Shown here piece after piece: positions 1 to 64,000 of a stretch of 64,000 nt of DNA. Below the pieces are notes generated by a model. That model was not told the DNA's origin, ran no database searches, and saw only the letters and a list, made by a program, of their open reading frames with translations. The translations under genes and the position numbers were made by a program. The stretch's first letter is position 1; each line of letters begins with the position of its first letter. Source of the DNA: Isoetes taiwanensis (taxonomy: Eukaryota > Streptophyta > Lycopodiopsida > Isoetales > Isoetaceae); contig JAJEKV010000004.1 in the NCBI GenBank assembly GCA_021234155.1, positions 28,731,698 through 28,795,697 on the forward strand, given 5' to 3'.

Positions 1-456
1 CCATTAGTTATATCATTAGATCCTTCAATCTGGTGTTCTTTCCTCTCCACATTCGTAGTTCTAGAAATATCGCGACCTTTAATCTATGTTATAGGAAACA
101 TATAGTGCAGTTTCCAACCTTTCAAGACTTTTAGCTTAGATAAAGAGAAATACGCAGCGCGTTTTACCACCACATGCTTAGGAATCCCTTCGCTTGCAGG
201 TACTGCAACGCAGATTTTTTGGCCTCTGACTATAGAAGGGGAAATGTACGTACAAGGGATTTTGATATTGGGATAAAAAATCATGGGTCAAACATATCAG
301 GGGTTCCATCACGGCACTCTAGTAAACCCAGAGGAACAATATTGATAAAGAATGAAATCTTTTGCATAATAGTCAGTTGTGTTGGTTACTCCACTGCTAC
401 TTCCTATCAAAGCAAACGAGGAAGATATTTCCATCAATTGCTTTCAGTGATTGGAA

Positions 457-747
457 TTAGGGCAAATGAAGTTTCTGAACATGTCTATACCGCCATGACT
501 GTGAAGAACCCAACCCAGACTTTCCAAAAAGGCTCTGTATGTTTCTCAAATGCTTCTCATGATCGATTTCAGCTATTTTTACATCATTAGATCTAGCAAG
601 AATCCCAATTCTTTTATCTGAGTCGGGTGAAAAGTTTTCAGAGCTCAAGGTATTCAAAGCTTCCTCTACTCTGCTGCTCTTTTCTTCCTCATAAATTATT
701 TGTCTTATCCATCTAGAAAACCCGGGCCTCTTAATCCTCTGCATCAT
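457..747 (-). pseudogene. Possible decayed exon, not recognised
   Basis: An open minus-strand stretch of about 96 residues has an ordinary mixed composition, including the run FSPDSDKRIGILARSND, rather than low-complexity sequence. I do not recognise the family. No flanking splice sites or continuing exon could be joined to it with confidence. A second minus-strand open stretch at 84-284 could be a further piece, but the sequence does not prove it. It may equally be chance. Confidence 0.2.
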
Positions 748-749
748 GT

Positions 750-2340
750 TCTCCTGCCTTCAAGCTGCAAATCTTGGAACAGAGTTTTGCCTGTAAGTCA
801 AGTTTTCAAATTGTAATACTTTGTTGTTTCTCGATGTTCCAATAGTTGAACAGCCGATTTATTTCCCATCCCAATCAGATTCTTTCTTTTCTTTACCATT
901 CCCTTCCCTTCCAGGTTTAGCTGAGACTCTTTTTAAACTATATCCACTGTTTATTTTTTTCACGTCTCTATTTTACCTCCAAGATTGTCGTTGACAGAAT
1001 TAGACAAGCAGCCATTCTCCACCGACATGGATGCAGGCGTCACCACCTTACTGTTTCATCATGGTCAGGGTGGGGATGTTATTAAACGGTCCAATAACTT
1101 ATATGTTTCATGTACTTATAATGTTGCTAATTCATCATTTTTAATCTTTCATCTTGTAGTGTAACTTAGCAAGGCTAAAGAAATGTTAAAAATAACATAT
1201 TTTTTTAAATATAAATTGCATGACTTAGTTTCATCAATGTATTATATAGCCCATGAAATTTGACCACAAAATGGGTCTACCTATAAATAGTAAAGATCAC
1301 TCAAATACCTATTGTGGATTAAGATTGGATGACCATTGATCTCACTGCATACCATGTTACCAACAATTGGACCCTAGTTCACTATTGATAATCCCCCCAT
1401 CAACAAACAAATATTAGTTACTCCTCATCACCCTTTTTATCAATTTTCCCAAACTATAACAATCTACTTCCTCCTCCTCACATGCCTTGAAAATTGCACC
1501 TTCAACATTAGAAATTCCACCTTAATGGCATGCTTGACATTCGAATATGGAGACTACATAGGCTAAGAACTGGGGGATGAAAAAGAGGGTCTGATCAAAT
1601 ACACATGTAGGCATTAGAGACATGGTATAAAAGTAAGGTGTTGGAAAAGCCATGGCCAAAAAAAACACTGATTAAAATAAATTTCTACAAGACTATTGTA
1701 AATACAATGCTTATTTTAATTTAAAGCAGGTAGATGGCAACCACTGCTCCGAGAAGAAATACTTTGTACAATTTGAGATTTCAAACAGAATGAGGATGGA
1801 CATCGTGGATTTATTATCAATAATAATAGGACAAATAAGATCAATGAAAAGGGAATAAAGAAGCTTATATTATTTTAAAGGCTTATATTATTTTATTGGT
1901 TTATCTTTAAAAGGGCTTCTTATTTTAAAACCTAACAATTTTTTTAAGAATTTCTTTGGTTTATCCTTTTAAGGCCACAAATGCGAAGGCAGCTAGGAGT
2001 TTTTGTTGGACGGTCACTTGCATGTCGAAGGATATCCAAGCAGGTGCTATTTGCTTCGCTATCTTGGAGTCATAAAACATGGTTTTTTTATAGCAGCTAA
2101 ATCTGAGGATTTTGTAAAGGAATTGACAATGGTCTTAAATGCAGTAGAATCTGGAGCACAATCAAGAAGGCTGCGGCTTTGAGAAGGGATTGAACTACTC
2201 TTGTCCCAGTACAAGGTTATGAATTTTTAACAACCTGGAAGTTTTATAGCTGGGATCATATCTCAGTCGTTGGTTGCAGTGGTATTACCTGCGAGTAACA
2301 CATTGAGGGTGCATAAACGCCTACTTTGTTATCCAAACGG
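750..2340. other. Gene-free AT-rich stretch
   Basis: No credible coding region, RNA gene or complete mobile element was recognised here. The sequence is AT-rich, with direct repeats such as the doubled GGCTTATATTATTTTA near 1860-1895. Confidence 0.4.
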
Positions 2341-2341
2341 C

Positions 2342-2490
2342 ATAAACACCTAGCTTGTTATGGAAAGCATGGTAAGTCTCTCGGGCCAGTCTCTTAAGGC
2401 GGATAACACCCTAGAACTCGGGTGTTATGCCCTACTATAACAATCTTGGACCTCCGGCCCTCGATTGTTATAATAGGGCATAACACCCTC
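2342..2490. repeat. Hairpin-forming inverted repeat (outer arm A)
   Basis: Two oppositely oriented copies of GGGTGTTATGCCC-AACAATC (2421-2446 and 2455-2480) flank an 8- to 17-base centre and extend outward into matching GGATAACACCCT and AGGGTGTTATC, giving arms of about 45 bp. The left part, from the run containing TAAGTCTCTCGGGCCAGTCT onward, recurs inverted at 3757-3845. A related half occurs at 54778-54825. This is likely a terminal or subterminal piece of a DNA transposon. Confidence 0.6.
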
Positions 2491-2658
2491 ATTCCAGGGT
2501 GTTATCTCTCTCTTCTCCATCTTGTCGTTTGATGACCATTTTTTGCTAGCAATTAGAAGATGAATAATTGGATCCAATTTCTTGAAGAATAGCTTAATTC
2601 CAATGATAAATTTCTGAATGATTTTGAAGGTGGAGCGCAATTGCCACTTGGGCTGATT

Positions 2659-4388
2659 GACTTAAAACTATTATTAGAATTTCACAATTTACAAACTTTT
2701 ACACTTTTTAAAATACTTTAAGGAAGGTCTTAGGTTGAAATTAATTAAATGATATAAAGTGATTGGTTTAATAATAACTATTAAATAATTTATTATTGAT
2801 GAAATAAAAATATTTTAATCAAACATAAACGTAATCATTTAATTAATTTCAATGTAAAACTTTCTTTAAATGTTTTGAAAAAAATAGCATTTTAATTGTA
2901 CAGGGTTATTTTAGATGAAAATTTAATTCTAAATAGATGGAACTAAGAATTAGTTTAGAAAGCAAGTTTAAACTTTAGTAAGTATCATATTTTTTATCTA
3001 AAGATAAACAGAACAAATTATTAAAATCAATAAAGGCTAAAAATACATTTATTAGATTTGAATAAGTCCAAATTTTGTTAAATAAGTCATATAAGGTTTT
3101 TTCAAATTGATGCTCTTATTTTCAAGGGTCCTGATTTTTTTGCCCTTTAATGGTGAATGGCAAATTTTTTTGTTGCCCTTATAAATAATGGCTCCTAAGA
3201 AAATCCCCTTAATTGGAAGGGTTGGAGGCCTATTTAAGGGTGGGCAACGTTGTAAAGTTGATCATTGGGGGAGAGGGAGTCTTCCTGTTCGCAGCTTTAT
3301 ACATCAGTATTTAGGGCTCGTCTTGCTTTTAGGGTTTTGGTTTAATTTAGGTTTAGGGCTTCTAACTTTTCATGCAGTCATTTGCAACAAGTTGCTGATG
3401 CAAGATAGGGTTGCCCTCTAAACCCTAGTGAAACCTTAGGCCTCGCTTGTGAATGTGGTGGAATTTATGAAAATGGGGACCTAGAACTATTCCGATAGCA
3501 AATTACTCCATGCAATCATTTATGGATAAGGTCATAGGCAATGTAGGCACCATTGCATGTGCAAGCTCATAACTGCAACAACAATGTTCTAAGCTAAAGA
3601 CTTATTTGATAATGGGAATCACAAACAATCCAGCATTTTTGAAGGCACCTTTGAAGTAATGTGTGTTGTATCTTTTACACAATTCATCCTAAAGATTATC
3701 AAAATGCAAGATTGCAAATTTTTAATTCATGTTTTTACTATGTTTCATAGGAAAGATTGTTATAATAAGGCATAACACCCGAGTTCTAGGGTGTTATCCG
3801 CCTTAAGAGACTGGCCTGAGAGACTTATCGTGCTTTCTATAACACAATTGACTTAGGTGAAGGACAAAAAAATTTGCTCTTCACCATAAAAGAGCAAAAA
3901 AATCAGGACCCTTGAAAATAAGGGCATCAATTTGAAAAAACCTTATTATGACTTATTTAACAAAATTTGGACTTATTCAAATCTAATAGATGTATTTTTA
4001 GCCTTTATTGATTTTAATAATTTGTTCTGTTTATCTTTGGATAAAAAATATGATACTTACTAAAGTTTAAAGTTGCTTTCTAAACTAATTCTTGGTTCCA
4101 TCTATTTAGAATTTAATTTTCATCTAAGATAACCCTGTATAATTAAAATGCTATTTTTTAAAAAATATTTAAAGAAAGTTTTACATTGAAATTAATTAAA
4201 TGATTACGTTTATGTTTGATTAAAATATTTTTATTTCATCAATAATAAATTATTTAATAGTTATTATTAAACCAATAACTTTATATCATTTAATTAATTT
4301 TAACCTAAGACCTTCCTTAAAGTAATTTTAAAAGTGTAAAAGTTTGTAAATTGTGAAATTCTAATAATAGTTTTAAGTCAATCGTTTA
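2659..4388. mobile_element. Foldback-like element with ~525-bp inverted arms
   Basis: The segment 2659-3183 is repeated in inverted orientation at about 3867-4388, with scattered mismatches. Both outer ends begin TTGACTTAAAACTATTATTA or a close variant. The interior, about 680 bp, holds an inverted copy of sequence found at 54990-55560, followed by an inverted copy of the 2342-2450 arm. No transposase ORF is seen. Long arms with captured non-self DNA fit a foldback or Pack-type non-autonomous DNA transposon. I could not define a target-site duplication. Confidence 0.6.
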
Positions 4389-4542
4389 TCAAACCATCAG
4401 ATTTCATTTAATTATCATGATTGCTAAATCTTGAATCTGTTAAATCAATAAAAATTGAAATTTTTATATTCTTGAAATGTCTAATTCTAAATAGATTCAA
4501 ATAAAAATTAGTTGAAAATCAAGTTTATTCTTTGACTAGAAA

Positions 4543-4572
4543 AAGTGCCCAGCGTTGCTGGACTTTTCGTTG
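4543..4572 (-). mobile_element. Helitron-type 3' terminus
   Basis: Read on the minus strand, a GC-rich hairpin with a CAACG-type centre (GTCCAGCAACGCTGGGC) is followed after a few bases by CTAG and then T. That matches the Helitron 3' end rule of a short hairpin, then CTRR, then a target T. No Rep/helicase gene and no convincing 5' end were found, so only the terminus is claimed. Similar termini occur at 25617 and 26660. Confidence 0.5.
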
Positions 4573-5609
4573 GGATTAAATTCCAAAATTGGTAGTGTTA
4601 TTGTTGATAGCATCTAGTGGGCCATATATGGTCGTTCCTTAGTTGGGCATAAAATGCTTTATTTATGAGGTTAAACTTTGAATACAGCTTATAGTTTTTG
4701 AATATCCATATCAATCATCTTGCATTCATCACGGGGTTAAATCTGTGTGTCGACTTCGGTTGTCTTGCAAGGTTGTCATAAGTTCTTGTTAGAACTCTGG
4801 CACTTTGTCCAAAGTGAGTTCTACTCTTATCATAGAACATCCTCAGTTGTATATATCCAATTGCTCATTTGTATATATCCAATTGCAATCACTGAAGGTC
4901 AACATTTTGTCAATGATTTTTTATCGATCGCAGTCTGGGTTTTTGAAGCTATATATAATTTGTGATAATTCTGAATGTTCTTTTCTGCATCTAACGTGAT
5001 GTTTATAATTCAGTAATGGTGTTTCCTTAGTGGGGTGACATGTTGATGGAATGTTTAGCTAGGTAACTGTAGGAATATGAAAAATCTAATATTATAAGAG
5101 GGGGTTTACAACTACCTATGCAGTCAGAAGTTTGCACAGCCCTGAATTGTAGCAAATGGGGAATAATATTCTTCACAATATAAGGAACCAATAAAGCCAA
5201 TGAGCAACCATGCCAGAGTGACCAAATTTACTACAAATATAGCATGAGACATCTCATTTGAAGTTTAGAATGTTTTGATGTAGATTCATCCAAAAGGTTT
5301 TGCCTAACTTCTTTATCGTCTCAATGTGCTGCTGGTATGTTTAGTGGGTCACTTGTAAGCATGGTCTAGCTCCTTTTATATGTTGCAGAACTTGGCCGAA
5401 ATGAAGATGAGAGCCATGACAATCAGTCTGTAGCAACGTAAAACATCTGCAAACCTAAAACTTATCTCATGATAACTCAAAGCTTTACATTGGCATATGT
5501 ATGAAGAAGAACTATCATATTCCAAATACATTATAAGGCAGCCTTGAGAATGATGTTTATATATGCGATGTACTATATTAGTCAACTTAAAGAAAAAAGC
5601 TGTATATTA

Positions 5610-5885
5610 CCAGGTACCAATGGCTCCAGATGCTTTTAGGATGCTCAAAAATGCCTCCATTTCGCATTGCCTCAAAACAGTTCAAGGACAAAATGCCTTC
5701 ACTATGTTGTACAAATCAAGTTATCATTATAGTCCATAATGACACATCTGAATCTGGAATGTCAGCAAAGACTTTAAGGACTGCAAGATAAACATACTTA
5801 TTGTCCTTTAAAGCTGCCATTAGCATCCTATCAGACAAAATAAATGCAACATTACCTTCACCAAGTGTTGTGGCATGGGTTGTAA
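5610..5885 (-). pseudogene. Degenerate PPR-repeat fragment
   Basis: Minus-strand translation contains PPR-like phrases: KYVYLAVLKVFADI (compare the usual TYxxVLKACA block), then DVSLWTIMI, then LNCFEAMRNGG. Stops and frame changes lie between the blocks, so this is a fragment and not a gene. PPR proteins act in organellar RNA processing, but no function is expected here. The identification rests on a few short motifs. Confidence 0.35.
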
Positions 5886-6639
5886 CCAAGCTTTAGCTCT
5901 ACCTAAGAAATCTCTACAGGTTTGTTGCAAGAGAGTCATATGAATGGTCAGAGGAAGAAACAAACAAAGGCCAACAAGAAGCAAACTTAATTCCAGTTTG
6001 GGGAATTAAGGAAGTCCTCCTGCACTTCTGATATTTTTAGATTGCCAGAAATAAGCCGAAGCAAAAGGAGGGAATGGTGCTAAAAAACGTTTGTCACGAC
6101 TTAAAGCAAGGTGTCATCTGCCCAAGGGAATTACGCCCTAAGGAAAGGGGGAGGATTAAACTTGCTTCTGTGTGCGATACGTGGTTTAGTGCTGGTTTTG
6201 AGAGTTGAGGAAACGAAAATATTGCAAGTTTATGAGAGCTGAATCAGAAGAATACACCTTTGCGGCCGATTCCTCCAGCTTTCGGGCCTGCTCCGGGGCC
6301 AAAACCCTGCTCCACTGCCGAAAAGGTTCTGACAGAATGCATTCTGCCTCCGAGCATTCCTTTCCTGAAGCACAGGGCATTCCTTTCCTGAAGCTATTCC
6401 GGCCCAGCTTCATGTGGAGCACTAGCTGGCAAGCCGCAGTGCTTGGTGTTGAGCTTGTTTGTGATTGTGGTAGCGGTCATCAATAAAGGCAGATCTATAG
6501 ATGATTTGAAGGCGGCAGTGTTTGCCCTAAAAAACATAAGTGCCCAGGGTTGATGGCATACCTATTGAGTTCTTTCAGAATTATTTAGAGTAATTGGAGC
6601 CAGACATGTTGGAGGTAACTTTTGTCAGTCTAGAGCCTC

Positions 6640-7700
6640 GATAGAATCCCCAATACACGTGCTATCTCATTGATTTCTAAGATGAAGAAGCCGTACACAG
6701 TTTCAGATTGGCACCCAATTATACTATTGTCATCTATTTATAAAAAATTTGGCAAAACTTTTACAGGACGGGTGAAATTCATCTTGTTGAGTCTATCTCC
6801 ACTAGGTTTTTTTCTAAAAGGTGCATTCTTAACAATGTGGTTGCGACTTATGAAGGGATCTATTGGGCGCATTGGTAGAATTATCCTATTGTATATTTTA
6901 AGCTTGATTTTGCTAAGGTCTACGATAGTGTTAGTTGGATTTCATGTATCTATATCTGATCAGGCTTGGGTTTGAACAATAATTCACATCAGATATTATG
7001 AAATTGCATGTCTCGCTCGAACCACTATTCTATCCCATGGTGAGCCATCAAAGATCCTTCCAATTGGTCGTGGCATTCAGCAGGATTTTCCATTGGCCTT
7101 CCTTCGCTTCACTATTATGGCTAAAGTTTGTTCGCAGTTGTTTCTAGTCAGTGGAAGGGCTTCTAAGGGTTTGGCTATGGAAGATGGCTCACAAGAGCTA
7201 TGAAATCAATATGCAGATAACACATTTTTGTTTCTTGTGGCTTCTTTAGAGAATTTGGATATGGCATTTCACTGGCATCTGGTATGCTGTTGGCTAACAG
7301 AAGTGGACTGCTCTGTGGACTTTGGACACTCCAATACTGTCATCTGTGATTGCTTTTCCATAGAAGGTGCTTGCTCATGGGCAATCCATCAAATTGCTTA
7401 GTATTCCAGTTGGAATTCATGTCAATATGGGAATGGCATGGAAAGAGATCATTAAAGGGTTGGAGAAGCATCTGTTTTGGTGGAATACTACAAAGTTGTC
7501 ATTTGCAGGCCGCATCACTGTGGCCAAGTTTGTTCTTAGTAGCACACTTGTGTATATGGCATCTTGCTTGCTAGCTCCGCGGAACAAGGTGCAAGAACTC
7601 ATAACCATTATTAGCTTTTGCGGGAGGGGGGGGGGGATGTCCTATGGAGGGAATATTTCCTCCAACTCTCTAATCCTACCGAGGCCTTTAAACCCGTTTC
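6640..7700 (+). pseudogene. Decayed LINE reverse transcriptase
   Basis: Several plus-strand frames together give the plant LINE reverse-transcriptase pattern. It starts with SDWHPIILLSSIYKKFGKT (compare SDWRPITLLNxxYKIxAK). Next come YPIVYFKLDFA and a KVYDSVSW-like block, then GEPSKILPIGRGIQQ. The catalytic box is QYADN where active enzymes have YADD. The C-terminal block, around 7480-7600, reads KLSFAGRITVAKFVLSS and is typical of the domain after the palm. Frame changes, stops and loss of the second catalytic Asp make it inactive. No endonuclease domain, tail or target-site duplication was found. Confidence 0.75.
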
Positions 7701-7749
7701 TCTGCTGTTCTGATGCACTCGGCTCCATCAGGCACTGCTTGCACTAATA

Positions 7750-9870
7750 TGAAGTTAGTCCTAACGACTAAGTGGGGATTTTGGGCAATAAAGAAACTAT
7801 TCATTCATTCACAGATATAACTCATACCATAACAACCATAATTCCTTACCAAATAGTCCCACTGCACCCAATCAATCTGGTTAGTACATGTATGCCACAC
7901 ATAATACTTTCATAGTTCATAAGCAATCCCACAATATACAGTGCCTACTCTAGGTCTAACATGCCACTCTAGTTGATCAAGCTCTGCATCCAATACGAGC
8001 AGGTTTAGCCTCATGTTTACACACCCTTCCACGCTGCGTCCAGCACCGGAGGACCACTTCTGCCATGTAGCACGACAAAGAATCTAAACCAGGATAACTG
8101 TGAATGATGAACAAACATAACCCTGAGTCCAGACCATTGCAAATGGACTCAGACCTCGGAGACTATGCACTTATGCAATATTTCACATTCCATATGTTCC
8201 AAATGCCACAATACTTACATTCTATAGCATTATCGTGTATGGTCATAATCCAAGCCAATAACAATTCAGATGCATTTCTTATATAATTATCACAAGAGAT
8301 CGTGCCCATGCATACACTTTAAATATCACAATACCCACATTAATAATGGCATATGGACAATTATAACAACCATGACTAAAGAAACATTACCGATATTTAT
8401 CCTTAGTTCAACTAAGCCATTCCTAACTAGCACAAGCATGATCATGGATTTTTCTACATTCAAAACTACCTTTCCAAAATCCGTTAATAACAATTAGGTT
8501 TCCAAAATGTTGTTTGGGGGTGGTGTTACATAAGATTTTGGATGGTTTGTGGATGTATTCGTATGTGAATTTGTTATATTGCTGACTCAGTAATTAGGTT
8601 TTGTTGTTCCAATGGTCGATTGGGGTTGATTGGGTTTGTTTTGGAAGTTGCAATTTTTAGAAGGTCAGTCGTGGCGATGGCCTCGCATCCGCGTGGAGCG
8701 GATGGAGCTGGCTTCATGGGCATGCCGAATATGTAGGGTGAAGCAGGGCTCTGCCGATTCATAGGGCGGAGCAGGCGGATATGGCTTTCTTCAGAGATGT
8801 TTTGCATAGGCCATGGCACCCACTGCGCCAGGTTTAGGAAGACATGGCTATAGCAGATTCTATGATTTCTTTTTCGCATATCCAGAGCATACATGAAGAT
8901 TTTTAGCAGCCCTTCCTCGGTAGACACACCTCAGTTGGTTTTTCAGGGATGAAGTTTCTATCGATTTATTTGAGGGGTTATTTTGAGGGCGGCCATTATG
9001 CTTGTAGAAGAAGAATGCAAATTTCGGTTATGATGCCCATTCCATGCAAGGCAGGCCCAGCAAGCTCTGTGCAAGTAAATATGACTGTTTGCAGGGAGGG
9101 CATGTGAAGGTATTTTGTTGTTGTAAATTGTGGCATGTTTTTTGCTCATGTTGAATCGAATAATGTAGTTCATGCAGAGTCTCTGGCACTCACAGGCGTC
9201 TCATATTTCTCTTGGCTATGGTATGTTTCTGTTGTTTGTGTTGTCACCATGCAACTTTATGCACAAGTGCAGGTTGTTTCAGGAAGGCCAAGTTTCTGTG
9301 CCTATGTTCTCTGCCAATATTTTGTAATGATGATATGAAATGCTATTTTTCTTTGTAATGTAACACCTTGTTTGTTGTTCTGGTTGTGGTTCCCATGCTT
9401 CCTTCTGTGATGTACTTGCTGCAACATGTGATTACAGAGCTGTCTGCCCACTTGTCCTTCTGTTTCTGGTGTATCAGCTCACAGGTTTGCTTGGCTATGT
9501 CATGTCTGTCATGGCAGATTTGCAATGGTTTCCTGTGCACTTCCTTTGAGGCGTGGAAGCTACTCACTTGATAGTCGTGAATGTCAAGTAATGTTTGGAG
9601 CTGTTGTGCAGCTGTCTTCATGCAGGAAGTTGTATGGGAATTCGTAATGTGGACTAGTGGTTGCTCTTCCTGTGCATTTCATGCATATCAGACTTCAATG
9701 TCCCTGTAATTGATTGATTGGGATTGTGATGTAATTTCCGTTTTTGTTTTCGTTGTAGTTGCATTCCACTGTGTGCCTGCAATATCCATTTTGCATTTTG
9801 AGAATTAAGCAACTTCACAGTAATGTGAAGTTGCATTTGCATTTGTGTGCTTGAGCATTTGCACGGGACT
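7750..9870. other. No recognised feature
   Basis: Only short ORFs without family resemblance are present. I saw no RNA gene, no transposon termini and no organised repeat. Confidence 0.35.
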
Positions 9871-9879
9871 AGCCCCCTG

Positions 9880-9915
9880 CCATAATGGGGAGCCCTTTGG
9901 GGACCTCCATTATGG
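9880..9915. repeat. Long hairpin 1
   Basis: CCATAATGG pairs with CCATTATGG. The inner bases (GGAG...CCC, loop TTTG, GGG...CTCC) extend the stem with a small bulge, giving a 36-nt, almost fully paired hairpin directly before a second one. It may be part of a structured RNA or of transposon ends. No promoter or family match is seen. Confidence 0.5.
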
Positions 9916-9919
9916 CTGG

Positions 9920-9971
9920 CGAAGCATCAGGGTACCGGCTTTTGCCGGCGGGTTCAACTCCCCATGCTTCG
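9920..9971 (+). other. tRNA-like folded segment
   Basis: An outer 8-bp stem (CGAAGCAT with ATGCTTCG) closes two internal hairpins: CCGGC-TTTT-GCCGG, then GGG-TTCAACT-CCC. The second has a loop matching the tRNA T-loop pattern TTCRANY. D and anticodon arms are absent, so this is not a normal tRNA gene. A SINE head, a degenerate tRNA or chance are all possible. Confidence 0.3.
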
Positions 9972-10769
9972 TTATTGCTTTTGTTTGTCTGTTGCAAGGG
10001 AGGCCCGCTTATGGGTTGCAATGGAGCTGTTGATTACTCTTGCATGCATGTAGCAGGTTGAGGTTATTTAGAAGTTGACCTGAACCTTTGGGTGACGTGG
10101 AAATGGGGATTTGATCCCATATTAATTTCTGGTGGACGGTTGTGGTTATTGGGTTTTGGATATGCCTTGGAATATGCCCTTTTCGAATGGCCAGGATTAA
10201 GCACAGTTTCATTATATATGGACTTTTCGTAAGTCCATAAATATATCAAATGCTCGTTATCGCGTAGAATAAAGGGTGAATAGTACAACGGAAGGAGATA
10301 TAATAAAATAAAATGCAAGACTTGTATTAAAAATTAAATGATTGAATAATGTTTACACATGGATGGAGAATAAAATGTTATAACAAAATGTACATTACTG
10401 CAGCTCGAAATTGCCCAATTTCGAGTAACTTCTTAGACTAAGTAGTCGAATATGTAACAAGCGTACTATCAAAGGGCCAGGTTGCTCTTCGGCTGACAAA
10501 GCTTTTCCATGTTCTTTAAACTATGGTTGACTACTACAATTAGAAAATAAAATACTTTGTAGATTAAAATAGAGTGAAACAACATTAAGACGTTAAAAAT
10601 GTACATGGATTTCATGTTTTTGAAATGTTCACATAAGGGTATACTAAATAACATGCTACAACTAAAGGATATATTGTGGGTCTTCATAGTTTCCTTCTTT
10701 GCAAGATATACATACAAGTCCTTAAGATGGTCCACTTTGTGGCTAGGATCCAAATCCTGGCTTTCGGCA

Positions 10770-11045
10770 TTTTATTGTCTTTGCCATCAACCCTACATAA
10801 AAAGAATTTCAATCATTTGGCAAAAAGAAGTAAGACTTGTTTTGTCTTTGCCATCGGGTCTTTGCCATCGGCTCTACATAATGCCCTGCATAATAAAGGA
10901 ATTATGTTAGGGCCATTAGCAAAAAAAAAAAGTTTTGTCTTTGCCATCGGCCCTAGGTAATGCCCTGCATATGTTAGGGCCATTTAGCAAAAAACAAAAA
11001 AATGCAAAATAAAGGAATTATGTTTTAGTCATTTAGCAAAAAACA
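10770..11045. repeat. Irregular repeats of TTTGCCATCGG / GGGCCATTAGCAAAAA
   Basis: The phrases TTTGCCATCGG, ATGCCCTGCATA and TTAGGGCCATTTAGCAAAAA recur two to four times with variable spacing. No coding potential is seen. Confidence 0.5.
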
Positions 11046-11146
11046 CTAGTTGGGGTAACTAACAATGGGTCTCTAAATTGGGCATTTAGTAGAGGGTCAA
11101 GTACAAGAGGAATATACAACAAAAATAATTTTTGCACCTAGACTTT

Positions 11147-12442
11147 AAATTGGGCGCCCGCCCAATTCAAGAGACTAAGTGATTCAAGAGACTAAGAGTT
11201 TCAATGGAATCTTGGCTAAGAAAGACTCCCAAGGAACAGTTTTCTTTTTATTTATTAGAAAAGGATGGTGACGCCTTTTACGCTTCATAGAGTTTGTCCG
11301 TTATTAAAATCCACATTTACAAACCCTGGCAAATATGCCATGCCCAAATATTAAACTACTAGACAGCTTTAAGAACTTCACACACCATATCTAAGGTGTC
11401 ATTTGAATGAACATTATCTAAATGTGCCTTGAAATTTTTCAGCACTTTAAGCAAGGGGAAATGATATTTTCCTGCAAATTTACATGGCTTACATGGCAGT
11501 ATAGTGTCTTTTGAGCGGCACAAAAGAAGCAAGAAGGAAAGAAATTGGGCGCCCGCCCAATTTGATGGCAAAGGAGGAATAAGGAGGCGGCTCACATGGA
11601 ACATTTCTAGACAAAGCTGCAAAAGAAATGGCATGCCCCAGTCCATATGGCGGTAAAACCCCTTAACCCATACTTAGCTTCATCATTGAAATTTGGTAGA
11701 AAACTTGGCAATAAGCTTTGCCATGGTAGAAACAAGTTAACTTTGCGATAAGCTTTGCCATGGCAGGAACACTAATTAGCTATGACGAAAGCAAAGGAAC
11801 TCCTATCATTGCAATGCTATGCACTATCCAAATATGCACAGCAAAGAAGGAGATACCGAATGCTATGTTTGCCAAGGTAAAGAAATACCCAGGAACCAGC
11901 TATTTCAAGGCAAAATTAAACAGACACAAGGAGAATAGAAGCTAGATTGAATACCTCAGCAAGGCACGATTTTATGGCAAAAATGCACGGGGTTTCAGTG
12001 TGCGCTGGCGCCACAGATATGGAGCTGCTACGGATTCTACATAAATTGGTAGGAACAGAGACTCCAAATTGGGCGCCCGCCCAATTTCGAAGACAGAGAA
12101 ACAACTTTCAACTTGATATACTTCGTAGAAGCAACAAACAAATTGGGCGCCCGCCCAATTTCATAGAGGAGGATCTATTTGAAGCATCAACAAGTCTTTA
12201 CAGCTTTGCAACTGGAATGAGATAAAGCGTGACGATCCCACTGCAGAGAAAAATTTTCTTTACAGATGAGTCCTTTCTTCTTTCCATGAGGGCAGATGGG
12301 TCCTTTCTTCTTTCACAGATTCTCTGTGAAAGGAACAGAGACTCCAAATTGGGCGCCCGCCCAATTTCGGAGACAGCAGAAACAACTTTCAACTTGCTAT
12401 ATTCCGTAGAAGCAACAAACAAATTGGGCGCCCGCCCAATTT
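11147..12442. repeat. Palindrome cluster P1 (arms AAATTGGGC / GCCCAATTT)
   Basis: Six copies of a 22-bp palindromic unit lie at 11147, 11542, 12066, 12140, 12346 and 12421. Each has the arms AAATTGGGC and GCCCAATTT around the centre GCCC; the first copy is cut at its last base. Spacing is irregular, apart from a local tandem duplication. Copies are almost identical while the flanks differ. No ORF spans them convincingly. Confidence 0.85.
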
Positions 12443-12600
12443 CATAGAAGAGGATCTATTTGAAGCATCAATAAGTCTTTACAGCTTTGCAACCGGAATG
12501 AAGTAAAGTGTGACGATCCCACTGCAGAGAAAATTTTTCACATGAAGTTTTTCACAGATGGGTCCTTTCTTCTTTTCATGAGGACGACCCTGTTCTCTTC
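12051..12600. repeat. Tandem duplication of ~280 bp carrying paired P1 palindromes
   Basis: The block starting at AGGAACAGAGACTCC (12051) recurs starting at 12331, with small substitutions and indels. Each copy contains two P1 palindromes 74-75 bp apart and the shared phrase GTGACGATCCCACTGCAGAG. The second copy ends near 12590. Confidence 0.75.
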
Positions 12601-13797
12601 TTCCCTCTTTGCTTCACTATTCTGGATTGTTTCATTCAAGACCAAGGTGGAATAGGCTGAAAGCCATTCATGCCCATATCTGGCTGTTGCTCTCAAATAG
12701 CTTGGCATAAAGGTTTAATGGCATGGTATGGAAAGGTTTAATGGTTTAGCGCAATAGAGGGAGCAACGAAAGTAAGGTAGTGGCTGGCACCCTTCAATGC
12801 TGTACATGTTTGGTATGAAAGCTGAAAAATTAAATAAAGCTCAAAAACTTACCTTTCCATTTTTTAAGAACATTGCCATAAACAGCAACTCGAACTCGAC
12901 ACAAAACAACGTAATGTCAGCGCCTTCGAGGCCTCAATGCTTACCACAAAAAGAAAGCTTCATCCAGCAGGAGAGGAGACAAATAACGTATATAAATGCA
13001 CATGCATTCTATGGACATGCATGAGAGACATGTGGCACTCTTGTATGAGCATGTATTATAATGTATTAATTTAAATAATAATGGACAAGACACTTTTTAA
13101 TAGGGATACTTTTACCAAATATTTACGTCTCTTATAGGCGGGACCCAATTGGTCCCACCACAATAAATACTTTTTTAAATGCGTGTGTGGGCAACATTGA
13201 AGTCCATTTGAAATTCAAATGTTCACACGTGCTCCAAATCTGATGGGGGGAAATTGAATTTGAATTTAAATTTCCCCCCCAAGTCCCATATCCCCATAGT
13301 TTTGAGCCCATATTGGCTCATCAATCTTGCCTTTCTTTGTCTACCGTTGGGGAAGCTCTAGATGGCGCTATTCTCTCCCAAGGTTAGTACTTTGCAAGAG
13401 TTTTTAATTTTAGGTAACCGCAAAGGCAAAATGCAATAGGAAATCAAGATCTAAACTATAATTCTTATTTTTTAGGGAGCTTTGCCTTTTTTTGTTGAGT
13501 CTTCACACTCCACTATTACTTTCATTGAATGTTCAACTTCTTTTGAATTCGTTTGTCATATCTTCACGTTCCAGTACTACTTTCACTACATGTGCAAGGA
13601 TCTTTCTTTCTTTCTTGTTTTGTTCTGTATGTCATATTTAAATCTATGAATGCCATTTTTAGATGTGACATTAAATTTGGAGATGCAAACTTTGTATGCC
13701 TCATTGAGTCGTGACATGTGAGATCATGGAATATAAACATGCTTGTGAGGCACCCAAACTATACATGAAAATCTTTGTCATGTCAATTGGCATACTG

Positions 13798-14489
13798 AAA
13801 TTGGGCAGGCGCCCAATTTGAGAACCATGCCATGAGCCCTCCTTGTCACCGGAGGCACCCAAATTGGGCAGGCGCCCAATTTGAAGCACCATGCATGTGT
13901 CTTCCCTTGTCACTGGAGCCACTCAAATTGGGCAGGCGCCCAATTTAAAGTACCATCGTGCATGTGTTTTCTTTGTCAATGAAGGCACTCAAATTGGGCA
14001 GGCGCCCAATTTGAAGTACCATGCATCTTACCGGAGGACTCAAATTGGGCAGGCGCCCAATTTGAAGTACCATCATGCACGTGTTTTCTTTGTTAGTGGA
14101 GGCACTCAAATTGGGCAGGCACCCGATTTGAAGTACCATCATCTATGTATTTTCCTTGTCAATGGAGGCACTCAAATTGGGCAGGCGCCCAATTTGAAGT
14201 ACCATCATCTATGTATTTTCCTTGTCAGTGGAGGCACTCAAATTGGGCAGGCGCCCAATTTGAAGTACCATCATGCATGTGTTTTCTTTGTTAGTGGAGG
14301 CACTCAAATTGGGCAGGCGCCCAATTTGAAGTACCATCATCTATGTATTTTCCTTGTCAGTGGAGGCACTCAAATTGGGCAGGCGCCCAATTTGAAGTAC
14401 CATGCACCCTGTCACCGGAGGCACTCAAACCATCATGTATGTATTTTCCTTGTCAGTGAAGGCACTCAAATTGGGTAGGTGCCCATTTT
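13798..14489. repeat. 66-bp minisatellite built on palindrome P2
   Basis: Eleven copies of a 22-bp palindrome with the same arms as P1 but the centre AGGC start at 13798, 13861, 13925, 13991, 14042, 14108, 14174, 14240, 14306, 14372 and 14468. The usual period is 66 bp, with shorter units where linker was lost. Linkers share GAAGTACCATCAT and GTGGAGGCACTC. The copies at 14108 and 14468 have mutated arms. The period divides by three, so a repetitive 195-residue ORF arises, but nothing suggests it is a protein. Confidence 0.9.
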
Positions 14490-14924
14490 GAAGTACCATG
14501 CATGTGTCTTCCTGTAGGCTCTTTGCCTCCACAAGGTGTTATTGTTAGCATGTTCTATTGCAATTCTAGAGCACTTTTAGGTTAATTCTAATATCTCATG
14601 GAACATTGATCTCCTTTGGTTTTCTCTTGTCTTATTATGGCCTGCATTGACACAATGATCATGAGGTGATATGACATACCCTAGAGGAGGCTAAAGGCCC
14701 CTTCATCCTCTGGAACCAAGATGATGTGCATGAGATTGATGTCGAGCACCCTCGAACACCAAACGGAGGCGAGTGAAAGATAGTAACAGGATGACATTAT
14801 TAACTAGGTATACTTTAATTGCTTTAGAATGTAAAATTTGACACTCTTCTGATTCTATACCTACGGGAAAGGGGTTTATATCGCTTACAAACGCGGATGA
14901 TGCGTCTGTGACTAGTTCCTAGGA

Positions 14925-15700
14925 TTGAAGACAATGGGTTCTATCTGGCTATCAATCTCAACTTTCTTTCCTGGACTATTTCATTATATATGGACTACTG
15001 CAATAAGGCAACATGCCATCTTGGGCTACTGCACTTTGCGACAAGTGGGCATTTTCATCAAAGATTGGCACATTATCTACTGGTGGTATGGTACTTACAA
15101 TAGGACATTTATGGATGGTCCATCAGCTCATGGTAAGACCTTCATGGATAGCCCATCATCTATAAAGGTCTTGCCATGAAATTCTTCTTGCAATTGGATA
15201 ATGCATTTGTACAGAACAGAAATAGGTATGTGTTTTTATATCTTTCATATATTCCCAATAAACATGTGCCCTACCTCTTTTTTAAGGTTCTAGACTGGAA
15301 GGGGATGCATGGAGGAGGCTCTGATGGTGATGAGAGGTTGATCGGGCACAATGGCCCTCTAGCTTTCATGTTTGTGACAAATGGAGAGTTGCAGTACCTG
15401 AATCACTTGCTACCATCACTCCTGGTTATGTTGGCCTATCATCTGGATTCGAGTATAGAGGTTAAAAGATAGAGGATAGAACTCCTGCTTATGTTCCTTC
15501 TAATTATGTCAATTGTTGGAAGAAGAGATGGAGGGCAACGACTGCTAGTGACCACATTGAGATAGAGACTATCGATTATGCTTGGGCTCCTCCTTCTATC
15601 TAGTTGTACATGGTTGTTGCTGAAGCATTCACTGGGGATGTCTGTTAGTGTATGAAAACTGTCACTGACGCAAGATTTCCAAAAAAAGTCCACAAATTCA
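14925..15700 (+). pseudogene. Decayed ORF cluster, possibly DUF7869-like
   Basis: Successive plus-strand frames at 14925-15179, 15176-15472 and about 15480-15690 read like protein but are broken by stops. The second contains LQLDNAFVQNRNRYVFLYLS, which resembles the LQxDN...NKNRxxxxFLS block of the DUF7869 domain found in transposon-associated plant proteins. The expected downstream GHTHED box is not visible, so the assignment is weak. The third frame contains the run IETIDYAWAPPS, which I do not recognise. The P2 minisatellite lies just upstream. Confidence 0.3.
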
Positions 15701-16399
15701 GGTATTGTCCAAAAATAATGAAACTGTGCTTGATTGAGCGATTATGGGATTGAGCGATTATGGGATTTTCAGTTGTTAAGTTCATGTTTTCAAATTTCCA
15801 TTATTTATTTATTTTATTTTTCTTAAAGATGAAGACTTTATTAATCACTCTCAAACAATACATGATACACTGTAGAGATAAGAATAAAAATCCAGTGATT
15901 AAACGGACCCAATTGAGCAAAGCCACCTGTCTAAGCATGATTACATTTTCAAATGCTTTTTACAAATTTTTGGTTGGAAAAAAAAGGTTTTTATCAAAAA
16001 TAAGATTTTTATGAGAGGTCCTTTTTTACAACGCATTGTATGTAATATCTAAGTCACTAAAAATAAATAAAGAAGAGAAGCACTAGAGAGAGAATGTCAA
16101 TTATTTCTGTGCTCATAACTTGAGCTACAGAGGTCAGATTCAGATAGTCTTGGGCTCTATGGAAAGCTTATGTAGAGAGCTTTTCATTGGTATATGATTT
16201 GACCTAGATCTATCATCAAGATAAATACTTGCTTTTTGTACTTGTGACGTGGTCAAGGTGGCTTGGTCCAAGTGTGTCCTTCCCAAATGAGCAGGTGGTC
16301 TGGCCTTTGAATCAAGAGGATGACCCTCCTAGTCTACATCTTCTGAAGCAGTCACTTATTCATTGCATCTTGATTGGCAAGATGGTAGTTAAACCCTGT

Positions 16400-18014
16400 T
16401 TCACCCATTGCAGCTAAACCTGAATGCCTCGTCTTTTTGGCGGGGGTTGTTAGATACATTGGCTGTGGTACGTGTACTATTTCAGCCATCTCCTTCTATT
16501 CATGCCATGTTAGAAATGCCATGTGCAGACCTGGACAAGTGGTGGTCTAGCGAGCACTACTATCTCGATAAGTTCATGATTTCTCAAAAGCATATATGGA
16601 ACCCTGGAAGGGCGGCAGATTTATGGAGGATGTGCCATTGATTGACAAAGTCAGCACTGATGGTGCGACAAGTCCAATACATAGAATTCCTATCCGGCCA
16701 AGAGTTATCAAGTACTTCATAACAAGCTTGGTCGAGGAAGATCAAATTGTATGTGAGTGGTACATGAATGGCCTGTTTTCTCAAGGGGCTATGTTGTATA
16801 GAATGACACCAATATTCGTGGTTGGAAATAAGGACATGGTTGAAACCATTCGGTCATATCTGGACCTGCTTCATGAGCATTTCAAAGAGAGGAAGACAGC
16901 TGGAAGTAGTAAGGACGATGATGACAGAGACAAAGCTGACAGCCAGCGAGATAAAGATGACGGAGATGTCCAAGGTTTAGACGAGAATGCTGCGGAACAA
17001 GTTCTGGAGAATCTGAGATTGAGGTGAGTTCATTTTGCTCTCGTTGTCGAAAAACCCTCCGAGTCTTTAACTTTTTCCTTTCTCGACTCGTGAGTCGAGA
17101 ACCTCGTTTCATAACTGACGTCTTTCATCATTCTAGGGACATCGAGCGCAACCAATCCGGATCATTATCACTATCACAGGGATCTGCTGGCGGTTCAGTT
17201 CATCAGGAGGATACTGCATCCAAAAAAGGCAGTCAAGAACAAGATAGTGCGACCACCAAGAAAGGACCTGAAAGAATAATGATCCCGCATATAGATCTCG
17301 ATCAAGAGGAAATCTGGTCAGAGCCAAATTTAAACTGGGATCCAAAGGCGCCCATCAAGCTTATAATTTTTGACGTCAATGGAGTATTGGCTGCAGTATA
17401 CCATGATGATGAAGTCCCTGAGCTTAACACCTCTGACAAAAGTGGGGTCTAAAACCGTGTATCCTCGGCCTAAAGCAAAGGAAATTATTGAATGGTGCCT
17501 GGAACAGGGATTCGAAGTGGCCATATGGTCTTGTATGGCCAAGAAAAATGTTGTCAATGTCCTTGGTGTTCTCGGCCTTCCAGTTTGAAGTTCAAGCTTG
17601 TTTTGGGAAACGAAAGGGTCGAGCATGTGTCAGACCTCGATCCAGCCATCACAAAGGGGAAGCCTGTTATGGTGAAAAGGTTGGATAAGGTTTATGAAGC
17701 ATACGAGGACTTTAACAAACACAACACGCTGATCATAGATGACTCCACCTACAAGTGCTATCATAACTCGGACAATACAATCATTGCCAAGAGTTATCGA
17801 CCAGAAGAGTAAAACGGATAGGTGGTTGTCTTTCAATCTCGTTCATGTATTGGTGGAATCCCTGTTTGCCATTCTTGTGGCCGATGTGATTAGGAACTAT
17901 CCGAACCTCAAGCAGGTCGATCCAAAGAACAGCGCGATCATGAGGGTTATGGACAACAAATATTATGGTGATCAAGAAGAGCGACCTCTGCTTTCAGATA
18001 GCAAAGTTGTGTGA
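16400..18014 (+). pseudogene. Methyltransferase-like segment joined to FCP1/TIM50-like HAD phosphatase, frames broken
   Basis: Exon 1 (to 17023) ends with a segment, IRPRVIKYFITSL...IVCEWYMNGLFSQGAMLYR. It aligns without gaps to the C-terminal motif-I region of the gene at 47.8-51.0 kb. An acidic linker follows. Intron 17024-17136 (GTGAGT...TTCTAG) is phase 2 and keeps the frame (LRLR-DIERNQ). Exon 2 encodes a HAD domain of the FCP1/SCP/TIM50 type: LIIFDVNGVLAA (the DxDGT box as DVNG, second Asp lost), EVAIWSCMAKKNVVNVL, KPVMVKRLDKVYE, and TLIIDDSTYK with the paired acidic residues. A one-base shift near 17445 is undone near 17588, and a further break near 17810 separates the tail (VIRNYPNLKQVDPKNSA). 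The result is a pseudogene or an assembly with indels. The lost Asp argues against phosphatase activity. Confidence 0.65.
17080..17101. repeat. Palindrome P5 copy inside intron
   Basis: This is a 22-bp near-perfect palindrome, TTCTCGACTCG followed by TGAGTCGAGAA, inside the 113-bp intron 17024-17136. It is the same family as the two copies downstream of the gene. Confidence 0.85.
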
Positions 18015-18084
18015 ATTTTGTAAAGAAACGTGAACAAATATACTATATTTTGTAATGAATATACTTGTACATTGAGTTTTCGCT

Positions 18085-18320
18085 GCCTTTCTCGACTCGC
18101 GAGTCGAGAAAGGCATGCTTGTCCCATTGATGAAACCATTTGTATGCTTGTTTGTGTGACTGGATGCAGCCATATTCTGTAATGAAAATGGTTGACATTG
18201 ACTTTCCAGGGCCTTTCTCGACTTGCAGGTCGAGAAAGGCACTGCTTGTCCCGTTCATGAGACCATTTGTATGCTTCCTTGTGTGATTGGATGCAGACAT
18301 ATTCTGTAATGAAAATGGTT
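18085..18320. repeat. 126-bp tandem repeat headed by palindrome P5
   Basis: Two units start at 18085 and 18211. Each opens with a 30-bp palindrome with outer arms GCCTTTCTCGAC and GTCGAGAAAGGC. The first is perfect across all 30 bases; the second has the centre TTGCAG. The shared body includes CATATTCTGTAATGAAAATG and CATTTGTATGCTT. It lies about 70 bp after the stop at 18014, so it could be 3' UTR. Confidence 0.85.
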
Positions 18321-18397
18321 GTACCATATTCTTCCATAACCATCGCTTCTGTAGGCCGGAACTTGGACTGTATACCTTTCTGTTGGGAATGCTTTAA

Positions 18398-19195
18398 TTG
18401 ATATATATGTATTATAAATGTGGTTATTATGAAGATGCACATGAAACCTTTGATAAGATGTCAGTTCGAGACATTGTTTCGTGGAGTACTTTAATTGCAG
18501 GACTTAGCAAGGAAGCGCTCCGCTGTTTCGAAAAGATGCAAGTGGAAGCTATTTTGCCAAATGCTGTGACGTTTGTATTTGGCGTGAAAGCCTGTGGCAA
18601 TATAGGAGCCATAGTAAAGGGCCAAGAAATGCATGATAAGATTCTACAACAAGGTTTTGAAAGAGACATCTTTGTTGGCGTGGCTTTGGTTGACATGTAT
18701 GTGAAGAGTGGCTTACTCTCAGTGGCACGACAGGTCTTTGATATGCTGCCCAATAAGAACCTAATAATCTAGAATGCAATGATAAGAGGTTATAGTATAA
18801 ATTATCAAAGTAATTTGGCTATAAAATGTTTCGCAGATATGCAAGAATCTAGTATACAATTAGACAGCATCATATTTGTATGTCTTCTTGCAACATGCAG
18901 CCGTGGTGGTATTCTGGTCAAAGGCTGGCAATATTTGAAGTTAATGAGAGAAAAATATGATATCCACCCAACCAATGATCATTATACTTGCATGATTGAT
19001 CTCCTCGCACGATCTGGATGTTTGCATGAGGCATTGAAATTGCTCGAACTTTCAACATGTACATCTATAGAAACATGGATAGCTTTGCTCAACGCCTGTA
19101 AGAATTATAAGAAAGCAGAAATAGGATTCAGATGCTTTCTATAGCTTAAAATGCATCCAGAGCATTCTACTTCCTATGTGCTTATGGCAAACATT
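18398..19195 (+). pseudogene. PPR protein (PLS/E-type) 3' fragment
   Basis: One frame gives several consecutive PPR motifs: MYYKCGYYEDAHETFDKM, then VSWSTLIAGLS, then PNAVTFVFGVKAC, then DIFVGVALVDMYVKSGLLS. An E-domain-like tail follows (DHYTCMIDLLARSGCLHEAL, then TWIALLNACKNY). The N-terminus is missing and the tail stops early at 19142. A TAG at 18769 sits where the motif normally has Trp before NAMIRGY. It continues in the same frame after that stop, so this is a lightly decayed copy. Intact members edit or process organellar RNA. Confidence 0.8.
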
Positions 19196-19565
19196 TAGGT
19201 AAGCATTGGCAGGTGAAATGATACAAGTGGAATAACGTTATTAAGAAAGCATACAAAGGCAGGGAGAAGAATTGCAAAAAGCTTGAAGTAAGAATTCACA
19301 TGGATTTGAGGAGGATAACCAAAAGCAGTTTGATGGCGCATTGTAAATAATGCAGTTTTTTGGGTTGCCCCTAGGGGGGCAAACCCTTGTTTATGTGGCC
19401 TTTTGGCATATCCTAGGTATATGCTAGAATATCCCTAGAATATGCGGGTGACTGCTCAAAACCTCCTACTTCCTGTAAACTGGCGGTCACTGTAAGCTGT
19501 AAGCTGGCGGTGGCCCCTGTTGCTGGGCGAGGGCTGTGCAAACCGGGTAACCGGAAGAAGAATAG

Positions 19566-22062
19566 AATAGAATAGAATATGATTTTATCGTCCACGGAGA
19601 CCAACTGGCCTATGGGACCCAAGTACAAAGAGAGAGAGCAGCAGGCGTATTACTACCAGGATTAAAAAACCCCCGCCCCGAAGGGTTTTCGGGGGAAAAA
19701 CCTTAGTAGCAATAAGGATGCTGACATACCGCACGATTATATACATAATCACAAATGTACTGGTGAGGTTAATGCCGGACGGGGGCATAAGCGAGTCCGC
19801 AGATCCATTACCTCCCGGAGGTAACGATCGCAACAAGCCTCTGAGAGGCCGTGCTCGGTAGCTCATGCAAGGCGATGGGGCACAACTAATAGAGCATACC
19901 GAGCCCCGGATATGCTCAGACGGAGCAGGCACGGAGGGCGTGACTTTCATCCTCAATGGGCCGTTGACGGCACTAACGGACTCGCCCCTCACGGCGCTCC
20001 CGAATCTATCTCCCTGTCTCAATGCGGAGGTGGTGTGCACTGTGCGAATGGAAGCAATCACCTGCGCTTTTTCATGGGTAGATGGGTGCGCGGGTAGTGG
20101 TGTGGGCCCCTCGTGAGCATGGGATTAACTTTGTTGTCGATAATTTGCCACCTTGACATGTGATAGGGCCTCTGCATCCCAAAGCTTGGCCATGAAGCAA
20201 GCATCCAAGCACCGCTTCAAGGCGCCAAGGCGTTCCTTCGGTGTATGCACCGGGTCCACATCGTGTGCCTGCACATTCCATAGCGAGAACCACCGGGCTT
20301 GCTTGTCTTTCCAAAGGCTTTGAGTCGCCTGGGGCCCATCGCCACCGCCAAAGCAAGGTTGGGCAGCCGGGCTTCATCCATAGCCACCACCTTCCGGAAG
20401 TAAATAATGTGACGTTCGGTAGCAGCCCTCAGTAATGGAAGGAAGCACGTCTCTTGGAGCAAGATCTCGATATGGGACCGTGGATTTCACTCCCGGTGCG
20501 GGCCCAAGAAAGCTTTACATGCACTGCTCTAGATCGTTCCAAGTGGTGAGGGATATCACTGCCCCCATTTTACGCCCCATAAAGGAGGACGGTTCAACCA
20601 AGGCCACGAACAAGTGTGCTGGTGACCCCATGCATCTGACTACGCCTTGTATTTGTTGTTTTGCATTGCATACAGGGCTTTCCGACCCTCTGATGACCCG
20701 TAACACGATGGATGCATCCCGGTGTGTGGTAGTAGAAAACTCAATGCCCAAATACTTATAATCTTGAGCCACCTCCACTACACCTTTTGGTAAGTGAATG
20801 AGGGAAGGCGTGGGTGCCGGGATGATGGGACCAAGAAGCACCCTTGTCTTGGCCAAGTTAACTCTCATGTCGGTGAATTGGCGAGAAAGTGTCCAAAGCA
20901 TCCGGTGGCGTTGCATGTCCTCGGGGGTATATCGCGGCGAGGCCAACATCATCGGCATATATGAGTTTGGGATTATGTGGTGCATCAATGGCGCCTCCCC
21001 CCTCCCCGTGCTCAGCTAGCCATTCTTCTAGCTGGTCAATGTACAAGCCGAAGAGCGTCGGGGATAGAGGGGGCCCCGGCGCACCCCAATGCTACTAACA
21101 ACGGGCTCCCCGGCGGTGTGAGACGGCCAGGAGCAAGCCTCAGATAATGCGTATATAGCATTCGCAAGTCGACGGGGTCCCTAGTTTGTCTCAATCTGTC
21201 CCACAACTTATCGAGGCAGCCGTGTCAAAAAGCCTTTGCGAAATCCACAAAGCAACAGTGATGATTAAAGCGTCGATTAGGCTATCCTCTATGAGTGTTC
21301 GCAGAGTGAAGATATGGTCAATAGTAGAATGCCTGGGCGGAAAGCACAAGGCATGCGAGCCCGCACTTCTCCATCCTTCGCCCAAAGTGTCAATCGGCCA
21401 AGAATCCGGCAAGCAACTTGGCAAAGACAGCCCGACCATAATGGTACGATAGTTGGTCAACGTGGGGGTCCCCTCGCTTTGTATATGGGCACAACTCTAC
21501 CGGTAGTCCAAAGGCGGGGGAAGCCTTCTTGCAATGCCCCGTTGAAGAGTCTGCCGTGAGAACCGGCACCATTGGGGGCCCGCCCACTTGAGAAGCTCGC
21601 CTCAGATACCATCCAAATCACGCCTTCCGTTAGCGAGGCGTTGCGTGCCCATTATGACATCCCCTTCGAAGAATGACCGATTAGGCCTCACATGCGGAGG
21701 TACCGGGTGCCCGGCTTCCCATTGGGTCATACCGCCGCCGCAAGTATCTCACCCATTGTTCGGGTAATATTTCCCTGTGGGGAACATGCGGGCTTACTCA
21801 AGACCTTTCTCCGAAGGCCCTAGGGTGGCGGTCTAGAAGACCAAACATCATTGTTGAGTGCTCGCTTAAAGGTACCTGGCTTTCTTGGTCTTGAGGAAGG
21901 AGCGGTATTGACGGACGGCCTGCGGGCGAATGGTGGGGTCCAGCACTTGGCGGAGCCATCGTTTCAGCTCCCGACATTCGTCATCGAACCAGTGATTGCG
22001 GGGGAAGGTGATTGCGGGGGAAGGAAGGATGCATGAGGCCATCGGCAAGGTAAGCCCGGTCT
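19566..22062 (-). mobile_element. 5'-truncated LINE with pentanucleotide tail
   Basis: On the minus strand, a linker after the endonuclease (HWFDDECRELKRWLRQ, around 22000) is followed by RT blocks: RAGHSTIDHIFTLRTLI-like, an FVDF(R)KAFDT-like block, the catalytic LIYADDVGLAA (around 20940), LAKTRVLLGP and a DYKYLGIEFS block. Several frame breaks are present. The 3' end carries GGTTTTTCCCCCGAAAACCC, then GGGTCCCATAGGCCAG, then GGTCTCCGTGGACG, and finishes in a short (ATTCT)n tail at 19566-19580. No endonuclease core lies upstream of 22062. Related 3' ends occur at 32668 and 34060. Confidence 0.8.
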
Positions 22063-22833
22063 TTTTCCTCTTTTTTTCTTGCTATAGCTCATTCCCGAGA
22101 TGACCTGGGGTTTCGGATCAAAATTCGCCTGTATTTTGGTCCAGAGTGTAAATATGGAGCCAAAAAGATCTGTTATAAAAATGTGACATTTGTAAAACAA
22201 TGTTATTACAGATTTAAATATGGCACTAAGGTTATTGCAGATTGAGGAGAGTGACGGGAGGCAAGCGTAGCACCTATTAAGTGGAATCCTTGGTTTGTTG
22301 TCTAAGTGTTTGACAGAGCTGGAAGCTGCCTGCACCCATCAACACGTCTAGACATGCCTGCAATATGGCCGACCATTTCTTCTTTGCTCTTCCTCCACAT
22401 CATACTTTTATCTTCAAAACGCTTCCGTGCCTCTGAATTTATGCCCCAGCTTTTAGATTTTCATCAGTTATCTCAACCTAATGCTTTCAATTCGAGCATT
22501 TTCTGGAATCCGAAGTACTAAAGGAATAAAGACCTCCTCTGAGATGTATGGATCAATACTTCTCTGTAAGTTTTGTTTGTTTTGGGTGTTATAGCTTTCT
22601 AATTTTGCTCCTCTACTGTTTTTTTTTTAAATACAGTATGTGGAATGGAAAATGATCATCTTCTTCCTGTTTCCAGGACCATACAACAGATGCAAAATTA
22701 AGAGGAGGAAGATGAGAATGTTGGCCTTCTCAAAGGCAGTTTGTAAAACAATTTCGTTCCTTTCTCTGAAGATATATAGTATAGTCGCGTTTGTTTCTTG
22801 TTAGCAGACCCTCAGTAGTGTTTCATTCTATGT

Positions 22834-25285
22834 TTGGGGATCCGGAGATACAATCCTTCCGATAAAAATTTATTGACTATCTTTGAGGCAAAAAGCTCAA
22901 CAACCTCCCATACACTTACCAGTGAGAGCTCTAAAAATCTATCTAACACGAGGCAGATCATTAGCGAAATACCTGAAGAGAATGCAAAGATAATAGATCA
23001 AAATGTAGAATCAGTTCTAAGATGAGCAAATTTCCAGATTGCAATATTAAGCAACATGATCTCACACCTTGCACAGATCCTAGGGTAAGAAGATTTTAAA
23101 ATGCATGCCCAATAAGTTGGTTTTATAGATTTTACATGCTGATCCATGCTAAATGCACTCAACAGCGTTGGAAGAAATTTAGCAAGCAACGAATGATCTT
23201 TAGAGAACGACATTGTCCATCAGTATCCGAAAGGCCACAATGTCTTGTCCTTCCACCAGAAGGATATAAGATTCCAATCAAATGGCCAAAGAGCAGGGAT
23301 GAATGTTGGTACAAGTAAGTCATTTACCCTCGAATTGGATTTTCTTACTAATTCTCTTCCTTGTGCATTATTGTTACCTTTCTAAATTCCAGAAATATAC
23401 CATCTGACTGGATTGATAAAGAGAAAGAAAAACAGAATTGGCTTCATAGGGAAGGAGAAAAGTTCCTCTTTCCTGGTGGACGAACAATGTTTTCAGATGG
23501 CGTTGACAAATATTTGAATGAAATGGAACTTATCATTCTAGGAATGAAAGATGGTAGCATAAGAACTGCTCTTGATACTGGTTGTGGGGTAATGTTCTTT
23601 GGAAATTGATCTTCATGCTAAGGTAGCAATCTCAGGAAGAGGAAAAAGGGGGGAGGAAAGGGAATAATTTGAATACTGCATAATGTTGTAAACCTACTGT
23701 CTAACATGTGTTTCAGGTAGCAAGTTGGGGTGGATATCTATTAGATAGAGGAATTATAACAATGTCATTGGTGCCAAGGGATAACCATCGCTCGGGTTCG
23801 GTTGCCCTAGAACGTGGAATTCCAAAGAATGCTTGGTATCTTGGCCACCCAACGCCTCCCCTTTCCGCTAATGCATTTGACATGGCTCCTTCGCTCAAGA
23901 TGCTTAATTCCATGGACGCGATATGGTAAGCAAGTGATCATCTTAATGTTTTTAGACTTATTTATAAACCATGTGCTAAAAAGTTTGGAATTCCAATCTA
24001 TTTGCTTTTAACTGTGTGGTGCATTTTGTTGGAAGTAGATCGTGGTCATACCGGTGGATTTTGGGTACTTTACGGACCCCAATTAATTATGAAACACATT
24101 GGCGGGGATGGGGAAGTAGTAAAGCAAAGCGTAGGTGATTTGGATGCCATTCAAGAACTACTATCTGGAATGTGCTATAAGCTGTATGGCATGAAAAGAG
24201 ATATTGCTGGCAAAAACCTATAAATAATAACTGCTACAATAAACGTGGACCACTTGCATACCCCCCACTATGTAATCATAGCATCAGTCCACATTCTGCA
24301 TGGTGAGTAGTTTTTACATTCTAGAACAAACACTTGTAGATGGCATTGATCCGCTAATTGAAAACTCATTATTGATGCAGATTTAGCTAGCCAAAGTATG
24401 AAGCTCATTTTAAACATATTGCTAAATTCTAGCAACTGCATTGAGCCCTAAAAGGTTGCTTTCATTAACGTTTTTTCTTTTGACAGGTATGTAGCTACGG
24501 AGACTTGCATTGTCCATCAGACTGAGGGTGTAAGTTATAATGGAATAGGACCCTGGCCGAAGCGATTGTTTACAGTACCTGAACGTCTTAGACTATTTAT
24601 GGAGAATGCTAGTAACGTTTTCCACCTGGATTCTCAAATGTGGGCAACACGAGTACAACACTACAAAAAGGTTCTGCCAGGTCTTGGAACCAGCAATATA
24701 AGGAATGTGATGGACATGAACACCAAATATGGAGGTTTTGCAGCAGCACTTTTAGGCGATCCTGTATGGGTCATGAATGTGGTATCTTCCTATGCAAAGA
24801 ACACACTTGGAGTTATATATGATAGAGGTTTAATTGGCACATTAAATGACTGGTTAGTTTTTTTGACATTTTCTTACAGTGTATTTGAAAGATAGTTAAT
24901 ACAAAACAGTGTTGAAATGCAGGTGTGAGGCATTCTCAACTTATCCAAGAAGTTATGACTTACTTCATGTGGCTGGCCTTTTCAGTGAGGAGAGTGGAAG
25001 GTATATAAAAGTAAACGCTTGTAATTGTGCATGCCAAAAATATCAAATCTCGTGGCTTGTATTTTCAGGTGTGAAATGAAATTTGTTATGCTGAAAATGG
25101 ATCGAATTCTTAGGCCAAATGGCTACGTTATCATATCTGATATGCGAGATATTACACAAAAGGCAGGTACCATTGGTGATGCTTTGAGATGGGATTGCTA
25201 CTGCAACGCAACTGAGAAAGGTTCCTTAGATACTCACGTTTTGTTATTATGCCAAAAGCAGTTTTGGACTTCAAGCGCATATTAG
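22834..25285 (+). pseudogene. PMT-type (DUF248) putative pectin methyltransferase, frames broken
   Basis: The family comprises Golgi membrane SAM-dependent methyltransferases linked to pectin methylation (QUA2/TSD2-like). Visible exons are 22834-~23085 (CNIKQHDLTPCTDP), ~23136-23314 ([20 protein letters not shown]), 23393-23588 (FPGGRTMFSDGVDKY, TALDTGCG), 23717-23925 (VASWGGYLLDRGIITMSLVP, VALERGIP), ~24015-24290, 24487-24852 (GPWPKRLFTVPERL, NVMDMNTKYGGFAAAL), 24923-25000 (AFSTYPRSYDLLH) and 25069-25285 (MDRILRPNGYVIISD). Exon 4 needs frame changes to give the expected LPFPxxAFDMxHCSRCLIPW, and the 24.0-24.3 kb exon ends early. No N-terminal membrane segment was placed. Splice signals are well kept, so decay is recent or the indels are assembly errors. 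Confidence 0.8.
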
Positions 25286-25616
25286 TAAGCCATAACATAC
25301 AACCCATTTTTGTGACATGGGATTTAATTTAATACAGTGCTCAAATTTAGATTCCCATGCACACTTTTACATAGGATGCCCAACGTGGAAAGTTGGTTTA
25401 ATCATTTATCACTTCATAATGTGCAAGTTCGAACAACATTGCAATGAGTTTGCCCAAGAGACATTGCAACATGTCATTGTTTGGTCTTGTTACAATAGTT
25501 TGATGAGCTAGACTAGAGTCCCAAGATACCTATGCAGATGCCCCAAGATAGCCCGACCATACAAAGCGGCGCACTTGTGACTCCACCACTTGTGTGGAGT
25601 AAGATTTTCTAAGGAA

Positions 25617-25650
25617 CTAGTAATGGTGCCCGGCGTTGCCGGGCTTTCTC
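25617..25650 (-). mobile_element. Helitron-type 3' terminus
   Basis: Minus-strand reading gives the hairpin GCCCGGCAACGCCGGGC, seven bases, CTAG and then T. This fits the Helitron 3' end rule. The element body would extend to higher coordinates. No 5' end or Rep/helicase was identified. Confidence 0.55.
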
Positions 25651-26659
25651 AACTATGTGATATCTCTTGTAATTTGAGTGATAGCAGCGTAAGTAGTAGT
25701 TCGAGAGCTTATAATATAGTTCCGAAAGGCCTCACGTAAAGTAGGGAATAGAGTTTGTATGCATTCGTATTCATAAATCTATAGAAGAGGGATGATATGA
25801 TAGGTAGGCATTTTGTAAGATGTCAGTGATTCTATGATAACTATGTTGCTCAATGGTGTTGAGATTTAGCAAACATTGGGACATCTTACAATGGGAAATA
25901 GAAGCTATGGCTATTGAAAGCTTATAATAATACTTCTCAAATTTGTCATGTTATGTGGAATCAATTCGACTTTGAGTTACATCGTTGCCTAGAGGATATT
26001 ATGATAGGGACTATTGTTGTGAGTTGAACACTTCAGGTCGTCCATCACACTTGAAATATGCTCCAACTTTGTGCTAAACATTATGTTCATACTTCTATAA
26101 GAAATGCTTGGAATTTTGAATTGGAATAAACTTTTCATTGTAAAGTTTTGGCCACTAACTGTAACTACAAACAGTTCATATGGCTCGAAACATGCAGAGT
26201 AAATGCTTAGAATGAAAATATAGAACACAATTAGCTCATATAGCTCAGAACATGTAGAGTAAATGCTTAGAATGAAATTTTGAATAGAATTAGTTAAGAA
26301 GTAGTTTCGCGGCTTTTAAATAAATCTTCCTCCAACATCAATTTTGCAATCTCAGCCTGCACCAAAGTCTAAAGTAGAAACAAATAGTTAACAATTGTAC
26401 TCACAGTATTAAATTTTGGACAAACTATACTGGGCTCAGGAAGAACTACTGCACTTTATAGGCTGGGCACACCTAGATAATCCTTGCAATTAAATACAGA
26501 TCACATATTATCATGTAGTAAAAGAATGTCTAATGTCTGATTTGAAAGGCACCTAGATGTCATAAACTCATAGATGTGGCTATAGGCATTTTCCTAACAA
26601 TGATGACTTCTTTAGACAACCCTTAAGGTCTTCATATGAATTCTATGCCCTATTTATAC

Positions 26660-26690
26660 TACTAATTGGGTGCCCGGCGTTGCCGGGCAT
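26660..26690 (-). mobile_element. Helitron-type 3' terminus, diverged
   Basis: The same GCCCGGC-AAC-GCCGGGC hairpin occurs, followed on the minus strand by a TTAG-T end instead of CTAG-T. Orientation matches the copies at 4543 and 25617. Confidence 0.4.
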
Positions 26691-26829
26691 GAATATGGTT
26701 TCACTGCAGGAATTGAAGTTAATTTCTAGCATTTGTAGATGATGTTGCCTTTCGTTGCATTTGGATAGCTAGTTAATGCCTCTTCTAGGTTGCTATGACT
26801 CACTTTGAGATGTATAAACATTGGTTTTG

Positions 26830-26870
26830 GGCGCGAGGGGAAAAGGGCGGGGGCGGGGGAAGGGGGGGCA
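26830..26870 (+). repeat. G-rich tract
   Basis: Clustered runs of three to seven G (GGGCGGGGGCGGGGG and GGGGGGG) lie within about 40 bases and could form a G-quadruplex. No gene is adjacent. Confidence 0.5.
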
Positions 26871-26989
26871 TGTAAAGTAGTTGTTATGTGGTTTATCAAG
26901 TTGCCCTAAACCCAATTGCAACTCGTTTGGCATGTGAATGAAAACTACATTTCAAATGAAAGGAGAATGTTCTTCAATTCAAATACAAT

Positions 26990-27495
26990 ATTTATTTCTC
27001 TATTTCCTATGTTGAGTTTGTTAATACTACATTAAAAAACTTACTAAAGAGGTTCGCTCGGCACATTTATGGTAACCTTTACTGGTGATGTGGCATAAAT
27101 TTTTTTTTTTATGTTGGTGTGAATGGCAAGTATATATAGCTATTTAAGTTATATCAACGTGTTGTGGTCTAGGATGTAACATGGTTGCATGTAATCTGCC
27201 CAATTGCGTTGTGGCTCAAAGTCTATATTTATTTTTATTTCTCTATTTTCTATGTTGAGTTTGTTAATACTACATTACAAAAAGTGGAGACTACTACTAA
27301 AGAGGTTTAGCTGGCACATTTATGGTAACCTTTACGGGTAACATTTAGGGGTGATGTGGCATGATTTTTTTTATGTTGGATGTCAATGGCAAGTATATAT
27401 AGCTATTTAAGTTACATCAACGTGTTGTGGTTTAAGATATAACATGGGTTGCATGTAATTTGCCAAATTGCGTTGTGGCTCAAAGTCATTACTTG
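26990..27495. repeat. Tandem duplication, two ~245-bp units
   Basis: Unit 1 (26990-27222) and unit 2 (27229-27495) share TTCCTATGTTGAGTTTG or near copies, then CACATTTATGGTAACCTTTAC, then GCAAGTATATATAGCTATTT, then AATTGCGTTGTGGCTCAAAG, with a small insertion in unit 2. Neither is coding. Confidence 0.8.
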
Positions 27496-27499
27496 ATAT

Positions 27500-30400
27500 T
27501 TATTTTGGCCTAAGAAACAATCCAAAGGTATGTACCCCTATAATTTATGATTTTCCACCTACCATTTTCAAGGCAAACAGTATATTGGCCCAAAGCGAGG
27601 AGTTTTCTTGACGAGTTTTATTTTTGCAGCCCTTCTCGATTTTTTCAGACTCAGGTGGCAGCCATGGCTATACCTACCTCAGTATAGATAGAGGCACCAA
27701 TAGTTATGTTATGTCTGCATCAATAGTAATGCCATCTCTGCATTTAAGTGGAAGAGCTAAGAGATTGATTCAAGAACGACTCTGCGACTTGGTAATCCTG
27801 CAAACAATAGAAAGATAATTAGTTGGCATCATGAACAATGGTCTTCTAAACATGGGTAGCTGGCATCCTGGTCTTCTAAAGCACCTATTTGCAGAAACTA
27901 AAGTGAATGAAATTTAATATGCTACTGGAACTATCAGAATACACACCAAGAGTCCAACACACGTTATTAAGGGCCAAAGCAGTAGTTGTACTTGTGCATT
28001 ACATAAAGATCTACCAACATTATTTATTGGTATCCTAAACCCGAATGGAGCTTGGAGTACTCAAGCTTTACTTCTGTAAATGATGGTAAATAGAATTGAT
28101 GCATCTGCCTAGGGTTTACATGCATTTAATCAAAATAAAGATTTGACAGCATAACAAATTACGAACCTCTCAACACAACATCTTTGATTGAATGGCTTGT
28201 TATAAGAGAATGAAAAGTCCTCACTGACTTGTTAGAGTATCCTAACAAAACCGAAGTAAAGATTTTGTAAGTTAATGAAATAAGCATGCAAAATAGACTA
28301 CATTCTTGTGATGCCATTAGTGGCGATAACGATGTCATTGGTCAACCCGAAAGATTACCCGCATGACATTCCGGGACATCATAAACATCAATACATTGCT
28401 AAGCCAAGATGACATGTATCTACAACTATCTACATCCGCTTGCTATTGTAACGTCACATTATAAAACCGGATAATGCTTTTACGGCTATACATTGCTTAC
28501 AATCATGTATAAATTGTGCTCACTTCATATCACGAGGGGAAAATGTCTCGCCAGAGTCCCGAACCGGCAAAGCATATCCAAGATTTCAATGATCGATAAA
28601 AAGATGTTTGAAGTATAATATCGTATTCTCTCAAGTTTGAATGTGAGTGGGTTGCCTATAAATCAATGCATGATTTCAATCTAAATGCTTTCACTCCGAG
28701 ATATTCTACACCACTACAAACTGCAACAAACTATGTAGCTAGCAGTAATAGAGAGATAAAATACGTAACATGCCATAAATATTAATGCATAGTTTCACTT
28801 CAACTGACAGAGTACTAATATGTTCTAAGCTATACGGAGCAATAATAATAACATGATTTTGCACTAACCTATGGGACGGAACAAAAGCTTTGACTATGAG
28901 AAGTTCCAACTCTGCAGCTCACAATGCCCCTTCCTAACCATCTATATGAGACAGAACAAAAGGTTTGGCTGCGAGAAGTACCAACTCTGCAATTGTTATC
29001 TAAATGTTTGCATGCACTTATGAAGGTTAGAGGAATTCAATGGTATAAATAAGGAACTGCACTTAGTTCTTTAAAGAGCCAAGAATGTCTTATGTCAGTT
29101 TTTGTTTCAACCATGCGACTTTGACTTTAGTTCAAAATCCATTCTTTCAGTTATTTGTAAGATCAATCTTTTATGCACAAGTGGCATTTGCTATACTAAA
29201 TGATCATAACCGTCCTCTATAAGTGGTAATATCGTAAGTAATATACAGGGCAACCAAGAGGGTCAATATAGAATGGATGACCACAACCAAGCGTGCAAAT
29301 TTTAACACATGTGGAATGGAAAGAAGACCTCTTACCAGCGGTAAGGAACTTATGCAGGCCCACAAACTCTGGATACCAATAAATGCAAGTTCAGAATTTT
29401 AAGGTACTTATTTTCAAGTAGACCAGCTTGCAAAAGCGTTACCTTGAAATGACATTGTTCCACTTTGATCAATATCATACATCCCCGCAACAAAAAACAA
29501 AAAATTAATATACATCCAGAATCATTTGCCACGGTGGAAAGAAGGATCCATATTTTTGGCTGATCCAATAGTTAAAGGGATATATTTACGTTTACCTTGT
29601 ACAACACCTTGGATGGCTTGAGAAATGCGTTGTGGGTTCCGGACCGATCCGAAACCATAGACATGGAACATCCATCGTAAACAAATAAAAGCAAAGAAAG
29701 GCATCAAGCTTAAGAAGATATTACTACCTACTACAACCTAAGAAGACATTAACAGAGCAAACCCGGATGTATACTCTCGTAACGGAAGGACAATCAAAGA
29801 TTTACCATGGAGTGCTCTAAAAATCGGTCCGAAATGCAAGAAAATTTCAAATTTTGAATTTACACCTATTATGGTGGAGGCCATAGCAAAACATCTCACG
29901 TATAGTCAGATCGGAGTCTACATGTCGAGTTAACTACAACCGGATACTTAATTTTCCTAGAATAATTAAGCTCTTAGGATCAAACCGAAGCATCCGGGCC
30001 ACAAACCGAAAGCAATAAATAAACATCACTTACCCTTTAAGCTTTCTTGGTTTGCAATTTCGGAGAACCCCATAAACGCGAGAAACTTCGAGAAAGTACT
30101 TTTCAGGGAACCAAGCTTAAGAAAAAACGCACTGGGGCAATAAGCTCATGTTTTCGAAAGATTTTGCAAAATCAACCTCATATTTATAATAGGGACACTC
30201 ACGAGGACGATTTTATTTAAAATCTAACTTCTCCCAGCCGATTATTCTGCACATACTTACAACAGGGGCATGACACGGATCCGAAACCCCAAAGAAATCT
30301 TTGGGTGCCTTCCGGTGCCTTGTATCTCAAACTCTTACGAAGCACAAAAGCATTCTGAAAATTATTTAGAAGTAGGCCTCGTATTAGGCTCTGAGTTCAA

Positions 30401-31400
30401 CAGAGGTAGATCATTGTCTCCTTTGCTTGGTTTTTACGCAAAAACCAAAATTTTGGATTTGTGTAGCTTATGACATTAGCAGTTAAAACCCAGGGAAAAT
30501 CCAATCTTTAGGTCGGCTAATGCAAAACCATGAAACTCTTTCGGAGATGGGAGTCTGCGGGGATCGATGCGAGAATGGCGATTGCCACCAATTTCTCGCT
30601 AGATTTAAGGAGTGGAATCTCCTTCCCGGATAGGATATGCATCTTAGAGGGCGAGAAGAGAAAATCAGAACCAAGAAATAGAACCACCCCAAAAACCCAT
30701 TGCTCGAAATCTTACTAAAAAATGCAAGCGATTTTTGAAATCACGGTAAATTTTTCCGGCAGCTAAAACCTCCTAGACCTTAGAAAATTAACCTTTAAAT
30801 AAAATCCAAAAAGTTTTCGGCATGTCGGAAAAACCAAATTTAAACAATAGATATTTTGAGGGAAATCTTCAAGTAAGTACGTTTTTCTAATGTAATACGT
30901 CCCCGCCTTCAAATATAACTTTGTTTCAAACCTACGAGCACTACAACCAATGGAGCACTCCACTATGGCATGTGAAGAAGATGTGGTGGCCAGACCTAAG
31001 GCTAGGAACGCGGACCAGACAAAAAAAGAAACTAAGGGTAGGAACCTACCCAAAAACAGAAGTATTAATGCCAAAAGAAAGAAAAAAGCTCAAGAAACAC
31101 TCATGCAACACGAACCATGCCGCAAATAGCCAAAGCTGTAGCTAAAAAGTTATGGCTAGAATTGTCTTTTTATGGATAAAGACAATACCAACTAGACCCT
31201 TCACAAATTAACATGGAACAACCAACATACAATAACTATACAAATGATTCTCTTTTGCTTCTATGATTTGAAGCAGAATTTGTCAAATCATAACTATTCT
31301 TGGAGACTCCCTATAGCAATAAAACAACAATCACATGGCAAGTGAAGTGGCTTTTTTATTGAGCGTTCGAAAAACAAGGTACAATAGTATCGTAGTAGAA
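27500..31400. other. Gene-poor stretch
   Basis: Only short ORFs without recognisable domains occur. A minus-strand open segment at 30483-30692 and two at 29350-29707 could be exon remnants but match no family I know. I saw no complete mobile element. Confidence 0.35.
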
Positions 31401-31408
31401 ATGAATGG

Positions 31409-31798
31409 CTACAAAATATTAAGCCAAAAGAAACCCCAGAAGTAGACAATCACCAAGGGTTTCAATAAGACAGAGGTAAGCCACAATAAAACTCGGAGTC
31501 GGAGATTTATCAACCGGAATAGAAACCCCGCCCTTTTGGGTTTTCGAGGAAAACCATCAAATGCATCATCCATCCAACATCTTGACAATAATCCTTGCGC
31601 ATCCACAATCTCCACATAGCAATTGCGAACGAAAATGACCATAATAGCTTGATAGGATGAAAAAAGGTTGAGACTTTGTCCATAGTCGAAGCCATGCCCC
31701 AATTTGAATGGGGCTTGAATTAGACCTAAAAGAGCAAAAAACTTTACAGTGAAACACGTTAAGAAATCGTGGTGCAAAGCACTACGGATTGCCCCCAA
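31409..31798 (-). mobile_element. Probable LINE 3' fragment
   Basis: On the minus strand, a block GGTTTTCCTCGAAAACCC followed by GGCGGGGTTTC resembles the sequence near the 3' ends of the LINE copies at 19.67 and 34.07 kb. The part at 31655-31775 is similar to repeats at 52920-53190. No catalytic motif is visible. Confidence 0.4.
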
Positions 31799-32542
31799 GA
31801 TGCCATGGGCAAACGAACAACATACATATAGAATACAAAGAATCTGCAGTATTTTATAAAACTATAAGGAAGATTAATCAGTTTGTTTTTCATTTGAGCT
31901 TGGTTGTTTTATGACTAAAGTTCATAGACAGAAAGATGGTTGTCTAGATTTTTTCGTACTCGATGGTCACGTTTGCACAATTGATCTTGTATGTTCATGT
32001 TGGATTTTGTGGAGATACGATAAACGATGTTGAGATTGGAAATCAAGTGTACTAATGAAACATCTTATAAGAGTGAGCCAAATCAATGCCTAATCATAGA
32101 ACATATGTGTTCCAATTGAGTATTATAAAAAGTATCAACCATAGCAATAAGAGAGCCATTGAGAAGGTAAAAGAAATAGATCTACTTTTTGAGACACAAT
32201 ACATGGTACCGAGATGGAAAATCAAGGTAATAAAGCACCTAATAAGAGTGTCTCAAATAATGCCCAAATGTGCGCATATAAATCAATCAGCGTATTCCCA
32301 ATACATGTTAGCCCGATGGCAAGTTTTGAAATATCATGCACTTACATTGGCCCATATAAAGTATATAAATGCAGTATCACGAATTAGGTACACATGGGAT
32401 AGCACCACGAAAATGTAAGCATTAAACATGATCTAGCCGCATCATTAATGGGGTGGCACTTCTTCAATGGAAGTTGGTTGAAGAGTTTGTACTAGGGTTT
32501 ACGTCGAACAATGGATCGAACAATGTACAGTTTACACAAGGA

Positions 32543-32667
<125 letters not shown>

Positions 32668-33000
32668 TTTTTAACGTCCACAGAGACCAAATTGGCCATG
32701 GGACCCAAACAACAGAAGGGGCATGGAAGCCCAAAAAAACAACAAAAAGGGCAGGATCCCAAATGAAATTTGGACAAAACACAATAACAAATAGAAATAA
32801 CAACATAAAGAAGAGCATCGCTATACAAAAATGTCCATGGATCAGTAGGCCACTGATCCCTAATTATAGCCTGACCACCTCTGTATACTGCCCACTTCCG
32901 TTGTAGGCGAGCCAAGCGTGCAGAGCATAATTCCTCGTTTAGATCTACTGAGCTGTCTTTGGAGTTAGATCCTCTTGGACAGAAAAGCTGGTCCATGTTA
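32668..33000 (-). mobile_element. LINE 3'-end copy plus unrecognised open frame
   Basis: Minus-strand sequence ending at 32668 has GGGTCCCATGGCC...GGTCTCTGTGGACGTTAA, the conserved 3' end of the LINE family. Upstream of it (to about 33000) one frame is open and reads ELCSARLARLQRKWAVYRGG, which I do not recognise. It could be LINE body or flanking gene debris. Confidence 0.5.
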
Positions 33001-34059
33001 GATGATTCCCATGCCTCGATTACATGCGGTAGGAAATGGCATCTTTAAAATGGACTAGGAAATGACGAGGACGATCTGGTCGTCTTTGCTCCTACCGATG
33101 TCTTTGAGATGATGCCATCACTTTGTATATGCACTAGCTCAAAAGTTGTACCCAGCTTCTCAAATGCAACTGAACAGATGTCCCTGTGATAGTGGTGTTG
33201 GACCGGATTGTGTGAATCCTAGCAAGGACTGCTAGCGGTAGGCATTGAATCTGAGTATCTAGCTTATCCAAAACCGTATCCAGAACCATATCTGAAGCTG
33301 TCGGTGCATCTGTGTGCCTCAAAATAGACATTTGGGGTCCAGAAAAAGGCGCAGCAAGGAGGTATGATTCAATGGTAGAATCATAGGGTGCCTTTCGAGG
33401 TGTCCTTGTCATGTTCTTGGCTTTGCGGAGGCAAGGGCAATCTGAGTTGCTGGGATCAAACTGTAATCAACTGTGGGAGTTGAAACTCTGCCAAATCCGG
33501 CCGGAAATTTGCTGTTTTGAGCCAGAACACTTTACCAAATCTGGGCACAACATACACCATCAGAAAGACCCCAGAGAGAGCTTTCCAACGCAATAAAAAA
33601 CACCCAAAACGGACTCGTATTCAAGAGTTATGATAAAAAAACGTATTACCGTCAAATCTGCATGCCGTGCACTGCAGAAAGGTACCCGAACTGAAAAGTA
33701 CAAAAAGCAGATACTTATCTTGATAGATCTGAGCAAAATCATATGCCAATAGAAAATGTAATTAACGAAAAGTTATATAGGTCCAAATATTATAATTCAC
33801 CTTGTGCTCTATACTGCATAGTCCTTTCCAAATTTTCTATGTTAAATGCGTATGGCCAATCTCTTATCATGTATTTTTAAAACTGGACAAGTATAGTTAT
33901 CATAAAACAACTTGGAATCTCAACAAATTCCACAACTTCTCAGAGCACCATCTGTGCATGACTTGGCGTTATACATACTTGATGTTCTAGACCCTCAATT
34001 ATTGAGCCCTCAGTAGTCATGATGATGTACTTATTTTTTCTGATTGTCTAGTATCATCA

Positions 34060-34212
34060 TTACTGCAAAGGTTTTTTCCTTGAAAACCTTTCGAGGAAGG
34101 GGTTTTTTAATCCTAGCAGTAATGGTTGTACTAGCCCATTGTATGGGACCCATGACCTCTTGGTCTCCGTGGAGGTTAAAGAATCTATTCTATTGTATTC
34201 TATTCTATTTTT
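34060..34212 (+). mobile_element. LINE 3' fragment with (TATTC)n tail
   Basis: The plus strand carries the same order as the 19.6-kb LINE 3' end: AAGGTTTTTTCCTTGAAAAC, TTTTTTAATCCTAGCAGTAA, TGGGACCCATGACC, TTGGTCTCCGTGGAGGTTAA, then several TATTC units. It is strongly 5'-truncated. Confidence 0.75.
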
Positions 34213-35764
34213 TATTGATTTTTCTATTCATCAACACTCTTAAACAACATTGCATGGAGGGCATCGTTTAGTCGGTCCAAGCTGTTAGTTTTGAGGCCCG
34301 AGATGAAGGTAGTTGTCGTCCCATTCTATCCCACACTGCAACTTTCCATTCATTATACCTATAATCTCGGGCTGTTGCCTTTCTAGCAATACTAGGCCCC
34401 ACGAATATCTAGTGCAGTTCATGTTCATAGGCTTGTATTCTTGCTTGGCCGTAGAGAGCGAATGTCGAACGCCCTTTGAAGAAGCAGGCATGTTTTGTTA
34501 CTCAAAAACTTACATTTGTTGCATATTCTGCTTGCTTGATGGTGCATACTATACCAGTTTTCATAGCAAAGATGTACACTAGTTAGAGCTTTTAGCAAGA
34601 AGAAAGCAATGGACCATAAACCATCATTATCAAGCCTGCCAACATTGGCAAGCAATATGGCTACTGTTACAGCTCAACTTATCTATAGCTAGCGTTAAAA
34701 CTTTTTAAAGTGTTGCAGCAAAACAAAGTCTCAGCTGCATTACTATCATTACATTAGTAAATGTTATTTCTAAGCATCACATTCCATGGTGGGATATTAT
34801 GAGCAGACAATTTGCAATTGTTGAGAGGCCTTCTCCATGTTGCCATATTTTGAATTCAAGGGAATCAGCATGAAATTATTTGCACTATTCAACCGATAAT
34901 GTCAAATTGTTGCGGTCCAAACCTATCCACTCAATGAGACCGTTTGTGAAAATTATCATCCCTGGTATCTGGCAATGCCTATCCAACTCGTTCTACCTTT
35001 TGCAATGGCATTTCACCTCGATTACATCTGCTACGAATCAAACATGTCATGATTAGATATGCATTCTAATTACATAGTCCAACTCGTCTCGATGGAAGAA
35101 ATCTTTTATATGTAATTTGCACCAACCCGCAATATATGGCACTAATTACCGCGACCATCATTTCCAACTTCATCACTGCATGTTCCAACCATAGGTAGAT
35201 TGTTGGATATTTTGAAGGTAGTTTTTTTTTTTGCCGCATGGAAGCTGCTATGATCTTGCTCATTGAACTTTCTTAGGCATGAGCTCTGAATAACTCTTTT
35301 ATTATTAACTTATTATTAGCACACCAACCCTACCGGACCTACAACCTTTTCTACAATTCTAGCCTATCCACGTATCACCTCCACCTCAGCCAAATTTGAC
35401 ATGGCATTATAAAAACCGTTAGATCTTCATTTTCTCAAATCTAAGGCCATGAAATTAGATAACCCTGGAAAATTGGCAGGAGATGGCATCTGACGCCGGC
35501 GTTTGATTGATGAAGCAAAGCTTAGTTCTTCATGCCTAGGGCTTTTTAACATTACCAAAAATCATTTAGGTCCTATTTAGTTTTAACTTATTGAATACCT
35601 TCAACGGGGCATTTTTTTGTAGCAACGACCTTGAAGCAGTGAACGATAGAAGTGGATTTCCACGAATCAAGCACGGATTTTACACTTATTGCACCATGAA
35701 ATCAAGCAAGGCTAATAGACAATCTCTTTTGCTTCAATTAGGGTACCTTTTTTTTATCAGTCTG
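34213..35764. other. No recognised gene; flank of copia insertion
   Basis: No conserved coding blocks, RNA genes or terminal repeats were recognised. The copia target-site copy TCTG is at 35761-35764. Confidence 0.35.
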
Positions 35765-36303
35765 TGTTAAATATCAGCAGCGACATGCAGAACCAAAATA
35801 AACAAGGTTTAAAATGAAACACACTTATTTAAGAAGTGCGTTTGAAAGATTCCTTCTGAAAATTTATAAAATTCTGAAATCCCTCTAAAAAGGGCCTTTT
35901 TATTATCTTTAGTCCAAAGATTTATAAAATTGCTCGTGAAAACAGACATTTTAAGAAGACTTAGTATTAAGGAAAAACACACACACACAAAAAAAATCCC
36001 ATTGTAGAGGGGGAAAGAACTACAATGAAATTCAAAGATTTACTATGGGGCAAATTCGTATGAAGAAATTAGATGCTTTTGTACCTTGTCCCTGAAAATT
36101 TTTATATTAGTTGTTTTAGAAGACAGGAAATTTGTTATTTCACAACCATTTTGGCTGAACATCCTAATGGACCTTAAAACACATTGGGAGGCAGTTGAAC
36201 AAACTTCTTGAATGACAAACCATTGTTTTTGCATCACATAGTATTACAATTACCAATACATCCACGATATTTTGTAGCTAAAAATTTGAAGTTTTAGTTG
36301 ATT

Positions 36304-36322
36304 GCGGTATAAATTTATACCG
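36304..36322. repeat. Isolated palindrome P4
   Basis: This is a single GCGGTATAAATTTATACCG copy, 0.8 kb from the main P4 array in the same nested element. Confidence 0.8.
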
Positions 36323-37147
36323 AGGATAAAAAGTTGAAGTAATGAAGCCATGTGATTACATGCCCTCCTTTTTATTCTCGGAGATGTATTTTGAAGCGCA
36401 CATACCAATCTACAACATGGTGATGCTCGGGAGATAGTCAATCTCCTTAGCAATGTTGAGCATATTCATCACAATTCGTCATCCGTAGCGGTGGGCACCA
36501 TGCACATTTCTCTGGCGTTGAAGTATTCGATGCGCCTTACCCTTTCCTAAATATTTTGTAAATAAATAGGTAAACTTAGAGGGATTGCTACTCCTCGCTC
36601 CCCTCCGGATAAACCACGTGGTTTCCTTCTAGTCAAAACACTGTGTCACCATAATATTTTGGAGTTCTTTGCCTTTAATAGCAATTTTTTTTTATTTTTG
36701 AAGTGAAGTTCGCATGTATGTAGAGAAAAAAAAGTAGAAATAACAACATGATTCGACTACTTTATGCTCTAACATTGCATTACAAGCTCGAAATTTTAGA
36801 ACCGTTTTAGAACTTTTTAGACTAAAAACTAAGAAAAGTGTGTAAAATTATCCCTTATGTGTGTTACTTTAGTAGTTTTAGGTTGCCAAACCCTTTGGCG
36901 AGTAAGAAAGACCCCAAAAGATTTTACCACGATATATACTTTACCTACGAATTTTGCATATATATATACATATATATATAAGCGTTTTATATATATATGC
37001 AATCGATTATAAATTTATACCGTTTCTCCGTATAGATTTATACATAAAGAGTTCTCTTTTCTTAGGATATATATATGTAAATATGTATATATATTATTAT
37101 ATATATACACACATATATGTGTATAAATTGATTGTCGAAGGTTATCT

Positions 37148-37434
37148 GCGGTATAAATTTTATACGAGAGAGAGTCGTCGCGGTATAAATTTATACCGAG
37201 AGAGCTCTTCTTGGTATAATGAGGGAGCTCTCGCGGTATAAATTTATACCGGTGGGAGCTCTCATGATGAATCGAGAGCTCTCTCGCGGTATAAATTTTA
37301 TACCGCTCGAGTCCTCTTCTTGCGGTATAAATTTATACCGCTTCGAGTCCATTTGCGGTATAAATTTATACCATGCGAACTCTCGGCATGTTATATCCAG
37401 ACAAAGACTACCTATTATGGTATAAATTTATACC
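37148..37434. repeat. Palindrome array P4 (GGTATAAATTTATACC)
   Basis: Seven copies of a 16-bp palindrome, often extended by GC on both sides, start near 37148, 37179, 37230, 37277, 37321, 37354 and 37419. Two have an extra T in the centre or a lost end. Linkers share GAGAGAGCTCTC-like or CGAGTCCTCTTC words. The core contains TATAAA on both strands. Confidence 0.9.
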
Positions 37435-38189
37435 ACCGAAATTTATTTTGAAGGCGTTATGTCCACGCATTGTCCTCGCGGTATATATAAGTCTATAGCA
37501 AGACGGATGAGCAAATAAGAGCAAGTATATAAGACGAAGAGCGAGCGTCTTCGACTCCAACTTGCGCTTCAAAGTGTAAGTTTGTTCAATGAGGCATACT
37601 TTCATGTGAAAATGTTTGCTTCAATGAGGCAATGTCAAAATGTGTTGCATTTTTTACAGTTTTGTTCATAGTTTTGTACTGATTTTGAAAACTTTGAATA
37701 AAATACCTTTTTGGCACTTTAATGTGTTTGCTGTTTTTTTCAATGTCTATTTTGTTTAGTTTTTGAAAATATTACTATTTCTCAAACCAAACTAGGGGGG
37801 CCAAAAAGGGATGTCAAACAATTTTGAATGGAAGCTAAGTTCACACCCCCCCTCAAAAATGATGCCTAAAATTTTCAAATTGTCACACTTGTCACAAATA
37901 TACCATGAAAAGGGACCTTTTTGGGGGGATTTTAGGGAATCTTTCAAAGATTCCTTTTGAAGTGCGTTTTGAGCAAATTAGTGTGTTTCATTTTAAACTT
38001 TGTTAATACTCAGAGTGCAGAGAAAGGTGGTTTGTTTTACTGATTAGAAACTGATATATCCAAAGTTCCATGATAATAGGAGCACCGCGTGGAGCTCCTA
38101 ATAGAATAGCACACCTTGCTAATTCTGGCATGTATCTACGTAAGGTATATTTTGCTAACATTATACCATTGACAACATTCCCCCTCAAA

Positions 38190-39108
38190 ATATACCTGAT
38201 CTATCAGAGTTTCAGCAAAATTAAATCACTATCTAATTTTTACTTTTCACATGAATAGGATGAAAAACAACTAACTAGAACAAAAGGAACTTCCGTCAAT
38301 AGATTGGAAATATCTTCCAATCAAAATCAGAATGCCTTCAGAGCTGCAACTTCTTCAACTTCAATAAGGCTTCAAACCAAATTTATGCTTCAGACTTCTT
38401 TGCACTCCTGCAACATTCCTTGCACAAAATTTTAAACCTATAACATGCCAATAGCTGCAATGCATTTCATGAATTGCTTCTTGCCCAAAGCTTTAGTGAA
38501 TACATCTGCAACCATTTTGTCAGTTCTCAAATGTTGCACAACAATGTGACCTTCACTTACCTTTTCCTTGGTGAAATGGAATTGAACCTCAATGTGTTTG
38601 GCACTAGTAAAGTTCGTTGGGTTCTTTCACAAGGAAAGGGCGGCGATATTATCATTATAGAGTCTTTGTAGCTTCATGTTGTGGCACATATATTTCTCCA
38701 AGCAACCTCCGTAACCAAATGCACTCTTTTGCAGCACTGCACAGAGCCATATACTCATATTCGCATGTGGAAGCTGCAGTGGACTTCTATTTTCTACTGC
38801 ACCAGTCTATCACTCCCCTTGCGGGGAGAAAACAATAGCGGTTCTAGATTTTCGGTCACTTTTTCTCTCTGCATAATCGGCATCGCAAAACCTTGAAGCA
38901 CAAGTGGAGAACCCGACCTTATGATAATAGTGATTCCCATCTTTGCGTACTTTGCAAGTATCGAAGAAGTCTCTTAAGAGCTAACCAATCTTTGAGGTGC
39001 GGGGATTATCAAGTATTGACTCAAGGTAATAGTGGCACGAGCAATATCGGGCCTAGTACAAACCATGAAATGCATAAGAGAGCCAACAATACTTGAAATG
39101 ACAATCCC
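38190..39108 (-). pseudogene. copia RNase H and C-terminal region
   Basis: Frames broken by stops give DADYAERKSDRKSRTAIVFS, then a CEYEYMALCSAAKECIWL-like block, then AKHIEVQFHFTKEKV, then DKMVADVFTKALGKKQF. This is the standard RNase H and tail of copia polyproteins. Several frame changes make it non-functional as read. Confidence 0.8.
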
Positions 39109-39819
39109 CTAAATCATCACACTTATGAGAAGAAGCGCAAGAGATGGCATAGCATAAGTAGCAGGAGTAACTACTCCCTTACTACTGTGCATATTACAGG
39201 CATGCAACAAGTTCAAAATAGACTTCTTTTGATGAATCTTAATGGTTTGATGGTGCTGATCACGAACAACTTGGATGCCAAGAAAATAATGCAGAGGGCC
39301 CAAATCTGTCATACTAAACCTTTTACTCAATGCATCCTTAGTAGCTTGCATCATGTCAGAACTATCGCTTGCCAGAATAAGATCATCTACATATAAAACA
39401 ATGAGAAGAAGCGAATCATGATACCTCTTACTATATACGTTCCAATCTGCCTGACTTCGAGTGAACCCTTGTCTTGTCAGAAACTTATGAATTGTATGGT
39501 ACCATTGTCGAGGCGACTGCTTCAAATCGTAAATTGCTTTCTTCAATTTGTAAACAAGATGATCTTTGTCTGGAACAACGAACCCTGGTGCTTGCTTAAG
39601 ATAAACTTCCTCGTCCAATTTACCATGAAGGAATGCTGTTTTAACGTCCATTTGCCGTAGGTCTAAGTTTAAAGCTGCTGCCACAGCCAAGACTGTTCGA
39701 ACAGAGCTTAATCTTGCAACCGGTGCAAACGTTTCATGATAATCTACCCCTTTTGTTTGCGAGCATCCCAAAGCTACAAGGCGAGCTTTAATTGTACTTG
39801 CTGATTTCATTTTGATCAT
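39109..39819 (-). CDS. copia reverse transcriptase
   Basis: The frame of 236 residues starts one frame away from the integrase frame. RVT_2 blocks visible are KARLVALGCSQTKGVDYHET, FAPVARLSSVRTVLAVAA, MDVKTAFLHGKLDEEVYLKQ, VYKLKKAIYDLKQSPRQWY and the catalytic YVDDLILAS, then LGPLHYFLGIQV. All catalytic aspartates are present (MDV and YVDD). The frame break from integrase lies near 39800-39830, so the polyprotein is not continuous in this copy. Confidence 0.9.
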   Translation of the reverse strand: MIKMKSASTIKARLVALGCSQTKGVDYHETFAPVARLSSVRTVLAVAAALNLDLRQMDVKTAFLHGKLDEEVYLKQAPGFVVPDKDHLVYKLKKAIYDLKQSPRQWYHTIHKFLTRQGFTRSQADWNVYSKRYHDSLLLIVLYVDDLILASDSSDMMQATKDALSKRFSMTDLGPLHYFLGIQVVRDQHHQTIKIHQKKSILNLLHACNMHSSKGVVTPATYAMPSLALLLISVMI

Positions 39820-41041
39820 TATACTTTATCTTATAAATCCACTTAGAATTCACTGCTCTTTTCCCTTTTGGTAACTCTGTCAATTCCCAAGTGTCATTGT
39901 CAAGCAATGACTGATATTCCTCCTGCATGGCTGCCTTCCAAGCATCTTTGTTGCTACTATTCATAGCCATTGCATACCCTTTAGGTTCATCTGGTAACAC
40001 ATTGTTATTAAAAGCAATATACCCAGAGGTCTTACCTCGTTTAGAATTAACATACTCCTGCATGCGATGAGTTATGCGCCGGGTTCTTGCTGATCGCCTC
40101 AATCCATCCTGAGCAAGATTGTCACTAGGACTCAAATCATCCAACTCACCATCGTTGTCTTCAGGTTCTGATGGGATTTCAAATTCTTCATCCGCAACAT
40201 CATGTGCTTCAACATGCTCATCACAAGAATCAGAATCACTATCTGATCCAGAGTCATGACTCAGATCATAGACCTTTGGCCCAATCCCTTTACCAAAATT
40301 AAAATTGTTTTCATCAAAGGTCACGCTTCTTCTTATAATCACCTTTCTAGTAGAAGGGAAATAGAGCCTATACCCTTTTATTTCTTCAGAATACCCAACA
40401 AACATACATGGCAAAGCTTTGTTAGACAATTTATTACGTTTAGCATGAGCAAATGCATTACACCCAAAAACCTTCATATCCACAATCTCGGGTTTTCTTC
40501 CTGTCCATAGCTGCTCTAGCACAACATTGGCAGTAGCTTTAGTTGGCAACCTGTTCAACAAATAACATGCAGTGTGCACAGCTTCTCCCCAAAAAGAAGG
40601 ATCAATATCATTTCCAAATAGCATGGCCCTGGCACATTCCAAAATTGTCCTGTTCTTTCGCTCAACAACTCCGTTTTGTTGATGCTCATGTGCAACTGAC
40701 TTTTCATGTTTGATTCCATGTTCTTTACATAAGGCATCAAACTTCCCATTCACAAATTCTCCTCCCTGATCAGTACGGATTTGCTTAAGCTTCAAATCAG
40801 TTTGGTTTTCAACCAACGCTTTCCATTGGACAAAATATCCAAATACTTCAGACTTACGCTTAAGGAAATAAACCCATAGTTTCCTGCTGAAATCATCAAC
40901 AATCAAAAGGAAATACCTGTGGCCTCCAATTGATGCAAATTTAGCTTTTCCCCATACATCCATGTGCACAATTTGAAGACACTTTTCTGATGTGCTCCTC
41001 CTTTGGGAAACCGCTTCCTGTGCATTTTCCCCAACATGCAC
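39788..41041 (-). CDS. copia integrase and linker
   Basis: The integrase core shows all three acidic residues: IVHMDVWGK (D), IRTDQGGEF (D) and NGVVERKNRTILECARAM (E). The chromodomain-like copia block VFGCNAFAH...MFVGYSEEIKGYRLY follows, then an acidic linker rich in SDSD. The frame starts after the GAG pre-integrase zinc region, which lies in another frame, and ends just before the RT frame. Confidence 0.9.
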   Translation of the reverse strand: MHVGENAQEAVSQRRSTSEKCLQIVHMDVWGKAKFASIGGHRYFLLIVDDFSRKLWVYFLKRKSEVFGYFVQWKALVENQTDLKLKQIRTDQGGEFVNGKFDALCKEHGIKHEKSVAHEHQQNGVVERKNRTILECARAMLFGNDIDPSFWGEAVHTACYLLNRLPTKATANVVLEQLWTGRKPEIVDMKVFGCNAFAHAKRNKLSNKALPCMFVGYSEEIKGYRLYFPSTRKVIIRRSVTFDENNFNFGKGIGPKVYDLSHDSGSDSDSDSCDEHVEAHDVADEEFEIPSEPEDNDGELDDLSPSDNLAQDGLRRSARTRRITHRMQEYVNSKRGKTSGYIAFNNNVLPDEPKGYAMAMNSSNKDAWKAAMQEEYQSLLDNDTWELTELPKGKRAVNSKWIYKIKYNDQNEISKYN

Positions 41042-42631
41042 CCTTCACACAACTTATCAGGAGCCTCAATCTTTGGTAAACCATCTACCAATTTATGCTT
41101 ATACATCTCTTTCATCAATGGGTAATTAGGATGGCCTAATCTCTCACGCCACAACTGGCTTTGATCCAATGTGCTAGCACTTAGGGCAGCCTTTTGAGAC
41201 CAACTCAACCTGTATAAGCCTCCATCTCTATCTCCAAAGGCAAGCATGTTCCCTGATCTGTCCTTTACAATGCATTTCCCATATCCAAAGTTTGCCAACA
41301 ACTTAGCATCATCCAATTTAGAAATAGACAGTAAATTCGCTTCAAGTTCAGGGACATGAAGAGTCCTTTTAAACTTAATTTCTCCACATGGCATTTCAAG
41401 CTTAATTGTCCCAACACCTGCTACATTAAGATTTCCTTTTCCAATCTTTACTTTGCTCTGTTTGACAGGATGATAGTCAATGAACAAATCCCCTTGTGAA
41501 GTCATATGATCTGTTGCTCCTGAGTCTAAATACCAAACTCCATGAGGTGTTTGTGCCAAAAAACATCTTGCAATCTTTTCAAATTCCGCTTCCTCATAGC
41601 AATCTTGAAACCACACACTCACTTTGGATGCAAACTTCATAATTCCATACTTCAAAACAGTAAGCAGAACACTTAAAGAGGTGAGTACAATCATCAAGAA
41701 ATTTTTACTTACATGCTTTTTATCTTTGCTTGCACTACATGATCCTTCTCTGATACAAATGAATGCCTTCCCAGATGAGACAAACGAATCATCACTTTCA
41801 GAGCTATTTTCAGAAGCAACAGAAGAATCAGACATCTCATGTTTCACAACCTTAGAAGCTTTATGGGCTTTTGCTCCTCTCTTCTTAAAATCATCATCTC
41901 TTTTTCTTTCCGCCCCTCTCTTCTTTCTTAAATGCAGTTCGGGCGGGTCTTTGGCCAAGTGACCTATTTTATTGCAATTAAAACATTTTCTCGTTTTTCT
42001 TCTCGCCACTAACCAAAGCTTGGACCTCCCTAGATGATGATTTTTGAAACCCTTTTGATTCTTCTCCTCCAAAAGGAGATGTTGACATGCCCATTCTAAC
42101 TCAAGCTGTCTCCTTGACCCAACAATGTTCTTAACATTATTGTATGGCCTGGGCAAACCAAGGAGCAAAGCTCCTACAACGAGATCTTCATCAAGCCCTT
42201 TATTCATTCCTTGCAAGCGCTTGAGGCTTGCCTTATTATTCCAATATACTCCTCCATGCTCATCCCATCTTTAAGCTTAGTAGTGAATACAAGCGCATCT
42301 GAGGTTTTGCTTGATTTGAAAAATGCTTTCTTCTGTATGCCTTTTGAAGTTCATCCCAAGCCACCTTAGCTGATGGAGCTTCAGCAATCTGAGGCATCAA
42401 TGTATCATCTAAATACCTTAAAATTCTGCTTTTTGCAGTTCAGTCCTTTTGAACCCATCTTGCAATTTCTGTTTCCTTAATCTTTACCTCCTCTTCCTTG
42501 CCTTTCTCACCTGCCACTGGCTTAAGCTCATCACCGTTTACTATGCCCCAAAGTCCCTTTTCACACAATTTCGTTTGAACTCTCAGGAACCAGTAATAAG
42601 CGTTCACATGATTTAACATTTCAATCTTCAT
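40903..42631 (-). CDS. copia gag, zinc knuckle, protease and pre-integrase region
   Basis: Gag begins near 42631 (MKIEMLNHVNAYYWFLRVQT) and breaks frame near 42440. The frame 42216-40903 continues with gag, then a zinc knuckle CFNCNKIGHLAKD that lacks its final Cys (Pro instead). The aspartic protease motif WYLDSGATDHM follows, then the pre-integrase block LWRERLGHPNYPLM with KLCEGCMLGKMHRKRFP. It overlaps the integrase frame at its end. The frame breaks and the lost knuckle Cys suggest dependence on other copies. Confidence 0.85.
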
Positions 42632-43404
42632 GGCAGATCTGTTACACTCTCCTATGAATTTGTCCTCAGATTCGATGCTCTGATACCATGTTAAATATCA
42701 GCAGCGACATGCAGAACCAAAATACTCAGAGTGCAGAGAAAGGTGGTTTGTTTTACTGATTAGAAACTGATACATCCAAAGTTCCATGATAATAGGAGCA
42801 CCGCGTGGAGCTCCTAATAGAATAGCACACCTTGCTAATTCTGGCATGTATCTACGTAAGGTATATTTTGCTAACATTATACCATTGTCAACATCTGTGT
42901 TGCTTCTTTCTTCCAATGTGCTGAGTATACATATCAAAGGATCTCTATCTAATTTAAAATTTTTTGGCATAGGCATAGCCAGTGTGCATATTACCAATTG
43001 TCATGTGCTCTGCAGACTATAAACAGGCATGCCCTCTCTCGGCAGCCAAGGATGCAGGCTGGTCTTTGACAACCTGTGTGCCAAACGGCCAAATTGCATG
43101 GAGTTACCTGAATAGCCACCGGTTCTTTACACCAGCCTGTCCACTTGCATCTCCCCAAGCACCCCTCATACGACTCTCTTCAAAAACAAAGGCCAGTCTT
43201 ATGCTCGTCTGTGTAGCCCTGAAAACTAGCCGGAAAAAAGTGTCTAGAAATATATAGAGCTTTAGATCTTCTTTGCACCAATTGATCTTCAACATTTAAC
43301 GAGGGTTCATGGCTGGACCTCATTGTCATGTGACCATTTATCTCATTGTTTGCAAAATACAGCCACATTATCACTTTGGTAAGCAAGTAAAGGGAAAGAT
43401 TGAA

Positions 43405-45330
43405 TCAAGATGCTCCCACGTTTGCTCCTGTATAGGTTTTCAATTGGCAATCATCCCCTCCACTCACAATGCAGTCGTCTTTCCACCAATCTGCACAAAG
43501 CACATGTCATCCCAAGAAACTTTGTTAAATAACTACTTGGGCCAAAACAATGCACAACATGGCCCTTAAGCGTATGAAGTGGGACCTGTTGACATTGGAT
43601 CAGAAACATGCAGAAAAACCAACTGGAAGAGTATGCTTGCTAAAATATACTTAACGAAAGAATAAAAATACCGTGCTTCTTATGACCCATCATAAGAAGA
43701 GGAAAGCAAGTGGTTTGCTGACAATGCATGCCCGGAAACGCATGTATCCTCTGTCAGAATTAACAGGAGAAACATTTGAAGGCCTTGGCAAGCAATTCAG
43801 TACTAATTACCATCTTAATGTGCCTGCAGCATGAGCATTAGAAGAGCCAAAAACAAGTACCGCAACTGCCAACAAGTGTACCTGGGATGCGTGGATCCCA
43901 AAACCTAATCAGGGTGAAAGCATGCTAGGGTGTACCATATAAATTACTTTTTAGGGAGTGCAAAACTACCCAGAAAAGTACCCAGTACTGGGTACTGGGA
44001 ACTTGCACAAATGTCTCAATAAACAATAAGTTTGAGAGTTGATTGATTCATTATAGTTTCTAATGGTATGGTTATTCTTTGATACTATATATTGACATGT
44101 TATTGACCTTCAATTCAAATTTTTTTATTGATTTTGGTGGAAAGAAAACTATGAAAGTACCAGATTTAAAAGTACCCAGTGTAGGTACTTTTGAGGGTTC
44201 CAAAAGTGGTACACCGTAGCATGCTTTCACCCATCACTGAATCTGCACCACCCGCAGCCAATAAGCACGAGTATGGCTACGAACATTCAAACATTGCAAT
44301 GCCTTGCTGCATGTCTACAAGTAAGTTTGGTCAGTTCTAAAAATGAGATCTCTCTATCAACTTCCAATGAGGGACATTAAAGAGAGAAAAAAAAATAATA
44401 GCAATTGCCTACCAATGTTGCAGAGTTCACACCAGACTACGTTCCAGCTTCTTATAGAATGATCCCATGATGCAAAAAATATAGAATCTGCTTCAGACCA
44501 GGCTACTGCGCCGCAACACATTGTGTATGCCCATCAAGAATCTTCCATGGTCCAGCCTGAAACAACACATAATCACAATGACATTCTACTTCAAAGTAAC
44601 CAAATGACCGCACAATAGAATTTATGATAGTGGCACCTGATGTTCTACCTGCACTTTATCTAGAATTCCTTTTCTCGTCTTGGCTTCTGATTCTTCTTCA
44701 TGGTCTTCCTCAGAAAACACTTTCCAGATTTTGATGGTCGCAACCCATGATCCTGAGCAAATCTGCAAAAGGGAAAAATATATATACAATACAACACTTC
44801 CATCATGATTTGTTAATACAAGCAAAAGCTTAAAACAAAATGACCCCCAGAAGCTATACGAGAATTTACTTAAAAATGGAAGAGAGGGAGGCACAAATGA
44901 CCATATTTATCGCACCTCATCACGTGATGGACTTATGTCAGCACATTGGACTGAAGATGTATGGCCCTTGTATACTTTAGAAGTCTTCCATACTGAGCAT
45001 TGGCTTAAGACCTGAGATGTAGGAACCTATAACACATACACAATATTAGAATAAAGGAGAAGAATAAAAAAAAAGATGACACAAGTTCATTAAATTCAGC
45101 CTTGTTTTTTAATAGAGACCTACCATAAATGTAATGTATGTTCCTTAGATGATGTAACAAGCTCGAAGGTTTCTTCACGGGGACCTGCCAACAAAATTTG
45201 ACCTAAGGCTTTACACACAATGTTTAATAGCAATGAGGATGTTAGAAGGTTTAGACCTGCATCTCACAGAGTAGTAGAAGTAACAACATCACTATGACCT
45301 TCAAGAGCCAGACATGAAACCCCGACTTCT
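43405..45330 (-). CDS. WDR12: WDR12-like WD40 ribosome-biogenesis protein, split gene
   Basis: WDR12 (yeast Ytm1) joins PES1 and BOP1 in the nucleolar complex for 60S maturation. Minus-strand blocks in the expected order are GVSCLALEGHSDVV (about 45330-45270), YKGHTSSVQCADISPSRDE (around 44970), ICSGSWVATIKIWKVFSEED (44770-44640), PWKILDGHTQCVAA with SIFFASWDHSIRSWNVV (44555-44420), and VLCADWWKDDCIVSGGDDCQ ending with a stop at 43405. Introns separate them and a MITE lies in the gap 44.2-43.9 kb. The N-terminal NLE domain and the two WD repeats expected between 44.4 and 43.5 kb were not found, so the gene may be broken. The symbol is by resemblance only. Confidence 0.6.
43912..44232. mobile_element. 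MITE, 321 bp, 4-bp target-site duplication
   Basis: Terminal inverted repeats of about 25 bp (GGGTGAAAGCATGCTAGGGT... and its complement with one mismatch) bound an AT-rich interior. The inner part also has GTACCCAGT and its partner AGTACCCAGT. ATCA flanks both ends (43908-43911 and 44233-44236). There is no coding capacity. It lies between two exons of the WDR12-like gene. Confidence 0.85.
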
Positions 45331-45480
45331 GTCCAGAATCTGCTTTTACATATGATTAGGTTGCATGATAAAGCATGACAATTAAATGACTTAGGAATAT
45401 CAAACGCATCTACAAGCACAATTTCATTAAAGTTGGAAAAATAAGGCAAGTTGGAATAATTTTAATACAGGGATACTGGA

Positions 45481-45600
45481 GGGTTATGTATACCTCCATA
45501 CTTATAGTAGGGTTATGTGTATTACAAAGGGTTATGCATACCTCTATATTATAGTAGGGTTATGTGTATACAAAAGGGTTATGTATACCTGTTGTATACT
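45481..45600. repeat. GGGTTATGTATACCT tandem repeat
   Basis: About five units of GGGTTATG(T/C)(A/G)TA with TAGTAG or ACAAA linkers, period about 25-35 bp, lie upstream of the WDR12-like exons. Confidence 0.6.
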
Positions 45601-45619
45601 AACACAACCATCTTAACAT

Positions 45620-46156
45620 CTAACACAATAAGATTACATGTACTATTACAGTGGAGACAGTGTCTGATGATGATGTGGAGGTACTAGGCAAGTTGGGGGT
45701 ATCAGTATCCGACGTTCCAGAAGACTCAGTTGAAGCAGTTGCACAAATTCTCACGTCATTTCGAGGCCATTCGATGTATGTCCCCACGGCCTCAGCAACA
45801 TTATCTGCTCCAGCACATGGAACGGGAAGCACATGGGAGGGCACTATGGCTTCAGTGACTTCCACGACCACATTCCTAAATTCAACATTCCTACCATGCA
45901 GGTGTCCTTTGTGCAATTCATGCCCCCTGGCAACAACCACACCCTCAGAGAGAAGGTTTTGCAAGGTTCTTTTCATGAAACATACATGACATACGATTAG
46001 TAAGGAACACCAAATGACATACAGGTAAATGGCGCGGACGCGCAATTTACAGGTAAATGGCGCAGCCGCGCCATTTACCTGTAAATGGCGCGTCCCCGCC
46101 ATTTGGTGAAACAGCGCAGGCGCGCTGTTTACACGTAAGTGGCGCGGCAGCGCCAT
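45620..46156 (-). CDS. DUF8039-like domain ORF
   Basis: The minus-strand frame contains GRNVEFRNVVVEVTEAIVPS, then a DNVAEAVGTYIEWPRNDV block. This resembles the DUF8039 domain of plant transposon-associated proteins, where a conserved V-G-x-x-V-x-W-P sits near the end. The C-terminus is a Ser/Thr-rich acidic tail (SSGTSDTDTPNLPSTS). Its apparent N-terminus runs through palindrome array P3a, so the real start is probably a downstream exon boundary. No transposase domain is visible. Confidence 0.45.
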   Translation of the reverse strand: MALPRHLRVNSAPALFHQMAGTRHLQVNGAAAPFTCKLRVRAIYLYVIWCSLLIVCHVCFMKRTLQNLLSEGVVVARGHELHKGHLHGRNVEFRNVVVEVTEAIVPSHVLPVPCAGADNVAEAVGTYIEWPRNDVRICATASTESSGTSDTDTPNLPSTSTSSSDTVSTVIVHVILLC

Positions 46157-46184
46157 TTAGGGAAACAGCGCGCAAGCGCCATTT
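46027..46184. repeat. Palindrome array P3a (AAATGGCGC / GCGCCATTT)
   Basis: Six 22-bp units repeat every 26-30 bp. Arms vary together: most are AAATGGCGC with GCGCCATTT, while the fourth is AAACAGCGC with GCGCTGTTT around AGGC. Centres include AGCC, GTCC, AGGC and GGCA. The array lies at the 5' side of the minus-strand DUF8039-like ORF. Confidence 0.9.
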
Positions 46185-46548
46185 CAGCTAAAATGTAATG
46201 GAACTTTAAACTCTAAACCCTAAACCTGCGACAGAGCTATATAATTTCTATGATATTAAGCTATTAGACAAGACTGTAAATCTATATGAACTATTACTAA
46301 CACCTTGCTAGCCTATCTACACTAATTGGAGCATAGCTACTTTAACTGTAGTATACTCAAACATAACACCCTCACAATATAAGTATATCTACACTTTAAA
46401 ACCGATCATTTGCTCAGAACCAACACAATCAAACAAAGTAGCCACTAACCTGGAGGTCATTGTAGTCTGAGGATCTGCCATCGAATAAATTGAAGAACGC
46501 GTGCAAACTTTTGAAGATCGCCTAGAATGCAAGAGCGCCTACTAACTG

Positions 46549-46665
46549 TTGAAGAAGCGACTGCAAAGAAAGTGAAGCGCCTGCAATGCAAGTGAAGCAC
46601 CTGCAAGTGAAGCGCCTGCAAAGCAAGTGAAGCGCCTACGAAAATAATGAAGCGCCAACAAAGCG
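46549..46665. repeat. GAAGCGCCTGCAA tandem repeat
   Basis: About six units of GAAGCGCCTGCAA(A/T)GCAAGT or shorter forms lie here. The GCGCC word is shared with the neighbouring palindromes. Confidence 0.6.
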
Positions 46666-46857
46666 CCTGCTAACGAAGTCTGAAAAACCAACGCCGAAAA
46701 CAGAATAGGCGGCTTATCGACGCCCTGCTTTGTCTTCCAAGCGCTCTCAGGCACAAGTACCTGTGAATATTGATGCGAGGACCATCTTTGTACCTGCAGG
46801 CTTTATACATAGAGTTGAGATAGCGAAAGGTCGCATTTATGAAGGAAAAATAGCGGG

Positions 46858-47075
46858 CAGACGGGCGGCAAAAATTTTGAATTTCAAAAATAGGCGGGTG
46901 GAAAATTTGAATTACAAAAAAATGCGGGCGGAATATTTGAATTTTAAAAATTTGTGGCGGGCGAAAATTTTGAATTTCAAAATTTTAAGGGTGGGCGGAA
47001 ATTTTAAATCTCAAATTTTTGAGGACGGGCGGGCAGCGTGTCAAAAATCCAAATTTCAAAATTTGCGGCCCTTTT
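46858..47075. repeat. TTTTGAATTTCAAAATTT repeats with GGCGGGCGG linkers
   Basis: About six degenerate units of 27-38 bp alternate an AT palindrome (ATTTTGAATTTCAAAAT or variants) with a G-rich linker (GGCGGGCGG, GCGGGCGGA). This is a further palindromic family between the P3a and P3b arrays. Confidence 0.65.
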
Positions 47076-47472
47076 TTTTTCCTCAAAATTTCAGACGTGA
47101 AACTGCGCGGGCGTGCCATTTCGGAATTTCATTTCCGGTTTACTTACACGCGGAAATTTTTTTTTTTAGAACCTCATTTCCTTTTTCTCGTCTTCAGCTT
47201 CCGCCTTCCAGCCTTAGCCTTAGCCTGACCCGGCGCCTATCCATCACTCATCATATACGCTTTCTCTCTCCTATTCAAGCTCATTCTCTCACTAGCGCCT
47301 TTTGACCCGGGAGCGCCATTTCAAAAAGTAGAGTAGATTAAAGATGCATTATATTTTCCTCCGGTACAATACAATGGTATGGCGGTTGTAATCAGAGAAC
47401 TGGTTTGGGGTTAGTACGGTCTCTTGTTTTTTTATGTTTTCTTGCTTATTTTAAAGTAGTGTAGCAGTAGCT

Positions 47473-47822
47473 TAATGGCGCGGGCGCGCCATTTCTGTTT
47501 GAAGTACCAGTGGCATCAAAGCCACCGGTAATTCTGATCAAAATGGCGCGCCCGCGCAATTGCGTTAAGAAGTATGTTAAGTAGGTTTTGCTAGTTAAAA
47601 TGAGGGCTGTGTGTGAAATGGCGCCGCTGCGCCATTTGGGTGAAATGGCGCCGCTCCGCCATTTGCATCTAATATCTGAAATGGCGCCGCTGCGCCATAT
47701 ACGTGCACACAAATGGCGCAGTGGCGCCATTTCACACAAATGGCGCAGCGACGCCATTTCACATACTAGATGCAAATGGCGCAGCGGCGCCATTTCACAC
47801 GAATGGCGCAGCGGCGCCATTT
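47473..47822. repeat. Palindrome array P3b (AAATGGCGC / GCGCCATTT)
   Basis: Nine copies stand directly 5' of the plus-strand ParB/methyltransferase-like gene. Centres are GGGC, GCCC, CGCT (three, one with a damaged arm), AGTG and AGCG (three). Spacing is irregular in the first half and about 26-42 bp in the second. CGCT is the reverse complement of AGCG, so the later copies are effectively inverted relative to the earlier ones. Confidence 0.95.
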
Positions 47823-47867
47823 AACTCTGTCTTGAACCTTTTTCATTTTCTCGTTGGATTTGATGCA

Positions 47868-50800
47868 GTTATCACAGTCAGGGCCCAAAATGTGGTTACC
47901 CGGAAGACCCTTGTCATGGGCGGCAGGCCTTGGTGCATGGAGATCGTCAGGGCTACACCCTTGACAGACGGTGTCGATCCAACAAAAGGAGACAAGAGGC
48001 GGGAGCTTTGCCTCCTCGTCAAGTCTAGGACGGGAGATTCAGGGGAGAAGTCGGTGTCCCAGATGGGCATCATTGTAAACATGAGAGAAGTCAAGAAACA
48101 GAACATGCTTGACTTCCTTGGCTGCACTATCGAGGATCCTGTGAATGCCACCATTGATCTGTACTGTATGGACTGGCAGACATATCCAACAATGATGGAG
48201 TCAAGCATCAAAGACCAGCCATTGTCAGCCAAAAGAAAAGGTTGGCCATTGCCTTCATACGAATCAAGGGAAAATGCCCAAATCAACAGGACAATAGAAA
48301 TCCTTAAAGGATTCGGCATATTGCGAGGAGCTCTGGACACGTCCAAGAACTCCCCGTCCTACATTGTCAGAGCCAAGACCTCAGGCAATATGGCGGCCCT
48401 CATGGACACTAGATGGTTGGAAGGCGAGGTTGCGAGAAAGAATAAAAAGGAAAAACCTGCGGCCAGAGTTGCCAAATAGAAGCCAACAGAAGTAGTTGAG
48501 CAGGTTGGAGGGGATGAACGGGTTGAACAGGTTGATCAAGATGGAGGGGCTGACCAAAAGGCAGAAAGTAATTCATTGAGTGCAAGTCCGGATCGTAAAC
48601 TGTCTCCATTGTAAGAACAAGAACTGTCTGACTCCGAAAAAACAGTGAGCGATTCAAAACACCAAGAGCAACCCAATGTGGCAGCTTCAACAGTAGATAG
48701 CGTTCCGGCAAAAAGGAAAAAGGAGACCGCTAGGGAGACAAAGGCAAGAAAGCAGCGAAAGATGGAAAACCTCCAGGTGCCCACAGAGTTAAGAATGGAC
48801 CGGGCAGTCGAGACAGAATTGGCAGAGGAGACGATGGCTAAGATACAAGAACACGGCCATATGTTTCCTCTTGGCATCACCTACACGAGAAAGGTGTCCA
48901 TTTGGGATCTAGAAGAGGCACCACCTAATATGACTGCCAGAGTCGTCAACCCGGAGCACGTCAGGTCGCTTTGCCATTCGTTTGCATCAGATCCACATCA
49001 TGTCTTCACTCCAGTTGTCCCCTTTGATCCAGATACAAAGGAGTTACTGCCCTGGTCACAGGAATCAGAGCTTGCAGGAAAATGGTTCTACATAATAAAT
49101 GGCAACCATTCCGTCTCTGCTGCACGGCTTGTTTGCAGTAAGCTGGGGAGAGAAGATTCCAGAACAGAACTCAAAAATATTTACGCGTTTAGATTATGCA
49201 GAGTTCTATCTAGGAATATTAGTGATCTAGATCTGCTTCAGCTTTCTGTGGATGTCAACGACATTGTGGCGAAGATAGTCTTCAAGGAGCCTTATGCAAA
49301 TCAGATACACCACCTTCGGAGGCAGTATCAGGAGTGCGGTAGACCAGCACCAGCCGGAAAAGGACAGTCACGAAGTGACAAGTACAAGGTATGTTCTCGC
49401 CTGCCTAACCATAGTGTAAGGTCAAATGGCGCAGTGGCGCCATTTGGCGTCAAATGTCTAACACTTCTAACAAAATAAGTTTTGTTTCAGCACTACCTTC
49501 AAATGGTAGAAAAGATTCTCCGAGGCAAACACACAAAAGACGTCAACAGGTTCGTCTTCATGCCGGATGAAATTTATACTATCTTCCGCCAAATGTGGAA
49601 CAAATGGAAGAAGGGTGAGCTGAAGGACAATAAGGGTCAAGCTATAGTAATCAATTGGGCAAAGGACAAAGATTACTTTAGCGAGAACTATCTCAGGTGC
49701 ATGAGAGGCTTAGACTATGAAGATTGTAGAACAGTCCTACAAGAAGCTGTCAATGGAGATATCTATGTGAAAGTCACCTCAGATTACAAGGGTGATAGCT
49801 TTTTCAAGACCAGAGCACAAAACTTGAGAATTATGGCATACATGAAAAAGGAGATACTGCACTTTATCTCAGATCAGTTAGGCGTAAAGTACAAAAAGTT
49901 CGAGGACTTAAGGAAGGGGTTCGAGGGCTTCTCTGATGGTTGCATCTTGGGTTGGGGGGTTATTTACCATAAGTGGGTCTCAGAAGGAATACTTAAAGAC
50001 GGAGTCCATGGTAACATGCCCATCTCCTTAGGCAGAACGATTCGGAAAATGATTAAGCCAGAGGATGAAAAAGAGTTGCCAAGGTTTTTCTTGGAGTGCG
50101 TTCCAGCCAGTGGCATTTCTCAAGAAAAAAATTCTTTTCCTGCCAGCATGATCTGTCTTGATGCGAGGCAGATTGCTCCGCTATTGAAGATACCATATCC
50201 AAGTTCTTTGATGCCGCATCACAGATGACAGAAGTAGAGACATACTGGATTCTTTGTTTTGTCTGGCCGGAGCATACCTCTCTATTTCTTAATGGCCTTG
50301 AAAGACTAGAATCCAGGTCCAGAGTGTTTGTAGGTGTTTATGAGGAAGAAACTGGACCCTCGGGAGGTGCTAGAACAAAAGAACCACATGCTCTTGTTTT
50401 GGCAACGCATCAGAGCCTGATGAAGATCTGGACCTCAGGTTCTATGGTGACCATCCTCGTAAAACACCTGAAGTTCCTGCTACTTTAAAAGTGGCCATTG
50501 GAAGTGAGGCTGACAATATGGCTAAGAAGCTTATGCAGGACAGATTCAAATACGGTTGGCAGGGTATGGATGGAGAGTATCTTGCGCACAAACAGATCGG
50601 TGCTGCTACCTAGTTGATAAGCTCTGCCCTCCAGGTAACATCGTCCTTGATTTCTTCTCCTCTGACGCTTTTTCTAGGGCTGCACTACATGTTGGTAGGA
50701 TCAGTGTGACATACGAGCATGATCTAGGAAAGATTAAATGCATACAAGGCATTCTGGGTCGGATCGAGAACATCCTATACCCCTTGCTTGCTCCAGAGGC

Positions 50801-50993
50801 CATTAATACACGCACACCTTTGAGACTGAAAGGTGTAGAGGCTGGAGAGACCTCTGGTCCCAAAGACTTTGTAGACACGGCGGCATCAGGATCAGGCGGT
50901 GGTAACGCAGAGGATGAGATTGTTGATATGAGTAAAATCAACCCAGATGATTTTACAAAAGTGGACGATGACCAATTTGATGACGCCTACTAA
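47868..50993 (+). pseudogene. ParB-like / degenerate DNA-methyltransferase-like protein gene
   Basis: One frame runs from a likely acceptor at 47868 to 50228, with in-frame TAG (48477) and TAA (48612) in a charged linker. The N-terminal part (RPWCMEIVRATPL...) is unrecognised. A ParB/Srx-like fold follows: VSIWDLEE, NPEHVRSLCHSFA, IINGNHSVSAARLV (the GxxR-like box as GNHS), then DLLQLSVDVND. Intron 49389-49490 (GTATGT...TTTCAG, 102 bp, phase 0) precedes HYLQMVEKILRGK. Frame breaks occur near 50165 and 50400-50600. The C-terminus, LVDKLCPPG then NIVLDFFSSDAFSRAALHVG, matches motif I of class-beta DNA methyltransferases, but the FxGxG glycines are replaced. No DPPY/NPPY box was seen. ParB-beta methyltransferase fusions are known in bacteria and phages; activity here is unlikely. 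Confidence 0.55.
49424..49445. repeat. Palindrome P3 copy inside intron
   Basis: One perfect P3 unit with centre AGTG lies inside the 102-bp intron 49389-49490, the same family as the arrays on both sides of the gene. Confidence 0.95.
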
Positions 50994-51061
50994 AAGGCAT
51001 TGTAAACTAAGAATTATTTGATCAGCAAGGTCTTTTCTTTGTACATTCCCACTTGTATATA

Positions 51062-51365
51062 ATGAAATAGCGCAGCTGCGCCATTTGTAGGCTCATTAAA
51101 TTTTACCAAATGGCGCAGCTGCGCCATTTGTTTTATGATTTAAACGGCGCGGCCGCGCTGTTTGCCTGGCCTAGTTGGTGCTTTTGTACATAAAATTTGC
51201 CTGACTTTATTTCTACCACTGCTTGTTGTATGTTTTTCTCTTTAAATTTTTAACAAATGGCGCCATATTTTTTTTAAAAAAATAAGGACTGTCGCGCCAT
51301 TTCAACTAAATTGTAGCGTTTGGTAGGATATTTGCCAACCTCTTCATTAAATAGCGCCATTTTGC
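51062..51365. repeat. Palindrome cluster P3c in 3' flank
   Basis: Copies with centre AGCT start near 51065 and 51109. A variant with arms AAACGGCGC and GCGCTGTTT lies near 51142, a stretched copy at 51254-51302 has its arms separated by an A/T run, and a half copy lies near 51350. They start about 70 bp after the stop at 50991-50993. Confidence 0.9.
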
Positions 51366-51620
51366 TTCCTAAAAGTGTGAAAAAAGGGGGAAGAAACTAA
51401 TTTCGATACAAAATGGAATCACGAAATTTCCATATTTAATGAAATTGTGCTTCTACATATGAATGATAAACATCAAAAAACATTGTTTCGCGTTATTGTT
51501 GGTGCCAAGAATTATATTAGCTTCAAATTCCTGCCTTGTAAACAATTGCCATGCCGAAAGAGACCTCCATTTGTAGATTTAATTTTTATAAAGCATGCAA
51601 TTGAAAGTTTAGTTACGGCT

Positions 51621-51960
51621 TTAGCTAATGGCATCTAGTGGACTTTCACACTTGTCATACATATTAATATGAACATTTGACAGAGTAAGATCCAGACCCA
51701 TGCCATTTGCTGAAATGTGTTCATGCAGTTGTTTCCCCTCACTTAAAGATTTCATAACAGCAAAAACATCAATGATGGTTAAATAAGTAACCCTATCAAG
51801 AGCAATACCTGGTTTACAAGCTTCCATACTGAATGCATGCTGTGAGCAAAGTATTCCATGAGACAATATCATGTTTCGGCATGTTATCAAACAAGCATCA
51901 CTTTCTAAGCATCCACATCTAGTGTATGTTCCATGATATTCCATTTCTCCTCTATATGAT
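51621..51960 (-). pseudogene. PPR-repeat fragment
   Basis: The minus-strand frame has the PPR phrases RVTYLTIIDVFAVMKSLSEG, QLHEHISANGMGLDLTLSNV and INMYDKCESPLDA. It is a short piece without start or end, with a disordered N-terminal part (YTRCGCLESDA). Confidence 0.65.
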
Positions 51961-52302
51961 AAAATACTAGAAATGCTTCTTGCAAATCACTGCATTTGCC
52001 ATACATTCTAATTACTGATTACTGGATTTTGTGTCCTCAATTGAAATATCTATCCTAACTAACATAAGCCAAAACTATAAATGCAAGTTGACCTTTTGCT
52101 ACTAGTGTCCAGAATTTGCCCTTTTGCTACTGGTGTGCAGAACCACCTAATTGAGCTCTGAATCTTTATTTTATCTCAGATTGTCGATGCCCTCCTCAAA
52201 ACTGTTTCAAGCCCAAAGCATATGAATTAAATGCTTAAATTGCTGGTGCACTGGTTTGCCCAACAAAAACACAGAGAAACCTAAGATTACTTACCTTCTC
52301 AA

Positions 52303-52441
52303 GAAAGCATCTGGAAACAAAAAGCTTGTTCCTATGCTCAGGACATGAAGCCATAAACGCAGGGGAACCTCCAATAAGGCTGCCGGAATCGCCTCCAGCG
52401 GATGGCAGGCGAAGCTTCAAAGGGATTTGGCAGTCGCCCAT
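52303..52441 (-). CDS. Possible first exon of an unrecognised gene
   Basis: The minus-strand ATG at 52441 opens MGDCQIPLKLRLPSAGGDSG, continues to RCFLEK and meets a good donor (AAG|GTAAGT) near 52303. I do not recognise the protein and found no downstream exon; the PPR fragment further along this strand is not its continuation. Confidence 0.25.
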
Positions 52442-52849
52442 CATTTGTTACGGATAGAAAATGGTTATGATGAGATGAAGGGGCGTTACCACAACAACGC
52501 CCCCACCACGCTTTTATCCATTTGCCTTAGGCCCAATGCCTTTGTATTTTTGGCTGAACCCGGCGGTCCCGTTCACGCTTTTTTATTGATGGTTTATCAA
52601 AGGAGTAGATTATACCAAAATGAGTTTCCAGTGTATCTCAAAAGTTTCCGGCGTGCAAGAATCTAAAAACCTTAGGCTCAACATTAGATGAAAAAATATA
52701 AAAAGTTTTTCACCGCCGGAAATACAACTAGTGATTGTGGCCGTCAGATAGTTAGATATGCTTAAAATATGCTCAAAATGCTCAAAACCCGCCCTCTCCC
52801 TAACGAATTGCCCCCCTTAACAGGGGGCAATCCAAAAAATCAATTAAGA

Positions 52850-53350
52850 AGCATATACAAGAACAAATCGACTTCAATATGAAGCAAGAATTAAGCAAAT
52901 CACCCATTTAAAATGAACACAAGACAAGGGATAAATGAGCATGACAGCTTGATAGAGTGAAGAACCAAGACATAATGTTGAAAATTTGTGATGTTCATGA
53001 AGCCGTGGTCCAATAGAATGCCGCTTGAAATATATCTAAAATAACAAAAACATGGCAGCTTGAAAGAGCGAAGAAGTAAGAAAAAATGTTGAAATTTTTA
53101 TCCATAGACATGAAGCCACAATCCAATTCGAATATGGCTTGACCAGATCTAAAAGAACAAAAAACTCGAAAATGAAACATGTTAAGGAACCATTAGTCAT
53201 GTCGAAATCAACAAACAAGCATATACAAGAACATATCAAGTTCAATATGAAGCAAAATTGAGCAAAACATCCATCTGAAATGAGCATAAGCCAAAGGGGC
53301 GAGGAAGAACATTTGCAAACTAGTGCGGGGAAGAACATCCGCCCAAACAA
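52850..53350. repeat. Diverged direct repeats
   Basis: AAGCATATACAAGAACA with TTCAATATGAAGCAA occurs at about 52850 and 53217. A segment with GAAGCCGTGGTCCAAT or similar recurs near 52995 and 53110 and matches 31655-31775. GGGGAAGAACATC recurs three times at 53300-53390. Confidence 0.6.
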
Positions 53351-53629
53351 CACAACAAAGAAAACAGGGTGGGGAAGAACATCTACCTAATCAGAAAATA
53401 TCAAATGCACGAAAATTTAATTAAGCCATAGCTAGAGATCATCTTTCGCTTCCCTTCACATGTCAAGTTCTGGAAGAAGTGGCTGAACATGAGATATATT
53501 CTTTTACAGATAAGTTTTTGGAGCCATGGCTGCCCAAACACAGTGATCAAGAACACAAGAAGATTGATGAGTGCAAAACAAAGCCAGCTACCCCTTGGCC
53601 CGCACCCCCACACCAGCCTATCGACAGCA

Positions 53630-53765
53630 ATCACCACCACCACCACCACCACACAATCCACCACACAGGAGCAGTCACAAATAGAGCACCACACAAAAGC
53701 AGATGCAACCACCACATCCCATCCACATCACACGACAACAACCCCACACACCACATTCCATACAC
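53630..53765. repeat. (CAC)n-rich low-complexity tract
   Basis: A CAC/CCA-rich run yields His-rich ORFs in several frames. This is microsatellite-like DNA rather than a gene. Confidence 0.7.
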
Positions 53766-54777
53766 ATGACACAAGAATGGATGCAGTCACCACACCTATG
53801 GACACTAGGACGCAACATCACACAATCGGCATGCAATAGACTGGAGGCGATTCCGCAACGCCCAAGCCATGATCAGGTCGAACTGTAGCCATCATCACGA
53901 AAGCGTCGGACGATAAACGAGCAGGACACAATGCTGACAATATTTCTGCAATGTTAGGGCTCTTGGGTTCATTCAGTATCTGTGTCATGTCATAAGTTTG
54001 AGTCCAAATAGACAATAACACAAAATGACGAAATAGAACCGATGAAAACACACTCTCGGGCCAACGGAGGGCAACCCCTCATGCGCAGCACCTTGTTTAT
54101 GAAGTCATGGAACAAACATTTAGGTTTTTTCGACTACATCCTTTTCTGTTAGAGTTTGAATTGAGAAAGTTTGCATTAAAATGCCCTCCATAATAATTGG
54201 GTTTAGAACTAATTCCAAGTTAGTGAAGAGAAATGTTCGCGGCGGCCAAGGCCGCCGCGATAAATTTCTTGTATAAATAATTGATATACTTTTTGATGTA
54301 GTAACAAAAGGCATTCTACAACTTATTCTTAAGCTATCATGCCATAAGTAAAAATAGAAATGCTCACAACTTCTTCCATCTTTGCCCGTCAAAATGCTTT
54401 TTAAGAAAACAATTATACTTTGAGCATGTTATACAATATTGAACTTCCCTCTTTGTTCTGTTCGTTGGATCTTGGAGTTCACTCCATTATTGATGGAATC
54501 TATTGATGGTGCAATTTATCTACTGGAGTGTAAGGTAATGGGATGCATGGAATCCTTCAACTGAAAAATGATAACATATAGCAAATTTCATTTGAGGATG
54601 TTGACAAAATTAAATTAAATGTTTTCTGTCCTTTTTTCAGCAAACTTGTATAACCTAATGTACAAGATTCCCTTGAATTGTCCACATGTCATGTCACGTC
54701 AGTCAAATCTATTCTAAACCATTAGATTCTTGTGAGGAGGACTCGCGATACGCACACCAAACGTCGGATAGATGGGC

Positions 54778-55560
54778 GATTGTTATAATAGGGCATAACA
54801 CCCTTATTCCAAGGTGTTATCGCTCTCTTCTCCATCTTGTCCTTTGATGACCATTTTTTGCTAGCAATTAGAAGATAAATAATTGGATCCAATTTCTTGA
54901 AGAATAGCTTAATTCCAATGATAAATTTCTGAATGATTTTGAAGGTGGAGCGCAATTGCCACTTGGGCTGATTATCAATCCTCTTCAAAAATTTTATTTC
55001 CTATGAAACATAGTAAAAACATGAAAGAGTTTGGTCCTTAAAAATTTGCAATCTTGCATTTTGATAATCTTTAGGATGAATTGTGTAAAGGATACAATAC
55101 ACATTACCTCAAAGGTGCCTTTAAAGGTGCTGGATTGTTTGTGATCCCATTATCAAAAAAGTTTTTAGCTTAGAACATTGTTGTTGCAGTTATGAGCTTG
55201 CACATGCAATGGTGCCTACAGTGCCTATGGCCTTATCCATAAATGATTGCATGGAGTAATTTGCTATCGGAATAGTTCTAAGTCTTCATTTTCATAAATT
55301 CCACCACATTCACAAGCTAGGCCTAAGATTTCACTGGGTTTAGAGGGCAACCTATCTTGCATCACCAACTTGTTGCCAATGACTGCATGAAAAGTTCGAA
55401 GCCCTAAACCTTAATTAAACTAAAACCCTAGATTCGAAGCCCTAAACCTAAATTAAACCAAAACCCTAGATTCGAAGCCCTAAACCTAAATTAAACAAAA
55501 AAAAACCCTGCAGGCCAGACGAGCCCTAAATACTGATGTAACTTATAAAGCTGCGAAAAG
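54778..55560. repeat. Second copy of the sequence captured at 2.4-3.8 kb
   Basis: 54778-54976 matches 2455-2657 in the same orientation (for example GATTGTTATAATAGGGCATA and GGTGGAGCGCAATTGCCACT). 54995-55560 matches 3755-3265 inverted, up to ATAAAGCTGCGAA. Here the two blocks are joined directly, so this copy shows the arrangement before the foldback arms came between them. Confidence 0.8.
55397..55508. repeat. 38-bp minisatellite with CCCTAAAC words
   Basis: Three units of TTCGAAGCCCTAAACCTAAA with TTAAACCAAAACCCTAGA follow each other. The copy at 3.35 kb has only one unit. CCCTAAAC resembles the plant telobox or telomere-like sequence, common near transcription starts. Confidence 0.75.
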
Positions 55561-56144
55561 GAAGCTCTTCTCCGGTCTTCTCCGAGCAAGAGGTAGGTTT
55601 ACAGATTCTGTTTGTTTGGTCTGCTTTCTTTTCCGACTTGTTTTGCTGTGCTGAGCAATGCAAATGATGTACAACCGTGATCCAACTCCTATTTTTCCAT
55701 GAGGCTAAACAAACATTCGAGCTTTTTAAATCTGATGTGTTGCTCGACCACATTATTCTGTTTTCCGGTGATGACAAACGATGACGAGTCTGAGTCTGGT
55801 CGCTGCTTCGAGTTTTTCTTAATCTTATTGGCGATGTTCTATTGTCGAGAAGGATTAGGGTCTCTTGAAGTAGCGAGGCTGGCTTGCTGGCCACTCTGAA
55901 GCAAATTGAGGCATTTGTCTGAGGATATTTCTCTTCTAGTATTTTGTCTCTTAGTTTCTGGGCTTCTGTTCCTGTTTTGTTGTGTTATACTCTTTTTGGG
56001 CTTGAATGATGAGAATAACGACGGTCTTCTGAGCCTTCTGTGATGGTTAAATCTTTGAGACCTGAATGCTAGCAAATTGCTCTGCATCTCTGTTGACATG
56101 CATTGTACTGAGGGCTTTCATACAAAGATGTTGCGTGCTTGTTG

Positions 56145-56172
56145 CATTCATTATTATTATTATTATTTTTTT
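56145..56172. repeat. (TTA)n microsatellite
   Basis: Seven or so ATT units followed by a T run. Confidence 0.8.
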
Positions 56173-56329
56173 GTCAAATCTAGCTTCTGAAGAAGGCACA
56201 TAGAAAATATTTCTATAAATGAGTGAAAATAGCTCCTCTTTTGGTTTTGGTCTCTGCGATGCCACGTTCAAAGTAAGAGATGCTATGAAAGTAAAGGGAA
56301 GTCTAGTTTTCTGTTTTTAATAATATCAA

Positions 56330-56520
56330 TAAACTTGAAGATCGAAAACTGGAAATGACAACTGGTCTGAAAATTGAAAAAACGGTGATATAGTTCCTTA
56401 AAAAAAATCTGAATATCGAAGCCTCTAAGTGACATCAAACTTGTCTGAAAATTAATAAAACCTTGATGAAATGACATCAAACTTGTCTGAAAATTGAGAA
56501 AACATTGAAATACTAACTAA
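56330..56520. repeat. GACATCAAACTTGTCTGAAAATT tandem repeats
   Basis: Three to four units sharing ACTTGTCTGAAAATT with A-rich linkers; the two last units are nearly identical. Confidence 0.6.
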
Positions 56521-56704
56521 CATGACTGTGTTAAGTCCATGTATTGCGAGATCATATCCCTGTGTGCGATTACATGCCTGCAAAGTTATATCTCCCACTT
56601 CGACGTTAGAAATGACAAATCTTTCAAAATAAACATTAGACATGAAAATAGAGGGGTCTAAAGGGAAGTGACTGAAAATAGATAAATAAGTTCTTTAAAA
56701 AGTG

Positions 56705-56905
56705 GGATTCCCATCTTGCGTAACCATTTTCAGGGCAGTGCTGTTTGTTTCTGCTAGTGGGCAGTGCTGGACGCAACATTGGTTGCAAGTAACTGAACAT
56801 AGATGAATGAAAATAAAAAGATTGAACTGTGGGTGGATTCCCATCTCACTGATCAATGTCAGGTCAGTGCTGTTTGTTCCTGCTGGACGCAACATTGGCG
56901 CTGCT
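56705..56905. repeat. Direct repeat of ~100 bp
   Basis: GGATTCCCATCT, GTCAGTGCTGTTTGTT-like and CTGGACGCAACATTGG occur in the same order at 56705-56785 and 56832-56898. Confidence 0.6.
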
Positions 56906-57480
56906 TATTCCGCTTATCTAATTTATGTCAGTGCGTATTTCTGCGCTCAGCTGTAGTCATTTTTCTCCCTTCTAGTCCCCTGCATCTTCCAATCCAAGTA
57001 TGTATTGGGGCTTAGGATTTGGTTCCTTCTCTTTTAGATCTCTATAAGATTTTATCCGTCCAGATTGGTCTCTCGCAGATGTTCATTTTGGAGACTAGGT
57101 TTACCAAATTTTAGATTTGTTTGTATTGCAGTTTTAGACATTCCTTTAATATGATTGGCACAGATTATATTACGAGGGTTGCCAACCTATATATGGCATA
57201 TCTAAAAGTACAAAGTAAGATGTATCCCATTCGGTTACTGGGGGTAGGTTCTGCTCAATTGAGTGCTGTATCGTCTTCTGTAAATCAAGTTAAAGTGCAC
57301 GAATTTGACCGATGGCATAAATAAAGTTATTAGCCTGACTTCCTTTTAGTGGCATAATGTTTGGACTTTTTTCTCGTTAGGTGCTCTAATTTGTGTTGTT
57401 TAATTTTGTACATCACAGATCTTCATCAAATGTTAAGAAGTACTTTCTGATAACTATGATCATGGTCTTTACTGGTGTAG

Positions 57481-58584
57481 TTTGGCGTAGATGGGTTGCC
57501 TCCGGTCGAGCAACCCCTCGAATAACCAATATCCATTTGCCTAATCCTTATACAGTGAGTGAAATGCTTTTCCTTCTGTCTCTACTTAATGTTTGAGTCT
57601 AAAGTTTACCTCAAACTTATAGTATGAGGAAGGATTGCGGTCTGGACATTGTGATCCTGGAATATTAACTTCATTTGCTTACAAAACTTTTAGGCTGAAA
57701 TGGAGTTTGAAGATGGGCGGAAATTCACTTTTCCTGCTGAGTTTTTGAGAGTGCAAAGTCCAGCAGCTGATAGCAAGCGTGGGAAAGCGAAGGTATTGGA
57801 TGAAATTTTGTGTGTTAATCATGCCATCATATGTTCCTTTTCTTGCGCAAAGTGGTTTCTGAAAGAAGGCATGTGGAAATGATGACCGTGGATGCTATGG
57901 TTCTTTTCTTGTGCCAGGTGATTTCTGGAAGAAGGCATGTGGGAATTATGGCCATGGATCTTGTTGGGAATTATGGCATCAAGTAAGAATTATTGATTAT
58001 ATGGTGAAATATATTGCTTAATGCTATATATGTTTATCAATGTTATCATATATCACTACAGAAATTGGCAAAATGTGAAATATGTTCTATTGGTACTTGC
58101 ACCTTGTCAGACATTACTTAAGGTCCTTATTTTGAAGCCATTGTTTTATCACAAATTTGATTAAATATCATGGGATTTCTTATTTGCACGTCAAAATTAT
58201 TTGCAAGTTGAGTTGAATTCGTTCATGGAGACCAAATGACTTATGGCCTAAGAGAAAGTTGCTTCTTAAGATGCACATTACATTAAGTCAAATTTTCTAA
58301 GTAGCATCTATGCCTTTGGTTTGGATGTTTGGTACCTTTTATCTTGATACTTGAAGCTGAGCTGGAGTTTACTAGGCAGGCAAAGGAATAGGGCATGTAC
58401 TTGATGTATTTGCCTTTACATGTGACTAATACTTTCTATTACTTTCAGAATCAAATTCGATGATTTACATAATACTGGTATATACACATGGGAATTTTTG
58501 TACAATCTTGGAGAAAGAAAATTCTCATTGATGAAAAGTTATATTCAATCATTAAGGCAGCACGGCCTTCGCAGAGACCCTTAG
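57481..58584 (+). CDS. DUF971 (GBBH-like N-terminal) domain protein
   Basis: Four exons join in frame. 57481-57554 ends in RITNIHLPNPYT. 57694-57792 gives MEFEDGRKFTFPAEFLRVQS. 57918-57982 gives VISGRRHVGIMAMDLVGNYG. 58449-58584 gives IKFDDLHNTGIYTWEFLYNL, then KSYIQSLRQHGLRRDP and stop. All introns are GT-AG. This is the complete DUF971 fold, named after the N-terminal domain of gamma-butyrobetaine hydroxylase; plant single-domain members are poorly characterised. No stop or frameshift occurs, the cleanest gene here. The N-terminal exon, expected to encode a targeting peptide, was not found; an upstream exon may start near the TATAAAG at 55541. Confidence 0.85.
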
Positions 58585-58599
58585 GTGATGGATATGTTG

Positions 58600-60110
58600 T
58601 GAGTATTCTCTTGGTCTTATCTTTAAAAACTAGAATTTCGTGGTCTTGTTATAATAACTTGAGAAGCTTCTGTTTATGTGAAAGCAGGTTCACCTCTGGT
58701 TGCCTTTCCATGTTGGAAAAACTAGATATTTTCTTGAAGGCTAAAAGATTATGGCCAGTATGCTATCTATAAGAGGTATGAGTGGAACAATGAGCATGAT
58801 CAATATTAACAGGTGGCTGCCTCTCACAGCTTATTATAATTGTTGCCTGCTACACCTTTTAGCGACTCTTACCTGCCAGCATCAGAACCTTTTCGTTGTC
58901 TTAAATAAAAGCTAAGGATATCGTATCTGGACAAAGAGATATCCAGGGATATGATTTGAGAGCTGCATTGTATAAGGCTTTCTAACCAGGAGCACATTAC
59001 AGCAACTAGTTTGAAGCCCCTTATTTGTCAGGTTGGATCATCTGTCATGTCCAACCCTGACCATGCCTTTTATATGTCATGCTCAAGGATGCGTAAAACG
59101 GATTAAAACTATAGAGGTCCAAAACAGGCCCTGTATGATGCAAGAAAATCAGATTTTATTTTTTATGATTTGACTGGCTTAATAGATGAGCTGTCCTATT
59201 AAGGTGAATTGCATATTGTGCAGGTTTTAGGACCGATTCAATTGGATTGAGGAGAAGAATAGACGGGAAGAAGAAACTGTTGGTATGCCAGAAGGAACCT
59301 ATTCACGACAGTTGCAATGGATGATGTAAAGTTCTGGCCATAAACGTTTTGCTGGTGTAGTGGTTCATTCATCAAAGGAATAGACATTTCATGGCAAGTT
59401 ACATTAAACATCTGGACACGTGTTTAAGCAGGACAGGCAACCTTGCGTCTCTTACTTATATTGCACGATCATAGTGTCTGAAAGGATTTCACTTATTACT
59501 GAATTTTGGAGCAAACAAACAGGCCTATGCTTCTGAGGGATCTTTAACCGAACCAAACTCTGTTACATCTGCCAACCCCACACATTTCAATGCATTAAAG
59601 TATCCTTTTTAGTAATATTATCTGGCAAATAAGTTCTTTAGCTACTTGCAGTGCTTGCTGCAGCCAAGGTGCTTATTGCAGCCAAAGTCTTATATTATGT
59701 GACTTTTTTGAGATGTCAGGAGCGTGGAGCCTTGTTGACATCTCAGGAATGTCCCCTAAATGGATATTCCTGTAACATGGAAACCAGTTAAGAACCATTT
59801 TGCGAACTGTAAAAAACCAAGGTCAACAATCGGAATGCTAGGTAAAACTGCAAGAATCACATGTAAATCTTCGAAATGCAAGGTAAAAATGCTGGAGTAG
59901 CAGGTAAACAGCCGCTGCGTAAACCGTCGTTTGCTGGAAATTCCTCGATTTTTCTATGTTTGTTCATTATAGGTAATTTTGGGGTTTACGGGTGCTGGCG
60001 GCGCTGCCGCCATAACTTCCCCTGCAGTGGCGGCGGCGAGCAGCAGAGCTCCGCCATAGCTCTCGGTTTGCATCACCATAGCCGGTTTGCTCGCCATAGC
60101 TCCGGTTCAG
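58600..60110. other. No recognised gene downstream of DUF971 gene
   Basis: A short open segment at 59225-59310 (AGGAGAAGAATAGACGGGAA region) could be a 3' UTR or exon remnant. A doubled phrase TTGCAGCCAA lies at 59660-59690. Nothing else is recognised. Confidence 0.3.
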
Positions 60111-60119
60111 CGTCGCCAT

Positions 60120-60225
60120 AGCAACGTCTCTATAGCATACATATAAGCGTTAGCGGCCAGAGGTTCGATGTCTCTATAGCATACATATAGCGTTAGTTAG
60201 CGAGAGGTTGATGTCGCCATACTTT
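60120..60225. repeat. Tandem repeat, two ~48-bp units
   Basis: GTCTCTATAGCATACATATA with AGCGTTAG and AGAGGTTCGATGTC recurs twice in a row. Confidence 0.7.
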
Positions 60226-60916
60226 CGAGCTTGAGAACTTCATCGATTCAAACCATATGGGAGCTTCAAATGGAGAGATTCAGAGCGAGGCAAACAATGA
60301 GAGTTGGCGGCATAGATTTAGAGCAAGGCAAGCGAGGGGTAGAATAGGGCAAGCAGGGGTAAAACAAGGTAGAACGGGGAATCTTGTTATAGGATCCATT
60401 TTGAAGCTTGTTTTTGAGGCCTTTTACGTAATCAAACTCCACAATCATCTATTATTGCGGGGATCCTCGCCCGGAAGCTTGAGATCTTGCAATACGGCTT
60501 CTATCGTCTGTTTAAAGAACGGTTTGGTATGCATTTCTCTTGTTTTGCTTTGAGTCTTAGCTTTTTGTGCGATTGGACTTGTTATGCTGTGCATTTTGTT
60601 CTTAATGCATCCATTTCTCTTATAATTAATTTCTCTTATAACCAAAGCATTTGTTCTTGGATCCGCAAACAAGAATAGAACGGGAGATCTGCTCTTGAAA
60701 TAGGCTAGAAACAGGGGCAAAAACAAGGTCGAGAATTTCCAACAAACTTCTTTTTTACGGCTTGGTAGCCGAACCAATTTCGGGGTTCCGGTCGGTTACC
60801 TAGCACATAAGTCCATCGGAGCAGGAAGATATTTTTTGATAACATTCTTGGTTTGAAACAATGACAGATGGCGTGGCCAGGAGGACAGAATCGATGGTTT
60901 TTTCTTGGGCTCCAAT

Positions 60917-61184
60917 GGAAACCTCCCCAACTTTCCTTGGAAACCTCCCCAACTTTCCCTGGAAACCTCCCCACCTTTCCCGGAAACCTCCCCAACTTTC
61001 CCTGGAAACCTCCCCAACTTTCTCCATATAAGAAAACAGGGGAGGTTTCCATGGAAACCTCCACCTTTCCGTGGAAACCTCCCCAGCTTTCTTGGATGAC
61101 CTGGGGAGGTTTCCAATTAAGAAAACAGGGGAGGTTTCCATGGAAAGGTGGGGAGGTTTCCATGGAAAGGTGGGGAGGTTTCCA
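60917..61184. repeat. Inverted array P6 (GGAAACCTCCCC / GGGGAGGTTTCC)
   Basis: About seven forward units (GGAAACCTCCCCAACTTTCC, period about 22 bp) and five reverse units lie in mixed orientation, mostly forward on the left and reverse on the right, so the array could fold into a long hairpin. At the first switch the ends meet as a perfect 22-bp palindrome with arms GGAGGTTTCCA and TGGAAACCTCC. The extra pair at 61297-61340 repeats the pattern. Confidence 0.9.
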
Positions 61185-61296
61185 CAAAAGAAAAAAAAGA
61201 AAAGGCTCTCTAAATTTGCACGAAGACCAAGACTAGCCCCGTGCATCTCGGTGGTTGCCAACATTAATGACTATTTTTTTTTTTAAAATATTTTAT

Positions 61297-61340
61297 GGAA
61301 ACCTCCCCAACTTTCCAAAGAAACTAGGGGAGGTTTCCAC
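61297..61340. repeat. Detached P6 inverted pair
   Basis: One forward GGAAACCTCCCCAACTTTCC and one reverse GGGGAGGTTTCC are separated by 12 bases, about 110 bp after the main array. Confidence 0.85.
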
Positions 61341-61380
61341 AAAATGTCTATAAAATTTCAAAGTGAGCTATTTCTTGAGC

Positions 61381-61462
61381 CAAAATTGTTTAAACTAGTG
61401 GGATATACTGGCGCAAAATTGTTTAAACTAGTGGGATATACTGGCGCAAACTAGTGGGATAT
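61381..61462. repeat. 33-bp tandem repeat
   Basis: AAAATTGTTTAAACTAGTGG with GATATACTGGCGC is repeated twice and partly a third time. Confidence 0.85.
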
Positions 61463-61681
61463 CTTCGGGCGTGAATGGGGGTTGGAGACCATGACAAGAG
61501 AAGATCTACTTCAGCCTTGTATTTCAATTGGAAAAGTGTGATTTCATGGCGAGCAAGCATCGATCAATTACAGCGCCATCGGTAAAAGGAGGGTACATTC
61601 AACATTATCACATCGGCCCAAGAACCAACTTTATTTTCTTTGCGACAATAGAAGTGCCATAGCATCGGCTCGATCTACAAT

Positions 61682-61960
61682 GCAAGAACAAGACATAGAT
61701 ACTCGTTATCATTCTATAAGGGAGCAAGAACAAGACATAGATACTCGTTATCATTTTATAAGGGAGCAGGTACAACAAGTGATCACTTACAACATTGTTC
61801 ATCATTTATAAGGGAGCTAACAAGTGATCAACTTACAACATTGTTTAACCAATGAGATGCGGGTATCTACGTATAGACAAGTTGCAGCAAACTCAATATA
61901 TTCTTCCATGACAAGAAATTTCAAGCAGAACTGAATATATTCTTCCATGACAAGAAATTT
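61682..61960. repeat. Cluster of short tandem duplications
   Basis: AGCAAGAACAAGACATAGAT with ACTCGTTATCATT is doubled (about 46 bp). ACAAGTGATCA with ACTTACAACATTGTT is doubled (61775-61845). AATATATTCTTCCATGACAA with GAAATTTCAAG is doubled (61897-61965). Confidence 0.75.
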
Positions 61961-62235
61961 CAAGAAGATCCAGGCTGATGAGGGACTGTTAGAAACAATG
62001 AATCAATAGGATCTTGCATGTGTCCCTCCATGCCATATTTATAGTCGTAATTATTTAGGGAAGACTCGCATATGTCCGATGCTTTTGTATTATGTTCTAT
62101 ATTTCTATTCTCAATCAAAAAATCCAACTACATATTCTCCAAAATCCAACTACACATTCTCCACCGTCTTTGTTTTGATTATTTTTAAAGACATCTCATG
62201 ACCAACAATGTTTGCTTCAATTTATTGAAGCAAAC

Positions 62236-63835
62236 CAAAACACGTAACTTTTTTTTTTTTTTTTTTTTTTTTTGAGGGTACGAAGGTATGATTTTCTATT
62301 AATAAAAAGTGGTCCAAGACCTTATTACATAGTGGCCCAAATGGCCTTATAGGAAGAAGTAGCACATGGTCACCAGATAGGAAGCATCAGTTTCATAAAA
62401 AAGCAGCTGTCAGGCTAAGAAAGCACCATACAATAATGTCTGTGTACTCTGATTGAAGCACCTTCAATCTCTTCCCTATCATTTACAAGAGGATATAAGC
62501 CTCTTCTCTCGTCTCATCCAGTACTAAGGGACTTGGTCCTCTTCCAACCATATCAAGTACTATGGGAAGTCCGCTACATTAGTGGAGCCCTACTAGAAAC
62601 ATGCATCCAGACTATGAAGCATACTCCCGAAATATATTCCTGGAAGCATAGATTTTTCAGCATGGATAACTTGACTAGAAGTGCACTCTTAAAAGTTCAG
62701 TCTCTTCTCCCATCCATAATACTACAGGAGATGTAAACCCTTTCCATCAGTACATTCCTGCTAGCTTGAAGCATGCCCCGAAAGATTAAAGCAAAAAAAT
62801 ACATTACGTACTAAGGAGAACTCTCTCCATCTTCTCATAAATGAGGTACTACGAGTGGTTCTCAAAGGATGTACATCAAACCCAAGCACCCACCACTTCA
62901 CTTTTGCAACTGCCTTCAACCTCTTCCTTGCAAGAGAAGTACTACAGATCGTGGCCCTATTCCTTGAACAAAACAAAGGGAAGTTACTCACATTCCCTGC
63001 AATCATAGGTACTACAGGAGAATGCCTCTTTCATTCCTAGAGAGCATTACCATACGTCTGCCTCCTAGCCATGCAGCCCCACAGATCCATGGCTGCCCCG
63101 TCATGACAAATAGGAGTTGCAGTGGACAAAGTATCTGTTTAAATAATATCTGCCTCCTGAAGCACACCCCGAAAGATTTGAAGACATTACCATTTAAGTA
63201 GTAAATGTGTTGCAGCTACAAGAGACACAGGTCTCCCGTCCTGTATTTCTTGCTTTACCAATCTGCCATGTACGGGTCACCATGACATCCTCGCCAGCTG
63301 GGATGGAGATGGGGTGATGCTATACCCTTACAAGCTTATCTCAGCAAACAACACAGAAGCTTTGGAGCATTGTCATTAATCCAACAAACTAACCAGTACA
63401 CATGCAGAAGTATAGACACTGTCCAAAACTGAAAAATATTACTGAAATCTGCCCTTAAGGCTCTAACAGCAGTTTCATGAAAAGCTATCTGTTAGACTAG
63501 CTGGTGCTCAATCCGAATCACTTAGAAAATACATAAAATCTCTACTGACTTGATCCAAATCTCATACAAAAAATATCTTCACCAGTGGTTGCGGCATTTA
63601 CCTTGGCAGAATGAACCTGTTGCACGAAATCCATGGCAGACCAGAAAGCAGAGATCTTGATACACCTAAGGAATCGATGACCCAGCAATAGCAGCAATCT
63701 GAGCTGCTCTTCCAGCATCGAACACAAGCAAGAGGAGTCCAAGCAACGGGCGGCCGCCGCCGCCGCCCTACTGTGCGCCTAGGGTTAGGTCGACAGACAT
63801 TTTTTCCCTAGCAGGCCATTCAAAACACGTAACTT
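62236..63835 (-). mobile_element. Retroposed segment with 15-bp target-site duplication
   Basis: CAAAACACGTAACTT is present at 62236-62250 and 63821-63835. Directly inside the left copy is a run of about 20 T, that is, a poly-A tail on the minus strand, preceded by TTTTTATTAATAGAAAATCA as in plant LINE 3' ends. The other end (minus-strand 5') has a GGCGGCGGC-rich leader. No reverse transcriptase or other long ORF was seen in the 1.57-kb body, so it is a non-autonomous LINE derivative or retrocopy of a transcript. Confidence 0.8.
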
Positions 63836-64000
63836 GCATGGTAAATTATGCACATAAAATCTTGCAAGCAAATCTATTTTGATATTGAAAGAAAGTTATA
63901 GATAGATAGTATTTGACAGAGAACGTGGATGAAAAGACTTAGCCATAATAAGGAGGAAGAGCTTTATTTAGAGGTAATGGCTTGCAACAACTCGCAAAAT
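63836..64000. other. Flank, no feature seen
   Basis: AT-rich sequence after the target-site copy; nothing recognised before the window ends. Confidence 0.3.

Follow-up and report, generated by a model that had tools for sequence, protein, structure and literature searches.

A DNA transposon of Ectocarpus, Sola1-1_Ec32, carries an accessory protein that combines ParB and methyltransferase parts (Dinatale et al. 2025, PMC12477816). The available portions of that report propose that the proteins of algal relatives bind and modify their own element, and cite such relatives from green and red algae (Iyer 2011; Petroll 2025). A second comparable system is VANDAL/VANC of Arabidopsis. According to the available portions of the reports, VANC motifs lie in non-coding DNA including introns, were spread by tandem repeats and are family-specific, and those of VANC21 are arrayed in one orientation (Hosaka 2017, PMC5735166; Sasaki 2023, PMC10398659).

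The locus studied here, element A, was located in a 64-kb window, by which the whole analysed stretch of DNA is meant. It shares with Sola1-1_Ec32, as far as the latter is described in the accessible text, a ParB-like plus N4/N6-type methyltransferase passenger of about 1000 residues, and its 4-bp target duplication fits Sola. However, element A lies in a plant-like genome, its catalytic motifs were unrecognisable, no transposase was found, and its length is 6 kb compared with 21.5 kb. It also possesses private 22-bp palindromes, which the accessible text does not mention for the Ectocarpus element (PMC12477816).

As in VANDAL/VANC, going by the published parts at hand, short motifs are dense in the non-coding DNA of element A, its intron included, and are partly tandem and specific to each sister element. 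In contrast, the motif here is palindromic and 22 bp long, profile comparison places the protein with the ParB-methyltransferase type, and the duplication is 4 bp long. VANDALs are Mutator-like elements with target duplications longer than 4 bp. Membership in VANC is not claimed, and a likeness to VANDAL/VANC in anti-silencing would be one of analogy.

In the open-licence literature that was searched, no ParB-methyltransferase transposon genes were reported for land plants, nor were such palindromes. ParB-methyltransferase passengers of algal transposons were already known from the report cited above, in its accessible portions; the new features are the plant-like DNA and the element-specific palindromes as plausible target sites.

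Transposon ends and a sister element

Element A is a decayed terminal-inverted-repeat DNA transposon at positions 45414-51452. Its ends (terminal repeat sequence AAGCACARTTTCATTA) were identical over 16 bp, matched at 24 of the first 26 positions, and were flanked by the 4-bp target duplication CTAC (Table 1). The first-pass annotation had treated 47473-51365 as the unit. The features within that interval were confirmed, but its extent was too short, as the natural unit is the transposon, which had been missed.

Table 1. Coordinates of the features in the window
Feature	Position	Strand	Remark
Sister element B, terminal repeat family as in A (AAGCACAGTTTCATTA)	10199..15731	.	duplication GATT
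Short stretch like Pfam DUF7869, possible transposase remnant, element B	15152..15286	+	E 0.0004, below cut-off
Target-site duplication CTAC, left copy, element A	45410..45413	.	
Left terminal inverted repeat, element A (AAGCACAATTTCATTA...)	45414..45447	+	first 16 bp equal to the right end
178-aa open frame near left end of element A	45620..46156	-	without Pfam match
Six family-A palindromes in tandem	46027..46184	.	starts 26-28 bp apart
Single degenerate family-A palindrome	47100..47121	.	
Nine family-A palindromes, before the gene	47473..47822	.	
First coding block, ParB-methyltransferase-like gene	47868..49388	+	in-frame ATG 47916
ParB-like part of first coding block	roughly 48880-49170	+	
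Intron	49389..49490	+	GT...AG, 102 bp
Family-A palindrome in intron	49424-49445		
Second coding block, methyltransferase-like end	49491..50993	+	
Motif-I-like block in second coding block	about 50.61-50.77 kb	+	
Three family-A palindromes past the stop	51065..51163	.	51065, 51108, 51142
More family-A half-sites, paired or single	51255..51362	.	51255/51294 (enlarged centre); 51349/51354
Right terminal inverted repeat, element A	51419..51452	-	
Target-site duplication CTAC, right copy, element A	51453..51456	.	

Five exact 16-bp inverted pairs lay 3-9 kb apart in the window, and only those of element A and a sister, element B, had identical 4-bp flanks. At 14 bp, 14 such pairs were recorded, again with identical 4-bp flanks only in A and B, when 60 shuffles gave a mean of 2.95 pairs and none with identical flanks. 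The four ends of A and B scored 35.6-41.9 on a profile built from themselves, and the next best score was 15.9.

The Sola superfamily has 4-bp target duplications and terminal repeats of 11-1124 bp and is present in the moss Physcomitrella, and Ginger target duplications are of 4-6 bp (PMC10741241). Element A fitted Sola by its 4-bp duplication and by terminal repeats within this range; a 4-bp duplication is not exclusive to Sola, because it can arise with Ginger and others as well. Element A may be a Sola member. The scan of element A, which covered part of its short frames and used profiles not specific to Sola, detected no transposase, and an intact transposase was seen in neither A nor B. 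The 178-aa frame near the left end presumably resembles a plant transposon-associated domain, and the DUF7869-like stretch of element B covers 28 residues at a sub-threshold score. Plasmids gave no match to the DNA of 46000-51400, and viral and prokaryote contigs gave none to the terminal repeat pattern.

The ParB-methyltransferase-like gene

The gene was represented by open frames at 47673-48479, 48615-49478, 49479-50228 and 50526-50993. The two in-frame stops (48477 and 48612) and the frame breaks in the 50.1-50.6 kb region (near 50.17, 50.40 and 50.61 kb) noted previously were recovered.

The proposed order of a ParB-like and then a methyltransferase-like block agreed with the profile comparison. 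By hhalign against 61 bacterial and phage ParB-methyltransferases, two matches were obtained in the right order, namely the methyltransferase part at 872-924 (E 0.0072) and the ParB/Srx-like part at 322-419 (E 0.13, weak on its own), together with a trivial third (E 0.99). Not one of 300 block shuffles reached the top score or gave both matches in order; the second-best score was equalled in 2 of 300. Sequence comparison thus supports a ParB-methyltransferase ancestry of the gene.

No single library match was significant for either block; those at the methyltransferase site were to Pfam N6_N4_Mtase (0.2), PHROG (0.12) and M.RsrI (0.28). Among 5.8 billion proteins, direct homology searches produced no match of E <= 0.01, whether with the ParB part, which had 543 candidates, or with the complete read-through, for which the 7992 candidates with the most words in common were compared, and the NCBIfam search of the gene returned none. 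The ParB part gave one pattern match in viral contigs, without confirmation, no match by phage tblastn, and no usable AlphaFold model when run without an alignment (pLDDT 31.7). For the methyltransferase part, phage tblastn yielded 17 records (E 0.3-10), of which four carry the annotation methyltransferase or DNA methylase and match in the C-terminal position expected. Six others were ribonucleotide reductases, six were unannotated, with matches in the query region that the reductases hit, and one was a replication initiator.

The gene is like the bacterial and phage fusions (e.g. Gordonia phage Nubi gp84) in domain order, in a C-terminal block in register and in the GNH box, kept here and in 55 of the 61 relatives. 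Those fusions, however, have about 400 residues, compared with about 1000 here, and DPPY-like and FxGxG motifs occur in 61/61 of them, when both were absent from the read-through of the gene; the DPPY region lies near the frame breaks, where absence cannot be judged safely. On this sequence evidence, membership as an active methyltransferase is not claimed. In intact relatives, the protein could nevertheless methylate palindrome adenines or cytosines and thereby label the element that carries it, a suggestion also made for the Ectocarpus protein. This would suit the methyltransferase-type C-terminus and the published proposal of own-element binding and modification for algal relatives (PMC12477816, in its accessible portions). 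Such self-methylation, which is compatible with the explanation preferred below, was considered unlikely, given a gene copy without recognisable DPPY and FxGxG motifs.

Palindromes in non-coding DNA

Sites of the form AAATGGCGC-N4-GCGCCATTT were searched for with up to two mismatches per arm and three arm variants. Element A contained 20 family-A sites among 34 in the whole window, and the 14 outside it belonged to a related family B at 11.5-14.4 kb. The counts reported earlier (nine 5' to the gene, one in the intron and three or more past the stop) were all reproduced, with three past the stop, and seven more palindromes lay upstream of the formerly annotated interval, at 46.03-47.12 kb.

Element A held 45 of the 50 family-A half-sites of the window, and all 45 fell in its 3015 bp of non-coding DNA, with 0 in the 3024 bp of exon. 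Exact half-sites numbered 27 against a mean of 0.45 (maximum 2) in 100 dinucleotide shuffles of the window, the chance baseline used for palindromes; exact 9-4-9 palindromes, which comprise all families and some AT repeats, numbered 34 against 0.41 (maximum 3). The confinement to non-coding parts of the gene-bearing element plausibly fits target sites. In viral contigs, family A was found in three stretches and family B in two, with one site each.

Element B has its own family, AAATTGGGC-N4-GCCCAATTT, with 17 sites at 11147-14489. With one mismatch allowed, 35 of the 51 family-B half-sites were inside element B, and exact ones outside it were 0. The arms of the A and B palindromes differed at two of nine positions, symmetrically on both arms. 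No clear ParB-methyltransferase gene was found in element B by a self-search of the gene across the window; the best non-self match did fall there, on the GNH box (26 residues, E 0.14, in an otherwise unsupported frame).

It could be argued that the palindromes are transposase-binding repeats, like the subterminal repeats of some plant transposons, and that the gene is an unrelated passenger. The palindromes do occur inside a transposon and towards both its ends, and element B has palindromes without a clear ParB-methyltransferase gene and with a possible transposase remnant. Yet, besides positions 0.3-0.4 kb from the right end, they extend over 0.6-2.4 kb from the left one, and one sits in the intron 4 kb in, so they are not restricted to the ends. 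Moreover, A and B have nearly identical ends but distinct palindromes, which would be unexpected if one transposase read both. This account was judged improbable.

Four palindrome families (A-D) clustered within the window. Family C occupied the intron and 3' flank of a NIF-phosphatase-like gene (E 5e-10) outside A and B, and family D lay at 36-37.4 kb without a recognised element; because of C and D, clustered palindromes are not unique to the ParB-methyltransferase gene type. The NIF-phosphatase-like gene adjoins a frame at 16.57-17.03 kb, which was tried as a second methyltransferase and rejected as unproven (hhalign 15.1, off the methyltransferase part, 88/300 shuffles equal; in pairwise comparison with the main gene, 28/2000 shuffles were as good).

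Such a set of families, one of which sits at a gene with no relation to ParB-methyltransferases, could also be produced by neutral satellite growth, in which slippage and strand switching multiply short palindromes in the non-coding DNA of the genome and the transposon location only shields them from selection. Many element B copies indeed formed one minisatellite of ~66-bp units, and the others came partly from a duplication. Against this, the conserved unit was 9-4-9, with 1.08-2.0 bits per column in the arms, 0.14-1.25 in the centre and 0.03-0.74 in the flanks; the arms persisted in copies that are scattered, vary in their centres and for the most part have unrelated flanks. Slippage does not readily give this pattern, nor the isolated intron copy, the doubly changed yet perfect palindrome at 46109 or the two positions at which the A and B arms differ symmetrically, and neutral growth was regarded as a rather unlikely origin.

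The stretch 47613-47825 is itself an inverted repeat with 93-bp arms (89%), and the hairpin predicted for the 5' array is extreme (-170.5 kcal/mol, z -19.5). The arrays could accordingly work as hairpins, or as inverted-repeat transcripts, which give rise to small RNAs or influence splicing; palindromy would then reflect RNA folding rather than protein binding. One palindrome is intronic. However, the fold is no independent evidence, because any DNA palindrome array folds well. The in-frame ATG lies > 1.7 kb downstream of the six tandem sites, and the 4-nt centre, variable in three families, is equally expected of dimer binding sites. An RNA source was found quite improbable. Homing-endonuclease sites (22 bp, 4-bp centre) and REP/RAYT-like hairpins would be further conceivable parallels of the palindromes.

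Proposed self-recognition of the element

We proposed, with slightly better than even confidence, that element A is a decayed Sola-like transposon with an accessory protein of ParB-methyltransferase type, and that this protein, or its counterpart in an intact relative, recognises the palindrome of its own element and acts mainly by occupancy. Each 22-bp palindrome would be bound by a protein dimer by way of the ParB-like part, with one 9-bp half-site per subunit and the 4-bp centre left free. By densely occupying the promoter side, the intron and the 3' side, the protein would mark the non-coding DNA of the element as self. As catalytic motifs appear to be lost here, the action would be mainly by occupancy, which may keep host silencing off, in the manner of VANC on VANDAL, or gather the element ends. 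Palindromes of sister elements would diverge, so that cross-recognition is avoided.

The earlier suggestion that the sites are targets, or relics of targets, of the protein family was borne out in part: ancestry and non-coding confinement fit it, but element B without a clear gene copy and family C at an unrelated NIF-like gene do not, and for these two reasons a strict pairing of gene and palindrome is unproven.

More tentatively, and as less likely than not, the locus may represent an independently evolved second system of sequence-specific self-recognition in plant transposons, in which a captured and catalytically dead bacterial ParB-methyltransferase binds element-private 9-4-9 palindromes of the non-coding DNA, shields the element from silencing and co-diverges with its sites. 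For the algal proteins, binding and marking of the parent element had been proposed, and the accessible portions of that report name no target site (PMC12477816); element A offers a candidate. The candidate palindrome has a defined 22-bp form, is private to the element, and flanks the gene on either side as well as occurring in the intron; it makes the self-binding proposal testable. If the proposal is true, VANC-like self-addressing would have had more than one origin in plants, with unrelated proteins as the starting points.

Inverted ends of elements A and B

An inverted-repeat search of 42.7-58 kb revealed a 42-bp inverted pair (45398-45439 and 51427-51468, identity 34/42). Once low-complexity pairs had been filtered out, the window held a single further pair of at least 32/40 at a spacing of 2-16 kb. 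The core of the 42-bp pair, AAGCACAATTTCATTAAA, occurred in two further copies with 2-3 mismatches, which faced each other and enclosed the second palindrome cluster; the chance expectation for this search was 0.36 matches in all. The outer ends of these two copies delimited the transposon termed element B, and those of the core copies in the 42-bp pair delimited element A (Table). When the ends were set at the AAGCACAATTTCATTAAA copies, both elements were flanked by perfect 4-bp duplications. Inside element A the ends matched at 24 of 26 bp, and the other 16 bp of the pair were flank (10/16).

A hint-free scan of the window for exact inverted pairs 3-9 kb apart gave five pairs at 16 bp and 14 at 14 bp. 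Identical 4-bp flanks were found in two of the five, namely the ends of elements A and B, and in no pair of the 14-bp scan of 60 shuffles. Given the shared end sequence, the 4-bp duplications and the agreement of the hint-free scan, elements A and B are sister transposons. Duplications of 4 bp and terminal repeats of 11-1124 bp are described for the Sola superfamily, which is recorded in Physcomitrella (review PMC10741241).

The window DNA looks plant nuclear in character. One frame had PPR repeats (Pfam, E 5e-12), another matched Methyltransf_29 (E 7e-37), and an integrase of retrotransposon type was present (E 5e-13); no tRNA genes were found in the window. The 178-aa frame of element A gave no family match; we take it to resemble a plant transposon-associated domain.

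Table. Positions of elements and other features in the window
Feature	Position	Strand	Description
Element A	45414-51452		6039 bp; inverted ends and CTAC duplication
Element B	10199-15731		5533 bp; inverted ends and GATT duplication
Other long-range inverted pair	19647-19706, 34066-34125		
178-aa frame	45620-46156	minus	adjoins left palindrome array of element A
Tandem repeat	46867-47064		~30-bp repeat of GCGGGCG and AAATTTTGAATTTC; element A, 5' of the gene
Match to GNH box	11829-11906	minus	element B
DUF7869-like stretch	15152-15286		element B
NIF/FCP1-like phosphatase gene remnant	16572-18244		outside element B
Family C palindromes	17080, 18089, 18215		intron (first) and 3' flank of the NIF-like gene
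Family D cluster	36304-37478		GCGGTATAAATTTATACCGC
26-bp near-palindrome	2403-2428, 2480-2505, 3772-3797, 54795-54820		ATAACACCC...GGGTGTTAT, dispersed; one copy is AGGTGTTAT

Ancestry of the gene in element A

The gene had no significant matches in the libraries. Three weak matches converged on one block in the C-terminal part, namely N6_N4_Mtase in Pfam at E 0.2, a DNA methyltransferase in PHROG at E 0.12 and M.RsrI from the PDB at E 0.28. A Gordonia phage methylase, matched at E 7, proved to be a member of the ParB-methyltransferase fusions, and many of its 120 relatives listed carried PF02195 (ParB-like) and PF01555 together.

The read-through translation of the gene was compared with an alignment of 61 such fusions. 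Residues 322-419 matched the ParB part (E 0.13) and residues 872-924 the methyltransferase end (E 0.0072), in the order of the fusion; a third match was trivial (E 0.99). Among 300 block-shuffled read-throughs, none attained the top score or both matches in order, and two reached the second score. These results support the ParB-methyltransferase ancestry proposed in the first-pass annotation. The GNH box was retained, and the DPPY-like and FxGxG motifs, present in 61/61 relatives, were not found in the read-through. The two in-frame stops and the frame breaks reported earlier were present, the breaks lying near 50.17, 50.40 and 50.61 kb. Because of them the copy is either a pseudogene or a carrier of assembly errors, and decay is the simpler reading.

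Palindromes of the two elements and of the window

The palindromes described in the first-pass annotation were real and correctly counted within its interval: nine occupied 47473-47822, the intron held one, and three lay 3' of the stop. That observation was both confirmed and extended. Seven additional family A palindromes were located upstream at 46027-47121. Exact half-sites numbered 27 in the real window versus a mean of 0.45 in shuffled windows.

Families A, B and C followed a common 9-4-9 plan, in which a variable 4-bp centre separates each arm from its reverse complement (arms AAATGGCGC, AAATTGGGC and TTCTCGACT, respectively). When exact 9-bp arms at spacings of 0-12 were compared in the window, spacing 4 was the commonest (34), followed by spacing 2 (20). 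The information per column in element A was 1.08-2.0 bits for the arms, 0.14-1.25 for the centre and 0.03-0.74 for the flanks. Site 46109 was changed in both arms yet formed a perfect palindrome, and site 46163 combined one standard arm with a changed one.

Families A and B are related: 2/9 arm positions differed between them, in both arms, so that 14 family B sites fitted A and 9 family A sites fitted B at up to two mismatches per arm; within one mismatch the families separated. At that level 45 of the 50 family A half-sites lay inside element A and 35 of the 51 family B half-sites inside element B, with no exact family B half-site outside. All 45 family A half-sites of element A lay in its 3015 bp of non-coding DNA; its 3024 bp of exon contained none. 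The arrays in element A were partly tandem, the far upstream group being spaced 26-28 bp. The array at 47613-47825 was an inverted repeat in its own right with a very stable RNA fold (z -19.5), a stability that any such array would show.

Several observations did not fit a general link with ParB-methyltransferases. Element B held no clear gene of this kind. The gene's strongest similarity elsewhere in the window did fall in element B, over the GNH box (26 residues, E 0.14), and was probably due to chance, though in the expected place. Another 28 residues in element B resembled DUF7869, presumably a transposon-associated domain, at E 0.0004, short of the curated threshold. The stretch is a possible transposase remnant; it offers a lead towards identifying the transposase that this family of elements uses. 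Family C (TTCTCGACT-N4-AGTCGAGAA) accompanied the NIF-like gene (Pfam NIF, E 5e-10) in a layout resembling that of element A. No inverted ends were found around that gene in a small scan (15.74-16.6 versus 18.24-18.45 kb), and the terminal-repeat profile gave no further end of comparable score. At the family D cluster there was no recognised gene or element. In view of element B and of families C and D, palindrome clustering may be a more general trait of the genome, and its connection with ParB-methyltransferases is based on a single element.

Proposed working of the palindromes

A ParB-methyltransferase transposon passenger is described in Ectocarpus Sola1-1_Ec32 by Dinatale et al. 2025 (PMC12477816), who cite Iyer 2011 and Petroll 2025. 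The palindrome arrangement of element A is that described for the VANC anti-silencing proteins of Arabidopsis VANDAL transposons. The 9-base target motif of VANC21 is concentrated in non-coding regions of VANDAL, including introns, and was spread by tandem repeats, and VANC6 has a different motif (Hosaka et al. 2017, PMC5735166). Sasaki et al. 2023 (PMC10398659) link the VANC motif system to evasion of RNA-directed DNA methylation.

Taking the known passengers and the VANC systems together, we proposed that the palindromes are most likely recognised by the ParB-like protein that the element itself encodes; the first-pass annotation had suggested that they could be targets of the protein family or relics of such targets. 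This working is inferred as a whole from the sequence; to read the palindromes as target sites is plausible, and the idea can now be put to a sharp test. Binding by a dimer with a free 4-bp centre would produce the 9-4-9 plan, and occupancy of regulatory DNA would fit the non-coding confinement of the palindromes and the intron copy. Occupancy would be favoured over methylation in this copy because the catalytic motifs have been lost. Recognition may have diverged between the sister elements, which would fit their near-identical ends and symmetrically diverged palindromes.
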